Below are positions 1 to 64,000 of a DNA stretch of 64,000 bases, piece after piece (position 1 is the first letter of the stretch; the number at the start of each line of letters is the position of its first letter). Origin of the DNA: Lacisediminihabitans changchengi (GTDB taxonomy: Bacteria; Actinomycetota; Actinomycetes; Actinomycetales; Microbacteriaceae); the NCBI RefSeq assembly GCF_016634425.1, contig NZ_JAEPES010000006.1, forward strand, positions 1 through 64,000. Direction: 5' to 3'. A program made the translations under genes and the position numbers. The notes beneath the pieces were generated by a model. That model ran no database searches. It was not told the DNA's origin and saw only the letters and a program-made list of their open reading frames with translations.

Positions 1-116
1 TCGGCGGCCATAGCGAGAGGGAAACGCCCGGTCACATTCCGAACCCGGAAGCTAAGACTCTCAGCGCCGATGGTACTGCAAGGGGGACCTTGTGGGAGAG
101 TAGGACACCGCCGGAC
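1..116 (+). rRNA. rrf: 5S ribosomal RNA (first bases missing)
   Basis: The sequence has the conserved actinobacterial 5S features: the GGCGGCCATAGCG start region, the CCGAACCCGGAAGCTAAG loop and the closing GTAGGACACCGCCGGA strand that pairs with the 5' end. Only the first few bases lie outside the window. It is the last gene of an rRNA operon that runs in from the left and is followed at once by a strong terminator. The exact 3' end is uncertain by a few bases. Confidence 0.95.
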
Positions 117-132
117 TTAACTTAGAAAAACC

Positions 133-162
133 AAGAAAGCCACCCTTCGGGGTGGCTTTCTT
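133..162 (+). terminator. rRNA operon terminator
   Basis: A 13-bp perfect stem (AAGAAAGCCACCC with its complement) closes on a TTCG tetraloop and ends in a short T-containing tail. It sits about 17 bases after the 5S gene and should end the rRNA operon transcript. The stem is symmetric enough to work in both directions. Confidence 0.9.
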
Positions 163-270
163 GCGTTAACCATCGGGATGCGGACATCCGGTGTTCTCGT
201 GCCGTCCATGAACCCGTAGTCTCGTGTGCACGGCCCGAGCCAGATGGGCTCCGCCGGCGAGGAGAACACC

Positions 271-381
271 ATGGCAGATAAGTCACCGAAGAAGACCACC
301 TCGAAGACCGTTGCGTCGAAGTCTCTCAAGGAGAAGCGCGCGGAGAAGAAGACCAAGGCTGCAGGCAAGGCTCGCGACTGA
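271..381 (+). CDS. Small very basic conserved protein (36 aa)
   Basis: This short reading frame starts MADKSPKK and ends KAAGKARD. It is almost entirely Lys, Ala, Ser, Thr and Glu, with a central SLKEKRAEKK segment. A good ribosome binding site (GGAG, positions 261-264) precedes the ATG, and a hairpin follows the stop codon, so it looks like an independent gene. From memory, small proteins starting MADKSP and containing SLKEKRA are widespread and uncharacterised in Microbacteriaceae. The charge suggests nucleic-acid or ribosome binding, but that is inference. There is no membrane segment or signal peptide. Confidence 0.75.
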   Translation: MADKSPKKTTSKTVASKSLKEKRAEKKTKAAGKARD

Positions 382-399
382 TCTTCGCTCCGAGACCCG

Positions 400-449
400 A
401 GCCGCCGAGACGTCGGACCATCGCAGGATGGACGATCGTCTCGGCGGCT
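400..449 (+). terminator. Hairpin after the small basic protein gene
   Basis: AGCCGCCGAGAC at 400-411 pairs perfectly with GTCTCGGCGGCT at 438-449. The intervening bases can fold into a smaller CCATC/GATGG hairpin. It ends in TTGTC rather than a long T run. It is probably a terminator separating the small gene from serS. Confidence 0.65.
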
Positions 450-534
450 TGTCGGGTTTAAGGGGGTTTCTCCTGACCCTCTCGTTGCCGCGCTTCGAGC
501 GAGCAGAGCGCTGTCGGCTGAATAGACTGGACGG

Positions 535-1800
535 GTGATCGACCCCCAACTTCTTCGCGATAGTCCTGACCTGATCCGTGCGTCCCAAGCCGCCAGGGGG
601 GCATCCGTCGAACTGGTTGACGTGGCCCTCGCCGCCGACGCCAGTAGGCGCAGCGCGATCTCCGAGTCGGAGAATCTGCGCGCGACGCAGAAGGTGCTCG
701 GCAAGGCGGTGGCGCAGGCCACGGGCGAAGACAAGCAGCACCTGCTCGCCGAGGCCCAGAAGTTGGCGGTCGAGGTCAAGGGCCTTGCTCAGCGTGCGGC
801 GGATGCGGAGGCCGAGTTCTCGGCCGCGATGAGCGGCATCCAAAACCCCATCATCGACGGCGTGCCCGCCGGTGGCGAGGAGAACTTCGTCACCCTGCGA
901 GAGGTCGGCCAGAAGCCCGTCTTCGACTTCGAGCCCCGCGATCACCTAGAGCTCGGCGAGAAGCTGCGCGCCATCGACATGACCCGCGGTGCCAAGGTCT
1001 CGGGTAGTCGTTTCTACTTCTTGCGTGGTGTCGGTGCGCGCCTCGAGATCGCGTTGATGAACCTCGCCCTCGACAAGGCACTGTCAGAAGACTTCGAGCC
1101 GCTGATCACGCCCACGCTGGTGCGCCCGGAGATCATGGCCGGCACCGGATTCCTCGGTGCCCACTCCGACGAGATCTACTACCTCCCCGCAGACGATCTG
1201 TATCTCACCGGCACCAGCGAGGTGGCCCTGGCCGGCTTCCACTCCGACGAGATCCTCGACCTGTCCGACGGACCGCTGCGCTACGCCGGCTGGTCGACCT
1301 GCTACCGCCGCGAGGCCGGCTCGGGCGGCAAAGACACCCGAGGCATTCTTCGGGTGCACCAGTTCAACAAGCTCGAGATGTTCAGCTACGTGCTGCCGGA
1401 GGATGCCGAGGCGGAGCACGAGCGCCTCGTCTCGTTCCAGGAGTCGATGCTGCAGGCCTGTGAGCTGAGTTACCGGGTGATCGACGTGGCCGCCGGCGAC
1501 CTCGGCTCGAGCGCCGCGCGCAAGTTCGACATCGAGGCGTGGGTGCCCACCCAGGGAACGTATCGGGAGCTCACCTCGACGAGCAACTGCACGACGTATC
1601 AGGCGCGCCGGCTCGACATCCGTTATCGCGGGGAGTCGGGCAAGACCACGCCGGTTGCGACCCTGAATGGAACGCTGGCGACGACGCGCTGGTTGGTTGC
1701 CATCCTCGAGACCCACCAGCAGGCCGACGGCTCGGTGCGTGTTCCGGTTGCTCTCCAGCCCTATCTCGGCGGTCTCGAAATTCTCGAGCCTGTCGCATGA
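535..1800 (+). CDS. serS: Seryl-tRNA synthetase
   Basis: Charges tRNA-Ser (and tRNA-Sec where present) with serine in the cytoplasm. The 421-aa length is normal for the family. The N-terminal 110 residues are the charged coiled-coil arm that grips the long variable arm of tRNA-Ser. The class II catalytic core follows, with motif 2 around [19 protein letters not shown] and motif 3 as NGTLATTRW near the C-terminus. Translation starts at GTG 535 ([12 protein letters not shown]), the usual SerS beginning. The stop overlaps the ATG of the next gene (ATGA), so the two are translationally coupled. A tRNA-Ser gene lies 0.9 kb downstream. Confidence 0.97.
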
Positions 1801-2600
1801 GCGACCGGCTCCTGATCGCCCTCGACGTCGACGGCACCGTCATGCGCGAAGACGGCGTGATCACGCCCGAGGTGATCGCGGCGGTTCATCACGCCCGCGA
1901 TCTCGGTCACGAGGTGATGCTCGCGACCGGACGCTCGGTCTCGATGACGCTCCCGGTGCTCGATCGGCTTGGCATCGAGCCGACCTACGTGGTCTGCGCG
2001 AACGGCGCCATCACTCTGCAGCGTGACCCAGGTGCGACGACCGGCTACTCCCAGGCCTACGTGGAGACCTTTTCCCCGCGCGAGGTGCTGACTACCATCA
2101 GCCAACATCTGACCGACGGACGCTATGCGGTCGAAGACGCCGATGGTCGCTTCCGATACGCGGGCGGCGATTTTCCCGAGGCGGGTATCGAAGCCATCGG
2201 GGAGCGAGTCGACTTCGAGGACCTGCTCGACCGGGAGGCGACCCGCGTCGTGGTGCTGTCGCCCGGTCACGACCTTGACGATTTTCTCGCGGTCGTCGAG
2301 AAGATGGGGTTGCACAAGGTCAGCTACAACGTGGGCTGGACCGCCTGGCTCGACATCGCGCCCGACGGCGTGAACAAGGCCACGGCACTCGAGCGCGTGC
2401 GGGAGCTGCTGGGCTTCGCCCGGACGGATGTCGTGGCGATGGGCGACGGACGCAACGACATCGACATGCTCGAGTGGGCATCCGCGGAGGGGCGCGGTAT
2501 CGCGATGGGGCAGGCGCCGCTCGAGGTGCTCGACGCGTCGAACGAGACCACCGGCACGGACATCGCCGGTGGCGCGGCGCAGGTGCTCGCCGCGTTGTAA
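1797..2600 (+). CDS. HAD-superfamily hydrolase, Cof type
   Basis: A 267-aa phosphatase of the Cof/IIB HAD subfamily. Motif I is [12 protein letters not shown] near the N-terminus, with the nucleophile and acid aspartates. Motif IV is [12 protein letters not shown] near residue 217, which binds magnesium. The cap domain lies between them, as expected for type IIB. Likely substrates are small sugar or nucleotide phosphates, but the sequence does not say which. The start overlaps the serS stop by four bases, so it is co-transcribed with serS, an arrangement I recall as common in Microbacteriaceae. Confidence 0.9.
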
Positions 2601-2660
2601 CCGGCTGTGGTGGTTGAGCGGCTACGCCTGCCATCTCCGATAGAATCGCCACTGTTCCAT

Positions 2661-2745
2661 GGAGGGCTGTCCGAGCGGCCGATGGAGCCAGTCTTGAAAA
2701 CTGGTGGGCAGAAATGTCTCGTGGGTTCGAATCCCACGCCCTCCG
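2661..2745 (+). tRNA. tRNA-Ser (anticodon UGA)
   Basis: The GGAGGGC acceptor strand pairs with GCCCTCC. The anticodon stem-loop CCAGT-CTTGAAA-ACTGG places TGA at positions 34-36. A long variable arm, typical of serine tRNAs, precedes the GTGGG-TTCGAAT-CCCAC T-arm. The CCA end is not encoded in full (CGCAG follows). Confidence 0.97.
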
Positions 2746-2786
2746 CAGTAGTTGGTGGCCTGCAGTAGCGAGTCGAGCGCAGGCGG

Positions 2787-3554
2787 CTAGTTGAGTGCCG
2801 GCAGGTCCGCCGGAATCACGCCTGATCCATAGAGATCGGTGGCGAGGTTCTGCAGCGCGAGGAGGGTTGCGCGCTGGATGAACGGCCCGTACGAGATGCG
2901 CGCGATGCCGAGATCTTCATACTCGGCGGCCGAGAGCGCACCGGGCAGGCCGATAACGCTGACGGTGTTGCGCCCGAGCTCGGAGACGACGCGCTGCACC
3001 GACTCGCGGTCGGTGAGCCCGGGGATGAAGACGAGCGCTGCGCCCTGGTCGAGGAAGGCCCGGCCGCGCGCGATCGCCTCGGTGACGCGCTCATCCAGGG
3101 GTCCGGCACCGCGGGCGATAGCGTCCGTGCGCGCGTTCAGCTGAAACGGCACGCCCTCTGCCTCGGCGGCCGCGATGATCGCGCTCACCCGGGCTACCGA
3201 CTCGTCGAATGGCTTTAGCCGGTCTTCGACGTTCGCACCGACGACGCCGATGGCGATCGCCCGGCGGACGGTCTCGCCCGGCGCCTCATAACCGTCATCG
3301 AGATCGGCGGTGACCGGCAGCTCCGTGGCCTTGACGATGAGTTCGATCGCGTCCAGTGAGTCCTGCAGTGGCATGGTGCCGTCGGCATAGCCGTGGCTCG
3401 CGGCGATGGAGTGTCCGGCGGTGGCGATGGCCTTGGTGTCCGGCAGGTCGGTGATCACCTTGGTGGAGATCGCGTCCCAGACGTTGACGACGCGGAGGAT
3501 TTCGGGCGCCTGGTGAAGAGCGCGGAGGACCTCGGCTTTTTCGACGGTAGTCAT
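2787..3554 (-). CDS. Isocitrate lyase / PEP mutase family protein
   Basis: A 255-aa TIM-barrel enzyme of the PEP mutase / isocitrate lyase superfamily. Hallmarks are the early WDAIS segment after a short helix, GHSIAASHGYADG, and the metal-binding TADLDDGYE near residue 85, followed by VGANVEDR. The canonical lyase KKCGH-type loop is absent, as in the small 'isocitrate lyase/phosphoenolpyruvate mutase family' members, whose substrates are mostly unknown (possibly 2-methylisocitrate- or oxaloacetate-like carbon-carbon cleavage). It stands alone after tRNA-Ser, with an FMN reductase gene on the same strand upstream of it. Confidence 0.88.
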   Translation of the reverse strand: MTTVEKAEVLRALHQAPEILRVVNVWDAISTKVITDLPDTKAIATAGHSIAASHGYADGTMPLQDSLDAIELIVKATELPVTADLDDGYEAPGETVRRAIAIGVVGANVEDRLKPFDESVARVSAIIAAAEAEGVPFQLNARTDAIARGAGPLDERVTEAIARGRAFLDQGAALVFIPGLTDRESVQRVVSELGRNTVSVIGLPGALSAAEYEDLGIARISYGPFIQRATLLALQNLATDLYGSGVIPADLPALN

Positions 3555-3601
3555 GCCATAACGCTAGCCCTGGTCGAGGGGAATCCGACAGCTCTTGAGC
3601 C

Positions 3602-4132
3602 TCAACCCCGGGTTCGAGGGCTACCGGGCAATCCCCACAGAGCCCGGATGACCGGCGCACCATTCGCCTCGACCCACTCATCGACCACCGTGGCGACCTC
3701 ATCGATGCGGCTCGCCACGAAGTAGAGACCGCGGCTCGGCACGCTCGCGCCCAGTTCGACGAGCAGCGGGCGCAACGTCAGCTCCACCGCCAAAGAGTGG
3801 GTGAGATCTCCTCCGGTCATCACCGGCACGGCGACGACGCCGTTCAATCCGTTGGTCGGGTAGCGATCGAGGAAGGCCTTGAGCAGGCCGGTATAGGCGG
3901 CCTTGTAGGTGGGAGAGGCGACGATAACCAGATCGCTCGTCGCCACGCGCTGGGTCAGGGCTGACACCTCGACCGACGACCAGTCGAAGATCTCGCCGGT
4001 GTAGTGCGCAAGATCGATCTCGGTGGCCTCGAACTGCTGCTCGCGCAGCAGCGCCTCGGTGAGAGTGCGCGCGAGGAGCAGGGTCTTGGAGTCGGCCTTG
4101 GGGTTGCCGACCAACACGGTCACGGTGAGCAT
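3602..4132 (-). CDS. NAD(P)H-dependent FMN reductase
   Basis: A 176-aa flavodoxin-fold reductase of the SsuE/MsuE-like NADPH-dependent FMN reductase family. The phosphate-binding loop follows the first strand (VLVGNPKADSKT, residues 6-17), and SPTYKAAYTGLLKAFLDR (about 83-100) is the diagnostic central motif. It supplies reduced flavin to a monooxygenase or reduces quinone-like acceptors; no partner monooxygenase lies beside it. It is transcribed leftward, 47 bases before the PEP-mutase-like gene, so the two may share a transcript. Confidence 0.88.
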   Translation of the reverse strand: MLTVTVLVGNPKADSKTLLLARTLTEALLREQQFEATEIDLAHYTGEIFDWSSVEVSALTQRVATSDLVIVASPTYKAAYTGLLKAFLDRYPTNGLNGVVAVPVMTGGDLTHSLAVELTLRPLLVELGASVPSRGLYFVASRIDEVATVVDEWVEANGAPVIRALWGLPGSPRTRG

Positions 4133-4174
4133 CCGGATCCTCCGATCGGTGACGTCATCACCAGTCTGGGTGAT

Positions 4175-4186
4175 CGGTGGCCACCG
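4175..4186. promoter_or_regulatory. Palindrome between divergent genes
   Basis: CGGTGGCCACCG is a perfect 12-bp palindrome, flanked by GTGAT/ATCAC repeats on both sides. It lies in the 228-base gap between the leftward FMN reductase gene and the rightward ABC operon. It could be an operator for a sugar-responsive repressor, but no regulator gene is adjacent, so this is only a candidate. Confidence 0.3.
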
Positions 4187-4360
4187 GTGATCACCGTGGC
4201 GGAGTGTGACGGTGGATTGCGGACGGGGGAGGCGTCTTCCGCGTCAACTCGCGCAGCCGCGACCGTGGCCCTCATGGTGACGGCGTCTAGATTTCGGGGG
4301 TGCTGCGGCGTGCATTAGCCTCCCCGAGGAGTGTCTGCAGAGCTGACAAGGGGGCGGGCG

Positions 4361-5239
4361 ATGGGAGCACGAGCCGATCGGCGCGAAGCCGTCACCGGCT
4401 ACGCCTTCGTGCTACCCAGTTTTGTCGGTTTTCTCGCCTTTCTCGCCGTTCCGATTGCCGTCGTCATCTGGCTGAGCTTTCAGCATTGGGACCTGATCAC
4501 CCCGGCCCGGTTCGTCGGTCTGCAGAACTGGTTCTCGGTCTTCGCCGACGGGCGCTTCGCTCGCTCGCTCGGTATCACGGCCATCTTCGTCGCTGTCGCC
4601 GTGCCGCTGCAGACCTGTTTCGGCCTGCTCGTCGGCGTGCTGCTCAGCCGGAGGGTGCGAGGAAGCGGACTGTTTCGGGTCGCGTTCCTCATCCCGTGGA
4701 TCTCTGCGCCCATCACCCTCGGTATCGTCTGGAAGTGGATCTTCGCCCCCACCGACGGTCTGCTGAACGCTCTGATCGGCCATCGGGTGGAGTGGCTCGC
4801 CAGCCCCCAGCTCGTGCTCGGAACAATCATCTTCGTCGCCGTCTGGTCGAACGTGGGCTACGTGTCGCTGTTCTTCGCGGCGGGCCTCGGCGCGATACCG
4901 GAGGAGGTGATCGAGGCAGCGCGCATCGACGGAGCGGGCGGCTGGCAGGCCTTCTGGCGCATCCAGTTGCCGCTACTGCGCCCGACCACCTTCTTCGTGG
5001 TGGTGACCGGCCTGATCAGCGCGTTTCAGATCTTCGACACCGTCTACGCGCTCGCCCCCAACGGCGGTCCACAGGGAGCGGCGGATGTCGTTTCCGGCCG
5101 GATCTACCACGAGGCCTTCCAGTCGTTCGAGTTCGGTCATGCCTCGGTGATGGCCCTCGTGCTGATGGTCATCCTGGTGATCGCGACAGTCGCCTCGGGC
5201 CTGTATTTCAGTAAGCGGACGGTGCACGAGCTGTCATGA
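4361..5239 (+). CDS. ABC sugar transporter permease (MalF type)
   Basis: A 292-aa inner-membrane protein with six hydrophobic segments and the binding-protein-dependent permease signature EAARIDGAGGWQAFWRIQLP (about 195-214), which contacts the ATPase. I chose ATG 4361 because AAGGGGG lies about 7 bases upstream; an in-frame GTG at 4331 has no spacer to its purine run. The gene overlaps the second permease by four bases. No ATPase gene is present, as is usual for actinobacterial carbohydrate importers that share the MsiK ATPase (family knowledge). Confidence 0.92.
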   Translation: MGARADRREAVTGYAFVLPSFVGFLAFLAVPIAVVIWLSFQHWDLITPARFVGLQNWFSVFADGRFARSLGITAIFVAVAVPLQTCFGLLVGVLLSRRVRGSGLFRVAFLIPWISAPITLGIVWKWIFAPTDGLLNALIGHRVEWLASPQLVLGTIIFVAVWSNVGYVSLFFAAGLGAIPEEVIEAARIDGAGGWQAFWRIQLPLLRPTTFFVVVTGLISAFQIFDTVYALAPNGGPQGAADVVSGRIYHEAFQSFEFGHASVMALVLMVILVIATVASGLYFSKRTVHELS

Positions 5240-6063
5240 GACGACCCTTCCGCCTCGCCGATACGGTCACCTACGTTGTGCTCATCGCCGGTCTGCTGAT
5301 CACGCTGGCGCCCTTCGTGCAGAGCCTGCTCACGGCCCTGAAGACACCCGAGCAGTTTGCGTCAAGCCCGGTGACGGCGCTGCCGAACCCGGTGACCCTG
5401 CAGAACTTCGGAGACCTGCTCGCGCGCTACGGCTTTCTGCGCGCAGCGCTCGTCACACTCGCGGTCGTCGTCACGATCGTGGTGGTGCAGGTCAGCTGCT
5501 CCGTGCTCGCCGCATACGCCTTCGCGCGCCTGCGCTTCCCCGGGCGCGACCTGCTGTTCTGGGCCTACCTCGGCACGCTCATGGTGCCGGCCATCGTGAC
5601 GACGATTCCGCTATACACACTGTTTGCGGGGGCGGGTCTGCGCGACACGTTCTGGGGAATCATCGCCCCGTCTCTGCTCGGCTCGCCGTATGCGGTCTTC
5701 CTGCTCCGCCAGCACTTCTTGGCGATTCCGCAGGACCTGCTGAGTGCCGCGACACTGGATGGCGCCGGCGCCCTGCGCACGCTATGGAGCGTGGCCGTGC
5801 CGGTGAGCCGGCCCATCATCGCCACCCTGGTCGTGATCACCGCGGTCAGCCACTGGAACAACTTCCTCTGGCCGCTCATCATCACCTCGGGCGGCGACTG
5901 GCAGGTGCTCACCGTGGCCACCGCCTCCTTGCAGACCCAGTACAACGGCAACTGGACGCTCGTGATGGCCGCCGCCGTCATCTCGCTCACGCCGCTGCTC
6001 GCTCTCTTCCTCGTCTTCCAACGCCAGATCGTGAGATCGCTCGCGATCCGCGGCATCAACTGA
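5236..6063 (+). CDS. ABC sugar transporter permease (MalG type)
   Basis: A 275-aa partner permease with an N-terminal membrane segment, a periplasmic loop, and the EAA-like loop SAATLDGAGALRTLWSVAVP (about 176-195). It starts at the ATG that overlaps the stop of the first permease (ATGA) and ends 31 bases before the binding-protein gene. With that permease it forms the membrane channel of a carbohydrate importer. The substrate cannot be told from the permeases. Confidence 0.92.
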   Translation: MRRPFRLADTVTYVVLIAGLLITLAPFVQSLLTALKTPEQFASSPVTALPNPVTLQNFGDLLARYGFLRAALVTLAVVVTIVVVQVSCSVLAAYAFARLRFPGRDLLFWAYLGTLMVPAIVTTIPLYTLFAGAGLRDTFWGIIAPSLLGSPYAVFLLRQHFLAIPQDLLSAATLDGAGALRTLWSVAVPVSRPIIATLVVITAVSHWNNFLWPLIITSGGDWQVLTVATASLQTQYNGNWTLVMAAAVISLTPLLALFLVFQRQIVRSLAIRGIN

Positions 6064-6094
6064 CAGCCCACCCACCAGCAGGAGAACCCCCCAA

Positions 6095-7444
6095 ATGCGA
6101 CAGCAATCACGAACACTCGCCCGCGTCCTTGCCGGCGTCGCGGGTCTCGCCGCGCTCGCTGTGGGGGTCAGCGGATGCTCGAGCTCCAGCAGCGCTGACG
6201 GCTCGGGCGAGAAGACCACTGTCTCGTTCCGCATCTGGAGTGACGACGCCGTGGCGGCAGCCTACGAGAAGTCCTTCGACTCCTTCACCAAGGCCAACCC
6301 CGACATCACCGTGAAGGTGAATCAGATCCCGTGGGCGAACTACTGGGACAAGCTCCGCACCGATCTCTCGTCGGGCGGCGGCGACGACATCTTCTGGACC
6401 AACGCCTACAACTTCGCGCCGTACGCCGACAACGCGAAGCTCGTCAACGTGTCGTCGACGCTGAAGAACGAGGTCGTGGCCTGGGAACCCTCGGCCGTGA
6501 AGCAGTACACCCGCAAGGGATCGCTCTGGGGTGTGCCGCAGCTGATCGACGGCGGCAAGGTGCTCTACTTCAACAAGGATCTGGTGGAGAAGGCGGGGGT
6601 CGACCTTGACGACCTGACCTGGGATCCCGAGCATTCGAACAACGACACTTTCCTGCCCGCGCTGAAGAAGCTCACCATCGACTCGGCCGGACGCACGGCC
6701 GACCAGGCGGGCTTCGACGGCTCGAACCTCGCCCAGTACGGCTTCAACGCCTCGAACGACTTCGACGCGATCGTCGGCAATTTCGTCGGGTCGAACGGTG
6801 GTCTGTACCAGTCCGGTGGCAAGTACACCTTCGCCAGCAACGCCAAGGCCGAGCAGGCCATCGAATACGTGGTGAACCTGGTCGACAAGTACCACGTCGC
6901 CCCGTCTGCGGCAGACACCAACGGCAACGGGGACTTCGCCCGCGACCAGTTTCTGCAGGGCAAGCTCGCCGTCTTCGAGTCGGGCTCGTACAACCTCGCG
7001 CTGATCCAGAAGTCGGCGAAGTTCGGCTGGGGGATCGCGCCGATCCCCGCGGGACCGGCAGGCCGCATCCCGGTGACCAACAGCATCATCGCCGCCGGCA
7101 ATGCCGCCAGCACGCACGCGGATGCCACCCAAAAAGTGCTGCGCTGGATCGGCAGCGAGAAGGGCAGCCTCGCCCTCGGCGCCAGCGGTTCGCTGATCCC
7201 CGCGGTCACCGCAGCGCAGGGGTCGTACTTCGACTACTGGAAGAAGCAGGGGGTCGACGCGAAGCCGATCGTCGACGGCGTCGCCGACGGCACGCTGAAG
7301 AACGACATCATCCCGAACGCCACGGCCACCTCGGCCGACCTGACCTCGGCTCTCAACGAGATCTTCGCCGGGCGGACCACCGGGTCGATCGCCGCGGCGC
7401 TGAAGGCGGCGCAGACCGCCGCCAACGCCGGGCTGACCGAGTAA
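6095..7444 (+). CDS. ABC sugar-binding lipoprotein
   Basis: A 449-aa extracellular solute-binding protein of the MalE-like family 1. It has a lipoprotein signal peptide with lipobox VSGC (cysteine near residue 28), then a Ser-rich linker. The mature part begins VSFRIWSDD and contains the family's early NPDITVKVNQIPW segment. Lipid anchoring places it on the outer face of the membrane, where it delivers ligand to the two permeases encoded just upstream. AGGAG precedes the ATG. A long hairpin ends the operon after the stop. Binding proteins with WANYWDKLRTDLSSG are typical for oligosaccharides or glycosides; the exact ligand is unknown. Confidence 0.93.
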   Translation: MRQQSRTLARVLAGVAGLAALAVGVSGCSSSSSADGSGEKTTVSFRIWSDDAVAAAYEKSFDSFTKANPDITVKVNQIPWANYWDKLRTDLSSGGGDDIFWTNAYNFAPYADNAKLVNVSSTLKNEVVAWEPSAVKQYTRKGSLWGVPQLIDGGKVLYFNKDLVEKAGVDLDDLTWDPEHSNNDTFLPALKKLTIDSAGRTADQAGFDGSNLAQYGFNASNDFDAIVGNFVGSNGGLYQSGGKYTFASNAKAEQAIEYVVNLVDKYHVAPSAADTNGNGDFARDQFLQGKLAVFESGSYNLALIQKSAKFGWGIAPIPAGPAGRIPVTNSIIAAGNAASTHADATQKVLRWIGSEKGSLALGASGSLIPAVTAAQGSYFDYWKKQGVDAKPIVDGVADGTLKNDIIPNATATSADLTSALNEIFAGRTTGSIAAALKAAQTAANAGLTE

Positions 7445-7479
7445 CGCCAGCGGTAGCCACCCCCGGCGGCACAATGACG

Positions 7480-7519
7480 AACGCCCCTCCCGTCCGCGCG
7501 AGCGGAGGGGAGGGGCGTT
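7480..7519. terminator. Hairpin between convergent genes
   Basis: AACGCCCCTCCC at 7480-7491 pairs with GGGAGGGGCGTT at 7508-7519 across a GC-rich loop. It lies between the rightward ABC operon and the leftward DUF4190 gene and can serve both as a terminator. Confidence 0.75.
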
Positions 7520-7541
7520 GACGCCGATGGAATCCGCGTGC

Positions 7542-7811
7542 TTATGACGTCTGAATATTCGCGGCAGCGACACCGAGCACGATCGACAGAATGATGCCGA
7601 GCACGATCAGCACTGCACCGATGACGATTCCCGCCACCGCCGGCGTGTTCTTGTACCCGGCCTTCTTGGACTGGCTGAGGGCGACCGCGCTGATGATCAG
7701 GCCGATGAGGTTGAAGAAGATCGCCAGCACGAGGCCGACGATGCCGAGGGTCTTACCCGGGAAGTCGGTTCCCGCTGGTGCTGCTATTGGACTGGTACTG
7801 GGCGTGGTCAT
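7542..7811 (-). CDS. DUF4190-type small membrane protein
   Basis: An 89-aa protein with two hydrophobic helices (about 24-46 and 60-86) separated by a short basic loop, SQSKKAGYKNTP. The pattern GIVGLVLAIFFNLIGLIIS followed by ALSQSKK is the DUF4190 signature. AAGGGGG lies just upstream of the ATG. Function is unknown for the family. It stands alone between the sugar importer and a PLP enzyme. Confidence 0.8.
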   Translation of the reverse strand: MTTPSTSPIAAPAGTDFPGKTLGIVGLVLAIFFNLIGLIISAVALSQSKKAGYKNTPAVAGIVIGAVLIVLGIILSIVLGVAAANIQTS

Positions 7812-7963
7812 GAATTCCCCCTTGAGCGAGTGCGGCGATTCCGCTCTCCGGACATGTATAGCGTCGCGCCGACACGGCTGACAACCCCCTCCACTGGTTC
7901 ATGACTGCTACGTCCCGTTACGGTCACCGAGCAATCGCGAGCCGGAGCGACGATGCTGGACTG

Positions 7964-9112
7964 ATGACGATCGCCCCGGGCTTCTCTCTCGCGGAGGTAC
8001 GCGCTGGTCGCTCCTCCGTGAAGTGGACCCGCTACGCGCCCGATGTCATCCCGCTTTCCGTGGCCGAGATGGACTACCAGATCGCTCCGGAAATCGCCCA
8101 GACCCTGATCGAACGCGTGCGCGCCTCCGACTTCGGATACATCGACGCCCCAGGGCCGCTCTCCGGCGCCTTCGCCACCTTCGCCGACGCTCGGTGGGGC
8201 TGGCAGGTCGATCCCGACCGGGTTCGGGTGACCACGGATGTGAGCACGGCCATCGTCGAGACGCTGCGCTATGGCATCCCGCCTGACGGCCGCGTCGTGA
8301 TCAACCCGCCGGTGTATACGGCCTTCTACGAGCTCATCGATGAGGCACGCGCGAACCGCGTCGAAGTGCCGCTGATTCACCAGGATGCCGCCTGGTCGCT
8401 CGACCTGGCAGCCCTCGAGCGGGCCTTCGCCGATGGAGCCGATGCGTATCTGCTCTGTCACCCGCACAACCCGCTCGGTCTGGTGTTCGACGAGCGGGTC
8501 CTGGGCGAGATCGCACGGCTCGCGGCGACGTACGACGTGCTTGTTGTCAGCGACGAGGTGCACGCGCCGCTGACCCATCCTGGCGTCGACTTCATCCCGT
8601 TTCTCGATGTCGCGGCGGTGCATGGTGCGCGCGCCGTCTGCGTGACCTCGGCCAGCAAGGGATGGAACCTCGCCGGGGTGAAGTGCGCCCTCATGGTGGC
8701 AGGCGATGCGCGCACCCTGGCGTTGCTCGACAGCTTTCCCGAGGAGGTCACCTGTCGCACCAGCATCCTCGGACTTCACGCCAACGTCGCCGCCTTCGCC
8801 ACGACCGGTTGGCTCGACGAGACCCTCGACGCGGTCGTCGCCAACGACCGGCTGCTCGCCGAGCTTCTCGCCGAACTCCTCCCCGCAGCCGTGTACCACC
8901 GACCCTCGGCCAGCTATCTGGCCTGGGTCGACCTCCGTGCCTTCGATCTGGGTGAAGACCCGGCGGCCGTGCTCATCGAGACGGCCAGGGTGGCCCTCAA
9001 TTCTGGCCACAAGTACGGGGCCGCCTACGACGGGTTCGTGCGGATCAACCTGGCCTGCGATCCCGAGATTCTGCGCGAGGCGATCCAGCGGATCGCCGCC
9101 AGCATCGCCTGA
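7964..9112 (+). CDS. MalY/PatB-type PLP aminotransferase (C-S lyase)
   Basis: A 382-aa fold-type I PLP enzyme of the MalY/PatB group, which usually cleaves cystathionine or other cysteine conjugates. Visible signatures are IPLSVAEMDY near the N-terminus, INPPVYTAF, CHPHNPLG with the conserved asparagine, VSDEVHAPL and SASKGWNLAG, whose lysine forms the Schiff base. I start it at ATG 7964 (MTIAPGFSL), which matches the family start; upstream in-frame codons give an unlikely basic extension. It is convergent with the stress-protein gene 24 bases downstream. Confidence 0.9.
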   Translation: MTIAPGFSLAEVRAGRSSVKWTRYAPDVIPLSVAEMDYQIAPEIAQTLIERVRASDFGYIDAPGPLSGAFATFADARWGWQVDPDRVRVTTDVSTAIVETLRYGIPPDGRVVINPPVYTAFYELIDEARANRVEVPLIHQDAAWSLDLAALERAFADGADAYLLCHPHNPLGLVFDERVLGEIARLAATYDVLVVSDEVHAPLTHPGVDFIPFLDVAAVHGARAVCVTSASKGWNLAGVKCALMVAGDARTLALLDSFPEEVTCRTSILGLHANVAAFATTGWLDETLDAVVANDRLLAELLAELLPAAVYHRPSASYLAWVDLRAFDLGEDPAAVLIETARVALNSGHKYGAAYDGFVRINLACDPEILREAIQRIAASIA

Positions 9113-9136
9113 CCCGCGTCAGTCGCGTCCGTCCCG

Positions 9137-10078
9137 TCAGCTCCGATCGGGGACGACCAGCACGGGGCAGTTGGCACGATCGGCGCACTGGCTGCTCACC
9201 GATCCGAGCAGCAGGCCCTGAAAGCCGCCGCGCCCACGCGTGCCCAGCACCAACATGAGGGCGCCAACGGATGACCGCAGCAGAACCTCCTGCGCCCCAC
9301 CGAAGATTCCGTGTGCCGTGACGTCAACCGAAGGGTGCCGCTCGAGAGCCGGGCGGAGCTGGAGCTCCAGGTCGGCGGAGACCCGCGCGGAGATCTCGGC
9401 AAAGGAGGAAACGTATCCCTTGTCCCACACCGATCCCGTCGGCGCCGTGTCGATCGTCCAGGATCGGATGACGGACACTGGAGCGTCGAGATCCTCGGCC
9501 AGCCCGAGCGCGATACCGAGCGCGACGTCGGCGTGATGCGAGCCGTCGTGCCCGACGACGATGGTGCCGGCGGCGATCGCCGGAGACGGATCGGCAGGCC
9601 CAGCGGGCACCGCGCCAATCACCTGTCGGCCCGAGTCGGGAACCACCAGGACGGGTATTGCGGAGCGGTGGAGACACTCATTGCTCACCGAGCCGAGTAG
9701 GAGCCCGGTGAAGCCGCCGCGACCACGCGAGCCGACCACGAGCATCCGTGCATCTGCTGCCGCCGCGCACAAGACGTCGGCCGGTCGCCCAGGGCGAGCC
9801 TCGTACTCGAAGACGAGGTCGGGGTGGGTCGACACGACGGAAGCAGTGTCGCTCTCTAGCTCGGCGCGGAAACGCGCGGCAAGCTCCTGGTCGGCCGACG
9901 GATAGCCCAGGAGTTCCGTCACCGTGGCCGGGTAGTCATCGATAACGAAGGTTCGAATGATCTCCACGGGCGACCGGAGACGCTCGGCCAGATCGAGCCC
10001 GACACTCAGCGCCCGGTCCGCTCCGGACGATCCATCGTGACCGATGAGAACGGATGTCGACGCTTCAGTGCGAGCCAT
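9137..10078 (-). CDS. Tandem universal stress protein
   Basis: A 313-aa cytoplasmic protein made of two UspA domains. Each has an N-terminal GHDGS strand-loop and a C-terminal ATP-binding GSRGRGGFTGLLLGSVS or GTRGRGGFQGLLLGSVS motif, so both halves look able to bind ATP. Tandem Usp proteins of this size are common in actinobacteria and act in dormancy, hypoxia or general stress (family knowledge). I start it at ATG 10076-10078 (MARTEAS); an ATG four codons upstream is possible. Confidence 0.9.
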   Translation of the reverse strand: MARTEASTSVLIGHDGSSGADRALSVGLDLAERLRSPVEIIRTFVIDDYPATVTELLGYPSADQELAARFRAELESDTASVVSTHPDLVFEYEARPGRPADVLCAAAADARMLVVGSRGRGGFTGLLLGSVSNECLHRSAIPVLVVPDSGRQVIGAVPAGPADPSPAIAAGTIVVGHDGSHHADVALGIALGLAEDLDAPVSVIRSWTIDTAPTGSVWDKGYVSSFAEISARVSADLELQLRPALERHPSVDVTAHGIFGGAQEVLLRSSVGALMLVLGTRGRGGFQGLLLGSVSSQCADRANCPVLVVPDRS

Positions 10079-10287
10079 GGGACCGACCATCGCATACCTG
10101 ACTGTCGTGCACCAGGGCGGCCAGGATTTAAACATTTCTCAGCACCCCGAATTCGCCGATTGTCAAGGCCCCTTCGGGCCGTAGACAGACCTGTAGACGG
10201 GTGTTAGAACTTTTCCTAGCAGCCAAGAATGCCCGATTCTCCGCCGCTGACAACGGAGCCAGACTCAACGGAGACAGGGAGCCCATC

Positions 10288-11460
10288 GTGGCCAGAGTCA
10301 AGAATGTGCGCATCGGCGTGATCGTGGTTTCACTCGGCGTTGCGTTGGCTGTGATCGCCCTGCCGTCGGCTGCGACGGCCGCAACGGTGGCTGACGGCCC
10401 GATCAATCTCGGCTCGGCAACGCCCTTCGGCGTGCTGGCGGGCAGTGCGGTGACCAATACCGGCCCGACCATAGTGAACGGCGAGCTGGGCGTCAGCCCG
10501 GGCACGGCGATATCGGGGTTCCCGCCCGGGACCAGCGGCATCGTGCATCCGACCGATTCCGTGGCCCAGCAAGCGAAGGCCGACCTGTTGACCGCATACA
10601 ACGTCGCAGCCAGTCTCACCCCCACGACGCAGGGGCTGGGTGACCTGGCCGGATTGTCGCTCACGCCCGGCGTGTATTCGGGCGGCGAGCTGTCGCTGAA
10701 CGGAACGCTCACGCTGGCCGGCACCGCGACATCCGTCTGGGTGTTCCAGGCGGCGAGTACGCTCATCACCGGCTCGGCAAGTCATGTCGTGCTCACCGGT
10801 GGGGCTTCCGCGTGCAACGTGTTCTGGAAGGTCGGCAGCTCAGCAACCCTGGCGAGCGCGACCGACTTCGTCGGCACGGTCATGGCCCAGCAGTCGATCA
10901 CGGCCGTGACCGGCGCGACCGTGCAGGGGCGGCTGCTCGCCAGTACCGGGGCGGTGACGCTCGACACGAACGTGATCACCACACCGACCGCGTGCGCCGA
11001 CGCCACCGGCACCCTCATCTCCAGCAGCGACAGCCCGGAGGTCACCTCTGCGGCACCGACCGACGCCACCGTCGGTACCCCGTACTCGTTCACGCTCGTC
11101 TCTTCCGGCACCCCGGCGCCGAGCTACGTGATCAGCTCGGGCGCGCTGCCGGCCGGCCTCAGCCTCGACTCGGCGACCGGTGTGATCAGCGGCACCCCGA
11201 CGACCGCGGGCACGGCGACCTTCACCGTCACTGCTTCGAACGAAGTGGGATCGCCACAGAATTCGATCTACTCGATTGCGACGGCGGCTGCCGCTGCGGC
11301 TGCCGCTCCGGCTCCGGCTCCCTCGCCGGTCGTGCTCGACGTACCGGCCGCAACTCTGCCGAACACCGGCACGAACGCCCTGCCGCTCGTTGCCGTCGGT
11401 GCGGTGCTGTTCGTCGTCGGATCGGTCATGATCACCCGTCGCCGGGCCCACCGCCACTAG
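10288..11460 (+). CDS. Ice-binding protein (DUF3494) with LPXTG-like anchor
   Basis: A 390-aa secreted protein. A signal peptide covers about residues 1-31. The DUF3494 ice-binding beta-solenoid follows, beginning INLGSATPFGVLAGS with GELGVSPGTAISGF, and runs to about residue 230. A putative Ig-like domain (PSYVISSGALPAGLSLD) comes next, then an Ala/Pro linker, LPNTG, a hydrophobic helix and RRRAHRH, which together form a sortase anchor. It should be displayed on the cell wall and bind ice or inhibit recrystallisation. I chose GTG 10288 (MARVKNVR) because GGGA precedes it. No sortase gene is in the window. Confidence 0.88.
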   Translation: MARVKNVRIGVIVVSLGVALAVIALPSAATAATVADGPINLGSATPFGVLAGSAVTNTGPTIVNGELGVSPGTAISGFPPGTSGIVHPTDSVAQQAKADLLTAYNVAASLTPTTQGLGDLAGLSLTPGVYSGGELSLNGTLTLAGTATSVWVFQAASTLITGSASHVVLTGGASACNVFWKVGSSATLASATDFVGTVMAQQSITAVTGATVQGRLLASTGAVTLDTNVITTPTACADATGTLISSSDSPEVTSAAPTDATVGTPYSFTLVSSGTPAPSYVISSGALPAGLSLDSATGVISGTPTTAGTATFTVTASNEVGSPQNSIYSIATAAAAAAAAPAPAPSPVVLDVPAATLPNTGTNALPLVAVGAVLFVVGSVMITRRRAHRH

Positions 11461-11492
11461 ACACAGGCAGAGCGACTCGGGAATGAAATCCG

Positions 11493-11509
11493 TTGAGAAT
11501 TGTTATCAA
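11493..11509. promoter_or_regulatory. Zur-like zinc operator upstream of rpmJ
   Basis: TTGAGAATTGTTATCAA is a near-palindrome resembling the actinobacterial Zur box (TGAAAAT-N-ATTTTCA type). It lies 20 bases before the L36 start. Because the L36 encoded here lacks zinc ligands, zinc-dependent repression fits known biology: the gene would be switched on during zinc starvation. Confidence 0.65.
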
Positions 11510-11529
11510 TAGTAACAGAAAGGAACCCC

Positions 11530-11652
11530 ATGAAGGTTCGTAACTCCCTCGGTTCTATGAAGTCGGCTCCCGGTTCGCAGATTGTCCGCCGTCGCGGCCG
11601 CACGTTCGTGATCAACAAGCTCAACCCGCGCTTCAAGGCCCGCCAGGGCTGA
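11530..11652 (+). CDS. rpmJ: 50S ribosomal protein L36, zinc-free paralogue
   Basis: A 40-aa ribosomal protein, [19 protein letters not shown] at the N-terminus and NPRFKARQG at the end. The cysteine/histidine zinc ligands of ordinary L36 are absent (KSAPGS replaces the usual cysteine segment), so this is the zinc-independent C-minus form that replaces the zinc form under zinc limitation. AAAGGAA precedes the ATG. The Zur-like box upstream supports that role. A terminator follows directly, so it is a one-gene unit. Confidence 0.93.
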
Positions 11653-11661
11653 TCTAGTCGC

Positions 11662-11693
11662 AGAAAGAGCGCTCCAGATGGGGCGCTCTTTCT
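11662..11693. terminator. Bidirectional terminator after rpmJ
   Basis: AGAAAGAGCGC pairs with GCGCTCTTTCT across a short loop. The A-rich left flank and T-rich right flank let it end both the rightward rpmJ transcript and the leftward copper operon. Confidence 0.85.
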
Positions 11694-11711
11694 CGTTAAC
11701 GAGGGTGCTGG

Positions 11712-13844
11712 CTACCGAAAGCGCCGCAGCCTCAGGCTGTTGGTGACCACGAACACCGACGACAGCGCCATCGCGGCTCCCGCGACCAGCGGGCCGAGCA
11801 GCCCGAGCATCGCTAGCGGAATCGCCGCGACGTTGTAGGCGAAGGCCCAGAACAAATTGCCACGGATGACACCGAGCGTGCGCCGTGACAGTCGAACCGC
11901 GTCGGCGACGACCAGGAGGTCGCCGCTTACGACGGTGATGTCGCTCGCCGCTATCGCCGCGTCAGTGCCGCCACCCATCGCAATGCCGAGGTCTGCCGCG
12001 GCCAGGGCAGCCGCATCGTTGACCCCGTCGCCGACCATCGCCACCACGTGGCCGGCCGCCTGCAGCCCCTGGATCAGCTCCAGCTTTCCCTGGGGGGTCA
12101 CCGCCGCGTGGAATTCCGCGATCCCGACCTCTGCTGCCACGGCCGATGTCGCGCCGTCGTTGTCGCCAGAGAGCAGCACGGGGCGCAGGCCCAGGGCGCG
12201 GAACGCGGTGACTGCTTGCGCGCTGGTCGGCTTGAGGGTATCGCGCACCTCGATGCTGCCGAGGGGGAGCCCGTCACGGCTGACGGCGACGATCGTCGCC
12301 GCGCTGTCCACGGCCTCGATTCCGACCCACTCCGGCCGCCCTGCGCGCACGATGCTCCCATCGACGGTCGCCTCCACCCCGTGACCGGGATGCGCGCGGA
12401 AGCCCGAGACGACGGCAACCGAGGCCGCGGTGTGCGCCACGATCGCCCGCCCGACCGGATGCTCGGAACCGCGCTCCACGGCAGCGGCGGCGATGAGCAA
12501 CTCGCGTTCGCTGACGCCGGGGGAGGGATGAACGGCTGCCACAGACATCCGCCCGCTCGTCACCGTGCCGGTCTTGTCGAGCACGATGGTATCGACCACG
12601 CGGGTCTGTTCGAGAACTTCCGGCCCGCGGATGATGATGCCGAGCTGCGAGCCGCGCCCGGTGCCGACGAGCAGCGCGGTCGGGGTCGCCAGCCCCAGAG
12701 CGCAGGGGCACGCGATGATCAGCGTCGCCACCCCGGCCGTGAAAGCCGCTTCGAGAGAGCCATCGAACAGGAGCCAGCCGACGAACGCGACAAGCGCGAG
12801 CCCGATCACGACGGGCACGAAGATCGCCGAGATGCGGTCGGCCAAGCGCTGAGCCTCGGCCTTGCCGCCCTGGGCGGCCTCGACCAGCCGGCCCAGGCGG
12901 GCGAGCTCGGTGTCGGCCCCGACACGGGTGACCTCGACCGTGAGCACTCCGCTCGCGTTCACGGTCGCGCCCACGACGCGGTCGCCGACGGTGACCTCCA
13001 CCGGCACGGACTCTCCGGTGAGCATGCTCTGATCGACGGCAGAGCTGCCGTCGACGACGAGCCCGTCCGCGGCGATCTTTTCACCCGGTCGCACGATGAT
13101 CACGTCCCCCGGAACGAGGGATGCCGCCGGCACGCCGACCTCGACCCCGTTTCGCAGCAGCGTGGCATTCTTCGCGCCCAACTCGAGGAGCGCCGCGAGC
13201 GCCGCCCCCGACTGTTTCTTCGCACGGGTCTCGATGTACCGGCCGCCGAGGATAAAGACAGTGACGGCCGCGGCGACCTCGAAGTAGAGATGCGTGCCCG
13301 CGCCCATCCCGACGGACCCGCCGAAGGTCACACCGTAGAGCGACCACAGGTAGGCGGCCAGAACGCCGACACTCACCAGCGTGTCCATCGTGGCGGCACC
13401 GTGGCGCAGGTTCAGCGCGGCGGCACGGTGGAACGGCCAGGCGCCCCAGACGACCACCGGGGTGGTGAGCGCCAGGGTCACCCACTGCCAACCGGGAAAC
13501 TGCAGCGAGGGGATCATCGAGAGCAGCACGACGGGCACCGCGAGGGAGGCGGAGATGATGAGCCGGCGACGCAGGCCGTCTGGCACCGGCGTCCGATCCG
13601 CGACCGGCAACTCGGCGGTGTAGCCCGCGGCCTCCACGGTGGCGATGAGGAGCGCAGTATCGACGCCCGGGGCGCGCACCTGCGCTTTCTCGGTGGCGTA
13701 GTTCACCGTGGCAGTGACCCCGTCGAGGCGGTTGAGTTTGCGCTCGATGCGATTGGCGCAGGAGGCGCAGGTCATTCCCCCGATATCGAGAGAAAGGGTA
13801 TCTAGGGAGACGAGCGCGAGCTCGGCCCGGGGAGTGTCAGTCAC
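11712..13844 (-). CDS. copA: Copper-exporting P1B-type ATPase
   Basis: A 710-aa membrane pump that exports Cu(I) using ATP. One N-terminal heavy-metal domain carries [11 protein letters not shown] (Cys26, Cys29). The TGES actuator loop is near 276-279, and the transmembrane CPC is at 380-382. The phosphorylated DKTGT is at 423-427, SEHPVG near 460-465 and GDGVND at 605-610. YN near 670 and MxxSS in the last helix are the Cu(I) selectivity residues. The GTG start overlaps the copZ stop (GTGA), placing it last in a csoR-copZ-copA operon. A silver role is also possible. Confidence 0.95.
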
Positions 13845-14062
13845 ACCGAGACGAGGTCGTAGCCGGCCTCGGCGACGGCGGCGCGGACATCCGTTTCATC
13901 GATCGGAGTGCTGCTGGTCACCGTGACGGTCGAGGCGCCGCCCACGGCGAGCTTGATCGTGACGGCATCGACGCCGTCGACCGCGATCAGTTCTTCGGTG
14001 ACGCTGGTGACGCAGTGGTTGCAGGTCATTCCGGTGACGAAGTAGTCGGTGCTGATGCTCAT
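13841..14062 (-). CDS. copZ: Copper chaperone, heavy-metal-associated domain
   Basis: A 73-aa ferredoxin-fold protein with one [12 protein letters not shown] metal site (two cysteines near 14 and 17). It carries cytosolic Cu(I) to CopA or to CsoR. GGGAG lies just upstream of its ATG. It is the middle gene of the copper operon and overlaps copA by four bases. Confidence 0.92.
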
Positions 14063-14072
14063 TGATGTCTCC

Positions 14073-14354
14073 CTAGGAACGGACGAGGCGGGCGATGGCC
14101 GCCGAGGCTTCGCGGATCTTCTCGTCGGCGACCGGGCCGCCCTCGGCGGCCGCCTCCGCGACGCAATGGCTGAGATGGTCGTCGAGCAGCGACAGGGCGA
14201 CCGTCTCCAGCGCCTTGGTGGCGGCCGAGATCTGGGTGAGCACGTCGATGCAGTATGTGTCTTCTTCGACCATGCGCTGGATGCCCCGAACCTGGCCCTC
14301 CGCGCGCCGCAGCCGCTTCAGGATCTGATCCTTGTTGTCGACGTAACCGACCAT
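14073..14354 (-). CDS. csoR: Copper-sensing repressor CsoR
   Basis: A 93-aa all-helical repressor. The metal triad C-H-C is present at Cys35, His60 and Cys64 (YCIDVL and DDHLSHC), matching the Cu(I) site of characterised CsoR. The N-terminal QILKRLRRAEGQVRGIQRM helix is the family hallmark. It releases DNA when Cu(I) binds and so induces copZ and copA downstream. AAGGGG precedes the ATG, and a matching operator lies just upstream. Confidence 0.94.
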   Translation of the reverse strand: MVGYVDNKDQILKRLRRAEGQVRGIQRMVEEDTYCIDVLTQISAATKALETVALSLLDDHLSHCVAEAAAEGGPVADEKIREASAAIARLVRS

Positions 14355-14369
14355 GATGTCCCCTTTTTA

Positions 14370-14386
14370 ATACCCTCTCGGGGTAT
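14370..14386. promoter_or_regulatory. CsoR operator
   Basis: ATACCCTCTCGGGGTAT has inverted ATACCC/GGGTAT halves around a five-base centre, the GC-rich pattern bound by CsoR family repressors. It lies 16 bases upstream of the csoR start, in the gap shared with the divergent gene at 14429. Confidence 0.8.
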
Positions 14387-14428
14387 CCACTGTACTCGAC
14401 GACGGGGAGTGCACGGCAGAATCGAGAG

Positions 14429-15295
14429 ATGTCTGAGATCACCGAAACAGTCGTCACCTTCTCTGTAGGCGACGTCGCCTCGACCGGTCGCATCGTGCAC
14501 ATCGCCGACGGAACGGCCGGGCAGAAGATCGTCGTGCTCGACACGACGGCTGCCCATCCGGTCGACTCGGCCTGGCCCGATCAGGGCGCCGACCGCGGGT
14601 CGCTCACGGTCGACGGCAGCACGCTTGCCCTGCTCGATGTCGTGGTCTGCGCGACCGATGGCTCTGGCTTTTTCGCGGGTTCGGACATCCCGGTCAAGAA
14701 GGGCGCAGAAGGGTGGACCTTCGTCGTCGGCCATGTAACGGAGACGGATGCCGCGCTCACTCTGGGCACGGAGGTCGCCGTCGAGATCGACCCGGCCTAC
14801 CGCCGCGCGCTCTCGGCCGGCCACACCGCCTGTCACCTCGCCTCGCTGGCGCTCAACGTCGCTCTGGCCGACGACTGGACCAAGGCGGTCGCCGCCGATG
14901 GTCGCGGGGTGGCCAACTTCGATGGAGAGGCGATCGCCAGCTCCCGCATCGAGGAGTTCGGCTCGACCGACGTGTACCGCCTCGGCAAGTCGCTGAAGAA
15001 GCGCGGTTTCGACAAGGCCCGCCTGCTGGCGGAGACGGATGCCGTGGCCGCCGCGGTGAACGCGCAGCTGGCCGAGTGGGTCGGCTCCGGTGTCGCCGTC
15101 GACATCCGTCGCGAGGGGGACACCCTGATCGCGCGACGCTTCTGGGAGTCTGCACTGCCCGGCGGCGCGGCATCCATCCCGTGCGGCGGCACGCACGTGC
15201 GCTCGCTCTCCGAGCTCGCGGCGATCAGCGTCACGCTCGATGCGAGCGAGGATGGCACCGAGCTCACCATGCGCACCACGGCAGTAGCGTCCTGA
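14429..15295 (+). CDS. AlaX-like tRNA editing / metal-dependent hydrolase
   Basis: A 288-aa protein related to the editing domain of alanyl- and threonyl-tRNA synthetases. The two zinc-ligand motifs are visible: SAGHTACHLASL (HxxxH) near the middle, and IPCGGTHVRSL (CxxxH) near the C-terminus. Free-standing members clear mischarged Ser- or Gly-tRNA-Ala; some are annotated only as metal-dependent hydrolases. It has no catalytic synthetase domain. It is divergent from csoR and followed by a GntR operon in the same direction after 89 bases. Confidence 0.85.
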   Translation: MSEITETVVTFSVGDVASTGRIVHIADGTAGQKIVVLDTTAAHPVDSAWPDQGADRGSLTVDGSTLALLDVVVCATDGSGFFAGSDIPVKKGAEGWTFVVGHVTETDAALTLGTEVAVEIDPAYRRALSAGHTACHLASLALNVALADDWTKAVAADGRGVANFDGEAIASSRIEEFGSTDVYRLGKSLKKRGFDKARLLAETDAVAAAVNAQLAEWVGSGVAVDIRREGDTLIARRFWESALPGGAASIPCGGTHVRSLSELAAISVTLDASEDGTELTMRTTAVAS

Positions 15296-15352
15296 TCTCG
15301 AAGGGTCGGGTTCGAGCCGGTCTCTGGTGAGGATCGCCACCGCTCTTTTGGC

Positions 15353-15375
15353 GGTACAGGTTGTGTACATGTACC
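15353..15375. promoter_or_regulatory. Candidate GntR operator
   Basis: GGTACA at 15353-15358 and TGTACC at 15370-15375 form an inverted repeat, and the inner GTACATGTAC (15365-15374) is itself a perfect palindrome. It lies just upstream of the GntR gene start, where autoregulation would be expected. Confidence 0.55.
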
Positions 15376-15384
15376 ATCACGATC

Positions 15385-16128
15385 ATGGACACCGCCTCGT
15401 CTGCAACTGAGGTACAGGCCCGTGCAAACCTCAAACGCCACGACGTCGCCGCGGAGCTGCGGCGGGCGATCGTCTCCGGCACCTACGTCTCCGGCGCGCT
15501 GCTCCCGGGCGAGAACGAACTCGCCCAGCACTTCTCCGTCAGCCGCGGCACGATCCGCCGGGCACTGGGCCGACTCGCCGCGGACGCCCTGATCGAGACC
15601 CGAACCGGCATCGGCTCCTTCGTTATCTTCGACGGGGTCGCTCTCGGTCAAACGCCCAGCTGGGGTCAGGAGCTCGCGGCTTCGGGACTCGAGACGACCA
15701 CCGAAATCGTCTCGATCGAGCTGGTGACGGATGCTGCCCTCGCCGCGGCGATGAACACCACAGACGAGCGCTTCCTGTCCCTCGTCCGCCGCCGTCGCCT
15801 CACGGACGGCACCGCGGTCACGCTGGAGCGCAGCCGTGTGCCCGCGGTCGGCCCGCTCGGAGCCGCACCGACCGACGGACTCATCGACGACTCCCTCACC
15901 GCCACGATGGCCGCGGCCGGGCTGTTTCCCCACCACGGCGACCAGTGGATCTCCACCGCGGCGCTCGATCCTGACGACGCTGCTCTGCTCGACCGCTCCG
16001 CCGGTGACCTCTTTCTGAAGAGCGCACGCGTGGTGCGCGACGCCGAGGATCGGTTCGTCGAGAACGTCGTGAGCTGGCTGCACCCCGAACATTTCCGCCT
16101 GCACACCACCTTCGGAGGACACCGATGA
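15385..16128 (+). CDS. GntR/HutC-family transcription regulator
   Basis: A 247-aa regulator. The N-terminal winged helix contains LPGENELAQHFSVSRGTIRRAL (about residues 42-63), the GntR recognition helix. The C-terminal half is a UTRA ligand-binding domain of the HutC subfamily. I start it at ATG 15385 (MDTASS), eight codons inside the longest frame. The stop overlaps the next gene (ATGA), so it heads an operon with an ADP-ribosylglycohydrolase, an NCS1 permease and a PfkB kinase. The effector is probably the imported compound. Confidence 0.88.
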   Translation: MDTASSATEVQARANLKRHDVAAELRRAIVSGTYVSGALLPGENELAQHFSVSRGTIRRALGRLAADALIETRTGIGSFVIFDGVALGQTPSWGQELAASGLETTTEIVSIELVTDAALAAAMNTTDERFLSLVRRRRLTDGTAVTLERSRVPAVGPLGAAPTDGLIDDSLTATMAAAGLFPHHGDQWISTAALDPDDAALLDRSAGDLFLKSARVVRDAEDRFVENVVSWLHPEHFRLHTTFGGHR

Positions 16129-17123
16129 CCACCCTCGTCCAGATCGAACACGCGCTCGCCGCGTTCACCGGACTCGCGATCGGCGACGCTCTCGGCATGC
16201 CGACCCAATCGATGTCGCGACGGGAGATCGTCGAGGACTATGGCGACATCCGTGGTTTCGTTTCCGCGGGGCCACGCCAGCGGATCGCCGCCGGCATGGC
16301 GGCCGGCTCGATCACCGACGACACCGAGCAGGCGATCCTGCTCGGTGAGCTCCTGGTCGACGGCGCAGGCGTCATCGATGTCACCGTGTTCGCCGAGCGC
16401 CTGATGAGCTGGGAGGCGAAAATGGCCGCCCGCGGCTCCCTCGACCTCCTCGGTCCCTCCACCAAAGCCGCCCTCGAGCGCCTCGCCGGCGGATCGTCGC
16501 CCGCCGAGTCGGGCAGATTCGGTTCGACCAACGGCGCCGCCATGCGCATCACGCCGGTCGGCATCGCGTTCGACGCGTCGAACCTGAGCGCTTTCGTCGA
16601 CGCGGTCGCCGCCACCAGTGAAGTCACCCACAACACCTCGCTCGGCATCGCCAGCGCGGCCGCCATCGGCGCGGCCGTGAGCGCGGGCGTCGGTGGAGCC
16701 AGCGTGCACGAAGCGATCGAGGTCGCCATCGCGGCCGCCGACGAGGGCGCGACCCGCGGCTTCTGGGTGGCCGGCGGCACGATCGCGGCGCGTCTGCGCT
16801 GGGCGATCCCGTACCTCAACGAGACCGCGGCCTCGAAGCGGTCGGATGTCCTCACCGACGTGATCGGAACATCCGTGGCATCGCAAGAATCCGTCGTCGC
16901 GGCCCTCGCCCTCGTCGCCGTGGCGGAGAGCCCCTGGGATGCGGTCTGCCTCGCGGCCGGACTCGGTGGCGACACCGACACCGTCGCGGCGATGGCCGGC
17001 GCTGTCCTCGGGTCGGTAAGCGGGGCATCTGCCTGGCCGGCCGATGCGGTCGAGCAGGTCGCCGCCGTCAACGATCTCGATCTCGCCCCGCTGGTCGATC
17101 GCCTGCTCGCGCTGCGCGACTGA
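16125..17123 (+). CDS. ADP-ribosylglycohydrolase family protein
   Basis: A 332-aa all-helical hydrolase with the two dimetal-binding segments: GLAIGDALGMP near residue 17 with ITDDTEQA near 63, and GGDTDTVAAMAGAVLGS near 284. Family enzymes cut N-glycosidic bonds to ribose, classically from ADP-ribosyl-arginine. Between a permease for nucleobase-like compounds and a ribokinase-like kinase, it more likely acts here as a nucleosidase on an imported N-glycoside; that is inference. The start overlaps the GntR stop by four bases. Confidence 0.88.
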   Translation: MTTLVQIEHALAAFTGLAIGDALGMPTQSMSRREIVEDYGDIRGFVSAGPRQRIAAGMAAGSITDDTEQAILLGELLVDGAGVIDVTVFAERLMSWEAKMAARGSLDLLGPSTKAALERLAGGSSPAESGRFGSTNGAAMRITPVGIAFDASNLSAFVDAVAATSEVTHNTSLGIASAAAIGAAVSAGVGGASVHEAIEVAIAAADEGATRGFWVAGGTIAARLRWAIPYLNETAASKRSDVLTDVIGTSVASQESVVAALALVAVAESPWDAVCLAAGLGGDTDTVAAMAGAVLGSVSGASAWPADAVEQVAAVNDLDLAPLVDRLLALRD

Positions 17124-17175
17124 TCGCCCTATTCATCCAACGACTATCTATCCAACGACGCAGTCTGGAGTCCCC

Positions 17176-18657
17176 ATGTCCACCACCGCGATGCCCACCA
17201 CCGCGAGAACGCTGAGCGCCGTCGAACAGCGCGGCATCGAGCCGGTTCCCGAGGGCGAGCGCAATGGCAATCCGTTGCAGCTGTTCTGGGTCTGGTTCGC
17301 TGCGAACATCTCGATCCTCGGACTGCCGCTCGGTGCTACCCTGATCGCGTTCCAGTTGCTCAACGTCTGGCAGGCGCTGATCGTCGCGCTGATCGGCACG
17401 GCCGGATCGTTCGCGCTGGTCGGCGTCGTGTCCATCGCCGGGCGTCGCGGCGGAGCCCCGAGCATGACCCTGTCGCGAGCGGTCTTCGGCCAGCGCGGCA
17501 ACATCGGGCCGACCATCGTGTCCCTGCTCTCCCGGCTCGGCTGGGAGACGGTGAACACGACCACCGGCGCCTTCGTTCTTCTGTCGCTGTTCGCGCTGCT
17601 GTTCGGCACGGCGAGTCAGGCCAAGTCGGTGCCGATCCTCACCCTGGTCGCGATTGCGATCTTCGAGATCTGCACGCTGCTGGTTTCTGGGCTCGGACAC
17701 GCGGCCATCCTGGTGATCCAGAAATGGGCCACCTGGATCTTCGGGGCACTCAACGTCTTCGTCGCGATCTTCCTGGTCGCCAACGTCGACTGGAACGCGG
17801 TCGCCGCCACGCCGGCCGGCCCGATCAGCGCGGTGATCATCGGCATCGGGGTGATCGCCGCCGGCACCGGCATCGGCTGGGCCAACGCCGGAGCAGACAT
17901 GGCACGGTACCAGCGCACGTCGGTGAAAGCGGCACGACTGGTGGCGTCCAGCGCGGCGGGCGCGGGCATCCCTCTCGTTCTGCTCATCGGGCTGGGTGCG
18001 CTGCTCACCACTGGCGACTCGTCGCTGGCCTCCGCGTCCGACCCCGTGGCCGCCATCCGCGATCTGCTTCCGCCCTGGATGGCGGTGCCGTACCTGATCG
18101 CCGCGTTCGGTGGTTTGCTGCTCTCTAACCACCTCTCGGTCTACTCGGCCGGGCTCACCACCCTGACCCTCGGGCTGCGGGTCAAGCGCGTCTACGCGGT
18201 GGGGGTGGATGTCGTGGTCACCTTCGCCGGATCGATCTACTTCATGCTCGTCGCGGGCAACTTCTACGGGCCGTTCATCTCCTTCATCTCGATCCTCGCC
18301 GTGCCGATCACCGCGTGGCTCGGGGTCTTCCTGGTCGACATGATCACGCGGCGCAGCTACGACGCCGATGCCCTGATGGACACCGGCCGTACCAGTCGCT
18401 ACTGGTACCGGGGCGGCATCGAGTGGCGCGCCTTCGGCAGCTGGGCGATCGCCATCATCATCGGTTTCTCGTTCGCCACGGTCGGTTCGGGCGAGGACGT
18501 CTGGTATCGCGGATGGCTGGCGGGCACCTGGCTCGGCCAGAACGGCCTGGCCTGGATCGTCACGATCGTGGTGAGCGGCGGACTGTACTTCCTCTCCGGT
18601 GGCGCTCGGGTGTCGAACGAGATCACCGTGGCGCACAAGGAGTCGGCTCATGTCTGA
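17176..18657 (+). CDS. NCS1-family nucleobase/cytosine-type permease
   Basis: A 493-aa membrane protein with about 12 hydrophobic segments. GNPLQLFWVWFAANISILG at the N-terminus and the later GWANAGADMARY segment are characteristic of purine-cytosine permeases (NCS1). It imports nucleobases, nucleosides, allantoin or hydantoins with protons or sodium; the substrate is not determined by sequence. ATG 17176 follows a GGAG. Its end overlaps the kinase gene by eight bases. Confidence 0.9.
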   Translation: MSTTAMPTTARTLSAVEQRGIEPVPEGERNGNPLQLFWVWFAANISILGLPLGATLIAFQLLNVWQALIVALIGTAGSFALVGVVSIAGRRGGAPSMTLSRAVFGQRGNIGPTIVSLLSRLGWETVNTTTGAFVLLSLFALLFGTASQAKSVPILTLVAIAIFEICTLLVSGLGHAAILVIQKWATWIFGALNVFVAIFLVANVDWNAVAATPAGPISAVIIGIGVIAAGTGIGWANAGADMARYQRTSVKAARLVASSAAGAGIPLVLLIGLGALLTTGDSSLASASDPVAAIRDLLPPWMAVPYLIAAFGGLLLSNHLSVYSAGLTTLTLGLRVKRVYAVGVDVVVTFAGSIYFMLVAGNFYGPFISFISILAVPITAWLGVFLVDMITRRSYDADALMDTGRTSRYWYRGGIEWRAFGSWAIAIIIGFSFATVGSGEDVWYRGWLAGTWLGQNGLAWIVTIVVSGGLYFLSGGARVSNEITVAHKESAHV

Positions 18658-19585
18658 TTCGCGGCTCATCTTCACCGGCAACGTGATCGTCGACCTGGTC
18701 ATGGCGATTGATCGCGTGCCCGAACCCGGCGGCGACACCATCGCCTCGTCGAGCACCCTCACGGCGGGCGGCGGCTATAACGTGATCGTCGCAACACAGC
18801 GCGATGGTGTGCCGGTGGTCTTCGCCGGCCAATACGGCACCGGACCGTTCGGGGATGTCGTGCGCACCGCCCTGCGCGACAGCGGCGTCGAGGTGGTGCA
18901 GCCCGGTCTCGACTCGATGGACAGCGGCTACTGCGTGGCCCTCGTCGACGCGACCACCGAGCGCACGTTCGTCACCGCGGTCGGAGCTGAGGGGCAGCTC
19001 GATCGCGAGCACCTCGACCGGGTCGCCGTCTCGGCCGACGACATCGTCTACGTCTCGGGCTACAGCCTCGCGCATCCGGTCAACGGAGCCGCGTTGCCCG
19101 GGTGGCTGGAAGAATTGCCGGCCGAGGCCCGGGTGATGCTCGACCCGTCACCGCTGATCGCGGAGCTCGACCCGCAGCTCTTCACTCGTGTGCTCGCCCG
19201 CACCGACATCCTCTCGCTCAACGCCCGCGAGGCCGCGTTGGCGACGGGAACCGATGACCCGGCCGAGTCGCTGCGTCTGCTCGCGTCGAGCATCCGTCGC
19301 GGCGGCCTGGTCATGGTCCGCACCGGAGGTGACGGATGCTGGTTGCTGGGCAGCGGCGTCACCGAACCCACCCGAGTGCCCGGTTTCGTCGTCGAGGCTG
19401 TAGACACCAACGGTGCGGGAGACGCCCACAGCGGTGTCTTCGTGGCAGCTCTTGCCCGAGGCGAGGAGCCGCTCGCGGCCGCGAGTCGCGCAAACGCCGC
19501 TGCGGCGCTCGCGGTGCAGAAGCACGGCCCGGCGACCGCCCCGACTTCCGCCGAGATCGACGCGTTCCTGGAGTCGCGCGGATAG
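18650..19585 (+). CDS. PfkB-family sugar/nucleoside kinase
   Basis: A 311-aa ribokinase-fold kinase. The early TGNVIVDLVM and TAGGGYNVIVA segments bind the sugar, and VDTNGAGDAHSGVF near residue 253 carries the catalytic aspartate and anion hole. The usual GG(N/P)AxN is GGGYNV here. It presumably phosphorylates the sugar or nucleoside released by the operon. The start overlaps the permease gene by eight bases. It is separate from the psuK-like kinase at 51.9 kb. Confidence 0.88.
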   Translation: MSDSRLIFTGNVIVDLVMAIDRVPEPGGDTIASSSTLTAGGGYNVIVATQRDGVPVVFAGQYGTGPFGDVVRTALRDSGVEVVQPGLDSMDSGYCVALVDATTERTFVTAVGAEGQLDREHLDRVAVSADDIVYVSGYSLAHPVNGAALPGWLEELPAEARVMLDPSPLIAELDPQLFTRVLARTDILSLNAREAALATGTDDPAESLRLLASSIRRGGLVMVRTGGDGCWLLGSGVTEPTRVPGFVVEAVDTNGAGDAHSGVFVAALARGEEPLAAASRANAAAALAVQKHGPATAPTSAEIDAFLESRG

Positions 19586-19593
19586 AAGCTTCC

Positions 19594-21471
19594 TCACTGT
19601 TCTCCGGCGGGACGCGATTCGTCGATCTCGCGGATGAGAGTGAGTGCGTCGTATGGCCCGTGGTGTCGTCGGCCGCCGATGAAAAATGTCGGCGTGGAAT
19701 GCACATCCATCAGGTCGGCGTCGATCTGATCGTCACGTACCCGGTTGGCCACTGCGGCCGAGCGCATGTCCTTCTCGAACCGGTCTGCGTCGAGACCGAG
19801 TTCGTTTGCATACGACAGTAGATCGTCGAGTTCCAGAGCGTCTTGGTGGGCGAACATCAGAGGGGCGAACTGGAAGAACTCTCCCTGCAGTGCTGCTGCC
19901 TCACTGGCCCTCGCCGCGAGCAGGGCGTGTTGGTGAACGGTAACGAGTGGGAGGTGTCGCCACACGTATTGAAGTTCGTCACCGAAGTGGGCCCGCACCT
20001 CGTCGATCGACCCGGTGGCGCGCAGACAGAACGGGCATTCGAAGTCACCGTATTCGACCAGCACGAGCGGGGCATCCGTCAGTCCCCTGATGTGGTCGCG
20101 GGTGGGATCGACCGGTCTGGCCAGCACCTGGGTCATCTGGGATGGCGGCTGGAGGCGATCGGCGATGCGGAAGATCGCCCAGCCGAGCAGCAGCGCGATC
20201 AGAGAGGCCGCGAGTACTCCCACGCGCGCCTCGTCTTGAAGGCGACGGTCGGGGATAGCGAGGTCGATGATGAACAGGGAGATGGTGAAGCCGATGCCGG
20301 AGAGCGCTGCTCCGCCGGCCAGCCGACCGAAGGTGATGCCAGGCGCGAGGCTACCGAGTCTCAAGGCCTTCATGGCCGCGGTCGCTCCGGCGATGCCGAC
20401 CAGTTTGCCGATGACCAGCCCCGCGACGATTCCCCAGGTGAGCGGCGAGCCCACCGCCGCGGCAACCGTGTCGCCATCTAATTGCACCCCGGCATTGGCC
20501 AGCGCGAAAATCGGCAGGATGAGAAAGCTGGTGTACGGCGAGTACAACACCCCTAGCCGTTCATTCACGGACACAGACCCGAGGAGTCCCCGAACGGCGG
20601 CCTGGGCGTACGCGGGGTTGGGGGACTGTCGATACGCCCGGCCCAGGGCTGCTGCCCGCTCCACATCCATTCGCCGGGGGGAGTACACCGGGATGAGAAG
20701 GGCAATGGCCACGCCCCCGAGGGTGGGCTGCACCCCCGAGGCGTAGAAAGCGAGCCAGACGATCACCGAAATCACCACGTAGGCGGGGCCTTGGCCGAGC
20801 GGTAGGTACTTGACCGCCCACACCACCACAAGTCCGAGCACCGCGATGACGAGCGGCACGATATTCACGTGATCCGTATAGAACAAAGCGATGACCGCGA
20901 GCGCTCCGATGTCGTCGACCACCGCAAGCGCCAACAGAAAGGTGCGCAAATGGCCGGGCAGCTGCGGTCCGACGATGGCGAGGGCTCCGAGCAGGAACGC
21001 CGTGTCGCTCGAGATCACGACGCCCCAGGCGTGAGTGGTGCCGCCGGTGTGGTTGATCGCGAGAAAGATCAGCGCCGGCACGAGCAACCCGGCGACGGCC
21101 GCAACCACCGGGACGACCGCACGGGAACGGATACTCAGCTCTCCGAGCGTGAATTCCCGCTTGACCTCGAGCCCGACCACGAAGAAGAACAGCGTCATCA
21201 AGCCCTCGTTCACCAGGGAACGGAAGTCGAGGTCGAGCGTCACTCCGCTGATGCGAAGAGCGATCGTCGAGCGCCAGAATTCGTCGTAGGAATTGCTCCC
21301 TGGCCAGTTCGCCCAGATCAGTGCCGCAACGGTGGCGAGCAGCAGCAGCGCGGCCGCGGCCTTCTCGCTGTCGCTGAACCCGCGACGCTGATGTAGCACT
21401 GCGCGAAGCCGAGGGAAACGCGGCGGACGATCGCCCTCAGTCTGCTGGGCTGCGGGGGCCGCTGTCGTCAT
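19594..21471 (-). CDS. nhaA: NhaA Na+/H+ antiporter fused to a DsbA-like domain
   Basis: A 625-aa fusion. Residues about 30-440 are the NhaA antiporter, with 11-12 hydrophobic segments, the ion-binding DD pair in AVVDDIGALAV (about 185-186), and the GKLVG lysine near 356. Residues about 465-625 are a thioredoxin-fold domain with ECPFC (cysteines near 479 and 482) and a helical insert of the DsbA type. The membrane part exports sodium for protons. The thiol domain follows the last helix; its function is unknown, and I recall such fusions from other actinobacteria. Separate transcription unit. Confidence 0.92.
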   Translation of the reverse strand: MTTAAPAAQQTEGDRPPRFPRLRAVLHQRRGFSDSEKAAAALLLLATVAALIWANWPGSNSYDEFWRSTIALRISGVTLDLDFRSLVNEGLMTLFFFVVGLEVKREFTLGELSIRSRAVVPVVAAVAGLLVPALIFLAINHTGGTTHAWGVVISSDTAFLLGALAIVGPQLPGHLRTFLLALAVVDDIGALAVIALFYTDHVNIVPLVIAVLGLVVVWAVKYLPLGQGPAYVVISVIVWLAFYASGVQPTLGGVAIALLIPVYSPRRMDVERAAALGRAYRQSPNPAYAQAAVRGLLGSVSVNERLGVLYSPYTSFLILPIFALANAGVQLDGDTVAAAVGSPLTWGIVAGLVIGKLVGIAGATAAMKALRLGSLAPGITFGRLAGGAALSGIGFTISLFIIDLAIPDRRLQDEARVGVLAASLIALLLGWAIFRIADRLQPPSQMTQVLARPVDPTRDHIRGLTDAPLVLVEYGDFECPFCLRATGSIDEVRAHFGDELQYVWRHLPLVTVHQHALLAARASEAAALQGEFFQFAPLMFAHQDALELDDLLSYANELGLDADRFEKDMRSAAVANRVRDDQIDADLMDVHSTPTFFIGGRRHHGPYDALTLIREIDESRPAGEQ

Positions 21472-21628
21472 GGAGATGTCGCTTTCCTCGAAGGTAGAAC
21501 CGACTCGGTGTACGCCTAATCTAGAGGCCGCACGCGCCGAACGTCGGGGGTAGAACGGTTACACTCGTCGCTTGGCCTCGGGCTGTCGTGCCCGAGCGTC
21601 GCCTACACTTCCACGAAAGCGATCCTCC

Positions 21629-22867
21629 GTGTCTGACCTCCCGCCCCGCGGCCGCGCCGCCGCGCTCCCCGTGCTCGTACGTCACGGGCGGCTGCCGAAG
21701 GCTAACCTCGCGGTGACCATCGTCAAGATCCTGGCCGCCGCTCTGGCCGTCGTGCTGGTGAGCGGAGCATCCGTCGCGGCCATCACGCTCGGCCAGTTTC
21801 AGGGACAGATCAAGAAGGTCCACCTGGTGGGCGAGACCCAGGGCCCGCCGCCCAGCCTCGGAGCGTTCGACGGCGGCTTCAACATACTGATCGTCGGCAG
21901 CGACACCCGCGAGGGTCAGGGCGCCCAGTTCGGCAAGGATGACAGCACTCTCAACGACGTGACGATGCTCGTGCACGTCTCGGAGGACCAGACCAACGCG
22001 GTGGCGGTGAGCATCCCCCGCGACATGGTTGTGCCGATCCCGTCGTGCCCACGCGCGGACGGAAAGGGAAGCTACTCGGCGATGTCTGCGATGCCGATCA
22101 ACAACACCCTCGCCTATGGCGGCCTGCCCTGCACCGTCTTGACGGTGCAGAAGCTCACCGGGCTGAACATCCCCTTTGCCGCACTCATCACCTTTCAAGG
22201 CGTGATCCAGATGTCGGATGCCGTCGGTGGCGTGCCGGTATGCGTCAACGGACCGCTGCAAGACCCATATACGGGTATCGATCTGCCGAAGGCCGGCACA
22301 TACACCCTGCAGGGCGGAGACGCACTGGCCTTCCTGCGCAGCCGGCACGGCGTGGGCGACGGTAGCGATCTCGGCCGCATCAGTTCACAGCAGGTCTACC
22401 TCTCCTCCCTCGTGCGCACGGTGAAAAGCAATAGCACGCTCACCGATTTCGGCAAGCTGTACGCGATCGCGCAGGCAGCAACCAAGAACATGACCCTCTC
22501 GGACAGCCTGTCCAATGTGAACACCATGGTGTCGATGGCTCTGGTACTCAAGGGCATTCCACTCGATCACATCACCTTCGTGCAGTACCCGAGCACGACG
22601 GGGGTCGGCGGGATCTACTCGGGAAAGGTTGCACCCCTCACCGGGCCCGCTACCGCGCTCTTTGCCAAGATTGCGGACGACAAGCCTTTCACCCTCGACT
22701 CCGGAACGGGCCGCGGTTCCGTGACCGATCCCACAGCGCCCACCGCTCCCGCTACACCCTCGGCCGCGGCAACAGCAACGGCAACACCACCTGATTCGGC
22801 TGCTCCGCTGTCAGGAGTGCTCGGTCAGACCGCCGCTGACTACACCTGTTCGAAGGTGAATAAGTAG
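21629..22867 (+). CDS. LytR-CpsA-Psr (LCP) family ligase
   Basis: A 412-aa protein with a basic cytoplasmic start, one membrane helix (about 30-55), then an extracellular LCP domain. Visible LCP motifs are FNILIVGSDTREG, SIPRDMVVPIP and GDALAFLRSRHG with its key arginines. LCP enzymes transfer wall polymers such as teichoic acid or arabinogalactan-like glycans from lipid carriers to peptidoglycan. The C-terminus is a Pro/Ala/Thr-rich tail. I start it at GTG 21629 (MSDLPPRG). tRNA-Ser(GCU) follows downstream. Confidence 0.9.
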   Translation: MSDLPPRGRAAALPVLVRHGRLPKANLAVTIVKILAAALAVVLVSGASVAAITLGQFQGQIKKVHLVGETQGPPPSLGAFDGGFNILIVGSDTREGQGAQFGKDDSTLNDVTMLVHVSEDQTNAVAVSIPRDMVVPIPSCPRADGKGSYSAMSAMPINNTLAYGGLPCTVLTVQKLTGLNIPFAALITFQGVIQMSDAVGGVPVCVNGPLQDPYTGIDLPKAGTYTLQGGDALAFLRSRHGVGDGSDLGRISSQQVYLSSLVRTVKSNSTLTDFGKLYAIAQAATKNMTLSDSLSNVNTMVSMALVLKGIPLDHITFVQYPSTTGVGGIYSGKVAPLTGPATALFAKIADDKPFTLDSGTGRGSVTDPTAPTAPATPSAAATATATPPDSAAPLSGVLGQTAADYTCSKVNK

Positions 22868-22932
22868 TCGGCCAGGCGAGATCCGGGGAGTGAACGCGCT
22901 TCGCGAGTTTTGCTATGCTGGTGAGGTTGCTT

Positions 22933-23021
22933 GGAGCTGTCGCATAGTTCGGCCTAGTGCACCACCCTGCTAAGGTGGAGTACCCGTAAGGGTACCGTGG
23001 GTTCAAATCCCACCGGCTCCG
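22933..23021 (+). tRNA. tRNA-Ser (anticodon GCU), integration target
   Basis: GGAGCTG pairs with the 3' CGGCTCC strand with usual tolerance. The anticodon arm CCACC-CTGCTAA-GGTGG gives GCT. A long variable arm (TACCC/GGGTA) marks a serine tRNA, and GTGGG-TTCAAAT-CCCAC is the T-arm. The last 27 bases are repeated at 37.5 kb, so an integrative element has inserted here and left the tRNA intact. Confidence 0.97.
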
Positions 23022-23024
23022 CAC
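22995..23024 (+). repeat. Left attachment site (attL core)
   Basis: This 30-bp stretch covers the T-arm and acceptor strand of tRNA-Ser(GCU) plus CAC. It is identical to 37494-37523 in the same orientation. Homology stops immediately after the repeat (AAGAAA here, TTCTAA at the right copy). Confidence 0.9.
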
Positions 23025-23050
23025 AAGAAATACCTGGTCAGAGGCGAATT

Positions 23051-24184
23051 CTATTTGTCGACTATTTGTCCTTCTCTGCTCCTATTCGAGATCTCAGGAA
23101 TGCCCCGAGGGTCCTGTGAGGGTCCCGATGCGATCTCATTGAGGCGGCGTAGCGCTTCGATCGTTTGCCGTTCGCCCATAACGTGCGCGTAGACCTTGAG
23201 CACCGTCCGAGGGTCATCGCCCAGCCACTCCGCGACCTGATTGATCGGGATGCCCGCGCGCAGCCACTGGGAGGCGCAATAGTGCCGCAGCATGTGTGGG
23301 CGCTTGCGCGGCGCTGTGACCGACCACTTGATGAAGTGCCGGTAGAGGTTCATGCTCAGTTGCCGCCCTGCTGGACTCGTGAAGAGGTAGTGTTCGGGCC
23401 GCTTGCCTGCTGCCGCCTCGCGTGCGATTTCGCGCGCCCGGTCGGTGAGCGGCACGGCGCGTTCGCCGTTGCTGGTCTTGGGTGCCTTCTCTTCATAGCC
23501 TTGCGATTGCGCGCGTCGTACCCACGCTGCGGGGAATGGCACGTCCTGGAGGTCAGACACCCGCAGCGCACGAGTCTCCGACCAACGCAACCCCGTTAGA
23601 GACGTCCACTCCGTGATCGCGGCGTAATGGTTGGAGGAGGTGCGTTGTTCTTCAAGGGTTGCGGCGAGGCTCTCGGCCGTGAACCATTCGTCGGCCGGCT
23701 TCTGGCTCGCACCCGGCGGCAGCTCGACGCCGCGCACGGGATGCGATGCGACGTACTTCTCACGCATCGCGTAGGTGAAGAGGGCGCTGAGCGACGTGCG
23801 TAATCTGGCGACCGTGGACCGCTCTTTAATCTTGAGCTGGTCGGTGAGGAAGCTCAATACGTCGGCCTCGCTCACCGAACCGATGGGGCGCGCCCTGAGC
23901 TTCGGCGGGAGTGCAGCCAGGTTGTCGCGGTCGGTGCGCTGCGAGTGGGCGGTGACTTGGGATGTGCGCGCGTCAAGGAACTTGCCGACAACCTCCCCTA
24001 ATGGTGTCCTTGCCTTCTTCGGCGGCAGGAACGTACCGAGTTGGAGGGCGCGAATCTGCTCGCGTTCCCAAGTCTCGGCGTCGCCCTTGAGCCGGAATGT
24101 TTGTTGGGCGACGACCTCGCCGCCACTCTTGATCCGCGCCTTCCAGCGCACCGAGCCATCCCTGAGGGTGCGCCGCTCGATCAC
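23051..24184 (-). CDS. int: Tyrosine recombinase (integrase)
   Basis: A 377-aa phage-type integrase. An N-terminal arm-binding AP2-like segment (ERRTLRDGSVRWKARIKSGG) and a core-binding SAM-like domain precede the catalytic domain. Visible catalytic elements are the first arginine in LTGLRWSETRALRVSD, HMLRHYCAS for the H-x-x-R box, and the tyrosine in LKVYAHVMG. It would integrate and excise the element at the tRNA-Ser repeat. It starts at GTG 24184, overlapping the stop of the excisionase-like gene, and its 3' end points at the tRNA. Confidence 0.93.
   Translation of the reverse strand: MIERRTLRDGSVRWKARIKSGGEVVAQQTFRLKGDAETWEREQIRALQLGTFLPPKKARTPLGEVVGKFLDARTSQVTAHSQRTDRDNLAALPPKLRARPIGSVSEADVLSFLTDQLKIKERSTVARLRTSLSALFTYAMREKYVASHPVRGVELPPGASQKPADEWFTAESLAATLEEQRTSSNHYAAITEWTSLTGLRWSETRALRVSDLQDVPFPAAWVRRAQSQGYEEKAPKTSNGERAVPLTDRAREIAREAAAGKRPEHYLFTSPAGRQLSMNLYRHFIKWSVTAPRKRPHMLRHYCASQWLRAGIPINQVAEWLGDDPRTVLKVYAHVMGERQTIEALRRLNEIASGPSQDPRGIPEISNRSREGQIVDK
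23103..23126 (+). repeat. Left copy of 24-bp arm-like repeat
   Basis: This 24-bp sequence (CCCCGAGGGTCCTGTG, then AGGGTCCC) lies inside the 3' end of int, about 80 bases from the attL core. A copy differing at one base and in the same orientation lies at 37357-37380, about 113 bases from the right core. The placement suits accessory (arm-type) integrase or excisionase binding sites. Confidence 0.6.
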
Positions 24185-24393
24185 CTGCTGCCCCGGGGGT
24201 GAGCGAGCGCCTCGATGGCTGCCGCGGGATAGAGGCGGCGACTGCCCGCAGAGACTGGCTCCACTGGAGAACGCCCCGCCTTCACCAGTCGCCCCAGCGT
24301 GGACGGGTGCACCCGCAGTGCTGCTGCGGCCTCCGCCTCGGTGAAGAAAAGCCGCTCTTGCCGAGGCGGGTCATCCGCCTTGTGGTCGTCCAT
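24181..24393 (-). CDS. Excisionase-like helix-turn-helix protein
   Basis: A 70-aa MerR/excisionase-type DNA-binding protein. LFFTEAEAAAALRVHPSTLGRLVKAG is a winged-helix turn of the HTH_17 kind, followed by a basic wing and the RLYPAAAIEAL segment. I start it at ATG 24391-24393, where GGGAG is well placed. It overlaps the integrase start by GTGA, so the two are made together. It probably directs excision, or acts as a local repressor. Confidence 0.78.
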   Translation of the reverse strand: MDDHKADDPPRQERLFFTEAEAAAALRVHPSTLGRLVKAGRSPVEPVSAGSRRLYPAAAIEALAHPRGSR

Positions 24394-24431
24394 TGCGCAT
24401 CGTCTCCCATCCAACGCATGTATATGCTCTT

Positions 24432-24459
24432 ACACGCGATTAGAGCACAAATTGCGTGT
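24432..24459. promoter_or_regulatory. Inverted repeat in divergent promoter region
   Basis: ACACGC at 24432-24437 and GCGTGT at 24454-24459 are inverted. A looser direct repeat (TGTATATGC and TGTATGTGC) flanks them. This AT-rich gap separates the leftward xis-int unit from the rightward gene at 24506, so it could be an operator controlling excision. Weak evidence. Confidence 0.35.
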
Positions 24460-24505
24460 ATGTGCAAGACCACGCTCATGGTGAGTTCCCCGATACAATT
24501 CGAGC

Positions 24506-25219
24506 GTGAGCAACTCGAACCCGCCGTCTGCGAATCAGAGCGACGACGGTCTGATTCGACCGGAGGATCTACCGGGCGGTTGGTACCTTCCCACGAGGTT
24601 CCCTGGTGAGCGCAGCGACGACGCGAGCGCCCAGATCGACGAGATTCTGGGATACGACGACTGGGCTGCTACCGGCTCCCGCGCTGAAGTCGTACCCGAA
24701 TCCGAGCAGAACGAGACCGTCGACGGCTGCTGGCGCTATATCGAGCACGCTGCAACCCACACGCGCGTCTTCATTCGGCTGCAACGTCAGACCTACGCAG
24801 TGCCGGAGGAGGTGCGCATCACGGGAGTCGTCTATCTACCGTGGCGGCCGGGCGATCCCATCACCAGCAAGCTGTTGCGCGAGTTGCCGACGGCTCAGAT
24901 CGAAGCTGCAATCAGCAAGCGCCTGTTCGCTATGAACCGCGAGCACACCATCACCGGGGGAAAGATCGTTCTGCCGAGCGGAAGGAAGATCGAGGAACGC
25001 GACTTGCTCAAGCCACTCGGGGGCACCGCGAAGCAGGACGCCGAATTCTACGAGCGCGTCGCGCTCCAGCATGGGTGCCTCACACAGCGGGGCGACAAGA
25101 ACCCCAGCGCGACCATCGCGCAAATCAACGGCGTCGCCCTCACCACCGCACAGGGCTGGGTAGCCAAAGCCCGAGCTCGGGGGCTGCTTCCTCCGGGACG
25201 CCGCGGACGTGCCGGCTAG
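24506..25219 (+). CDS. Hypothetical protein with C-terminal HTH-like tail
   Basis: A 237-aa soluble protein I do not recognise by function. The N-terminal 50 residues are acidic and low-complexity. The middle (about 75-150) has alternating strand and helix character and contains ITGVVYLPWRPGDPITSKLL. The last 55 residues, FYERVALQHGC to LLPPGRRGRAG, resemble a small helix-turn-helix segment (ATIAQINGVALTTAQGWVAKARARG). From memory, such tails recur in uncharacterised proteins of actinobacterial integrative elements. It is divergent from xis-int, so it may regulate the element. GTG start; no membrane segments. Confidence 0.6.
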   Translation: MSNSNPPSANQSDDGLIRPEDLPGGWYLPTRFPGERSDDASAQIDEILGYDDWAATGSRAEVVPESEQNETVDGCWRYIEHAATHTRVFIRLQRQTYAVPEEVRITGVVYLPWRPGDPITSKLLRELPTAQIEAAISKRLFAMNREHTITGGKIVLPSGRKIEERDLLKPLGGTAKQDAEFYERVALQHGCLTQRGDKNPSATIAQINGVALTTAQGWVAKARARGLLPPGRRGRAG

Positions 25220-25265
25220 CGTTCCGGGTCGACAACATTCGTGTTCCTGCTTCGCGAGGGTCGGG

Positions 25266-26525
25266 TCACGGGACGTGGAAGATTGGGCCGCGTCTGTGCC
25301 ATTTCGCGTGCTTGTTGCCAAGGTCTGTTGCCGCCAGAGAAAGAATGCGGTCGGAAGCACCGAGGTATGACAAGAGCGCAAGGGCCAACATGATCCGGTT
25401 GGCGCGTCGCGTCGCGCGCAGCAGCGCATCATCCGTCCAGATTCCCGATTTTCCAGAACCGTGGGCGATGGCATTTCGAATTTCCATGAAGGCGGGAACC
25501 CACGTGTCAGCCTCAAGGAACGCGTTGCCAAGGACGATCGGACCCAGCCGACGGACCATCTCGTCGATCTTGGCGCGAAGAGGTGTCGCGTTCAAAGTGC
25601 CTTTTACCGCCTGAAGCAACGCTGTCTTTACAACTGGATCGATTGCGGTCGAGTCGATAGCGTCCGCGGCGGCGATCACATCTGCCTTACTGAATCGTCG
25701 GGGCAACCTCCTAGACAAGCTGAGCAGGCGGTCCAGAGCAGCAGCGCTCACCGCCAGATCCGCCTCAACCAAACTCGGTGGCGCATAATTCAATGCGGCA
25801 GCGATCTCGGTGACGGGTCGCAATTTCTTCCGTGCTTCCCACCAGCGTGCGACCCCTATGGCAGCGCCTGGTCCCGTCAGAGAGATGAACGGCCGACTTT
25901 CACGGTGGACGGGCGGCATTGCGCGCGGGAAGCGGACGCGGCCGTGGACAACGGCGACCTCTCCGGAGCAGGTCTTTACGTTCAGGGCACCACGTCCGCT
26001 CGGCTCGTCCACAAGGAAGGTGAGAAGGTCCTGAAACGCAGCGAGATGTGTATCAAATTCGTCGAGCGGGGCGCATTCGGCGGAGCTGATCGTCATCGAC
26101 GTGCCATCGACCGCGATGACGAGAGTCATTGGGCGTGCATGATCCAAGGTAGGGATCGTGAGCGGCCCAACCGCGGTCGGTGCGATCCCTTTCTTCAGCG
26201 GTGTGCAAGCGATCGCGAGGTGTTCAAACGTGGCTGATACCTCGGCGACAAGTTCAGGTATATCGTCGACGCCAACCCAGATCTGGTCGACCTGAAAGTC
26301 CGTTGGTCCCATCGCTTGACCGCTCAGGACCGCTTGCACTCCGTTCAGTTCTGTTCGCAGCTTCACTCCGGGACTGACGGAGTTGTATGGGAAGCCGCTT
26401 GCCTTGCGAAGCATCAGACGATCTTCGACCACGATAGTCTCGGCCAGCTCAGCGTTCGTTCGACCCTCGATGATGATCGTGAGGCTCGGTACCGGCCATG
26501 GGAAGTCTGAGGCAAACAGCGTCAT
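25266..26525 (-). CDS. HEPN-domain protein, ApeA-like candidate RNase
   Basis: A 419-aa soluble protein. The C-terminal helical domain carries the HEPN catalytic pattern R-N-x-x-x-H as EIRNAIAHGSG (Arg350, His355), followed by paired helices ending LALALLSYLGAS. The N-terminal ~200 residues are beta-rich and end in FQDLLTFLVDEPSGRGAL, resembling the sensor half of ApeA proteins. ApeA-type HEPN proteins cause abortive infection by cutting RNA (family knowledge). It is the last gene of a four-gene leftward operon, 10 bases after the helicase stop. The ApeA assignment is by resemblance only. Confidence 0.65.
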   Translation of the reverse strand: MTLFASDFPWPVPSLTIIIEGRTNAELAETIVVEDRLMLRKASGFPYNSVSPGVKLRTELNGVQAVLSGQAMGPTDFQVDQIWVGVDDIPELVAEVSATFEHLAIACTPLKKGIAPTAVGPLTIPTLDHARPMTLVIAVDGTSMTISSAECAPLDEFDTHLAAFQDLLTFLVDEPSGRGALNVKTCSGEVAVVHGRVRFPRAMPPVHRESRPFISLTGPGAAIGVARWWEARKKLRPVTEIAAALNYAPPSLVEADLAVSAAALDRLLSLSRRLPRRFSKADVIAAADAIDSTAIDPVVKTALLQAVKGTLNATPLRAKIDEMVRRLGPIVLGNAFLEADTWVPAFMEIRNAIAHGSGKSGIWTDDALLRATRRANRIMLALALLSYLGASDRILSLAATDLGNKHAKWHRRGPIFHVP

Positions 26526-26535
26526 GCGGCTTGTT

Positions 26536-29079
26536 CTACAGTTCCACGGCTACAACCGTGTCAAACAACCCGACCCGCCGCAGCCCCTCGTGCGACTCGA
26601 TGCCGGTGTACGACAGGGAGGCATCCTCATACCGTCGGAAGGCGAATACGGCCTGGTTCATTTGTGAGGAGTTGAAGACACCGAGGGAGACGAGCATGTC
26701 GAAGTCTTCGACGGTAAGTCCCGTGACGGTCTTGAACAGTCCGGGCTCTAACTTGGTGATGACATCCTTGAGGGTGTTTTCGCGATAGTCAGTCAGGTAC
26801 ATGAATGCGGGGATGCGGGTCGCGAACTTGATTAGGTTCTGCTGGATCTGTTTCCGTTTGGACTTGTACTCCTTCTCTTCCTCGGAGAGCTGCTTCTTTT
26901 CTTTCGGAGTGAGTTCGTCGCCCTTGGTCTTCTTGATTTTCTTCACCGCCTCGGACTTGTTGATGACTGTCTCGAAGACGTCATTGCCGAGTGCGCGGAA
27001 ACCCTCGATGTTCATGACCGCGGCCATCGCTGCGTCCGACGCCATGATTTTCTTCAGCGTGACGTTGTCGACGTTGACTAGGATCGCCGACTCCCATTTG
27101 CGTGCGAGGAGGGTTCCCGTAGTGCCTGTCATGGCGTAGTCGAGGACGCCACCCGCATCGATCGACCGCATGTCGGCACCGTTGTAGGCAAGGATCGGCA
27201 GAAAGTTGACGAGGTCCTCAACGGCCTTCTCAGGGTTCGGCTCCTCGGGAGATAGTCCGACACCATAATCGACCACCTGTCGCAACGCCCTGGTTGGGGC
27301 AAAGTCGAAGACGAAGCAGACTGGCTTCAGCACCTCCTCGGCATTCGGATCATCGCCGTTCGGGTTCTTGATAGACCATGGCGACTGCACGCGGAATGCA
27401 GCCTGGAAGTAGGTTTCCGGCGACTTGAGATTGCGGAGCATCAGGATTGACGACCACTGCGCCACGGTTACCCCGGTCGTCAACTTTCCGCAGGATAGCG
27501 TGATCGTTTTCGTGTCTACCCCATTGCCGATCGCTTGTCGCACGGGCGGGAGCGCCTCAAGTCCAATACCAGCGCCGGGGCCAGCGACGTTGAGCACCCT
27601 GTACTGGCCCCAGTAGGGCACGTTCTGCTTCTCCCCGAGGATATTCACCATTGCGTGGCAGGCGGCGACGTTCGGCAAGAACCAAAACGAGTGCTGGAGG
27701 TATGGGAGCAGCCGCGCATCGGAGTACGGGAATGGCGGCCGCGTGCCGCCCTTTAGGGCATCGATCTGTGTGGGGAGATGCTGGCCGCGGATGATGTCGA
27801 GCCACTTCTGTACGTCATCTTTGTGCTTGAAGGAGGCGTTCGAGCCGACGCCGATCGCGGCGAAGAAAGTATTGAGGTCGAATTCATCGAACTCACCTGC
27901 GCTTGCGACTTTCACAAGTTCGTCCGGCATTTGATAGGTGAACAGCCGCATTTCGGGGAGCGCCCCATACGGGTTGAGCTTGTCTGGGTGCTGCCTCACA
28001 TATTTGGCCTTGGCCCGCTGCTCGTCGGTATAGGTCCAGTTGAAGATCTGCTCCTCGATAAACTCCCCGGTCGCTAGCGCCTTGAACGGCGTGCCGGAGA
28101 GGTAGAGGTAGGCGCGGGTCGTGATCGGCAGAAAATCATTCTCATCGCTGCCCAGTTCGTCGAGCTCCTCGTCGAACGTCTCCAGCGCCTCGCCATACTC
28201 TCCGGCGAGTTCTTTCTTCGCTTCCTTCTCGTCCTCGCCCTCGAAGAGCTCCTTGGCGCTATCGCGCCACGCGCCGAAGTGGTACTCGTCGAAGATGACG
28301 AGGTCCCAGCTGATTGCGTGAATCCACTCGTTCTTTGCCTTCATGAGCCCGGTCGCCTTGTCGCGACCGAGCAGGTCCTGAAACGAACCGAAGTAAACGA
28401 GCGGCTTCTTATTGTCTACGGTTTTCGGATCGATGCCGGAGGACTTGGAGACGTATTGCCAACCATCGAAATCCTTGTGCGAGAGCAGATCAGTCGCCCA
28501 GGCGTCTTCGACCGCTGGCTTGAAGGTTACGACGAGTACCCGTGTCGCACCGAGCGACTTCGCGAGCTGGTAGCTGGTGAAGGTTTTACCGAAGCGCATC
28601 TTCGCGTTCCAGAGGAAGCGCGGCACCCCGTGCATGTCCTCCTTCCAGATCGAGTGAAAGTAGTCGTGGGTCTTCTCCACCGCGCGCATTTGCTCCGGAC
28701 GCATCGGAAACGTCTCGTGGTGCGTGCCAGCGACAGCCTGCCCGGTGCGCAACTCGGTGATTGCCGTCCGTACATCGGCTACGGAGCATTCCATCCACTC
28801 CAGCGTCGGATTCGCGAAACCCTTTGCCTTCAGCCGTGCCCGCACGTCGAAGTCGCGAAGGAATACGCCATCCTCACGCAGAGCCGACTCATCGACCTCG
28901 ATCGTGTAGTTAGTGACCGCTGCGGTCTTCACCTGCTGTGCTACCCGTGTCTTCACCCCTTGCGTCGTCTGCCCGACCTTCAACCAGCCTTCGTGCTGAT
29001 CATCGTGGATTGCGTACGCATAAATACGGAGCTGCCCCTCGGGGCGCTCCGGCATCAACTCATTGAGAGACTTACTCAT
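26536..29079 (-). CDS. GIY-YIG nuclease / SF2 helicase fusion
   Basis: An 847-aa protein. Residues about 17-110 look like a T5orf172-type GIY-YIG nuclease (RIYAYAIHDD, then LKVGQTTQGVKTRV, with a late glutamate near LEWME). The SF2 helicase core follows: MRFGKTFTSY (motif I, about 161-170), VIFDEYHFGAW (motif II, Glu-Tyr-His variant, 265-268) and YLYLSGTPF (motif III). A Lys/Glu-rich segment lies near the C-terminus. It resembles restriction subunits that translocate and cut DNA. It overlaps the upstream methyltransferase by eight bases. Which DNA it attacks is inferred from its neighbours. Confidence 0.8.
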   Translation of the reverse strand: MSKSLNELMPERPEGQLRIYAYAIHDDQHEGWLKVGQTTQGVKTRVAQQVKTAAVTNYTIEVDESALREDGVFLRDFDVRARLKAKGFANPTLEWMECSVADVRTAITELRTGQAVAGTHHETFPMRPEQMRAVEKTHDYFHSIWKEDMHGVPRFLWNAKMRFGKTFTSYQLAKSLGATRVLVVTFKPAVEDAWATDLLSHKDFDGWQYVSKSSGIDPKTVDNKKPLVYFGSFQDLLGRDKATGLMKAKNEWIHAISWDLVIFDEYHFGAWRDSAKELFEGEDEKEAKKELAGEYGEALETFDEELDELGSDENDFLPITTRAYLYLSGTPFKALATGEFIEEQIFNWTYTDEQRAKAKYVRQHPDKLNPYGALPEMRLFTYQMPDELVKVASAGEFDEFDLNTFFAAIGVGSNASFKHKDDVQKWLDIIRGQHLPTQIDALKGGTRPPFPYSDARLLPYLQHSFWFLPNVAACHAMVNILGEKQNVPYWGQYRVLNVAGPGAGIGLEALPPVRQAIGNGVDTKTITLSCGKLTTGVTVAQWSSILMLRNLKSPETYFQAAFRVQSPWSIKNPNGDDPNAEEVLKPVCFVFDFAPTRALRQVVDYGVGLSPEEPNPEKAVEDLVNFLPILAYNGADMRSIDAGGVLDYAMTGTTGTLLARKWESAILVNVDNVTLKKIMASDAAMAAVMNIEGFRALGNDVFETVINKSEAVKKIKKTKGDELTPKEKKQLSEEEKEYKSKRKQIQQNLIKFATRIPAFMYLTDYRENTLKDVITKLEPGLFKTVTGLTVEDFDMLVSLGVFNSSQMNQAVFAFRRYEDASLSYTGIESHEGLRRVGLFDTVVAVEL

Positions 29080-30727
29080 CGAGCGCTTCGTTCACGCCGG
29101 AGTCATCGTGCGCGGCGACCTGAGACTCGATGAATGCGATCTCGTCTGCTGTTAGGCCGTAGCGCATGTAGAGTTTCGCATCCGTCCAGTCTTCAGTGAG
29201 GGGAAGGTCAGGCACGAACGAGTAAACATCTCGGTTCGCGTGCTGCGTTGACTTCCTGAGGGAGACAAGGAATCTCAGGAATCGTGTCCGAATGTACTTC
29301 GAGTATCTCGTAGCCTCGTCCTCAGACTTGAACCGGCCGGCTACGAGGTAGGTTTCGGTGGAAGCTGTTCCTGGTCCGGCAATGATCGGTTTGCTGAGGA
29401 ACTTCGTCTCGACGGCGGCGCTCGTGCCCTGCACCGCTGTCATCAAGACCTTCCACTCGTCGACCCACTCGGGGTTCTGCGGGATCTCGCTTCGATCGAC
29501 GTAGCTGATCTTCTGGGACCCATAAAGCTGGACAGCGTCCTTGATACCTGCGGGCGAAGACTTGCCGTGGAAGAACGTTCTCAGGCCGAACGGTTTGCCA
29601 GGGGAGACCCGCTGATCGAGGGTTGACTCCTGCTTTGCTGTTACTTTGTCGAGGATTGACACTGCCTCGTTCCGGCGAACCAGCACATCGTAGGTGTCAA
29701 GACGACGAGCGGTAGCGGCGCCGAGTGGCTTGCCATCCCACATTGTTTGGATCGTACATGGGCCGTCATAGTCCCGTTCCCACAGGAAGTACGAGATGCC
29801 GCCGCGGATCTTCACCCCAGGGAATCCGTCGTAGAGCTTCGGAAAATCGACGAGGCACTTCAGCTGATGCGATGTCAGCATTCTCTCGCGAAATTTGTCG
29901 AGTCCTCGGCCCCCCGAAAACCAGCGCGAGGGTGTGACCATCACAAGGTACTTCGGGTCAAGCGCTATCGCGTTCTCGACGAAGAACTGGTAGATCGGTG
30001 TGGCTGAGTTATTGTGCCCACCGTCGTCCAGTTGGTACGGGGGGTTCCCAATGATGACGTCGAAGTGCATGTCGGCTCCAAACAGTTGCGCGATTCGCGC
30101 CTTGATGTCTGTGGTGTGGATGAAAGCGTAGGCGTGGGACTCGAGTTCGTCACCTCGTGAGTACTCGGCCTCGTTCGCCCCGCAAAATTTGCAACGCCCC
30201 GTACCGACGATCTCGACGATGATCTCGCCGCCCTTGGTTGGGTCAACCTGCCGCTCGCGTTTCCGTCCGCTCCACGTGTGCTCGGTGCGCGCGAACCAGA
30301 CGTTGCCGTCCTCGGAAGTGAATGACTTTGCGATTGAGTGCTGGCCGTTCGCCCGCTTCGAGCAGTAGAGACTGCGCCGGGCAAGCATCGAGGTGAGTTG
30401 CGTGATCCCGATGCCGAAGACCTGCTTCGTCAGAATGTGGTCGACGCGCTCCTGCAGGTCCGGGATCGTGGTTGCAAGTCCATCGGCCAACCGCGAGGTG
30501 ATCTCTCGGAGGAACACCCCCGACTTCGTGAACGGGTCGAGGAATGTCAGAGTTGGATCGGCCCAGATGCTCGCGCCGTCGTGTGACTCGGCCCACGCGA
30601 TTTCCAGCATGTCGAGCATCTGGTTTGCGAACTCTGGCGGCGTGAATACTTCGTCGTTCGACAGATTCGCGATGCAGGTGAGCACGTCCGGATTTCGACT
30701 TCGGAGTGTGACGGTCGCCTGGTTCAT
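29072..30727 (-). CDS. Eco57I-type N6-adenine DNA methyltransferase
   Basis: A 551-aa methyltransferase. DVIIGNPPYQLDDGG carries the catalytic NPPY (228-231). The SAM-binding motif I is degenerate, FLDPFTKSGVFLREI (62-76) in place of DPACGSG. A CKFC pair (179-182) suggests a small zinc site. The C-terminal 250 residues probably form the target-recognition domain. True start ATG 30725-30727 (MNQATVTL), overlapping the previous stop by four bases. It is probably the modification arm of a restriction-like system, with the smaller methyltransferase-type protein upstream. Confidence 0.85.
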   Translation of the reverse strand: MNQATVTLRSRNPDVLTCIANLSNDEVFTPPEFANQMLDMLEIAWAESHDGASIWADPTLTFLDPFTKSGVFLREITSRLADGLATTIPDLQERVDHILTKQVFGIGITQLTSMLARRSLYCSKRANGQHSIAKSFTSEDGNVWFARTEHTWSGRKRERQVDPTKGGEIIVEIVGTGRCKFCGANEAEYSRGDELESHAYAFIHTTDIKARIAQLFGADMHFDVIIGNPPYQLDDGGHNNSATPIYQFFVENAIALDPKYLVMVTPSRWFSGGRGLDKFRERMLTSHQLKCLVDFPKLYDGFPGVKIRGGISYFLWERDYDGPCTIQTMWDGKPLGAATARRLDTYDVLVRRNEAVSILDKVTAKQESTLDQRVSPGKPFGLRTFFHGKSSPAGIKDAVQLYGSQKISYVDRSEIPQNPEWVDEWKVLMTAVQGTSAAVETKFLSKPIIAGPGTASTETYLVAGRFKSEDEATRYSKYIRTRFLRFLVSLRKSTQHANRDVYSFVPDLPLTEDWTDAKLYMRYGLTADEIAFIESQVAAHDDSGVNEALDE

Positions 30728-31362
30728 GATGCGATCTCCTCGACAGTCATAGCCGGAAACTCCTTCGTCGGCGTGAAGATCTCGCTCTCCTCCAGGTGAT
30801 CCCAGAGCGTGCCTTGGAACGAAGCGCGCTGAGTGAGATTGTCGTATCGGAAGTCGCGGCGCTGGAATCTGCCCCTGCCGAGGTAGCCCCATTCAGGGAA
30901 CACGATGGGTTCGCCTTCGGCGGTTGTCATGCTGAGGGCGTCGCCCTGAATGATGTTCGCTGCGAGGACGCGCTCCGCCGCCCGGTGCCAGTCATCACTC
31001 GGCTTCGCATTGAGGTAGCCAGTGAATACCTCGATGAGGCTCTCGCGACACTCGACGGTGTTGTCCGCGAGCAGCTCGATCCCATAGATGCACATCAACG
31101 CGAGGAGCGCCTGGTGTCGCCGCTCGAAATCCGATTTCCCATATCGCGCTTCGACGGTGGCAAGCTTGCGCCGGAGAACTGGTACGAGGAAGTTGCCTGA
31201 ACCACATGCGGGCTCCAGCACGCGCGAATCGATGCGCTCGGACTCAGCTTTGACGAGATCGAGCATGTTGTCGACCATCCAGTTGGGCGTAAATACCTCG
31301 CCATGGTCTGCGACGCGCTGCTTCGACTTGACGAGGCGCGCGGAGGATTGGTTGGTCGTCAT
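30724..31362 (-). CDS. Short N6-methyltransferase-type protein without NPPY
   Basis: A 212-aa protein with GEVFTP (22-26) and a good SAM-binding motif I, VLEPACGSGNFLVPVL (48-63). It stops before any NPPY motif, so alone it should bind SAM but lack the usual catalytic loop. The next gene has NPPY but a weak motif I, so the pair may be complementary halves. ATG 31360-31362 follows AGAGGGGG. It is the first gene of the four-gene operon. A degenerate regulator is the alternative. Confidence 0.75.
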   Translation of the reverse strand: MTTNQSSARLVKSKQRVADHGEVFTPNWMVDNMLDLVKAESERIDSRVLEPACGSGNFLVPVLRRKLATVEARYGKSDFERRHQALLALMCIYGIELLADNTVECRESLIEVFTGYLNAKPSDDWHRAAERVLAANIIQGDALSMTTAEGEPIVFPEWGYLGRGRFQRRDFRYDNLTQRASFQGTLWDHLEESEIFTPTKEFPAMTVEEIAS

Positions 31363-31524
31363 CGATCGAACCCCCTCTTGTCTACATGGCTCTCCAATTG
31401 TAGTGACGGGCTCGGACACCGCTGGAGGCCGGGTTGCATGTGTCGACGCTGGATCGCGTAGACAGAACGACGACGCTGGCACTGTCAACGTTCCTCCATT
31501 GATGCAGTTCGGCCGCCTTGTTCT

Positions 31525-31552
31525 CACATCGTTCCGACTGCGTAACGATGTG
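31525..31552. other. Perfect inverted repeat, candidate oriT element
   Basis: CACATCGTT at 31525-31533 and AACGATGTG at 31544-31552 form a perfect 9-bp inverted repeat with a 10-base loop. It lies about 95 bases upstream of the MobF relaxase gene in a 284-base gap between divergent genes. Relaxases of this type recognise a hairpin next to their nick site, usually beside their own gene, so this is the best oriT candidate. A regulatory hairpin is the alternative. Confidence 0.4.
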
Positions 31553-31599
31553 CCTACTCGGTTAACCTGCTGATCCCCCCCTAATTGAATGTACGTATG

Positions 31600-31612
31600 C
31601 TACCGTAGGTAG
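31600..31612. promoter_or_regulatory. Palindrome upstream of relaxase gene
   Basis: CTACC-GTA-GGTAG is a 5-bp inverted repeat in an AT-richer stretch, 35 bases before the relaxase start. It is a plausible operator controlling transfer genes. Confidence 0.35.
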
Positions 31613-31646
31613 TTGCCAATACATTAGCAAGAACACGAGGTGCCGA

Positions 31647-34600
31647 GTGCATGGTGGCGTGATCCTTTTCCGGGGCTCGGGCGCGGATGCCCGCCGTTAC
31701 CTGGAGTCCGACCGCTCCCGCGCCGATGACTATTACCTGGAGGCCGGGACCGCGCTGGCGGAGTTCTCGGCCGTGAACGGCGCTGGGGAGGTGATCTGCG
31801 AGGTCGGGCTGACGCCGGACGAGTATGCCGCCTGGGTGGACTGGACGAATCCGCTCACCGGCGAGTCGATGGGTAAGCCCCGACTGGCGGGCGAGGGCAA
31901 GCAGGGCAGCCCGCGATTCATGGAGATGGTCGTGAACACGCCCAAGTCCCTGTCGATCGCCGCCGCCCTGCACCCCGAAGTGTCGGCGGCGCTGGACACG
32001 GCGCAGAAGGACGCGGTGGCCGAGATCCGGCGCTGGCTCGGACAGCACAGCGTCACCCGCGTCGGCCCGCGCGGGAAGCAGGAGGTCGTGCCGGTACAGC
32101 AGCTCGAAACCGTCTCTGTCGTCCACCACACCTCTCGGGCCGGCGACCCGCACCGGCACATCCACTTCCAGATCGGCACCCGTGTATGGGCAGCTGGTGC
32201 CTGGCGGGGGCTGGACACCGGGGCGCTGTTCCGGCAGCAGGGCGCGATTCGCGCGCTCGGCACCGCCGTCATCGCCGCGCACCCCCAACTCGCCCAGGTG
32301 CTCGACGCCCACGGGCTCACCCTCGATCCCGTCACCGGCGAGGTCGCCGAACTGGAACCCTACAACGCGGTAATGTCCAAGCGGTCGGCGCAGGTGCAGC
32401 GCAACCTCGCCAGGTTCGAGGCCGACTGGCAGGCCAAGCATCCCGGGCAGGAGCCCGGCCCGGTCGTCCGGAGACGGCTGGAGGCGATGGCCTGGGATCA
32501 CGAACGGCCCGCCAAGAAGCCGGCCACCCTCGGCGACGAGGCCGGGTGGTTGCGCGAACTGCAGGAAGCCGGCTACACCCCGGACCTCCCGCGTGCCACC
32601 GTGCAGCCGGCGCGCACCTTGGACGAGCTGCGCGTGCAACAGGTCGCATCGCGGGCACTCGACCGTTGCGCGGCCGGGGCATCGACCTGGACCCGCCACA
32701 CGGTGCAGGAGAACGTCACGCGCATCATCACCGAGGCGGGTGTGCGCGCTACCCCGGAGGCGCTGCGCGACCTCGTTGCGATCACCACGAGGCTTGCGGT
32801 CGAGGATTGCTTGTCGGTGCTGCCGCCCGACACGGTGCAACCCGACCATGTGGCGCACCTGACCTCGCTGCACGTCGTCGCCGCCGAGACGAACCTGCGC
32901 GACCGGCTGATCGCGCGTGCAACCGCCGGCGCGCGCTGGGTGCCCAACGTGACCCGCCTCGCCCAGCGGGACGGGCTGGACCCCGAGCAGGCGCAGGCGG
33001 CCGCCGCGGTCGCCGGGACCGACCCGCTCGTGGTGGTCGAAGGCGCGGCCGGCGCGGGCAAGACCACCATGCTCGGGGCCGCGATCGAATCCGCCGCCGC
33101 GCAGGGCCGCGCAACCCGGATCGTGACGCCGACGAAGAAGGCCGCGGACGTCGCCACGCAGGAACTCGGCGTGCCGACCGACAGTGTGGCGAAGCTCGTC
33201 CACGAGCACGGCTTTCGGTGGAACCCGGAGGGCGTTTGGACCCGCCTCAACCCCGGCGACACCGACCCCGGCACGGGCGCGACCTACACTGGCCCTTCCG
33301 CGAAGGCGTGGCTGACCCGCGGGGAGCGGATCGTGGTGGACGAGGCGGGCATGCTCGACCAGGACACCGCCCTGGCGCTGCTGACAGTTGCGGATGAGCG
33401 CGGCACAACTCTCGCCCTCGTCGGGGACCGGGCGCAGCTCCCCGCGGTCGGGCGCGGCGGCGTACTCGACATCGCCGCGCAGCTCTCGTCGCGCGTGTTC
33501 GACATGACGACCGTGCATCGCTTCGCGGACCCGGAGTACGCGGACCTTACGGTGCAGATGCGCCGGGGCGAGCATCCGGCGTTGCTGTTCGACCGGCTGC
33601 ACGCCCTCGGCCTCGTTCGGTTGCACGAGAGTACCGAGGCCGTGCAGGAGATGATCGCCCACGATGCACGCGGCGGGGACGCGATCACGACCGCGACCAA
33701 CGACGAGGCGCGTGAGCTGAACGAGCGCATCCGCGCCGAACGGGTGCGGGCCGGCTTGGTCGACGACGCTCGCACAACTTCGGGGAGCGATGGGCTGAGC
33801 ATCGGCCGGGGCGACGTGATCCAGACTCGACAGAACGACGCCGACGTGCAGGTGGCGAACCGGCAGACCTGGATTGTGCAGGCAGTCGGGACGGACGGGA
33901 GGGTGTGGGCGAAGGAGAAGGGCAGCGAGCGGAAACAGCCGCGCACCGTGCGCCTGCCGGCCGAGTACGTCGCCGAGCACACCCACCTCGCCTACGCGAC
34001 CACCGCCTACGGCGTGCAGGGTGCCACTGTTCCCGCGTCGCATACGGTCCTGTCGGACTCGCTGGACGCCTCCGGCGTCTACGTCGGCATGACCCGCGGC
34101 CAGGACACCAACCGGCTCCACGTCGTCGCCGCGGATGTGGACGACGCGCGCGAGCAGTTCGTCCTCGCGCTCGAGCGCGAACGTGCCGACCGGGGGCTGG
34201 TCACCGCGACCCAGGCGGCGCGGCAGGCCGTCGCCGGGCTTACGACCGACGGGCCGGTGCGCCTCGTGAACGCCGAACGCGTCGGACTCGCGGAGCAGAT
34301 CGACCGCGCTGAGCGCATAACTGCCCGGTGGAAGCAGGTAGCAGCGACGCTGAGCCGTCAGTCGAAGGAGCAGCGGGCGGAGGTCGAGCAGCGGCAGGCG
34401 ACGGTCACCGCGGCAGAGACCACCGTCACACAGGCACGAGCAGAGGTCGCCGACCCACTGATCGAGCAGGCCACCGCCGACGCCACCGCCCGCCTCTCCG
34501 CACGAGAGCGGATGTGGGAGGCATCCGCCGCTCAGCGCACCGCAAGTGGGCTCGGCAAGCGTCGTGCCGTCCGTGCCGTGACCGCCGCCGTAGACGAACA

Positions 34601-35090
34601 CCGCACTATCGAGAGGGCTGGACGGGCGCGCTGGAGCACCCTACCCGAGACGGCGGCAGGGGTCGAGCCATGGGCCGCATCAGTGGCACAGCGCGAGGCC
34701 GACGCTGACCCGCGTGTCATCGCGGCTCAGGAGCGGGCACATGAGGCTCGACAGAAACAGCAGCAGCTCATCGCGCGACAGATACAGGAGCGCGCGAACC
34801 TCCGCCGACAGGTATTCGGCGACCGCAAGCAGAACGATGCCCGAGCGCAGACCGCCCGGTGGCAGGAACGCGCAGACGCCGCCCGCCGTGACCTCGTCGC
34901 GATCGAGGCTCTGCCTGTTGTCGAGGCTGCGGAACTCATCCGCGATCGTGCCGAGCGAGAGCAAGCCCAGCGTGAGGCCGCCGAGCGCGCTCTTGCTGAA
35001 CGGAAGGCACATGCCGCGCAACGCGATGACTTCACGCGCCGCACGCCCAGCCACGGGCACACACCGCGGGGCCGAGGCCTGAGCCTGTAG
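31647..35090 (+). CDS. MobF-family relaxase/helicase (TraA/TrwC type)
   Basis: A 1147-aa conjugative relaxase. The N-terminal relaxase domain (about 1-320) starts GGVILFRGSGADARRY and has the metal histidines in VVHHTSRAGDPHRHIHF (160-173). Two adjacent tyrosines (DDYYLEAG, 28-29) are candidate nicking residues. An SF1 helicase follows, with GAAGAGKTTML near 468-478 and VVDEAGML near 563. The last 250 residues are charged coiled coil. It nicks oriT and unwinds the transferred strand. GTG 31647 follows ACGAGG with good spacing. No coupling ATPase is nearby. Confidence 0.93.
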   Translation: MHGGVILFRGSGADARRYLESDRSRADDYYLEAGTALAEFSAVNGAGEVICEVGLTPDEYAAWVDWTNPLTGESMGKPRLAGEGKQGSPRFMEMVVNTPKSLSIAAALHPEVSAALDTAQKDAVAEIRRWLGQHSVTRVGPRGKQEVVPVQQLETVSVVHHTSRAGDPHRHIHFQIGTRVWAAGAWRGLDTGALFRQQGAIRALGTAVIAAHPQLAQVLDAHGLTLDPVTGEVAELEPYNAVMSKRSAQVQRNLARFEADWQAKHPGQEPGPVVRRRLEAMAWDHERPAKKPATLGDEAGWLRELQEAGYTPDLPRATVQPARTLDELRVQQVASRALDRCAAGASTWTRHTVQENVTRIITEAGVRATPEALRDLVAITTRLAVEDCLSVLPPDTVQPDHVAHLTSLHVVAAETNLRDRLIARATAGARWVPNVTRLAQRDGLDPEQAQAAAAVAGTDPLVVVEGAAGAGKTTMLGAAIESAAAQGRATRIVTPTKKAADVATQELGVPTDSVAKLVHEHGFRWNPEGVWTRLNPGDTDPGTGATYTGPSAKAWLTRGERIVVDEAGMLDQDTALALLTVADERGTTLALVGDRAQLPAVGRGGVLDIAAQLSSRVFDMTTVHRFADPEYADLTVQMRRGEHPALLFDRLHALGLVRLHESTEAVQEMIAHDARGGDAITTATNDEARELNERIRAERVRAGLVDDARTTSGSDGLSIGRGDVIQTRQNDADVQVANRQTWIVQAVGTDGRVWAKEKGSERKQPRTVRLPAEYVAEHTHLAYATTAYGVQGATVPASHTVLSDSLDASGVYVGMTRGQDTNRLHVVAADVDDAREQFVLALERERADRGLVTATQAARQAVAGLTTDGPVRLVNAERVGLAEQIDRAERITARWKQVAATLSRQSKEQRAEVEQRQATVTAAETTVTQARAEVADPLIEQATADATARLSARERMWEASAAQRTASGLGKRRAVRAVTAAVDEHRTIERAGRARWSTLPETAAGVEPWAASVAQREADADPRVIAAQERAHEARQKQQQLIARQIQERANLRRQVFGDRKQNDARAQTARWQERADAARRDLVAIEALPVVEAAELIRDRAEREQAQREAAERALAERKAHAAQRDDFTRRTPSHGHTPRGRGLSL

Positions 35091-35102
35091 CGACGGCTGG
35101 CG

Positions 35103-35485
35103 CTACGCGAGATCGATGCGGAACGATCGCCACAGGGTGGGAGTGGTGATGAGGAGGAAAACCGCGAACATGGTCTGATTGACGACCCCGAACAAGGGAT
35201 TGCCTCCGATCGTGAGGAAGACGGTCCAGTGCACCGCGATGTCGGCGAGGATCACGACCAGAGCCACAACGACGCCCGCTCGCTTTCGGAACAGCAAGAG
35301 CAGCACCGTCAGCGGATGGAGGATGGTCAGCGAGACCCAGAACACGCGCAGGCCGGCAGGGAACTACCCGTAGGTGTCGAGGCCCCTCCGATCAGATCGA
35401 GAACGTGCGTCGCTGTCCCAATCAGGAAACCAGCAATCCAGACGACCTGGGATCGCTCGGCTGACACGATCCGAACCCAGGCGAG
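35103..35485 (-). pseudogene. Broken membrane protein gene
   Basis: The intact 80-residue 3' part (FWVSLTILHPLTVLLLLF to FRIDLA) has three hydrophobic helices. Upstream, related sequence continues in two frames: WVRIVSAERSQVVWIAGFL, then a shift, then DTYG, an in-frame TAG, and FPAGLRVFW. At least one frameshift and one stop separate the pieces, so the gene is decayed. The intact form would be a four- to five-helix membrane protein of a type I recall as common but uncharacterised in actinobacteria. It sits inside the mobile element, convergent with the relaxase. Confidence 0.6.
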
Positions 35486-35532
35486 TCATGACGCAAGGCT
35501 AGGCGACGGCCCCCGAAGAACCTTCGCGCTCG

Positions 35533-36558
35533 ATGCGGCGTCGGGGGAGACGTACGGTTGCCGTTCGACTGCCGCTGGCCGAGAGTGTCGAGTTCGTGAG
35601 CGATCGGGCTGTCCGTAGACTCCGGATTGTGGGTTCAGACCGCGAAGACGTCACGACATGGGAGTTCCTGCGTGTCGAAACTCGTGGCGCATCGGAGAAG
35701 GTGTGGCTCTCTGCACCAGGTGGTTCATCAACGGGTCCTGAGACACATTGGCTGTTCAAACCGGCCACCGTACAGAGCAACGGCAATCGGCAAGTGGGCG
35801 ACTGGGCTGAAGCTGTTGCGGCGGCCATTGCGGAAGACCTGAGTGTTCCGGCCGCTGAGGCCCGGCTTGCCGTGCGCGACGGGATCGAAGGCGTCATCAC
35901 GCGAAACGTGCGGCCAGCTGAGTACGACATGGACACGGGTCGCCTCGCGATGCTGGATCGGATCGACGTCGACCTCCGCGACTCCCTGCGGGATCGATCC
36001 GCGTCTATAGGTCACTCGCTCGATAACATCCGTCGCACCCTGGATGGGTACGTGGCGCCACCGCAGGCAACTTCGTGGGCTGCGTGTACAGCGTTTGACG
36101 TGTTCGTTGGGTATCTGATGCTTGACGCATTGATCGGGAACGGCGACCGCCACGAGCAGAACTGGTCCGTACTCCGGGCCCGATCCAGCCAAGGCCCTGC
36201 CGACGCTCTGGCCCCCGCGTATGATATGGAAGCGAGTTTAGGTTTTCAGTTGACGGACGTCGCGAGGTCCGCCAGGCTCCGCGATCCTGTCGCGCTTGAG
36301 TCGTTCGCGTCGAAGGGCCTGGCGCGCCGATTCGATGGGGACTTGAAGACCCCGCTGGTTGATCTTGCAGCACGAGCCGAGCAGGACTGCACGAATGCGG
36401 GAAGAGCGCGACTCGCAGGACTGTTGGAGTCAGTAGCGCAAGCTGATTTCGAGGCGTTGCTTGGCCGCCATGGCGGAGTGTCGGAGGTCACGCGTAGCTT
36501 CGCAGGTGCAGTGTTAGAGATCAATGGAAGGAGGATCCAAGATGCCATCCGTGCTTGA
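35533..36558 (+). CDS. HipA-like serine/threonine kinase
   Basis: A 341-aa protein with the C-terminal features of HipA kinases: IGNGDRHEQNW (201-211), the catalytic loop aspartate-arginine-histidine, and APAYDMEASLG (227-237), the metal-binding DFG-like segment. THWLFKPAT (71-79) probably holds the ATP-binding lysine. HipA kinases act as toxins by phosphorylating targets such as GltX. No HipB-like antitoxin is adjacent; instead a HIRAN protein follows, overlapping by 17 bases. Start ATG 35533 is the first good one, with only a weak ribosome site. Confidence 0.8.
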   Translation: MRRRGRRTVAVRLPLAESVEFVSDRAVRRLRIVGSDREDVTTWEFLRVETRGASEKVWLSAPGGSSTGPETHWLFKPATVQSNGNRQVGDWAEAVAAAIAEDLSVPAAEARLAVRDGIEGVITRNVRPAEYDMDTGRLAMLDRIDVDLRDSLRDRSASIGHSLDNIRRTLDGYVAPPQATSWAACTAFDVFVGYLMLDALIGNGDRHEQNWSVLRARSSQGPADALAPAYDMEASLGFQLTDVARSARLRDPVALESFASKGLARRFDGDLKTPLVDLAARAEQDCTNAGRARLAGLLESVAQADFEALLGRHGGVSEVTRSFAGAVLEINGRRIQDAIRA

Positions 36559-37348
36559 AGCGCCGGTTGCTGACGTCGTGACCGAGACCGAGTTGCTCGT
36601 CATCTGGCAGCAGCCCAGCACACGAGCGATGGTTCCCGTCGGGATCCTTACATTCGATGGCGAGACCTACGCGTTCAACTACCTTCCCAACGTCGCTCAC
36701 GTCGCAGAGTTCAGGCCATTGCTTGGCTTCCGTGACCTCGCGGAGACCTACAAGAGCGATGAACTGTTCCCGTTGTTCCGCGAGCGAGTGCTGGACCCAA
36801 CTCGTCCAGATTTCGTCCGTGTACTCGACGAGTTGAGCCTCGATCCCGCGGCGACTCCATGGGAGCAGCTCGTTCGTTCAGGGGGATCTTCGGAGGGGGA
36901 CACGCTCCAGGTCACGCCTTTCCCTCGCGAGAGTGCGGAGGGCTGGACTTGCACCGCGTTGGTCGCAGGGGTCCGGTATCTCGCCAAGAAGACCGTCGAG
37001 ACGACTGATGGCTGGACGCGTCAATACTCAGACGTCGAACTCGAAGCTCTCTTGGGTGGGCTTGCGCCCGGCCAATCACTCCGAGTCATCGCCGAGGTTG
37101 GGAACGACTACAATGCTGATGCTCAACTGTTCTTTACGGAGCACGACGAGCCTGTTGGGTACCTGCCTGACTGGCTCGCGAAGCTCACGGCTCCATGCCT
37201 TCACGATGGAACAAGCGTCCGAGTTGTTGTTGACCGTGTCAACGGAGTGAATGCGGGTTGGCATCTCCGGGTGCTCGTGACTCTCCATGTCGGGGAGTCC
37301 TTCGCGGACCTCCAAAGTCGGCTCGAGGTCGCCACTCGCTCTTACTGA
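36542..37348 (+). CDS. HIRAN-domain protein
   Basis: A 268-aa protein. The second half (about 145-235) is a HIRAN domain: VAGVRYLAKK, then LRVIAEVGNDYNADAQLFF and EPVGYLPDWLAKL. HIRAN domains bind 3' DNA ends or damaged or stalled-fork DNA. The N-terminal half (VPVGILTFDGETYAFNYLP, then DLAETYKSDELFPLF) resembles the N-terminal subdomain of HipA-type proteins, so the pair may be a split HipA with a DNA sensor. I chose ATG 36542 because AAGGAGG is ideally placed; the longer start at 36524 uses that site as coding sequence. It is the last gene before the right end. Confidence 0.75.
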   Translation: MPSVLEAPVADVVTETELLVIWQQPSTRAMVPVGILTFDGETYAFNYLPNVAHVAEFRPLLGFRDLAETYKSDELFPLFRERVLDPTRPDFVRVLDELSLDPAATPWEQLVRSGGSSEGDTLQVTPFPRESAEGWTCTALVAGVRYLAKKTVETTDGWTRQYSDVELEALLGGLAPGQSLRVIAEVGNDYNADAQLFFTEHDEPVGYLPDWLAKLTAPCLHDGTSVRVVVDRVNGVNAGWHLRVLVTLHVGESFADLQSRLEVATRSY

Positions 37349-37356
37349 TCCGCCCG

Positions 37357-37380
37357 CCCCGAGGGTCCTGTGGGGGTCCC
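37357..37380 (+). repeat. Right copy of 24-bp arm-like repeat
   Basis: It matches 23103-23126 at 23 of 24 positions, same orientation, and lies just after the HIRAN stop, about 113 bases inside the right attachment core. In the excised circle the two copies would flank the core at roughly 113 and 80 bases. Confidence 0.6.
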
Positions 37381-37461
37381 AGCGTCTGAAGACATCTCTG
37401 AATCCAGCGTGTTCCGTGTGCAGGAGCCCAAGTTTTCTGCATCATCTGCATACGTCGTAGG

Positions 37462-37520
37462 CCCTGCTAAGGTTGAGAGGGGTTTATACTCCTCCGTGGG
37501 TTCAAATCCCACCGGCTCCG
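37462..37520 (+). pseudogene. Partial tRNA-Ser(GCU) at right junction
   Basis: CCCTGCTAAGG matches the anticodon loop of tRNA-Ser(GCU). It is followed by a different variable arm (GAGAGGGGTTTATACTCCTC) and then the exact 30-bp core. No 5' half precedes it, so it cannot make a tRNA. It is the element's own 3' half-tRNA, diverged upstream of the core. Confidence 0.65.
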
Positions 37521-37523
37521 CAC
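37494..37523 (+). repeat. Right attachment site (attR core)
   Basis: This is the second copy of the 30-bp tRNA 3'-end repeat, identical to 22995-23024. It marks the right end of the integrated element. Confidence 0.88.
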
Positions 37524-37527
37524 TTCT

Positions 37528-37564
37528 AAAATGCCCCGGAATTATAGAGATTCCGGGGCATTTT
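37528..37564. terminator. Bidirectional terminator, originally behind tRNA-Ser
   Basis: AAAATGCCCCGGAA pairs perfectly with TTCCGGGGCATTTT, with A and T runs on either side. It starts four bases after attR. Before integration it would have been directly behind tRNA-Ser(GCU). It also ends the leftward gene at 37570. Confidence 0.9.
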
Positions 37565-37569
37565 CGCGT

Positions 37570-38733
37570 TCAGGCGCTGAGGTACGGATAGTCGCCAGAT
37601 CGCCCCTGGAAGGTGAGGATCGCGTCGTTGCGGATGCGGCCATCCTGGATCTCGATCGCCCGATCGATGGTCTCGGACTGCGCCCACGATGCTGGCCCCT
37701 CCATCACCGTGCGCAGGAAGGGCATCAGCGCCTCGCTGATCTCCCACGTGGTGGAGTTCCAGAGCAACGACGGGCTGTGGTCGACCGCGTAGTAGTTGGT
37801 CGAATCGCCGACCGTGAACATCGGGTCGGCGAACGAGGTCGGGCGGGCCCAACTGAATCCCATCCCCTCATCGATCGACACGTCGACAATGAGACTGCCG
37901 GGGCGGAACTCGTCAAGATCTTCGGTACGCAGATAGGTGAGCGGGGCATTCGGGTCCTGCAGTGTGCAGTTCACGACGATGTCGTTCTCGGCGAGGTACG
38001 GCGCAAGCCTCACCGGCCCGTCCTCGGTGTTGACAGTGCTCTCGAACGGGGCCTCGTCGCTGTGCTCGAACTGGATGATGTCCACCGAGGGAATGGGGGA
38101 GCCGACGGCCGCGATCCCGCGGTTGGTCAGCGCCCGCACATCATGGATTCCGTGCGCGTTCAGGGCCGTGACGGCACCGCGCGCGGTCGCACCGAATCCG
38201 ATTACTACAGCGCTGAGCCTGCGGCCGTAGTCGCCGGTCGAGCCGCAGAGTTGCAGAGCGTGAAGCACCGAACAGTATCCGGCCAATTCATTGTTCTTGT
38301 GGAAGACGTGAAGGCCGAATCCGCCGTCAGTCTGCCAATGATTCATGGCCTCCCAGGCGATCAGGGTGAGACGTTTGTCGATGGCGAGCTGGGTGATCCG
38401 TCGATCCTGCACGCAGTGCGGCCAGCCCCACAGCACCTGACCCTCGCGCAGATCCTCAAGGTCGGAGGCCTGCGGCTTCGGCAGTAACACGATGTCCGTC
38501 AGCGCAATGATCTCGTCCCGGTCGGCCATCGCCCCGACCAGCGGTTCGAGCTCCGCGTCGTGGATGCCGAATCGCAGGCCGTAGCCACGTTCGAGGATCA
38601 TCCTCGCTCGCAGATCCCCATCGATCCGGTCGAGGTGAGCGGGGTGGATCGGGAGGCGTCGTTCGTCGGGCTTGCGGGAGGTCGCCATCACTCCGAGGGA
38701 CAGCAACTCTGGCACGGAATCGGTTTCACTCAT
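37570..38733 (-). CDS. Alanine dehydrogenase / N5-(carboxyethyl)ornithine synthase-like
   Basis: A 387-aa NAD(P)-dependent dehydrogenase of the alanine dehydrogenase / transhydrogenase-alpha group. The N-terminal catalytic half has RKPDERRLPIHP (20-31) and WGWPHCVQD, where the histidine is the likely acid-base residue. The Rossmann domain has VVIGFGATARGAV near residue 178. WGWPHCVQ in place of the alanine dehydrogenase segment suggests the carboxyethylornithine-synthase branch, which joins pyruvate to ornithine or a related amine. I cannot tell the substrate. Single gene, right after the integrated element. Confidence 0.75.
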   Translation of the reverse strand: MSETDSVPELLSLGVMATSRKPDERRLPIHPAHLDRIDGDLRARMILERGYGLRFGIHDAELEPLVGAMADRDEIIALTDIVLLPKPQASDLEDLREGQVLWGWPHCVQDRRITQLAIDKRLTLIAWEAMNHWQTDGGFGLHVFHKNNELAGYCSVLHALQLCGSTGDYGRRLSAVVIGFGATARGAVTALNAHGIHDVRALTNRGIAAVGSPIPSVDIIQFEHSDEAPFESTVNTEDGPVRLAPYLAENDIVVNCTLQDPNAPLTYLRTEDLDEFRPGSLIVDVSIDEGMGFSWARPTSFADPMFTVGDSTNYYAVDHSPSLLWNSTTWEISEALMPFLRTVMEGPASWAQSETIDRAIEIQDGRIRNDAILTFQGRSGDYPYLSA

Positions 38734-38825
38734 ACTGCACCCTAGGTGACGGGCGAGTTCTCGTCGGTTTTGGGCCCAGCGTCAAGCCCCTGGGGAAATC
38801 TGGGGCTTCGCGTACCGTGCGACTC

Positions 38826-39857
38826 ATGACGGCAGTGGATTGGACGCGGATGCCCGTGAGCCTGCTCGGCGGGAGGCCCGGGCATCCAGATCCGCTCGTT
38901 ACGTCATTGCTGGACCACCCGGTCACCGACCCAGCCTCCGCCCTGGCCTGGGCGCGCACCGTCGACGCCGTGCCCGGTTCGGGCGAGACACGTCAGCTCT
39001 GGGAGGCGCTCGCGACGGCCGCGGCCATCGACCTCGGGGCCGCGCGGGCGATGGAGCCGCACCTCGACGCGATCGCGATTTTGGCACAGGCCGAGCACGG
39101 GGTACCGGCCGGCGAGGAAACCTGGGGCGTCTACGCCGCCGAGGGCGGCGAGCCCCTACGCGCGCACAAGCAAGGGGATTCGTGGATCGTCACCGGCACC
39201 AAGCAGTGGTGTTCGCTAGCGGGATCCCTCGACCTGGCGCTGGTCTCCGCCACCAGAGATGACGACCGGCGCGGGCTCTTCGCCGTGGCGCTCCGCGGGC
39301 CCGGCGTACAGGTCGAGGAGGGTTCCTGGCACGCACGTGGACTCGCCGAGATCCCCAGCGGGCCGGTGCACTTCACCGACGTCTCGGCCACCCCGATCGG
39401 CGAGCCCGGCTGGTACCTCGAGCGGCCGGGCTTCTCCTGGGGCGGCATGGCGGTCGCCGCCTGCTGGTATGGCGGCGCGGTCGGCCTCGCTCGAAGCGTG
39501 TTTTCCGCAGCGTCGTCAGGAAAGCCGTTTTTGCTCATGCATCTGGGTGCGATCGACGAGCTGCTCGAGTCCGGTCGACGCGCGCTCGCCGAGGGTGCAG
39601 CGCTCGTGGATTCGGGCGAGGCATCCGGTGCTCGTGGTCGTCTGCTGACCAAGCGAGTCCGCGCGACCGTGGCGCGCGCGGTCGAAGAGACGCTGACGCG
39701 GGTCGGCCACGCGCTCGGCCCCGCGCCGCTCGCCCTCGATAAGGCGCACTCCAAACGGGTCGCCGACCTCGAGCTCTACGTGCGCCAACATCACGCCGAG
39801 AAAGACCAGGCTGCGCTCGGCGAAACCCTGCTGCGATCGGATGCGCCGCCGTGGTGA
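38826..39857 (+). CDS. Acyl-CoA dehydrogenase-like flavoprotein
   Basis: A 343-aa protein with the acyl-CoA dehydrogenase fold: WGVYAAEGGEPLRAHKQGD, then WIVTGTKQWCSLAGSLD (the FAD-contacting strand), and the helical C-terminal domain. It is shorter than typical 380-aa members, and I see no clear catalytic glutamate, so the substrate may not be a CoA ester. It is the first gene of a tight cluster (overlaps of 4 to 20 bases) with a PIG-L/methyltransferase fusion, a GT2 enzyme and a GH15 enzyme, so it probably acts on a glycosylated product. Confidence 0.8.
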   Translation: MTAVDWTRMPVSLLGGRPGHPDPLVTSLLDHPVTDPASALAWARTVDAVPGSGETRQLWEALATAAAIDLGAARAMEPHLDAIAILAQAEHGVPAGEETWGVYAAEGGEPLRAHKQGDSWIVTGTKQWCSLAGSLDLALVSATRDDDRRGLFAVALRGPGVQVEEGSWHARGLAEIPSGPVHFTDVSATPIGEPGWYLERPGFSWGGMAVAACWYGGAVGLARSVFSAASSGKPFLLMHLGAIDELLESGRRALAEGAALVDSGEASGARGRLLTKRVRATVARAVEETLTRVGHALGPAPLALDKAHSKRVADLELYVRQHHAEKDQAALGETLLRSDAPPW

Positions 39858-41140
39858 CCTTCGACGCGGCATCCGTCGGCACCCCTGTAGAGGTTTGGGA
39901 CGCCGACGGTCGGCTCGCCCACCTGCCTCGCCTGTCGCTCGAGGGCATCGAACGACTGGTGGTTTTCGCCGCCCACCCCGACGATGAGACGCTGGGCGCC
40001 GGCGGCCTCATGGCCGAGGCGCATCGCCGCCGAATTCCCGTCGATGTCATCGTGGTGACGGATGGCGGGGCCGCAGGAGACGCGACCGAGCGTTCCCGAG
40101 AGCTGCGCGCCGCTGTCACCTCGCTCGCCCCGCAGGCCCGCATCCGCGAGCTCGGTTTCGCCGACGGACAGACTCGGGAGTATCGCGCGGAACTCCTCGT
40201 CGCTGTGCGCCGCATCCTTGCCTCGGTGCCGCGACAGCATAGCCTCATCGCCGCGCCGTGGCGCAACGACGGACACCGCGATCACCGGATCGTCGGCGAG
40301 GTCGTCGCCGAGGTCGCGGTCGGCTTCCGGCTGATCGAATACCCGATCTGGATGTGGCACTGGGCGACCCCCGCCGATCCCGCCGTGCCCTGGGAGCGGT
40401 TCGCCTCCCTCACCCTTCCGCGTGACGGGCGCAAGCCGCGGGCCATCGCCGCGTTCGTGTCCCAGCTGACCGGACCCGCGCCGATGCTGCGCGCCGACTT
40501 CCTCGACCACTTTCGCCGACCCCTGGAGATCTTCGTGACATCCGACGCCCTCGCCGTGGACTACTTCGATGAGCTGTACGCACGGCACGACGATCCGTGG
40601 GGGTTCACCGACCGCTGGTACGAGCAGCGCAAGCGGGCGATCACCCTCGCGGCGCTGCCAAACCAGAGCTATGGACGCGCGCTGGAGATCGGCGGGTCGA
40701 TCGGGGTGCTGACCGCCGAGCTCGCGCCGCGCTGCGAGAGCCTGCTGTCGATCGACATCTCGCAGACGGCGGTCGATCGGGCTCGCGAGCGTCTCGCCGA
40801 CCAGCCCCATGTGACGATCGAGCGGGCGGATGCGGGCGCAGCTCTGCCCGACGGACCGTTCGACCTGATCGTGCTCAGCGAGGTCGGCTACTACCTCGAG
40901 CCAGACGGGCTCGAGCGTCTGCTCGACCGGATCGAGGCCGCGCTGGCGCTCGACGGAACCGTACTGCTCTGCCACTGGCGGCATCCGGTGGCCGACTATC
41001 CGATGACCGGCGACGCCGTGCATGCCGCGGTTGCCGCGCGCGGGCTGGCGAACCTGGTGCACCACGTCGAAGCCGACTTCGTGCTCGATGTGGTGAGTCG
41101 TGACGGCCGTTCCGTCGCCGAGCGAACGGGGCTGGCGTGA
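39851..41140 (+). CDS. PIG-L deacetylase fused to SAM methyltransferase
   Basis: A 429-aa bifunctional protein. Residues about 30-200 are a PIG-L/LmbE zinc deacetylase: VVFAAHPDDETLGAGG with the HPDD zinc ligands and RNDGHRDHR with the later histidine. Residues about 235-400 are a class I methyltransferase of the NodS type: WYEQRKRAITLAALP, then ALEIGGSIGVLTAELA (SAM motif I) and FDLIVLSEVGYYL. It would de-N-acetylate and methylate a sugar-containing intermediate. It starts at GTG 39851, overlapping the preceding gene, and overlaps the GT2 gene by four bases. Confidence 0.88.
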   Translation: MVTFDAASVGTPVEVWDADGRLAHLPRLSLEGIERLVVFAAHPDDETLGAGGLMAEAHRRRIPVDVIVVTDGGAAGDATERSRELRAAVTSLAPQARIRELGFADGQTREYRAELLVAVRRILASVPRQHSLIAAPWRNDGHRDHRIVGEVVAEVAVGFRLIEYPIWMWHWATPADPAVPWERFASLTLPRDGRKPRAIAAFVSQLTGPAPMLRADFLDHFRRPLEIFVTSDALAVDYFDELYARHDDPWGFTDRWYEQRKRAITLAALPNQSYGRALEIGGSIGVLTAELAPRCESLLSIDISQTAVDRARERLADQPHVTIERADAGAALPDGPFDLIVLSEVGYYLEPDGLERLLDRIEAALALDGTVLLCHWRHPVADYPMTGDAVHAAVAARGLANLVHHVEADFVLDVVSRDGRSVAERTGLA

Positions 41141-41802
41141 CCCGGCTTGCGGTGGTGATCCCTGCCCGCGACGAGGGCGAGTTCGTCGAGCGCTGTTTGC
41201 GCTCGGTGCTGGCCGCGAGGGATGCCACGGCGCGCGACATCCCGATCGTATTGGTGGCCGACAGCTGTGGCGATGCCACCGCAGTTCTCGCGCGGAGCAT
41301 GCAGGGCGTTACGGTGATCGAGCTGGACGCGGCCAACGTGGGTGCTGCCCGCGCGGCCGGCGTCACCCGCGCACTCGAGCTGCTGGACGCCGCGCCCGAG
41401 CAGTGCTGGATCGCCAACACCGACGCCGACAGTGTGGTGCCGCGCAACTGGATCGTGGAACAGCTTGCGATCGCCGAGGAGGGCTTCGACCTGATGATCG
41501 GCACCGTGCGGCCCGACTTCGCCGACCTGTCCACCGATCAGATCGCTCACTGGCGGCGCACCCATCGACGCGGCAGCCCGAACGGACATGTGCACGGCGC
41601 GAACCTGGGCGTGCGGGCGAGCGCGTATCTGCGTGCCGGCGGATTTGCTTCCCTCTCTGAGCACGAGGACAACGACTTGGTGGGACGCATCACCGGCCGG
41701 GCGCTGCCCACCGACGGGTGCGAGGTGCTCACCTCCGGGCGTTCCATCGGTCGCACGCCCGGCGGGTATGCGCGCTTTCTTCATGGAGGAATCGTTGCCT
41801 GA
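41137..41802 (+). CDS. Glycosyltransferase family 2
   Basis: A 221-aa GT-A fold glycosyltransferase. VVIPARDEGEFVERCLRSV at the N-terminus and IANTDADSVVP, which holds the DxD metal site, are clear. The C-terminal HGANLGVRASAYLRAGGF and EHEDNDLVGR segments place acceptor residues. There is no membrane helix, so it is a soluble enzyme adding one sugar from a nucleotide donor. It overlaps both neighbours in the cluster. Confidence 0.88.
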   Translation: MTRLAVVIPARDEGEFVERCLRSVLAARDATARDIPIVLVADSCGDATAVLARSMQGVTVIELDAANVGAARAAGVTRALELLDAAPEQCWIANTDADSVVPRNWIVEQLAIAEEGFDLMIGTVRPDFADLSTDQIAHWRRTHRRGSPNGHVHGANLGVRASAYLRAGGFASLSEHEDNDLVGRITGRALPTDGCEVLTSGRSIGRTPGGYARFLHGGIVA

Positions 41803-43582
41803 GGCGCTGTCGACCGAGCGGATCGACGGCTACGTCGACCTTCGTTCCTACGGCGCGATCGGTGACGGGCGCACGGTCGCCCTGATCGCTCTGGACGGGG
41901 CGATCGACTGGATGCCGGTGCCGTCGCTCGGCTCGATCCCGGTGTTCGCGCGCCTGCTCGATGGGGAAGACGGCGGCGCCATCGAGCTCGCCCCGAGTGA
42001 TCCGTTCACCGTGACCCGGCGCTACCTGCCCGGCAGCAACGTGCTCGAGACCACGTTCACCACCGCGACCGGCAGGGCGAGGATTACCGACGCCCTCGTC
42101 ACCGGCGTCGCCGGACGCCTGCCGTGGCTGGAGTTGGCCCGGCGCGTCGATGGTCTCGAAGGCTCGGTGCACTTCCGCTGGCGGGTGGCCCCCGGCACCC
42201 GGTTCGCGCGGTCGAGTCCCTGGGTGGAGCAGACCACGCACGGCAAGGTCATCCGCATCGATGGCGTCACCATCGCGGTGAAGGGATCCGACCACGGGCC
42301 GCGTGGGGGAGGGCCACGCGGGCTGCAGGGGTCGTTCACGACGTCCGCCGAATCGCGCCATCTGCTCATCGTCGCGGGCACGGCAGACGAGCCGCTGCAT
42401 CTGCCCGACGCCGCGAGCACAGACCGCACGATCGATCGCACCATTCAGAACTGGCAGCTCTGGTCGAGCGAGTTCAGCTATGACGGCCCCTGGGCCGACG
42501 CGGTGCAGCGCAGCGCCCTGGCATTGAAGCTGCTCATCTACAGTCCGACCGGTTCCATCGCGGCAGCGGCCACGACATCCCTCCCCGAGTCGATGAGCGG
42601 CGGCAAGAACTGGGACTACCGCTACGCCTGGGTGCGCGATCTTGCCTACACGGTCAATGCGCTCATTCGCTTCGGGCTGCGCGAGGAGACGCACGCGGCG
42701 GTCTCGTGGCTGCTCACCACGATCAAGGAGCATGGCCCGGAGCTTCACATCTTCTACACGCTCGACGGCGATACGCCGCCCGAGGTGGAGTTGCTCGACG
42801 CCCCGGGCTGGCGCGGCGTCGGCCCCGTCGCGATCGGCAATCCGGCCAAGTCCCAGCTGCAGCTCGGTATCTATGGAGACCTGTTCGTCACCATGCGGCG
42901 CTACGTCGAGGCGGGCAACCTGCTCGATGCGGAGACCGGTCGGCTGCTCGCATCCGTCGCCGATCGGGCCAGCGACGCCTGGCGGCAACGGGACTCCGGC
43001 ATGTGGGAGCTCGAGGAACTGCGGCACTACACCTCGTCGAAGATGGGCTGTTGGATGGCGCTCGACAGCGCGGTCGCCCTGTGCGAGCTCGGCCAGATTC
43101 CGGGAAACTCCGAGCGCTGGAAGTCGGAGCGCGACGCCATCCGCGACTGGATCGAGAAGCACTGCTGGTCGGAGAAGCGGCAGGCCTGGGTGGCCTGGCC
43201 GGGCGCGGAAGAGCTCGACGCCTCGGTGCTGCTGCACGCGCCGAGTGGCTTCGATCGCGGAAAACGGATGTCGACCACCATCGACGCGCTGCGCGAGGAG
43301 CTCGGCCGCGGCCCGTTGCTCTACCGCTACACCGGAGCAGAGCGCGAGGAGGGCACGTTCGTCGCGTGCGCGTTCTGGATGGCCTCGGCTCTCGCCTGCG
43401 TCGGCCGGCAAGAGGAGGCGACAGAGCTCTTGGACGGGCTGGTCGCTCTCGGCAACGACGTGGGGCTCTACTCGGAGATGATGGACGCAGACGACCACAG
43501 CTTCCTCGGCAACCTACCGCAGGGGCTCAGTCATCTCGCCCTCATCACCGCGGCGATCACGATCGAGGAGCTCTCGCGCTGA
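41783..43582 (+). CDS. Glycoside hydrolase family 15 (glucoamylase-like)
   Basis: A 599-aa (alpha/alpha)6-barrel glucan hydrolase. The N-terminal beta-sandwich begins IDGYVDLRSYGAIGDGRTVALI. The barrel has KNWDYRYAWVRDLAYTVNALI and GMWELEELRHYTSSKMGCW, which contains the catalytic acid glutamate, and a late catalytic region near GTFVACAFWMASALA. Bacterial GH15 enzymes act on trehalose, isomaltose or short alpha-glucans. ATG 41783 overlaps the GT2 gene by 20 bases; TTG 41795, four codons later, has a better-spaced GGAGG and may be the real start. No signal peptide, so it is intracellular. Confidence 0.88.
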   Translation: MEESLPEALSTERIDGYVDLRSYGAIGDGRTVALIALDGAIDWMPVPSLGSIPVFARLLDGEDGGAIELAPSDPFTVTRRYLPGSNVLETTFTTATGRARITDALVTGVAGRLPWLELARRVDGLEGSVHFRWRVAPGTRFARSSPWVEQTTHGKVIRIDGVTIAVKGSDHGPRGGGPRGLQGSFTTSAESRHLLIVAGTADEPLHLPDAASTDRTIDRTIQNWQLWSSEFSYDGPWADAVQRSALALKLLIYSPTGSIAAAATTSLPESMSGGKNWDYRYAWVRDLAYTVNALIRFGLREETHAAVSWLLTTIKEHGPELHIFYTLDGDTPPEVELLDAPGWRGVGPVAIGNPAKSQLQLGIYGDLFVTMRRYVEAGNLLDAETGRLLASVADRASDAWRQRDSGMWELEELRHYTSSKMGCWMALDSAVALCELGQIPGNSERWKSERDAIRDWIEKHCWSEKRQAWVAWPGAEELDASVLLHAPSGFDRGKRMSTTIDALREELGRGPLLYRYTGAEREEGTFVACAFWMASALACVGRQEEATELLDGLVALGNDVGLYSEMMDADDHSFLGNLPQGLSHLALITAAITIEELSR

Positions 43583-43712
43583 AGACGCGCGACTCGCGCC
43601 CCCGAGTGTCGGTGTCGAAACTGAAGACCGAGCCGGAGAGCGGATGCGTCTCGAGCTGCTCCTCCGTCAGATTCTCGCGGGCGCTCGCCACGAACAGTGT
43701 GGTCGATTGTTT
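43557..43712 (-). pseudogene. SMP-30/gluconolactonase C-terminal fragment
   Basis: Read leftward, about 50 codons give STTLFVASARENLTEEQLE, then HPLSGSVFSFDTDTRG and a stop. This matches the C-terminal pattern of SMP-30/gluconolactonase proteins (LYVTSAR..L..E.L..PLAG.LF..D...RG). There is no start or propeller body, so it is a remnant. It overlaps the end of the GH15 gene. Confidence 0.5.
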
Positions 43713-43876
43713 GACCGTCGCGCAGTTACGCGAAGGAGGGCCTGCTCGTGAACGGCGTCTCTCCCGCGTTCATCCACACGCCGATGACCGACGCAATGAT
43801 GGAGAAGCGCGAAGTACTCGGGTTCGGTGGCGACGATCTGACGGTGGTTTTTAAGCACCCGTTTTCGCTGGTATAG
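43709..43876 (+). pseudogene. Short-chain dehydrogenase fragment
   Basis: Rightward translation around 43720-43800 gives YAKEGLLVNGVSPAFIHTPM followed by TDAMMEKR, the classic (V)N.VSPG.I.TPM segment after the catalytic YxxxK of SDR enzymes. No N-terminal Rossmann part or C-terminus is present. The frame then drifts into FKHPFSLV and a stop. Confidence 0.55.
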
Positions 43877-43908
43877 TCGTCAGGTTGGTTCTTGCAGCCA
43901 GCGAAAAT

Positions 43909-43981
43909 GCGCCCGTAGCTCAGCGGATAGAGCAATTGACTACGGATCAATAGGTCGGGGGTTCAAATCCCTCCGGGCGCA
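43909..43981 (+). tRNA. tRNA-Arg (anticodon ACG)
   Basis: GCGCCCG pairs with CGGGCGC, with discriminator A. The D-arm is TAGCTCAGCGGATAGAGCA. The anticodon arm ATTGA-CTACGGA-TCAAT gives ACG, and TCGGGGG-TTCAAAT closes the T-arm. A 73-base standard tRNA. Confidence 0.97.
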
Positions 43982-44282
43982 CAGAAAAGCACTGGTCAGA
44001 TCATGTTCGGATCAGAGTAAACGACTCCTGCGCCGTCGTGCCAACATGTGACCACGCCTTTTGGTGGGAGATGCGGTTTCGGTGACGAGATAGTGGCCTG
44101 GTGACGTCTGGTCATTCGGCCTACCGGCCGGCCGCGCAGTGATGAGGCATGCCAGTTCCGAACGCGCGTGATCGCTTGCCGACCTCTGACGCGTTGCTGG
44201 CGTTCGTCGTCCGTGACGCCTTCCGGCTCTCTCATAGGCGGTGAGACCGCCAATGAGCATCTCCGCCGGCCCTGCAGCGTGA
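43982..44282. other. Non-coding stretch after tRNA-Arg
   Basis: No convincing gene on either strand. Short frames are present but show no recognisable motif. It is followed by two decayed fragments, so it is probably erosion debris of former genes. Confidence 0.5.
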
Positions 44283-44364
44283 CTCGGGGCGGCCTACCTC
44301 GGCCTGCTCCCGTCGGCAGCGGGTTTCGTCCTCTGGAGATACTCAGCCGCCACGCTGGCCGCCC
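44283..44364 (+). pseudogene. EamA-type transporter fragment
   Basis: About 27 codons read LGAAYLGLLPSAAGFVLWRY, a close match to the last-but-one helix pair of EamA/DMT transporters (W..YLG..PSA..F.LW.YA). Nothing before or after continues the protein. A small remnant; low certainty. Confidence 0.4.
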
Positions 44365-44404
44365 TCTTCGGTGTGAACACGAAGATCCCGAGCGGCATCT
44401 GGCT

Positions 44405-44587
44405 CGGCTCAGGGAGGCGAACACAGCCGAGGGCTACGTCCAGTGGCGGATGGCCATGCTGGGAGACATCCGTCGAGGTGAAGATGCCTACCTCAGCGAG
44501 GGGGTTCAACGTGTGCTCGGGCGCCCACCAACCAGCTTCGAGGAATGGGCTGCACGCGAGGCATCCATTCTGGAGGTGTCCGTATGA
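44405..44587 (+). pseudogene. NmrA-like atypical SDR, C-terminal fragment
   Basis: The last ~60 codons end in RRGEDAYLSEGVQRVLGRPP followed by TSFEEWAARE and a stop. This is the usual C-terminus of NAD(P)-binding NmrA-like proteins (VERVLGRPPRSF..WA.E). The preceding codons do not encode a Rossmann fold. Its stop overlaps the start of the next gene by four bases, so the small membrane protein was once in an operon with it. Confidence 0.55.
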
Positions 44588-44802
44588 ACGGCACTGACCT
44601 CACCCACGTGGTCGTCGTCGCACTGGTCACTGCGAGCTGGCTGGCATTGTGGGTTCTCGCGGTTGCCAGCATTATGCGCCGGCCCACGGTCGCCCGGATC
44701 GAACGAGGTGTCTGGGTGACGCTCGTGATCATCTTTCCGTTCATCGGCCCCCTGGCTTGGTTCGCCTGGGGCCGGTCGCGGCAACGCCAGAAGTTGTCAT
44801 AA
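44584..44802 (+). CDS. PLDc_N-type small membrane protein
   Basis: A 72-aa protein with two hydrophobic helices (about 8-29 and 42-62) and the signature VIIFPFIGPLAWFAWGRSR, which matches the phospholipase-D N-terminal (PLDc_N) domain found alone in many actinobacteria. It has no catalytic HKD motif. Function unknown. GGAGGT lies upstream of ATG 44584. Confidence 0.75.
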   Translation: MNGTDLTHVVVVALVTASWLALWVLAVASIMRRPTVARIERGVWVTLVIIFPFIGPLAWFAWGRSRQRQKLS

Positions 44803-44905
44803 GCGAGTGCGTCTCATCCAAGCTGGTGCCACATTTCACGCACACCCGGAGAACACAGAGGTCAGGCCGATGGCCGCGCACCATGTTCGGAAGCGAGTCG
44901 CGTGG

Positions 44906-45349
44906 TCAGCTCTCGTTCGGTCGGCGGCTCGGCCTCCATCTGAGCGCAAGGATGAGTGCTGCGGCGGGGACTAGGTGAAGTGGGATCAAGGACAGCGCGG
45001 CTGGCAGCGAGGCTACTCCGAGTCGTTCCGGTGCTTGGCTCGGGTCGATGGCCAGGAGAATTGGGGCGGCCAGGCTGACGAGGGCGACCGCGGTCGCGAT
45101 AAACGCGAACCAGCGATCGGGACGACGTGTGGTTGTGCCATTGATGATCGCGTACACCAGCGTGCCTGCTGCCATCAGGATGATCGTCAGGAACGCTACG
45201 GGTCCGGGCGTCAGGGCCAGGAACGTAGGTGACGCGTTGACGGCGACTGCCGCGACTGCCGCCACGATGACATTGATCGCTGCGGCGATGGCGCTTGCTG
45301 CAGCGCCACGAAGCCAGATTGCCTTGGTTGCCAATGGGGTCTGATTCAT
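44906..45349 (-). CDS. DUF6069-like membrane protein
   Basis: A 147-aa protein with four hydrophobic helices and short polar loops. The layout, TFLALTPGPVAFLTIILMAAGTLVY, then RRPDRWFAFIATAVALVSL, fits the four-helix DUF6069 family. No known activity. It is divergent from a MarR gene 191 bases away, so it is a plausible target of that regulator. Confidence 0.7.
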   Translation of the reverse strand: MNQTPLATKAIWLRGAAASAIAAAINVIVAAVAAVAVNASPTFLALTPGPVAFLTIILMAAGTLVYAIINGTTTRRPDRWFAFIATAVALVSLAAPILLAIDPSQAPERLGVASLPAALSLIPLHLVPAAALILALRWRPSRRPNES

Positions 45350-45540
45350 TTCGTCCTTCTCTTCGGTCGGGGTTGTGGCAGTGAGGTTGCCACAGCGGTT
45401 TCGGATTGCCTACACCAGGCAGAGACCGGGTCCCACTCTGAGATGGTGCGGGTTTCCCGACGTGACACTCCTGACTGTTTCGGAAACCGAATGAAGTAAA
45501 TATGTCGGGTTCCGAAGTACCTGTCAAGTACACTCATAAA

Positions 45541-46017
45541 ATGGTCACGCCGGACGAGGAGCGAAACGCCGTCTACGCGACTGACCTGCGACCCGACGAG
45601 CTGAGTTTCGCGCTTCGTGAACTGAGCGAGAGATTTCGAGCCCACGACCGCGAACTCGCATCCCGGATGAATCTCAAGCCATCCGAGTACTACGCAATTG
45701 AGCACATTCTTGATGCCCGCGGATCCCTCGGCCCCGCCGAACTCGCTTCACGACTCGGGCTCGCGGCCGCGACAACTTCCGAGCTCTTGGATCGCCTGCA
45801 ACAACTCGGCCATGTGGAGCGGCACAGAGACAGCGGCGACGGACGCCGAGTGCGACTCACCCCGACTGAATCTGCTATCAGTGCGGTCATCGCCGTTATA
45901 TCCCCTGCAGTTCATGCGATGGACCAGGTCGCTTCGCAATACACGGCCGAGGAGCGAGCGGTGATCCTTCGCTTTCTCCAGCAAACGAGTGCAGCTCTGA
46001 CCTCCGAGCCGGAATAG
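45541..46017 (+). CDS. MarR-family transcription regulator
   Basis: A 158-aa winged-helix regulator. LGPAELASRLGLAAATTSELLDRLQQLGHVERHRDSGDGRRVRLT covers the recognition helix and the DGRR wing. N- and C-terminal helices form the dimer. A TACACT box 7 bases before ATG 45541 looks like a -10 element for a leaderless message, which favours this start over ATG 45502. It probably controls itself and the divergent membrane protein gene. Confidence 0.85.
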   Translation: MVTPDEERNAVYATDLRPDELSFALRELSERFRAHDRELASRMNLKPSEYYAIEHILDARGSLGPAELASRLGLAAATTSELLDRLQQLGHVERHRDSGDGRRVRLTPTESAISAVIAVISPAVHAMDQVASQYTAEERAVILRFLQQTSAALTSEPE

Positions 46018-46149
46018 CGGCCCGGAGAACCTCGGCGGGGGGCGTTCTCGACGCCGGTTTCGGCACCCCAGACGTCAACCGTGAAGCGGGACGATGGCCT
46101 TGGGCGTAGACGGTCGGGACGGCCAGGGCGTCTCCGGGCGCACCACGTA

Positions 46150-46295
46150 AGGCAATCAGGTATCGGCGAACCGCCCGGCTGGTAGTTAGACCGATCGCCC
46201 GGTCCCTCGCAAGGCGGGCATTCTCGAGATCTTTCCGAGCCTCGGCAAGCCTCGCTCGGCAGATCCAGTAGGGCTGATGGTCGCCGGGCAGCGTG
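46150..46295 (-). pseudogene. ECF sigma factor C-terminal remnant
   Basis: Leftward translation gives LPGDHQPYWICRARLAEARKD, then ARDRAIGLTTSRAVRRYL. This is the tetratricopeptide-like tail of DUF6596-type ECF sigma factors (GYQPYWA.RA.LL..AGR..EA..AYDRAIGLT..PAVR.FL). The sigma-2 and sigma-4 regions are missing. The 46018-46406 gap holds only this remnant. Confidence 0.5.
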
Positions 46296-46406
46296 CGGCC
46301 CATAGCAGTGCCGTGTCGAGATCGGGAAAGTCCTGCCCCGCAGCCGCACGGTCGTCGAGACAGCGGGAGGTTGACGCCCGGCGCCCGCACTCAGGAGCAA
46401 TTGGTT

Positions 46407-47591
46407 TCAGCGCTGTCGGTAGTAGACGATCGCTCCGTAGCTGGCCTGCACCGCAAGAGCTGCGATCGCTATGACGAAGGCGGCAGTCGTCGACATCGCG
46501 GGCTGTGCGACGGCCACTGCGACGAGGCCGGCACCCACCACGAACTTGAGCGCCGGGCTGAGTCGAGGGTGGGTCGGTTCGTTGTCGTTTCGGTCGAGCG
46601 TCAGCTCCAGCAGACCGAAAGCGATGAGGGCTGCCCCCAGCCCTCCGAAGAGAAACGCCGATACCGGGCCAGGCAGGGGCAGCGTCTCGTCTCCGGCGAT
46701 CCCCGCCGCGATACCGGCACCGACGACCACGATGGACGCCATGGCAGCGATGTGGAGGTAGACCCAGAGCAGCGCGACCGTGAACACCGGCCGAGTGGGT
46801 CGCCGGGCGATGAAATCGAAGTAGAGCCACCACAGGCCGAACCCGATCGCGAGGCCGAGCGCTGCCTCGAGCAGGGTGGTAGCGGATAGCCCCGACTCGG
46901 CGTTTGACTCAGCGGCCCCGCGGATGACTCCGGCGATCGTCTCTCCGAGAAGGATCATGGTGAACAGTCCGAACCGCTCCGGGAACTTGTCACGGCTAAT
47001 TGGCGGCAGATCGGCCTGGAATCTCTGAGTGACCGCCGGTGAGGCGATGTCGGCCACGACGGCCGCGGCCCACAGCAGCAGCCGCCACTGCTCGTCCACC
47101 ACGAAACTGATCAGTATCAGGATGCCCGCGACCGCGAACCCCGCAGCGAATGACCAGGCCGCCCGTCGAAAGCGGGGAACATGAATAGCCGCGCGCAGCC
47201 ACAGCGCGATGTTGAGAGCCCGGGCGGCGAGGTAGGCGATGGCGAATCCGAGATAGTTGTGCCCGAGCCCGTCTTCGCCCCACACAGCGAGACCGGCAAC
47301 GGCCAGGATCGCGAGAAATACGAACAGGCGATTCTCGAGCCCCGCAGACTCGAACCGCTCGGTGTAGTAGGTGAAGCCGTTCCATACCCAAAACACCGCG
47401 ACGAACTGCAGCAGAAACGTGAGCAGCCCCACACTCTCGATGTGCTGCTCGAGATCGTGGGCGAGCACGGCGATAATCACCACGAAGACGAGATCGAAGA
47501 ACAGCTCGACCCATCCGACGGGTCGATGTCGGGTGCCGTCATCGCGAAGTTCGGGACGCTGCCACGGGCGACCCACGGGTGCGGAGGTCAT
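46407..47591 (-). CDS. ltrA: Low temperature requirement protein A (LtrA)
   Basis: A 394-aa membrane protein with about 11 hydrophobic helices. VGWVELFFDLVFVVIIAVLA near residue 25 and the later FGLFTMILLGETIAGVI are the LtrA signatures. LtrA is linked to growth at low temperature in Listeria, but its biochemical role is unknown. Single gene in this window. Confidence 0.88.
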   Translation of the reverse strand: MTSAPVGRPWQRPELRDDGTRHRPVGWVELFFDLVFVVIIAVLAHDLEQHIESVGLLTFLLQFVAVFWVWNGFTYYTERFESAGLENRLFVFLAILAVAGLAVWGEDGLGHNYLGFAIAYLAARALNIALWLRAAIHVPRFRRAAWSFAAGFAVAGILILISFVVDEQWRLLLWAAAVVADIASPAVTQRFQADLPPISRDKFPERFGLFTMILLGETIAGVIRGAAESNAESGLSATTLLEAALGLAIGFGLWWLYFDFIARRPTRPVFTVALLWVYLHIAAMASIVVVGAGIAAGIAGDETLPLPGPVSAFLFGGLGAALIAFGLLELTLDRNDNEPTHPRLSPALKFVVGAGLVAVAVAQPAMSTTAAFVIAIAALAVQASYGAIVYYRQR

Positions 47592-47675
47592 GCGGCTATC
47601 GTGCCAGATGTGTTCGGCGGCCGGGAGAATCTCGTCGTTCCGCCCGACCAGGCTGACTCAACTCGCTTCCCTCAG

Positions 47676-48119
47676 TCAGCGCGGCGCAGTGGAGTGCGAA
47701 AGGATGACCTTCCCCGTCGCCTCATCGACGGGAGCCGAGGTGTGTTCGTGCGTGATCAGCCAGGCGCCATTGCGCCGAGCCAGGGTCCAAGTGATGCGAT
47801 TAGTCATCTGACGAAGGCGCTCGCCGGATGTCGACTCGGCCGAGTACTGAACCAGGCCGTTCAACGCCGCGAGATCCCCGCCGACGGCGATCTCGATGTC
47901 CTCGAAGTCGACGATGACCCGCTCGTCGCCCAGGGAGCCGAACCAGCCCGCGATGCTCTCACGCCACGTCGCCGCACCCGTGATCAGCCAGCTGCCCCAG
48001 AGGTCGAAGACCCGCACATCGTCGGCGTAGCTCGTCATGAACAGGTCGACATCCTTGGCATAGGCCGCGGCGCTGTACGTGGTGAGAAGGGCGGTGACGT
48101 CACTGTTCTGATCCGACAT
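47676..48119 (-). CDS. NTF2-like (SnoaL/DUF4440) protein
   Basis: A 147-aa cone-shaped fold protein. An N-terminal helix, LLTTYSAAAYAKDVDLFMTSYADDVRVFD, is followed by strands including LNGLVQYSAE and ITWTLARRNGAWLITHEHTS. The final WxIxHEHxS strand is typical of ketosteroid-isomerase-like proteins of unknown substrate. No operon partners. Confidence 0.8.
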   Translation of the reverse strand: MSDQNSDVTALLTTYSAAAYAKDVDLFMTSYADDVRVFDLWGSWLITGAATWRESIAGWFGSLGDERVIVDFEDIEIAVGGDLAALNGLVQYSAESTSGERLRQMTNRITWTLARRNGAWLITHEHTSAPVDEATGKVILSHSTAPR

Positions 48120-48265
48120 GGTGGCTCCGTTGCTTCGGTGCGATGTGGGAGGTGCGGTGCGAGGCTCTGACTGCGACCACGGTAGCCCGCCGCGGCATCC
48201 GTCGATAGAGCGGGTGTCGGGCGCACCCCTCGTGGCGGCCGCGGGCCGGCTGCTAGCCTCATCGC

Positions 48266-49341
48266 GTGACGCACCAGCTCACGCGCGACCACGCCCGCCG
48301 CATCGCGGTTCGAGCACAGCTGCTCGACGCCGCTCGCCCGGGTGATGTGGTAGAGGTGGCGGAGGAGCTCGGGGCAATCAAGATCGACCCGACCGCGGTC
48401 ATCGCCCCGGCCGAGCACAGCATCCTGTGGTCTCGCATCGGGCAGGGCTACGACCCCATCCAGCTCACGAAGGCCGTCGAGTCCGACCGCCTACTGTTCG
48501 AATTCGACGGAGCGTTTCGCCCGATCAGCCTGCTGCCGCTGATGCTCCCGGCCATGCGGCAGTGGCCACGGCGGGAGAGCAGCCGTGAATGGATGACCGC
48601 GAACCACCGTTTCCGTGGTGAGGTGCTGGCCAGGCTGCGCGCCGAAGGGCCCCTGTTCGCGTCCGAGATCCCCGACACGGCCGAGCTGGCCCGGCCCCCG
48701 GACGGCTGGTTCGGTCCCAACCAGACCGTGCACATGCTCGACTTTCTGCAGCGCCAGGGGGAGGTCGCCATCGTCGGTCGGGAAGGACGGCATCGGCGCT
48801 GGGATCTGGCCGAGCGCGTCTACCCGCCGGACCTCCCCGAGTACGACATCGACGAGGCCCAACGACTGCTGGGCGAGCGCAGGATGCACGCCGCGGGCAT
48901 CGCCAAACAGAAGTCGCCTGGACTCCCGTGGGGGATGCGGGCGAACCGGCCGTCATCGATGGGAACACTCGCAAGTATCGGGTCGATCCGGAGGCGCTTG
49001 CCGCTCTGGACCGTGACGACGGCGGCCGGGTGGTCTTCCTCAGCCCGTACGATGGCATGCTCTTCGATCGCCCCCGACTGCGCGAGATCTTCGAGTTCGA
49101 GTACGTGCTCGAGCAGTACAAGCCGAAGCCGCAGCGAAGGTACGGATTCTTCGCCTATCCGATTCTGATGGGCGATCGCTTTGTGGGGATGCTGGATGCC
49201 GAGGTGGACCGCGACCAAACCGCGCTGACCGTGAACGCTGTGCACCAGTTCTTTCCCTTCGACCCGGAAGAAGACGAGATGGTGCGCGCCGAACTCATCG
49301 ACCTGGCGCAGTGGCTGGGCGTCGAGCTGCGGGCGTGGTGA
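48266..49341 (+). pseudogene. Winged-helix (HTH_42/YcaQ-like) gene with a frameshift
   Basis: The 5' part (GTG 48266) encodes about 215 residues of a YcaQ-like protein: AAEELGAIKIDPTAVIAPAEH-type start, RFRGEVLARLRAEGPL and ERRMHAAGIAKQKS. Near 48912-48925 the frame changes by one base, and the rest continues in the next frame as VGDAGEPAVIDGN, YRVDPEAL and RRYGFFAYPILMGDRFVG to the stop at 49341. The intact product would be about 358 aa. YcaQ-type proteins are DNA glycosylases for interstrand crosslinks. Either the gene is broken or there is a sequencing error. Confidence 0.75.
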
Positions 49342-49676
49342 TCTCGGGCAGTTCCTGCTGCGCGAGTCGATCGATGGGGCAACCGGGGAATGAGTAGACA
49401 GATTCGATGCGGCCGAAAAAGAGGCCATTGCGCTCGAAGCTGTGAGAATGCTTCAATGGGCGTCGGGCCCGCTGAAAGGTCGGGCCGACCGCTCTGCCGT
49501 TGATTACCCGCTACCCGGCACAGCCCTCGTTCTCCGGCTGGATGCTTCCGAATCCGGTCCGGTGAGTCCCTTCGTGCTGCCGTTTTCACCCGAAGCAGGC
49601 ACGACCGGACATTCATTGACGGACGCCCCATCCGGCGGCGTTCCGTGCTGCGCTTTTCCCACCCCCGAAGGAAAAA
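49342..49676. other. Leader region before the TasA-like gene
   Basis: This 335-base stretch has no convincing gene. It contains a hairpin (GTCGGGCCCG with CGGGCCGAC, near 49464-49496) and ends in a strong GAAGGAAAAA ribosome site at 49668-49677. Such a long leader may carry regulation of the matrix-protein operon, but I recognise no riboswitch. Confidence 0.4.
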
Positions 49677-50345
49677 ATGTCACGTCGTCTCACCATCAAA
49701 ATCGCCTCGCTCGTCGGGTCGGTCGCTCTCCTCGGCGGTGCTGCCCTGGTCGCGTCCGGTGCCACCGGCGCCTATTTCAGCGACACCAAGGCCGGCAACG
49801 TCAGCGGCACTGTCGGCAACGTCCATGTCGCGCCGTCCGGTGGCAGCGGAGCCACCGGTACCGATCTCGCTTTCTCCAACCTGCTGCCGGGCGAGAAGCA
49901 GACCGTGAGCCTCAACTTCCAGAACTCGGGCTCCACCGCCGAGGACATCTACATCGTCTTCGACAACGCCACCGCGCTCAGTGCACTGAACAACCTCGGC
50001 ACCTACGGCGAGGCGCATCTCTCCGCCAACGGTGTCGCGCTGTTCGACTCCGCGAACCTCAAGGACAGCGCCGGTAGCTGCGGGCCGTTCAGCCCGTCTG
50101 GATGCTGGCCGCTCAAGTCGCAGTACCTGCTCGCCAACAACGTGAACCCCGGCGACGTCGGGTCGTTCTCGTTCAGCTTCAACTACGCCAGCAAGCTGCA
50201 GGGTCAGGCGCCTCAGTACAGCGCCGCGGCGCCGTGGAACAGCTTCCCCGTCGCGGGGCAGACGACGACGGTCTCCGGTCAGAGCGGCAATGGCCTGCCC
50301 TACAAAATCGTCGCAACCCAGCACGGCGTCACTCCGGGCCAGTAA
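49677..50345 (+). CDS. TasA/camelysin-like secreted protein
   Basis: A 222-aa exported protein. The signal peptide ends in the TasA-type pattern ASGATGAYFSDTKAGN (about 28-43), which SipW-type peptidases cut. A beta-sandwich follows, with VSLNFQNSGSTAEDIYIVF in the first half. In Bacillus such proteins form biofilm fibres. The gene for a SipW-type peptidase lies 89 bases downstream, after a hairpin. A perfect-looking ribosome site precedes the ATG. Confidence 0.8.
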   Translation: MSRRLTIKIASLVGSVALLGGAALVASGATGAYFSDTKAGNVSGTVGNVHVAPSGGSGATGTDLAFSNLLPGEKQTVSLNFQNSGSTAEDIYIVFDNATALSALNNLGTYGEAHLSANGVALFDSANLKDSAGSCGPFSPSGCWPLKSQYLLANNVNPGDVGSFSFSFNYASKLQGQAPQYSAAAPWNSFPVAGQTTTVSGQSGNGLPYKIVATQHGVTPGQ

Positions 50346-50363
50346 CGCCGGATCAGCAGTAAC

Positions 50364-50413
50364 CACCCGGAGATGTCGGGCCGATCGGATAGTCGGGCCG
50401 ACGTCTCCGGGTG
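50364..50413. terminator. Intercistronic hairpin between TasA-like gene and sipW
   Basis: CACCCGGAGATGTCGG at 50364-50379 pairs with CCGACGTCTCCGGGTG at 50398-50413 (16 pairs, one G-T). No T run follows, so it may only partly stop transcription or stabilise the upstream message, giving more substrate than peptidase. Confidence 0.65.
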
Positions 50414-50434
50414 TTCCGCTCCCCAAGGATTCCT

Positions 50435-50941
50435 ATGAAGCGCTGGAAAGCAGTGACTCTCGCCGCGACCGCCCTGCTGGCGCTCGCGGCCTTCGCCGTG
50501 ATCGCGTCCGGTGTGTTGCCGTACCGCCTCTATATCGTGCACACCGGGTCGATGTCGCCCACCATCACCTCCCGCAGCGCGGTGCTCGTGCGCACCGGCG
50601 AATACCGGGTCGGTCAGGTCATCACGTTCACCGTCGCCGACGAGGTCATCACCCACCGTCTGAAAAGCATCGACTCCGCCGGCCGGATGACGACGAAGGG
50701 TGACGGCAACGGTACCGACGACCCGTGGACACTCACCAAGAACGACATCATCGGCGGTGTCATCGCTTCCCCGCCCGACCTCGGCTACTGGCTGATGTAT
50801 CTCAAGAACCCGCTTGGGCTGCTCTCCATCCTGGTTGGCGCCTTCGTCTTCTGGCAGCTCTGGTCGCTTGGCAACGGGGTGGGGGAGGCTCGACACCGGG
50901 CGCGCCGGAAGCGCCGGCACACCGCCTCCTCACTAGGCTGA
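50435..50941 (+). CDS. sipW: SipW-type signal peptidase I
   Basis: A 168-aa membrane serine protease. HTGSMSPTI carries the nucleophile serine (about 39), and VITHRLKSID has histidine (about 74) where ordinary bacterial signal peptidases have lysine, which marks the ER/SipW type. KGDGNGTDDP is the conserved Asp box. Two helices, one at each end, anchor it. It most likely processes the TasA-like protein encoded upstream. AAGGA precedes ATG 50435. Confidence 0.9.
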   Translation: MKRWKAVTLAATALLALAAFAVIASGVLPYRLYIVHTGSMSPTITSRSAVLVRTGEYRVGQVITFTVADEVITHRLKSIDSAGRMTTKGDGNGTDDPWTLTKNDIIGGVIASPPDLGYWLMYLKNPLGLLSILVGAFVFWQLWSLGNGVGEARHRARRKRRHTASSLG

Positions 50942-50948
50942 CGCCACC

Positions 50949-51863
50949 ATGAGCGCATTCATCGTCTCGCCCGCCGTCGCCGCCGCACTGGAAGAGGGTC
51001 GACCCGTGGTCGCCCTCGAGTCGACGATCATCTCGCACGGGCTGCCGCGCCCGCGCAACTATCAGGCGGCGCTCGAGTTCGAGCAGATACTGACGGATGT
51101 CGGGGTCACGCCCGCCACGATCGCTGTGCTCGACGGGGTCCCGCGCATCGGTCTCGATGCGCACGGGGTGCGACGCATCGCCGAGGAGCACCTGACCAAG
51201 GCGAGCGTTCGCGACATTCCGATCCTTGCTGCGGCAGGGGCATCCGGCGCTACCACGGTCGCGGCGACCGCGCACCTGGCAGCGCTCGCCGGGGTGCGGG
51301 TCTTCGCCACCGGTGGGCTCGGGGGTATTCACCGCGGCGCGAGCACGAGTTTCGACGAGTCTGCTGATATCTCGACCCTCGCGGTCACCCCGGTCACCGT
51401 CGTGTGTGCCGGAGTGAAGTCGGTGCTCGACATCGAGGCGACCCTCGAGCGGCTGGAGACGCTGAGTGTGCCGGTGGTCGGCTACCGGTCGAAGGTCTTC
51501 CCCAGCTTCTGGCTCCGGGAGTCGGCGTTCACCCTCGACTGGACGGTCGACACCGCCGCCGAAATCGCCCGCATCATGAAGAGCCACGACGAGCTCGGTC
51601 ACGGCCAGGGCATCGTCGTCGCCAACCCCATCCCTGCCGATCAGCAGTGGGATCCGACCGAGCATGACCGCGTTCTGGCCGAAGCGCTGGCCCTGGCCGA
51701 CGAGGTCGGGGTCACGGGCAAGGCCGTCACCCCGTTCCTGCTGCTGAAGATCGTCGAACTCTCCGGCGGGCGCAGCCTCGAGGTCAACCTCAACCTGGCT
51801 CGCAATAACGTGCGCCTTGCCGGCGAGATCGCCACCGCCTGGGCGGAGGTCGACCGTGCCTGA
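50949..51863 (+). CDS. psuG: Pseudouridine-5'-phosphate glycosidase
   Basis: A 304-aa enzyme that splits pseudouridine 5'-phosphate into uracil and ribose 5-phosphate. VALESTIISHGLPRPRNY at the N-terminus, VFATGGLGGIHRGA with the catalytic region, and SLEVNLNLARNNVRLAGEIA are family signatures. It overlaps the kinase gene by eight bases, so both steps of pseudouridine salvage are co-expressed. Confidence 0.94.
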   Translation: MSAFIVSPAVAAALEEGRPVVALESTIISHGLPRPRNYQAALEFEQILTDVGVTPATIAVLDGVPRIGLDAHGVRRIAEEHLTKASVRDIPILAAAGASGATTVAATAHLAALAGVRVFATGGLGGIHRGASTSFDESADISTLAVTPVTVVCAGVKSVLDIEATLERLETLSVPVVGYRSKVFPSFWLRESAFTLDWTVDTAAEIARIMKSHDELGHGQGIVVANPIPADQQWDPTEHDRVLAEALALADEVGVTGKAVTPFLLLKIVELSGGRSLEVNLNLARNNVRLAGEIATAWAEVDRA

Positions 51864-52752
51864 CGCAGCGCGCATCGTCGTCTTCGGCGACCTGATCGAC
51901 GACATCGTGGTGGTTCCGCAGCACGCCATCCGCCCCGACACCGACACTGCCGCCTCCATTCGACACCGTGCGGGCGGCTCCGCCGCGAACGCCGCCGCCT
52001 GGATGGCCTCCCTCGGCGCGAGCGTCGACTTCGTCGGCATGGTGGGCGCGGGTGACGCGGCCGGTCACGCCGCCCAGCTGCCGGGCGTGCGTACCCACAT
52101 CTCCGAGCATCCGGAGCTCCCTACCGGCACCATCGTCGTGCTCGTCGACGGCGACAGCCGCACCATGCTCACCGACACCGGTGCGAATGCGGCGATGACC
52201 GCCGACCTCGTCACGGACGAGCTGTTGGATGCTGCGCGCGCCGTGCACTTCACCGGCTACAGCCTGTTCGGCTCGCCCCACCGTGCCGAGTCCGTCGCGA
52301 GCCTCATTGAGCGCGCAACGGAGCGAGGAGTCGTCGTCTCCATCGACCCGGGTTCGGTCGGGTTCATCACCGATTTCGGCATCGATGAGTTTCTCGACGC
52401 CATCGCCGGCGCGACGGTGCTGTTTCCGAACCTCGAGGAGGGGCGGCTGCTCACCGGACTCGGCGACCCGCTCGCCATCGTGCTGAGCCTTGCCCAGCGC
52501 TTCGAGATCGTGGCGCTCACTCTCGACGCCGGGGGTGTGATCGTCGCGCGCCGCGGAGGTCCGGTCGAGCAGGTGCCGGCGGCCCCGGTCGAGATCGTCG
52601 ACCCCACCGGCGCGGGGGACGCCTTCGCGGCGGGCTTTCTCACGGCGTGGTTGGCGTCTGGCGACCTGGCCGTGGCGGCGCACCTCGGTGTGCAAACGGG
52701 CGCCCTGGCGGTGCGCACGGTGGGCGGTCGCCCGCGGCCTGCCGCCGGTTGA
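51856..52752 (+). CDS. psuK: PfkB kinase, probable pseudouridine kinase
   Basis: A 298-aa ribokinase-family enzyme. RAGGSAANAAAWMASLGASV near residue 36 binds substrate, and DPTGAGDAFAAGFLTAWLA near 250 holds the catalytic aspartate. Next to psuG it should phosphorylate pseudouridine at the 5' position. It starts at GTG 51856. Its 3' end runs into a repeat element. Confidence 0.85.
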   Translation: MPDAARIVVFGDLIDDIVVVPQHAIRPDTDTAASIRHRAGGSAANAAAWMASLGASVDFVGMVGAGDAAGHAAQLPGVRTHISEHPELPTGTIVVLVDGDSRTMLTDTGANAAMTADLVTDELLDAARAVHFTGYSLFGSPHRAESVASLIERATERGVVVSIDPGSVGFITDFGIDEFLDAIAGATVLFPNLEEGRLLTGLGDPLAIVLSLAQRFEIVALTLDAGGVIVARRGGPVEQVPAAPVEIVDPTGAGDAFAAGFLTAWLASGDLAVAAHLGVQTGALAVRTVGGRPRPAAG

Positions 52753-52868
52753 GTAGCGCCCGAGGGACGAGGACGCGTAACGAAAAACCGTGCCCGTTCG
52801 CGGTTTCGATACGGCTGCTCCTTCGTCGCGGCCTACTCAACCAGAGAGACCTCGCGGCCTACTCAACC
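52747..52868. repeat. REP-like palindromic repeats
   Basis: GGTTGAGTAG at 52747-52756 is inverted at 52833-52842 and again at 52859-52868 (CTACTCAACC). The unit from GGTTTCGATACGGC to CTACTCAACC (52802-52842) resembles, from memory, a repeat frequent in Microbacteriaceae genomes. It fills the gap between psuK and the photolyase gene and overlaps both stop regions. Confidence 0.7.
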
Positions 52869-54248
52869 GGCGGGTAGTTGCGCGTTCTTTAGGTGGTCGT
52901 ACGCCTCGAGGGCCTCGGCACGAGATTCTTTCAGGTCCACGATGGGGGAGGGGTAGTCATCCGTTCCGAGCTCCGGAATGTACCGTCGCTGGTACTCGCC
53001 GTGCCTGTCGAACTTGTCGGCCTGCAGCATCGGGTTGAACACGCGGAAGTATGGAGCGGCATCCGCCCCCGATCCGGCCACCCACTGCCAGTTTGCCGGG
53101 TTGTTCGCTTCGTCGGCATCGACCAGGCAGTCCCAGAACCAGGCCTCGCCGACCCGCCAATCGATCAGCAGGTTCTTGATCAGCAGTGAAGCGACGACCA
53201 TGCGCACCCGATTGTGCATGTACCCGGTCTGCCAGAGCTCGCGCATCCCCGCGTCGACCAGAGGGATGCCCGTGCGGCCCTGCTGCCAGGCCTCCAGCAC
53301 CTCCTGTCTCGGCTTCGACCACGGGAAGGCATCGAACTCGGGGCGGAAGTTGTCGGTCTGCAGCTGCGGGAAGTGGAACAGGATGTTGTAGTTGAACTCC
53401 CGCCAGCCCACCTCGCGCAGAAACTTCGGGGCGTTGCGCCGGGCGGCGGGAGAAAGCTGTCCGCGCTGCACCCGATCCCAGATCTGGAACGGGCTGATCT
53501 CCCCGAACCGCAGATAGGGCGAAAGCCGCGAGGTCGCGTCTTGTGATGGCTCGTCGCGACCGGCGGCGTAGTCCTCGAGACCGTCGCCGCAGAATTGCTC
53601 CAGGCGCTCGTGCGCGCCATGCTCGCCCGGAACCCAGGCCTCGGCGATGCCTCCCGCCCAGTCCGGATGCGTCGGCAGCAGCGCCCAGTCGGCCAGGTCG
53701 TCGGAGTCGACACCGGTCACGCCCTCCAAAGTCTGCGGGGTAGGCAGCGAGGCCCGCGGCTCGCCCTGCTCCAGACACGCCTTCCAGAATGGCGTGAACA
53801 CCTTGAACGGGGTGCCGCTGCCGGTGGTCACCGTCCATGGCTCGTGCATCAGGTTCGCCTGGAAGCTCTGCGCCTCGAGTCCCGACTCGCGCAGCGACGT
53901 CTTGAGAGCGGCATCCACCTCGCGGGTGCCCCCGTAGCGGCGGTTCCAGAACACGGCGCCCGCACCGACCTCGTCGACCAGTTTCGGCAGTGCTTCGGCC
54001 GCCGCTCCGCGCCTCAGCACGAACGTGCCGCCCCGCTCGGCGATCGAATCGCCGAGTGCGGTGAGGCTGTGATGCAGCCACCAACGACTCGCGGCGCCGA
54101 TCGGGCGGATGCCGCGGCTCTCCTCATCGAGCAGATACAGCACCACTATCGGCTCGCCACGGTCCACCGCCGCGCGTATGGCCGGATTGTCGGCCAACCG
54201 CAGATCGTCGCGGAGCCACACGATGCTCGGGCTGGAGCTAGTCGTCAT
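52863..54248 (-). CDS. phr: Deoxyribodipyrimidine photo-lyase
   Basis: A 461-aa light-driven repair enzyme for cyclobutane pyrimidine dimers. The N-terminal antenna domain begins IVWLRDDLRLADNPAI. The FAD-binding domain has TSRLSPYLRFGEISP, REFNYNILFHFP, GIPLVDAGMRELWQTGYMHNRVRM and NPANWQWVAGSGADAAPYFRVFNP, with the usual tryptophans. It starts at ATG 54246-54248 (MTTSSSP). It is a class I CPD photolyase by length and motifs. Confidence 0.94.
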   Translation of the reverse strand: MTTSSSPSIVWLRDDLRLADNPAIRAAVDRGEPIVVLYLLDEESRGIRPIGAASRWWLHHSLTALGDSIAERGGTFVLRRGAAAEALPKLVDEVGAGAVFWNRRYGGTREVDAALKTSLRESGLEAQSFQANLMHEPWTVTTGSGTPFKVFTPFWKACLEQGEPRASLPTPQTLEGVTGVDSDDLADWALLPTHPDWAGGIAEAWVPGEHGAHERLEQFCGDGLEDYAAGRDEPSQDATSRLSPYLRFGEISPFQIWDRVQRGQLSPAARRNAPKFLREVGWREFNYNILFHFPQLQTDNFRPEFDAFPWSKPRQEVLEAWQQGRTGIPLVDAGMRELWQTGYMHNRVRMVVASLLIKNLLIDWRVGEAWFWDCLVDADEANNPANWQWVAGSGADAAPYFRVFNPMLQADKFDRHGEYQRRYIPELGTDDYPSPIVDLKESRAEALEAYDHLKNAQLPAG

Positions 54249-54270
54249 GCCGAGCACACCACGTGCGGTC

Positions 54271-54717
54271 TCACTCCGCGCCAGGGGTGGACAGCCGCAG
54301 CTTGTCGCAGAGTTCGGTCAGCGTCCTCAGCTCGTCGTCGGTGAGGGCGGCGCCCACGCGGTCGTGGATCGAGCCCATGTGGCCGCGCGCGACAGAGCGA
54401 AACGAGGAGAAGCCCAGCTGGGTCATCCGCACGATGACGCCGCGGGCATCCGTCGGGTCGTCGATCTTCTCGACCAGTCCGCGCGCCACCAGCCGGTCGA
54501 CCAGACGGCTGATGCTCGGCTGGGTGATGAGCAGATGCGAGCTGAGCGCGCGTATCCGCGTCTGGTGATCGGGCTGCCGGGATAGATTGAAGAGCACGTC
54601 GTACTCATTGAGCGAAAGCTGCCCGGTGGGAAACTCCGAGTTGAGATAGCGCATGACCGAGACCTGGGCGCGGAACAGTGCTTCCCAGGCCGTGACCGCG
54701 GTGTTTCTGTCACTCAC
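54271..54717 (-). CDS. MarR-family transcription regulator
   Basis: A 148-aa winged-helix regulator: LSSHLLITQPSISRLVDRLVARGLVEKI is the recognition region and DPTDARGVIVRMT the wing. GTG 54715-54717 (MSDRNTAV) follows AGGAG. It is divergent from the LLM oxidoreductase gene, with only 67 bases between starts, so it probably represses that gene and itself. Confidence 0.85.
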   Translation of the reverse strand: MSDRNTAVTAWEALFRAQVSVMRYLNSEFPTGQLSLNEYDVLFNLSRQPDHQTRIRALSSHLLITQPSISRLVDRLVARGLVEKIDDPTDARGVIVRMTQLGFSSFRSVARGHMGSIHDRVGAALTDDELRTLTELCDKLRLSTPGAE

Positions 54718-54784
54718 GTGAGGCTCCTCTCCGTCAGCTTCAACTCTATTGATGCGCAGGCCCGCATTAAGACAGAAAGCGCAG

Positions 54785-55819
54785 ATGGCAGTCGAATTCG
54801 GCATCTTCAGCGTCGGTGATCTGACCTCCGACCCGCTCGGCACGGTCCGGCGTAGCGAGCACAACCGGCTGCGTGACATCACCCGGATCGCGAAGAAAGC
54901 GGAAGAGGTCGGCTTCGACGTCTTCGCGATTGGCGAGCATCACAACCCGCCGTTCGTTCCGTCATCGCCCACCACGATCCTCGGCTACATCGCCGCGCAG
55001 ACGTCGCGCATCACGCTCAGTACATCGACGACGCTGATTACCACCAACGACCCGGTGAAGATCGCCGAGGACTACGCCACCCTGCAACACCTCTCCGACG
55101 GCCGCGTCGACCTCATGCTCGGGCGCGGCAACACCGCCGAGGTCTATCCGTGGTTCGGCAAGGACCTGCGTGACGGCATCGCGCTCGCCGTGGAGAACTA
55201 CGCCCTATTGCACCGTCTCTGGCGCGAGGAAGGCATCGACTGGAGCGGTCGGTTCCGCACCCCGCTCACCAATTTCACTGCGGTGCCGCGGCCGTACCTC
55301 GACACTCCGCCGTTCGTCTGGCACGGCAGCATCCGTTCTCCCGAGATCGCCGAACAGGCAGCGTTCTACGGCGACGGCTTCTTCGCCAACAACCTCTTCA
55401 TGCACATGAGTCATTTCGAGCGGCTGGTGGGTTTCTACCGCGAGCGATTCGAGCACTATGGACACGGTTCAGCGGATGCCGCCATCGTCGGCGCGGGCGG
55501 CCAGGCTTTCGTGCGGGCCCGCTCGCAAGACGCGATCGAGGAGTACCGGCCATACTTCGCGAACACCTTCACCTATCAGGGGCAGGGAAACCTCGAAGAG
55601 GTGATGGCGAACACCTCTCTCACCGTGGGCAGCCCGCAGCAGGTCATCGACCGGTACCTGTCGATGAAGGAGTACTACGGCGAATACCAGCGGCAGCTGT
55701 TTCTGGTCGACGCCGGCGGGTTGCCGATCGAACTGGTGCTCGAGCAGCTGGAGTTGCTCGGCAGTGAGGTCATTCCGGTGCTGCGGCGCGAGTGGGAGAG
55801 CGCGCGTTCACTGAGTTGA
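54785..55819 (+). CDS. LLM-class flavin-dependent oxidoreductase
   Basis: A 344-aa luciferase-like TIM-barrel monooxygenase. EVGFDVFAIGEHHNPPFVPSSP near residue 37 and LSDGRVDLMLGRGNTAEVYPWFG near 105 are diagnostic for the group with F420- or FMN-dependent members. It uses reduced flavin, perhaps supplied by a reductase elsewhere. The divergent MarR gene suggests induction by an aromatic or toxic ligand. A terminator follows. Confidence 0.88.
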   Translation: MAVEFGIFSVGDLTSDPLGTVRRSEHNRLRDITRIAKKAEEVGFDVFAIGEHHNPPFVPSSPTTILGYIAAQTSRITLSTSTTLITTNDPVKIAEDYATLQHLSDGRVDLMLGRGNTAEVYPWFGKDLRDGIALAVENYALLHRLWREEGIDWSGRFRTPLTNFTAVPRPYLDTPPFVWHGSIRSPEIAEQAAFYGDGFFANNLFMHMSHFERLVGFYRERFEHYGHGSADAAIVGAGGQAFVRARSQDAIEEYRPYFANTFTYQGQGNLEEVMANTSLTVGSPQQVIDRYLSMKEYYGEYQRQLFLVDAGGLPIELVLEQLELLGSEVIPVLRREWESARSLS

Positions 55820-55858
55820 GCCACGCCTGATCGGACGAATGTCCCGTTAAACAGGATT

Positions 55859-55892
55859 GAGGGTCGGTCTCAGAGGCTTGAGACCGACCCTC
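55859..55892 (+). terminator. Terminator after LLM oxidoreductase gene
   Basis: GAGGGTCGGTCTCA pairs perfectly with TGAGACCGACCCTC across six bases, with TCCC following. It ends the oxidoreductase transcript and marks the left edge of the accessory region. Confidence 0.88.
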
Positions 55893-56308
55893 TCCCTTGC
55901 ACCAAGAGTGTCCTGCAATCACATTCCGCAGAAGCTGCCACAGCAAACAACTTCTGCTCTTGAACTCTATAACGGTGAGGTAACGGAGCGCTAGTTATCA
56001 AACTGTGATTTTTCACGGAATTGCATAAATTTATCGTTTGTGTCCTCTGCCACTAAACTTGTCGTCTCGCCGACCTTAGTTGCACAGAACGTGAGTCGAG
56101 GTCGAGGTCGAAGCCCCGCGCGGCACTCGTACGCTGGGCAGGAGCTCGCGAACATGGCGGCAAGTCGGCGACTGCCTTGCTCCACTTGGCTAGCCTGTGC
56201 GGTCGATGGCTGAGCCGGATGCAACGCCAGGGGCTGCCTGAGCCGGTGCGTGGGATCTTGTCTTTTGGCAACGAAGTTGCCACGAAGAGCGTCGTCACGG
56301 CCCTCAGT
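55893..56308. other. Non-coding stretch left of the cassette region
   Basis: No supported gene on either strand. The 56180-56230 part has short frames without motifs. It leads into a repeat copy at 56309. Confidence 0.5.
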
Positions 56309-56357
56309 GTGTGGAGTTGATCGATAGATGGCGGTGTTTTGTGATGGCTCCGTGTCG
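56309..56357 (-). repeat. Cassette repeat copy A (tail only, inverted)
   Basis: Read leftward, this 49-base stretch matches the tail of copy C (63292-63340) at 41 of 49 positions without gaps, in opposite orientation. It lies just after the stop codon of the serine recombinase gene. Confidence 0.65.
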
Positions 56358-56368
56358 CTGGGATTCTG

Positions 56369-56950
56369 TTAATCGGTGAGGGCTCGCGACCTTCTATAGA
56401 ACGTTGCTCGCGACATTCCGAGGTCCCGGGCGACTTGGGCAGCTGGGTCACCGCTATCGACCAGGCGGATGGCGCTACGGATCTGGCTGTCGGTGACGCG
56501 TTGCGGGCGTCCACCGAGATCCTTCCCAGCATCACGGCGCTTGCTAACAGAGTCGATGATTCGCTCGCGCTTGATATCGTGCTCCATCTGCGCGAGAGCG
56601 GCCATGATCGTGAAGAGCATCGATCCCATCGGCGTCGAGGTGTCCACATCGCCGCCGCCGAGGTTCAACACGCGAAGGCCGGCGCTGCGGTCGCGGAGCC
56701 CTTGGGCGAAATCGAGCATGTTCTGTGTCGACCGGCCGAGCCTGTCCAAAGTGGTGATGACGAGGGTGTCTCCCGCCTCGAGCGCGGTCAGGGCGCGATC
56801 GAATTGCGGGCGTGACGCACGAGCGCCGGAGACGCCCTGGTCGATGTAAAGATCATCGCGCCGAACGCCGGCGGCAAGCAGATCAGCTTCTTGCCGATCC
56901 GTCGATTGCGGGCGAGTCGATACGCGCGCGTAACCGATCAGTTTCGTCAC
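56369..56950 (-). CDS. Small serine recombinase (resolvase/invertase)
   Basis: A 193-aa recombinase of the resolvase/invertase type. GYARVSTRPQSTDRQ carries the nucleophile serine (about 11), with arginines following. VITTLDRLGRSTQNML and GSMLFTIMAALAQMEHDIKRERI form the core and E-helix. The C-terminal PAAQVARDLGMSRATFYRRS is the DNA-binding helix-turn-helix. Length fits Tn3-type resolvases and Pin-type invertases; large-integrase domains are missing. It starts at GTG 56948-56950, with a motif-rich site just upstream. It probably acts on the repeats found through 63.4 kb. Confidence 0.9.
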   Translation of the reverse strand: MTKLIGYARVSTRPQSTDRQEADLLAAGVRRDDLYIDQGVSGARASRPQFDRALTALEAGDTLVITTLDRLGRSTQNMLDFAQGLRDRSAGLRVLNLGGGDVDTSTPMGSMLFTIMAALAQMEHDIKRERIIDSVSKRRDAGKDLGGRPQRVTDSQIRSAIRLVDSGDPAAQVARDLGMSRATFYRRSRALTD

Positions 56951-56961
56951 AACGCTCCAGG

Positions 56962-57024
56962 TGTCTCGTAACTAGCAGTGAGTGCTGAAATTCAACCACA
57001 TGGTTACGACACATAGTTACGAGA
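56962..57024. repeat. Recombinase-proximal recombination-site-like repeats
   Basis: TGTCTCGTAACT (56962-56973) is followed by GGTTACGACACA (57002-57013) and AGTTACGAGA (57015-57024), its inverted forms. Read leftward, the right half gives TCTCGTAACTATGTGTCGTAACCATG, the same paired pattern as the start of copies B and C. It lies immediately upstream of the recombinase gene, where a res or invertase site would be expected. Confidence 0.7.
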
Positions 57025-57082
57025 ATCGTGGACCTGCCGAATTGCGGCAATTTGACCCGATGATTTTTGCGTGCGGTGAGAC

Positions 57083-57112
57083 GTCTCGAAACCGTAGGGA
57101 TACGAGGCCTCC
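57083..57112. repeat. Additional motif pair before the AIPR gene
   Basis: GTCTCGAAACC and, inverted four bases later, GGATACGAGGCC form an imperfect dyad of the same motif family (TCTCRTAACC). It lies about 60 bases upstream of the AIPR start. Confidence 0.45.
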
Positions 57113-57171
57113 ACACATCCCGTGCATACGAGGTACCGATAGAGTCGAGATGAATTCACATCGGAGAAAAG

Positions 57172-58929
57172 ATGAAAACTGCTCTGGACGTTCTAGCTGG
57201 CCGAAAGGATCTTCAGGCGTATGGGGACAATTCGATAATCCTGTTCGCTCTTGAATTGGCCACGGGAGTGGAGGACATTGACTCCGTCGCTTCGTCAGCG
57301 CTGACCGACCACAGCAACGACAAGTCTTGTGACCTGCTTTGGGTGGATACGGCGTCCGGGCGGGCGGTTTTAGCGCAAGGCTATTTCTCGCAAAAGTATG
57401 ATCGGGCGCAGGCGCCCGCGAATAAAGCCGCTTCCCTTCATCAGGCCGTGGGGTGGATTCTGGGCCGAAACAAACAAGGAATTCCCGACCAATTACTATC
57501 CGCAGCTGAAGAGTTATGGACAGCTCTCGACGAGAACGAGGTCAACTCGCTCGAGATCTGGTACTGCCACAACTGCCCAGAATCGGCGAACGTCGGGGGC
57601 GAAATAAACTCGACGGTGAACACAGCCAAAGCTCTCTTGACCCAAAACTGGCCTTCGCTAGCCATAGATGTCTCTGGCAGAGAAATCGGGCAAACAAGAC
57701 TTCAGGAAATGTTCGAAGCAACGCAACTAGAAATTGCGGTCCAAGACGAAATTCGATTTTCGGTACCGGGCGGCTTTGAGGATTCAGGCGACGACTGGTC
57801 AGCCTTTTGCACCACTATTTCAGCCGAAGAGCTGAAGTCGATGTTCGCCGAGCATGGCAACCTCTTGTTTGCCCTCAATGTCCGGGACTACCTCAGCCTG
57901 ATCCGCAGCGACAAGAACATCAACCACAACATGCACCGAAGCATCGTGGACGAGCCAGGTCGGTTCTTCGCATACAACAACGGTCTGACGATCCTCACAT
58001 CGGACTGGGACTACAAACCGGGCAAGGCGGGCAAACCGGGCGCTTTATCCGTCCAGGGCGTAGCCGTCGTGAACGGTGCTCAGACCACCGGCGTCATCGG
58101 TAATTTGCAGGATAACGAAACGCACGGACTTTCGCAGGCAAGGGTGCTCACTCGATTTGTCAAAAGCTCTAATCGGGAGGTGCTCGAATCGATCATCAAG
58201 TACAACAACAGCCAGAACCAGATCGAACCTTCAGATTTTCGATCAAACGACGAGATCCAGGACCGCCTTCGTCGAGAGTTCGGCGCGATACCGGACGCCG
58301 ACTATCGAGGCGGCCGCCGCGGCGGCGAGACGGACATCATCGTCCGGCCTGCCAATCTGATTTCGACCAAGACCGCGGCGCAAGCGCTGTCCTGTTTTCA
58401 TGGGGAGCCGACTGCGGCTTATCACGAGATCGCGAAGATCTGGTCCAACAACGATTACTACATCCGCACATTCGATCCGTCTGTCACCGCTCGCCACGTT
58501 CTTTTCTGTCACTCGCTCATCAAAGCCATTGAGCAATACAAGCTGAACTTGAACGAGCAAGACCAGGCAACTGCCCAAGATAATTCGATCCTCGAATTCC
58601 TTCGTTTACGTGGAGCCGGCTTTATGCTCGCTGCGGCGATTGCCGCGAACATCGAGCAGATCTGCGGCTTTGCCGCTCCAAGCTCTTGGGGTATTCGGTT
58701 TAAGGAAAATATCTCCCCGAATGCCGCCCGAGATCTCTGGCTCGAAATTATTCCATCTCTAGCTCAGTTCAGCGGACCACTGAACGGCGCCGTAACCCCG
58801 AATTTCCGAAGTGCCATTCGTCGCGATACTGCCTTAGAAAGCTACAGGGGCGTCTTGAGCGCAATTCTCGCTATGCAGCCCACGGTCTATAGGTCGTTCG
58901 CTGATCGAGTCGAATACGTCGCCGTTTAA
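57172..58929 (+). CDS. AIPR-family abortive infection protein
   Basis: A 585-aa protein with the AIPR hallmarks: FALNVRDYLSLI (N236), INHNMHRSIVDEPGRFFAYNNGLTIL (Asn-Asn-Gly near 269-271), and VAVVNGAQTTGVI (N301-Gln304). The AIPR family was named from a phage-resistance gene; the mechanism is unclear. The first ~220 residues have no motif I can name, though a nuclease-like N-terminus is possible. GGAGA precedes ATG 57172. Codon use is visibly more AT-rich than the surrounding chromosome, which fits recent transfer. It is the single gene of its block. Confidence 0.85.
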   Translation: MKTALDVLAGRKDLQAYGDNSIILFALELATGVEDIDSVASSALTDHSNDKSCDLLWVDTASGRAVLAQGYFSQKYDRAQAPANKAASLHQAVGWILGRNKQGIPDQLLSAAEELWTALDENEVNSLEIWYCHNCPESANVGGEINSTVNTAKALLTQNWPSLAIDVSGREIGQTRLQEMFEATQLEIAVQDEIRFSVPGGFEDSGDDWSAFCTTISAEELKSMFAEHGNLLFALNVRDYLSLIRSDKNINHNMHRSIVDEPGRFFAYNNGLTILTSDWDYKPGKAGKPGALSVQGVAVVNGAQTTGVIGNLQDNETHGLSQARVLTRFVKSSNREVLESIIKYNNSQNQIEPSDFRSNDEIQDRLRREFGAIPDADYRGGRRGGETDIIVRPANLISTKTAAQALSCFHGEPTAAYHEIAKIWSNNDYYIRTFDPSVTARHVLFCHSLIKAIEQYKLNLNEQDQATAQDNSILEFLRLRGAGFMLAAAIAANIEQICGFAAPSSWGIRFKENISPNAARDLWLEIIPSLAQFSGPLNGAVTPNFRSAIRRDTALESYRGVLSAILAMQPTVYRSFADRVEYVAV

Positions 58930-58966
58930 ATTCCTCGGCCCCGTTATCGGTCACGCCGCGTTTCAG

Positions 58967-59079
58967 TGTCTCAAAACCTAAGCGTGCCGTGACCCATGGG
59001 CTGCACCAGGCCGCGCCGAGCTGTCCGCCGTCGACCTAGGCTGGACGAGACGCGGCGTATCTCTAGGAATACGAGACGA
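58967..59079 (+). repeat. Cassette repeat copy D (partial)
   Basis: TGTCTCAAAACC at 58967-58978, followed by a GTGCCG..ACCCATG stretch, aligns with the start of copy B. Its tail is not conserved. A further inverted motif, AATACGAGACG, lies near 59069-59079. The 58930-59233 gap holds no gene. Confidence 0.5.
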
Positions 59080-59233
59080 AAAAGTCTGTTGAAGTTATCC
59101 CCTAGTCACCGTTAATCGTCACCGTACGGGGTAAACGCGCATCTTTATGCCTGCGGGCATCCGACTCGAGTGGGCAGCCAGGAACGAGCGGTAGCCGACC
59201 GGCTAACGGGCGTGCGCGTGAAACACTGGATTT

Positions 59234-59746
59234 ATGATTTCGGGCCTGGACCTTCCCATCGCGTTGAAAACGTCGACGTCGATTCTCATGCTCCGACGCG
59301 CTCGTGTCGATGACCTTCCCGCATTGATGAAACTACTCGCCGACGATCCAGTCAGCGCTAGTCGTGGCGACCGATCTGACCCGGCTGATATGCCCGCCTA
59401 CGAAAGGGCGCTTGCTGAACTGATCGCGGACTCGTCCAACGAGATCCTGATGGTCGTAAGCGACACAGACGATCCAGTAGCGACCATGCAGCTCACGAAA
59501 ATTCCTAGGATGGCACGCCGCGGTTCCACACGGCTGCTCGTCGAAGCGGTGCGAGTCGCTAGTGAACATCGGTCGGGTGGGGTCGGCTCCGCAATGATGC
59601 GTTAGGTAGTTGAGTCGGCAGTTCAAGCTATTGGGGCGTCCCTCGTTCAGCTCACATCTGATGAAGCACGGGTTGATGCTCATCGCTTCTATGAGCGTCT
59701 GGGGTTCGTAGGATCCCACCGCGGATTCAAGTTTCGCGTCGAATAG
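59234..59746 (+). pseudogene. GNAT acetyltransferase with an in-frame stop
   Basis: The frame encodes a full ~170-residue GNAT protein: LRRARVDDLPALMKLLADD at the start, VATMQLTKIPRMARRGS, RLLVEAVRVASEHRSGGVGS for the acetyl-CoA loop, then AHRFYERLGF and a stop at 59744. A TAG at 59603-59605 interrupts it after SAMMR, where relatives often have tryptophan (TGG). One base change explains it. The result is a 123-aa truncated product unless the stop is read through. Confidence 0.8.
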
Positions 59747-59795
59747 GGTTACACCCCACGGCGCCCGCTGAGGGATCCCCTTCGTGCACCCCACG

Positions 59796-59904
59796 TGTCT
59801 CATAACCAGAGTGTGCCGAAACCCATGCGGTCCAAGACGGTTCTGCTCGGAGATACGACACAGAGCGATCACAGAACGCCGCCACCAAGCGATAAACTTC
59901 ACAA
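59796..59904 (+). repeat. Cassette repeat copy B (109 bp)
   Basis: This aligns with copy C (63232-63340) without gaps over 109 bases, about 91 identical by eye. It starts TGTCTCATAACC, has CGGAGATACGACAC in the middle (59849-59861), and ends in a GCCACCAAGC-containing tail. It separates the GNAT block from the sigma-factor block. The 59747-60070 gap has no gene. Confidence 0.75.
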
Positions 59905-60070
59905 CCCTAGGGATGCGAGAGGCCAGCAAAGCCCCGCACTGCGCTGGAGCTCGTGCGCATGAGGCCCGAACATCGGGCTTAGTTTCGGGACACCTAAACG
60001 GCGATCCGCGAACAGTGTCAACAAGGTTCCTGCGAATAGGAAAATGTGCCCGCTGGCCGTCCGGCTCGCC

Positions 60071-60826
60071 TTACGGGGACGGTGTGCCGATTTGGAAACG
60101 TCCGATTACGGTTGTGCCGTCTGATTCGTAGACGGGTATGGATCCGCTTCCTCGCAGCGCATCCATCTGTTTGAGGAGTACGAACCCGGTTTTGTGGTTG
60201 GTGGCAAGGGCGCCTATCAGGTCAGGGCAGCCGTTGACGTTGCACTGCCCGAAGCTTTGTCCTTTGGCATTTTTGCCCCAAGGGGTCGTCTTCGAATTGG
60301 CATACTGTCCGGTCACCTTCCATCGAGTGCCCGGATCTGCGGTGATCGTGATCGAGGTGTTCCCTCTATCGGGTAGCGATGCATCGTTCATATGCCACGG
60401 GTGCACGATGCCGTGGGAGTTCACGCGCCCCCCGTCTTTGCAATAGAACGTACCAAGATCACCAATGTCGCCCGGATTTTGTGGGAGTGACGATATGGAG
60501 ATTGATCCTTCCGAGTTGAGGCATTGGACGATGACGATGACGCGGGTCGCGCTGGCAGGTACAGGTCCCAGTTCGAGGGCACCGGTCCCTGTGTGCGTGG
60601 CGGAGTGGAGTCCGCCGAGAGGAGTCACGATCGTTGATCCGGGGAAGTAGTTGACGACGATCGCGGCGGCGGTCGATAGTCCCGCCGCGGCGATAAGGGC
60701 GAAGGTGACGGCCACTTGCCGAGCGCGGCGCTGATGGCGTTGGAGGCGGCTGTTCTTCGTACCGATCGCCAGAAGCTCGGCTCGCACAGCTTCAGCAACT
60801 GCAGGGTTCATTCCAACGGGTGTCAT
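60071..60826 (-). CDS. Membrane protein, putative anti-sigma partner
   Basis: A 251-aa single-pass protein. About 36 cytoplasmic residues (basic, RLQRHQRRARQ) precede one helix (38-60). The extracellular part has VIVIVQCLNSEGSISI and two Cys-containing segments (TFYCKDG and FGQCNVNGC). Its start overlaps the sigma factor stop by ATGA, the standard layout for an anti-sigma factor. I see no zinc anti-sigma HxxxCxxC motif, so the role is inferred from position. Confidence 0.65.
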   Translation of the reverse strand: MTPVGMNPAVAEAVRAELLAIGTKNSRLQRHQRRARQVAVTFALIAAAGLSTAAAIVVNYFPGSTIVTPLGGLHSATHTGTGALELGPVPASATRVIVIVQCLNSEGSISISSLPQNPGDIGDLGTFYCKDGGRVNSHGIVHPWHMNDASLPDRGNTSITITADPGTRWKVTGQYANSKTTPWGKNAKGQSFGQCNVNGCPDLIGALATNHKTGFVLLKQMDALRGSGSIPVYESDGTTVIGRFQIGTPSP

Positions 60827-61398
60827 GAAACACTCCCTTCCATGGCGGGACGCGTATCGGGCTTGAGGTCGCCAAGTTCTGCTCGAAGTCGGGCCCGAGC
60901 GCGATGGAGGCGGACGCGCGCTGTCCCCGGCTTCAGGCCGATCGTTTGGGCGGCGTTGGCGACCGAGAGACCTTCGAGGGCTGTAAGAACGAAAAGCGCG
61001 GCGTCGTCTGGCGCGAGCCGCCCGAGAGACGACGCAAGCCTCAGGCTCGCTTCCCCTTGCTCCGCGTTATGTGCCAGGACAGGCTCCGGGTGTGGAAGGG
61101 ACTGGAGTAGCCGTCGGTAGCGCGCGGTGCTCCGCCGGGCGTTTCGTGACAGGTTGACTGTGGCGACGAGGAGCCAGGGCCGGACTGAGCGGTCGACGAG
61201 GACCACGGTGCGGCGCTTGCGCCATAACTCGAAAAACGCTGCTGCGACAATTTCGTCGGCGTCATGCAAATTCCCCATGAGGGACAGTGCGTGCCCGTGG
61301 ATCCGATCCCGGTGGAGGTCGAAGATCTGCGCGAACGCCCACCCATCGTCTTGGCGCGCTCGTTGCCAGAGTTCCGCCTCGTTGTCTATCACACCCAT
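60823..61398 (-). CDS. ECF-type RNA polymerase sigma factor
   Basis: A 191-aa sigma-70 family protein. Region 2 is AFAQIFDLHRDRIHGHALSL followed by HDADEIVAAAFFELWRKR, and RPWLLVATVNLSRN closes it. Region 4 is LSVANAAQTIGLKPGTARVRLHRARARLR. It directs polymerase to a small regulon, probably in response to an envelope signal sensed by the adjacent membrane protein. Both genes form one two-gene block between repeat copies B and E. Confidence 0.88.
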   Translation of the reverse strand: MGVIDNEAELWQRARQDDGWAFAQIFDLHRDRIHGHALSLMGNLHDADEIVAAAFFELWRKRRTVVLVDRSVRPWLLVATVNLSRNARRSTARYRRLLQSLPHPEPVLAHNAEQGEASLRLASSLGRLAPDDAALFVLTALEGLSVANAAQTIGLKPGTARVRLHRARARLRAELGDLKPDTRPAMEGSVS

Positions 61399-61605
61399 GA
61401 ATGTCCGCTGTGGCCGTATCCGTTACATCAGGTTTCTTGAAGGGGCTGGTAGCGGCCAAATGGGCGACATGAAAGGCGCTTTGCGCCTCGACGCTCTCCT
61501 CAAGGCCTGACCGATCGACGCCGCCATCAGTGCGATCGTGACACCGCCTGTCATGCGACGCGGGTAAGCCACTGCGGCCCGCCGCGGTGAGTCTGATCCA
61601 CGCGT

Positions 61606-61645
61606 CAGAAACGATGGGATTCGAGACACTTACGTTACGAGATAT
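61606..61645 (-). repeat. Cassette repeat copy E (partial, inverted)
   Basis: Read leftward, TATCTCGTAACG and GTGTCTCGAATCCCAT follow each other about 16 bases apart, matching the paired motif start of copies B and C. It lies in the otherwise gene-free 61399-61706 stretch, between the sigma-factor block and the kinase block. Confidence 0.55.
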
Positions 61646-61706
61646 TTTGCTTGGGGCTTGCTGCGATTGAGTGCCCCTAAGACGATCCCGTTGGGTGCGG
61701 TGGCTT

Positions 61707-62255
61707 TCAGTCGGGGCGATCCTGCGTATCTAGCCACCGGGTGAGCGACACGAGATCGTGGGCAATCTCATTCACCGTCCGGCTGTCGGTGTTCACGCGA
61801 TGAACGGCGGGGCCGGCCTCGGTCGCGAGTTGCCGGGCAGCAGCAGAGCTTCGCTGCACATGTTCGTCTAGTGCTGAACCGATTTCCCGCCGTGTGAGAC
61901 GGGATCGCGCCGTCTCGTCGCTCGCCACTAGCAAGACACCCACCCCGCGGACCTTGCCACCGAGTGCCGCGACCAGTGGTCTCATTTGAAGGACGCTGAC
62001 TGTGTTCGTGTAGATGAGCCGTCGGTACCCGGCGTTGCGGTAGTTCTTCCACATCGCTGCCAGATTCTGTTCGGCCAGGTCCACGCCCTCGCGCCACGGC
62101 TCCGGGTACGCCTGATCGAGGTTGTCGCCCTCGATCAGCGCATGATGGACCGTGTTGGAGGCGAGTAGATGCGACACCTCAGCCGCGACAGTCGACTTCC
62201 CCACCCCCGCTCTCCCGCCAATGAACAGCACATCAGTTGGCAGGTCAGCATCCAC
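61707..62255 (-). CDS. P-loop nucleotide/nucleoside kinase-like ATPase
   Basis: A 182-aa protein with Walker A FIGGRAGVGKSTVA (about 11-24), EGDNLDQAYP after the second strand, and SDETARSRLTRREIGSALDEH, which looks like a lid with arginines. The size and layout fit small-molecule kinases (gluconate or shikimate type). No substrate is evident. GTG start at 62253-62255. Confidence 0.75.
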   Translation of the reverse strand: MDADLPTDVLFIGGRAGVGKSTVAAEVSHLLASNTVHHALIEGDNLDQAYPEPWREGVDLAEQNLAAMWKNYRNAGYRRLIYTNTVSVLQMRPLVAALGGKVRGVGVLLVASDETARSRLTRREIGSALDEHVQRSSAAARQLATEAGPAVHRVNTDSRTVNEIAHDLVSLTRWLDTQDRPD

Positions 62256-62429
62256 ACCTCAAGCGTGACACACGCTTCGATCCGTTTACGCAACGCCATC
62301 CACCCGAACCGGTTCCACGACGCGGCCGCCCGCTGAGAGGTCGATCCGCGGGCGCGCTCGGAACGATGCAAGTTCTGCTTCCGCGTCGCATCAGCGCGAG
62401 CGTCTCGAGCAACGTCCGGAAACCGTTCC

Positions 62430-63139
62430 CTAAACGGCGTTTTCGAGGGCGGCCCTGAGGTCGACAGTTGGTGCTGCATATCGTTCCACTAAGCCCGCCC
62501 GCATTCCCGCGGCTCGTGCGCCAGCAATATCGTGGCTGGGGTGATCGCCGACGAACACAACTTCACCTGTGGCCCTACCGAGGCCGCGAGCGAGGGTTTC
62601 AAACGCTCGCACGTCGGGTTTCTGAAAGCCAGGGTTTCAAACGCTCGCACGTCGGGTTTCTGAAAGCCGATGTCTTCCGAGATGCAGACCACATGGAAGG
62701 CATCCGCAAGACCGATCGCTGCGAGTTTCTTCAACTGTTGCTCTCGCGTTCCGTTAGTAAGAACACCTACGGCGACACCACCATCTCGCAGCTTCTTTAT
62801 CAGCTCTACGGCGTCGGGGAAGGCACGCCACCCCGATTCGTAGTCAGCAAAATATTGGTCAAAGATGCCGTCGAGGTCCCGAGTCGCAGGAGGGACGCTC
62901 ACGCCGATTGCGGGAAGAAACGTTCGCATTCTGGCTTGCCGTTGCTCCGCGAAGCTCAGGCGTCCGGCTCGCCACTCTTCGTAAAAGCGGTCCTCGATAT
63001 CGATCCAAAGCTCAATCGCGTTGGGTTCGGGTGCCGCACCCAACTGCCTCGTCAGCGCAGCCACCGCATCAGTCGCTGCACCCCGATGATCGAACAGGGT
63101 GCCATCCAGGTCAAAACCGACCGCCGCATAGTCACCCAC
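62430..63139 (-). pseudogene. HAD hydrolase disrupted by a 38-bp tandem duplication
   Basis: The 5' part (GTG 63139) encodes a HAD phosphatase: GFDLDGTLFDH (motif I), VGVLTNGTREQQLKKL (motif II), and DIGFQKPDVRAFETL (motif III). A 38-bp direct duplication at 62593-62668 shifts the frame, giving a junk tail. The rest continues in the other frame as GEVVFVGDHPSHDIAGA (motif IV) to a stop at 62430. Removing one copy restores one protein of about 220 aa. Confidence 0.85.
62593..62668 (+). repeat. Exact 38-bp tandem duplication
   Basis: Two adjacent copies (62593-62630 and 62631-62668) appear identical. Each begins AGGGTTTCAAACGCTC and ends TCTGAAAGCC. Since 38 is not a multiple of three, it breaks the HAD gene it lies in. 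Perfect identity implies a recent event. Confidence 0.9.
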
Positions 63140-63231
63140 CTGGCCAATTTATCGCGGGCAGCTCTGATCGCCACAGCAGGTTCCTCTTTCGGCGGCCGCG
63201 GCTCCATTCAGCTCGAATCGACACATTCCGA

Positions 63232-63340
63232 TGTCTCATAACCGAAATGCCTCGTAACCCATGCGATGCAAAACGGCTCTGCCCGGAGATACGACACGGA
63301 GCGATCACAGAACGCTGCCACCAAGCAATCAACTCCACAC
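63232..63340 (+). repeat. Cassette repeat copy C (109 bp)
   Basis: The second complete copy. It starts with two direct motifs, TGTCTCATAACC (63232-63243) and TGCCTCGTAACC (63248-63259), has GGAGATACGACACGGAG in the middle, and ends in ATCAACTCCACAC. It closes the last block before the LysR gene. The 63140-63461 gap contains only this repeat. Confidence 0.78.
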
Positions 63341-63461
63341 CTCAGTGAGCCCGTTGCTGCCGATCTCGGCAATGTGTCAGCGAACGCGTGCCCGTAAAGG
63401 GTCTTATTGTGTGGCGCGGGTGTGGTTCGCGACCATGCTCCGGGCGAATGATCCCGGCCGT

Positions 63462-64000
63462 TTAGTCCCCCGCTGAAAGCTGCGGCAGTGGATCCGGGTA
63501 AGAATTCCGGAGTGTGGTTTCTGAATCCACCGACCGCCGTGAGTCGATGGTCTCGCGATACGTACGGGTCAACTCGGAGGCGACGTCGTGGAGATGTGAC
63601 TCGAGCGTTAGCACTGCGGCGGGCGCCGTGTTGCTGTCAACTCGAGCCGTGTAGAGACGTCTCACGAGCCCGTCACCGGCCAACGGCCGAGCGACCGCGC
63701 CGGGAGGGGGAGCCTGAAAAGAGAGGCTAGGCGCCAGTGCGATTCCTAGCCCCGCGGAGACCATATTTAGCACCGTGCGAAAGTCCTGACCTTCAAAGTC
63801 GACGGTACGCGATGCATCGTTCGTCGCACCTGAGGTCAGTCCACCGACGTCGGCGCTCGTGTTAATCCATTCGTGTGCTTCGACATCGAGCGGGTCGATG
63901 GCTGCCTTGTCTGCCAACGCGTGCCCCGCGGGGAGAACGACGATGATCGGGTCGTCCATCAAGCGCTGCTGTCTCACCCCTCGCGGTGCCGCGACCGGCG
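63462..64000 (-). CDS. LysR-family regulator, C-terminal part
   Basis: About 179 residues of the substrate-binding half of a LysR-type regulator; the N-terminal helix-turn-helix lies beyond the window and the frame is open at the right edge. PIIVVLPAGHALADKAAIDP and the later TVLNMVSAGLGIALAPSL are classic LysR effector-domain motifs. The true start cannot be seen; an in-window GTG at 63977 is not the start. Confidence 0.85.
   Translation of the reverse strand, partial: PVAAPRGVRQQRLMDDPIIVVLPAGHALADKAAIDPLDVEAHEWINTSADVGGLTSGATNDASRTVDFEGQDFRTVLNMVSAGLGIALAPSLSFQAPPPGAVARPLAGDGLVRRLYTARVDSNTAPAAVLTLESHLHDVASELTRTYRETIDSRRSVDSETTLRNSYPDPLPQLSAGD

Follow-up and report, generated by a model that had tools for sequence, protein, structure and literature searches.

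Integrons are the textbook route for stockpiling and trading single genes, and depend on a tyrosine recombinase that acts at sites folded from single strands. The window analyzed here, the first 64,000 nucleotides of contig NZ_JAEPES010000006.1 of Lacisediminihabitans changchengi, raises the question of whether a small serine recombinase can follow the same logic, as a preliminary description of the locus had proposed. This proposal gained ground from long same-direction arrays in other genomes, breaks of homology inside the sites, one orthologous locus whose blocks differ between species and a block found in two copies joined by a hybrid site, and the system is very probably a serine-recombinase analogue of the integron, carried on a non-autonomous Tn552-like transposon.

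Recombinase, sites and cargo blocks of the window

The 193-residue ORF at 56369..56950 (reverse strand), here named REC and considered the integrase analogue, had been described as a resolvase-type recombinase, and this is borne out by its N-terminal Resolvase domain (PF00239, E 8e-37) and C-terminal helix-turn-helix (HTH_7, PF02796, E 6e-9), the architecture of serine resolvases and invertases. The closest solved structures are the DNA invertases 4m6f and 3uj3 (E 1e-32). Upstream of REC, motif count and comparison of res regions identified accessory half-sites, an inverted TCTCGTAAC pair at 56964..57024, followed by a 24-bp dyad with a TA centre at 57084..57107 (dyad score 29.5), which represents res site I and is attI-like; attI, attC, res and site I are used here as general terms of comparison. 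No dyad was found in positions 1-50000 of the window or in 20 shuffles of a 48-kb array region. The site unit is the 24-bp dyad TCTCGTAWCCC-TA/AT-GGGWTACGAGA. The motif cluster reported beside the recombinase was also recovered: TCTCRWAAC occurs seven times in the 64-kb window, always within 56964-63242 (1.04 expected; 0 of 100 shuffles reached seven). The partner word GGRATNCGAGA shows three exact matches in the window, all in the same region, and with one mismatch allowed it is not above chance (11 found, 12.05 expected).

The two 109-bp copies noticed at 59796-59904 and 63232-63340 align without gaps at 84% identity, and both orientations do occur, with a 49-bp inverted copy at 56309-56357. 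The copies stand as described, but the repeat is not one unit: it is a composite of an outer transposon end of about 48 bp and an inner recombinase-type site. In the first copy, the first half is an AT-type recombinase site (59798..59837, reverse strand, three mismatches to the pattern) and the second half is an internal transposon end (59856..59903, forward strand, by comparison of ends), whose outer tip is overlapped by a TA-type dyad at 59897..59920 (score 23.1). Another AT-type site lies at the far end (63234..63273, reverse strand, two mismatches). The supposed partial copies turned out to be different pieces, namely the other end of the element (56309), the dyad of res site I (57083) and two degenerate recombinase sites (58967 and 61606). 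The block boundary at 58969..59076 combines a degenerate AT-type site (58969-59008) with a TA-type site (59053-59076), according to the sequence and weak HMM matches at 58965-59000 and 59056, and the degenerate AT-type site at 61603..61643 (forward strand, weak profile match) has the opposite orientation. Only the dyads at 57084 and 59897 pass the strict score in the window, the remaining sites being degenerate. The repeat is not spread genome-wide, a possibility raised in the preliminary description: the source genome shows two strong matches (E 3e-62 and 7e-28), and the other 10 of 12 are at E 0.11 or worse.

The four blocks initially read between the sites are all present according to Pfam, with the anti-sigma gene recognized by position only. 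Block 1 encodes an AIPR-family protein (57172..58929, forward strand; PF10592, E 7.5e-32), and block 2 a GNAT acetyltransferase (59234..59605, forward strand) whose ORF is interrupted by an in-frame stop, as seen in the ORF list, sequence and Pfam match. Block 3, on the reverse strand, contains an ECF sigma factor (60823..61398; Pfam) and a putative anti-sigma factor (60071..60826), which had no Pfam family over the cut-off and is named from its place beside the sigma gene. Block 4, also on the reverse strand, encodes a P-loop kinase-like protein (61707..62255; PF13671) and a HAD hydrolase (62489..63139) in whose gene the ORF list, Pfam and repeat comparison revealed a 38-bp tandem duplication. 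The window copy is partly decayed.

Transposon ends and target duplication

On sequence grounds, region 56310-63339 is a single mobile element with REC just inside one end and four cargo blocks. Its inverted ends, identified by end comparison, are 48 bp each (56310..56357, reverse strand, on the REC side; 63292..63339, forward strand, on the far side) and adjoin an exact 8-bp target duplication, CCTCAGTG, at 56302..56309 and 63340..63347. The preliminary description had recognized neither this transposon around the array, with its 8-bp target duplication, nor the fact that half of the 109-bp repeat is a transposon end. Terminal inverted repeats with target duplications, a feature of the Tn552 family, were found in eight elements, whose duplications are 8-10 bp long (seven exact and one with one mismatch).

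Elements of the Tn552 family carry genes for an rve/Mu-type transposase, an AAA ATPase and a serine resolvase. Neither the transposase nor the ATPase was found among the ORFs of 56310-63339 (ORF list and Pfam), and the source genome contains only 29% relatives. The element L131, which has a transposase and the same ends, encodes an rve plus Mu-transpos_C protein, a 271-aa AAA protein and a serine recombinase. Its transposase shares 41% identity over 99% with a transposase from a Staphylococcus plasmid (LC784001) that we take to be Tn552-like; REC is only 32% identical to its recombinase. A transposon end lies at most 200 bp downstream of REC relatives in 18 of 85 cases. The right flank of the window element had no match in 39 other genomes, so no relative provides an empty site, and no relative with the same genomic place as this locus was found among them. 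The window element is very probably a non-autonomous Tn552-like transposon that carries a cassette array, and the package would be moved in trans by a DDE transposase of Tn552-like elements that share its ends.

Arrays, breakpoints and a hybrid site in other genomes

Of 78 REC relatives (at least 75% identity), 48 have a dyad scoring at least 17 in the 260 bp upstream, compared with 25 of 3000 random windows, which ties the site type to the REC family and answers the concern that the repeat might have no link to the recombinase; three of 24 distant recombinases also show an upstream dyad. Alignments of REC modules stop at the dyad, and the cassette sites are dyads of the same kind as those of the REC res region. 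REC relatives are also located on plasmids. Phage records contained no REC match at E 1e-40, and viral contigs no exact match to the site pattern.

Other Micrococcales, the order that includes the genera named here, also have arrays with these dyads, of at most nine small blocks, which contain toxin-antitoxin, GNAT, sigma and transporter genes. The arrays G199, G149, L190, L195 and L072 were read. Tandem small cassettes with one site each beside a recombinase gene are found in L195, L072 and G199; the REC-type frame beside L195 (71%) and L072 (86%) is uninterrupted, REC is broken by frame changes beside G199, the cleanest array, and it is missing at G149. Multiple sites per element, different from the single res site of a cointegrate resolvase, are present in the window, G245 and L067. 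Across 398 family genomes, the site pattern was matched 45 times, in 19 of them, and the reversed pattern never. Cassette size, taken as the median spacing, is 951 bp. When the count is restricted to sites that have a third half-site on a single side, neighbors less than 3 kb apart point in the same direction in 26 of 27 cases. A cruder count, which treats symmetric dyads as directed and leaves out L131 and L141, gives 37 same and 31 opposite, without bias. L201 and L205, located on the same contigs as L051 and L074, were left out of the upstream-dyad count, the count of site-profile matches and both direction counts. Gene direction inside the cassettes read is mixed. Sites consist of an AT-type dyad and a third half-site, and some boundaries add a TA-type dyad 58-84 bp away. 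Four AT dyads have a symmetric layout, with half-sites to the left and to the right. Dyad centres vary (TA, AT, TT), so not all pairs of sites are expected to be compatible.

Pairs of loci chosen by eye show homology breaking inside the dyad: G343 and L199 match at 22/86 positions to the left and 61/62 to the right, and L121 and L113 at 82/86 to the left and 17/62 to the right. In L121 and L105, also chosen by eye, these values are 23/86 and 55/62. All ten pairs selected in this way have their break in or at the dyad. HSPs, which are not independent of one another, also often end 13-30 bp outside or 31-100 bp inside the dyads, perhaps reflecting half-sites and accessory sites. One orthologous locus has different blocks in each of three species, and one shared cassette, 94% identical, is bounded by a site at either end. 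The gene order varies at the loci compared; the fixed order in relatives that would have spoken against the array of the preliminary description was not seen there. Two Clavibacter phaseoli plasmids have the same gene order over their common stretch, so no strain-level turnover is visible there. A YoeB gene pair was found in 48 of 396 genomes searched, but the listed matches cover the genes and not the site, and so give no evidence for cassette transfer.

In Arthrobacter sp. AK04 (L067), a 1,443-bp block occurs in two identical copies, which align over 1,447 bp without a mismatch. The edges of the duplication lie at the CTAG of the dyad, which is the stretch common to both edges, and the dyad at the junction consists of the left half of the downstream site and the right half of the upstream site. 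Such a hybrid dyad, with its apparent crossover within CTAG, is a fingerprint of site-specific recombination. Together with the breaks in the ten chosen pairs, it is the sequence evidence on a possible crossover at the 2-bp dyad centre.

REC is the putative catalyst of this cassette recombination. It would bind the 11-bp half-sites TCTCGTAWCCC, two of which would form the crossover site around a 2-bp centre (TA, AT or TT), with neighboring half-sites acting as accessory sites as in the res regions of resolvases. Site I upstream of REC would play the role of attI, and a cassette would consist of mostly one or two genes and a site. Recombination between dyads may excise a block as a circle, which could be inserted beside another dyad, duplicated or sometimes inverted, and the cassettes would be expressed.

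Alternative explanations and comparison with known systems

Ordinary resolvase transposons, in which the role of REC is limited to resolving cointegrates and the multiple sites were left behind by transposons that repeatedly inserted into one another's res sites, are an unlikely explanation of these arrays, even though the ends and target duplications are real, the internal end lies against the TA dyad at 59897-59920, an end (partly weak) abuts the REC res region in several Kocuria and Citricoccus loci, and transposons that hunt res sites are described (PMC7765201). No end was detected 55-110 bp outside in 117 of 137 site-profile matches (a number in which some TA dyads are included and some sites were called on each strand) or in the long arrays G199, G149 and L195, and nested insertion does not produce a hybrid dyad where a 1,443-bp block is perfectly duplicated. 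A plain transposon was rejected, since its ends and target duplication are true but the arrays without ends are left unexplained. It is very unlikely that REC inverts blocks for phase variation, as in multi-site Hin/Gin-type clusters, instead of collecting cassettes. The nearest structures are DNA invertases, the four symmetric AT dyads are as expected of inversion products and the site at 61603 is inverted; however, directed neighbors are almost always direct repeats, block content varies between species at one locus and the blocks are unrelated genes.

The sites might also be regulatory or repetitive motifs between which homologous recombination shuffled the blocks. Repeats of 24-110 bp do exist, with extended homology at some boundaries (for example, L072 5150 against 9813), but sites differ within arrays, the stretch that the L067 edges have in common is CTAG, homology breaks in or at the dyad in the chosen pairs, and the 26:1 direction ratio also argues against this explanation, which is highly improbable. 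Finally, a true integron remnant that lost IntI, with the resolvase as a bystander, is barely conceivable. Cassette size, by site spacing, and the toxin-antitoxin and acetyltransferase content resemble those of integron cassettes (PMC8618304). Nevertheless, the IntI tyrosine recombinase that defines an integron (TIGR02249) had no match over the cut-off in any of 10 genomes, including that of the window, in a search that lacks a positive control because 14 control genomes also gave none; none of the weak matches listed lies at an array, and Pfam found no IntI-type domain among nine window proteins. Furthermore, the sites are dyads matching the REC res region, and the dyad is where REC-module alignments stop.

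The analogue of the integron proposed here is probably a second, independently evolved platform, in which a dedicated small serine recombinase captures, stacks and trades cassettes through double-strand dyads, with arrays on chromosomes of various Micrococcales and packaging in non-autonomous Tn552-like transposons, as class 1 integrons are on Tn402. No prior description of gene cassettes of serine recombinases or res sites appeared among the matches listed, in a literature mostly without subscription papers and without preprints. If this reading is true, soil and plant bacteria collect, swap and stack genes in an integron-like manner, although neither the enzyme nor the sites are those of integrons; the strategy would then have arisen more than once, and gene turnover in Actinomycetota would be explained. 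The site can be searched for cassette genes of unknown kind, including toxin-antitoxin and possible defence genes, and the 193-aa enzyme with its short sites could become a gene-stacking tool. If REC integrates as well as excises, this is relevant to how directionality is determined in small serine recombinases.

Ccr proteins of SCC are large serine recombinases acting on whole islands, and invertases flip segments. Both combine a serine recombinase with multiple sites, as here, but the present enzyme has 193 aa and is associated with small units arrayed between direct repeats. In pdif arrays, sites alternate in inverted orientation and, to our knowledge, no dedicated recombinase is located at the array. 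These Acinetobacter modules are described as genes between short XerCD recombination sites (PMC12907356); modules flanked by short sites are common to both systems, whereas pdif relies on host-encoded tyrosine recombinases. With the Tn552 family, whose target duplication is 6-7 bp, the window element has in common the ends of L131, with its rve/Mu-type transposase, AAA protein and serine recombinase, but it differs in the 8-10 bp duplications and in having neither transposase nor ATPase. According to PMC7765201, the res-site hunters Tn402/Tn5053 are rve/AAA/resolvase transposons that carry class 1 integrons, often defective and moved in trans. They are likewise gene-capture platforms on an rve/AAA/resolvase-type transposon, although the L131 transposase is about 27% identical to a TniA and the capture enzyme here is itself of the resolvase type. 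As in integrons, the recombinase gene adjoins small same-direction cassettes, mostly of one or two ORFs each, with toxin-antitoxin and acetyltransferase genes among them, some arrays have no recombinase, and the carrier is a transposon that would move in trans; in contrast to integrons, REC is a small serine recombinase while IntI is a tyrosine recombinase, gene direction is less uniform, and the sites, like res, are dyads of 24 bp built around a 2-bp centre.

Recombinase, recombination sites and array of the window

The open reading frame at 56369-56950 (reverse strand) encodes a small serine recombinase, named here REC, which carries a helix-turn-helix at its C-terminal end. The solved structures nearest to it are the DNA invertases 4m6f and 3uj3 (E about 1e-32), followed by Tn3 and gamma-delta resolvase, and none of the NCBIfam equivalogs searched with REC was over the cut-off. 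The 109-bp repeat reported in the preliminary description (59796-59904 and 63232-63340) shows 84% identity without gaps, and an inverted 49-bp copy is located at 56309-56357. The motif cluster claimed beside the recombinase was confirmed as well: TCTCRWAAC occurs seven times in the 64-kb window, every time within 56964-63242 (1.04 expected; none of 100 shuffles reached seven), as do all three exact GGRATNCGAGA words, although with one mismatch allowed the latter is not above chance (11 found vs 12.05 expected). TCTCRTAAC half-sites or near variants are present in most of the 75 REC upstream regions listed and absent from a few, e.g., loci L099 and L122.

The complete site is a 24-bp dyad, TCTCGWAWCCC-NN-GGGWTWCGAGA, whose 2-bp centre differs between sites. 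Window positions 1-50000 contain no copy, and neither do 20 shuffles of a 48-kb array region made in 2-base blocks. Upstream of REC relatives, the dyad scores at least 17 in 48 of 78 cases vs 25 of 3000 random windows, and at least 14 in 51 of 78 vs 31 of 3000; the dyad is also present in 3 of 24 distant recombinases. This upstream dyad, site I, lies 147-189 bp before the REC match, with one exception. Its positions cluster near -147, -158, -171, -182, and -188, spaced by about one turn of the helix, as though its phasing to accessory sites mattered. A second type of site has AT at its centre plus a third half-site at a distance of 16 bp; it lies mostly some 66 bp inwards from the far transposon end, and also occurs at block boundaries. 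Its 43-base pattern has 45 matches in 19 of 398 genomes of the family, with a few sites matched on both strands, while the reversed pattern has none in the same genomes; across the order, seven of 396 genomes were matched, four of them in other families. A site profile gave 137 matches, counting some TA dyads and sites called on both strands; for 117 of these, no transposon end was detected at 55-110 bp on the outer side.

In the window, TA dyads at 57084 and 59897 pass the strict dyad score, and AT-type or degenerate sites are found at 58969, 59798, 61603, and 63234. The GNAT reading frame is interrupted by an in-frame TAG and runs on beyond it (59603-59746), as a decayed cassette gene, and the HAD gene contains a 38-bp tandem duplication (62589-62664) with 97% identical copies. 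Because of these degenerate sites, the in-frame stop and the duplication, the array looks old. An Rfam search of 55800-64000 gave no match.

Transposon ends and probable mobilization

A profile of the outer 44-48 bp also recovers these ends on either side of REC relatives from other genomes. Among 20 end pairings listed, which are all combinations including non-partners, eight show an 8-10 bp duplicated flank abutting TGTG...CACA: the window element (CCTCAGTG) and loci L055, L056 (one mismatch), L067, L081, L090 (CACG variant at one tip), L101, and L131 (17.2 kb). Given these flanks, we take the segment 56310-63339 to have moved as a single unit. Its right flank has no match in any other of the 40 genomes searched, therefore no empty site is demonstrable. 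Just left of the element, about 170 nt (55838-56016) are 85-96% conserved in most same-genus genomes searched, where they sit at other places, apart from the luciferase-like gene.

No transposase was seen among the open reading frames of the window element, nor does one like that of L131 appear in the gene predictions listed for L055, L056, L067, L081, L090, and part of L101. L067 carries, by eye, an apparent IS21-type pair. L131, which has the same ends, encodes a transposase with rve and Mu-transpos_C domains and an AAA ATPase of 271 aa, together with a serine recombinase that shares 32% identity with REC. The transposase shows 41% identity over 99% with a Staphylococcus plasmid DDE protein, which we take to be Tn552-like, and about 27% with a TniA; in the host genome of the window its relatives are only 29%. 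Taken together, the missing transposase, the shared ends and the distant host relatives suggest that the REC elements would be non-autonomous and mobilized in trans. The L131 element (2411-19601) combines two Tn552-like elements and cargo: it has a 9-bp target duplication and, at 13026/13064, two further transposon ends back to back. Five Kocuria/Citricoccus loci (L104, L106, L111, L115, and L117) and one of Pseudarthrobacter (L064) show a transposon end, weak in some cases, immediately upstream of the REC res region, as if such elements hunted each other's res sites. Genome G000 shows equal-score recombinase and transposase matches on contigs C1 and C3 as well as 11.6% contamination, so the assembly may contain redundant sequence.

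Probable exchange at the dyad

Two genes of Arthrobacter sp. AK04 (L067), judged by eye to be a putative sigma factor and its partner, form a 1,443-bp block that is present in two tandem copies with no mismatches over 1,447 bp. Both duplication edges fall at CTAG in the dyad middle. The three dyads read TCTTGAATCTC-TA-GTGTTTCGAGG, TCGCACAACCC-TA-GTGTTTCGAGG, and TCGCACAACCC-TA-GGGATTCGAGG, so the middle dyad exactly combines the third dyad's left half with the first dyad's right half. Such a hybrid is predicted by site-specific recombination of the outer two, and not by homologous recombination over four shared bases. This tandem cassette duplication is the only one found in the loci scanned and, judged from sequence alone, could still be an assembly error.

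Site-specific exchange at the dyad was also approached by self-comparison of 101 loci, in which 116 alignment ends fall within 12 bp of dyad centres (4.6 per bp) vs 0.3-0.5 per bp in five other bins, the alignments not being independent. Three more bins are high, with 2.7 per bp at 13-30 bp outside, 2.0 at 31-60 bp inside and 4.4 at 61-100 bp inside, which may reflect half-sites and accessory sites. Homology breaks in or at the dyad in ten pairs chosen by us. Identities left and right of it are 22/86 and 61/62 for G343 vs L199, 78/86 and 33/62 for L066 vs L142, and 82/86 and 17/62 for L121 vs L113, with the reverse (23/86 and 55/62) for L121 vs L105. At one locus of three congeneric species (G077, G343, and G278), both flanks are syntenic at about 87-93%, that left of G278 on the basis of one 850-bp match, and the islands differ; homology between G343 and G278 resumes inside site I. 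G077 and G278 have one cassette in common at 94% identity; its orientation is inverted, its neighbours differ, and a site bounds it on either side. The res side of G149 matches that of G245 over 5 kb at 87%; the match ends at the dyad, and the cassettes beyond differ in the stretch compared.

Cassette arrays, distribution and comparison with integrons

G149 shows sites in one direction at 19182, 21262, 22078, 23179, 24240, 25497, 26566, and, weaker, 27830, followed by a res region at 28700; REC itself is absent. In G199, site I at 16931 and REC, which is broken into three pieces, are preceded by nine AT-type sites (8311-16165), of which six have the same direction, two are symmetric and one is undirected. 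Further arrays are found in L190, L195, and L072 (Pseudarthrobacter sp. PS3-L1), the last two adjoined by an uninterrupted REC-type frame (71 and 86% identity, respectively). Neighbouring same-direction profile matches have a median spacing of 951 bp (n = 37). Direction is the same in 26 of 27 pairs of neighbouring sites that lie less than 3 kb apart and have the third half-site on one side only; counted more crudely, with symmetric dyads directed as well, the ratio is 37 to 31. Most cassettes contain one or two genes, and some contain more (L072, 5150-9813). Families among 17 cassette proteins scanned include the ParE and YoeB/YefM toxin-antitoxin proteins, three GNATs, GrpB, CAAX protease, AFG1 ATPase, LysE, MFS and a sigma factor, whereas two of the 17 matched no family. 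In G279, a 1.56-kb stretch beside an AT-type site occurs at two places (L190, 16367-17922; L191, 9398-7847) with 95% identity.

Among the best 80 of 166 loci, REC relatives with 77-96% identity belong to Frigoribacterium, Subtercola, Microbacterium, Arthrobacter, Pseudarthrobacter, Sinomonas, Agrococcus, Rathayibacter, Brevibacterium, Cryobacterium, Kocuria and others, and to one MAG named Propionibacteriaceae. Relatives of at least 70% identity are present in 26 plasmid records, and none was found in 50,697 phage records at E 1e-40.

That REC catalyses the exchange, that cassettes form circles and that they are expressed is inferred. No serine-recombinase cassette array was among the matches listed by literature searches on serine-recombinase cassettes and neighbouring topics. 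The system resembles integrons in that the recombinase adjoins a same-direction array of small cassettes, arrays without recombinase occur, toxin-antitoxin cassettes are present and a transposon carries the array. It works like an integron and is not a member of them, since no IntI was over the cut-off in ten of ten genomes (14 control genomes likewise gave none, so the search has no positive control) and a tyrosine recombinase is their defining feature (PMC8618304). Class 1 integrons ride on Tn402-type res-site hunters that move in trans (PMC7765201), a close parallel to the REC arrays on transposons.
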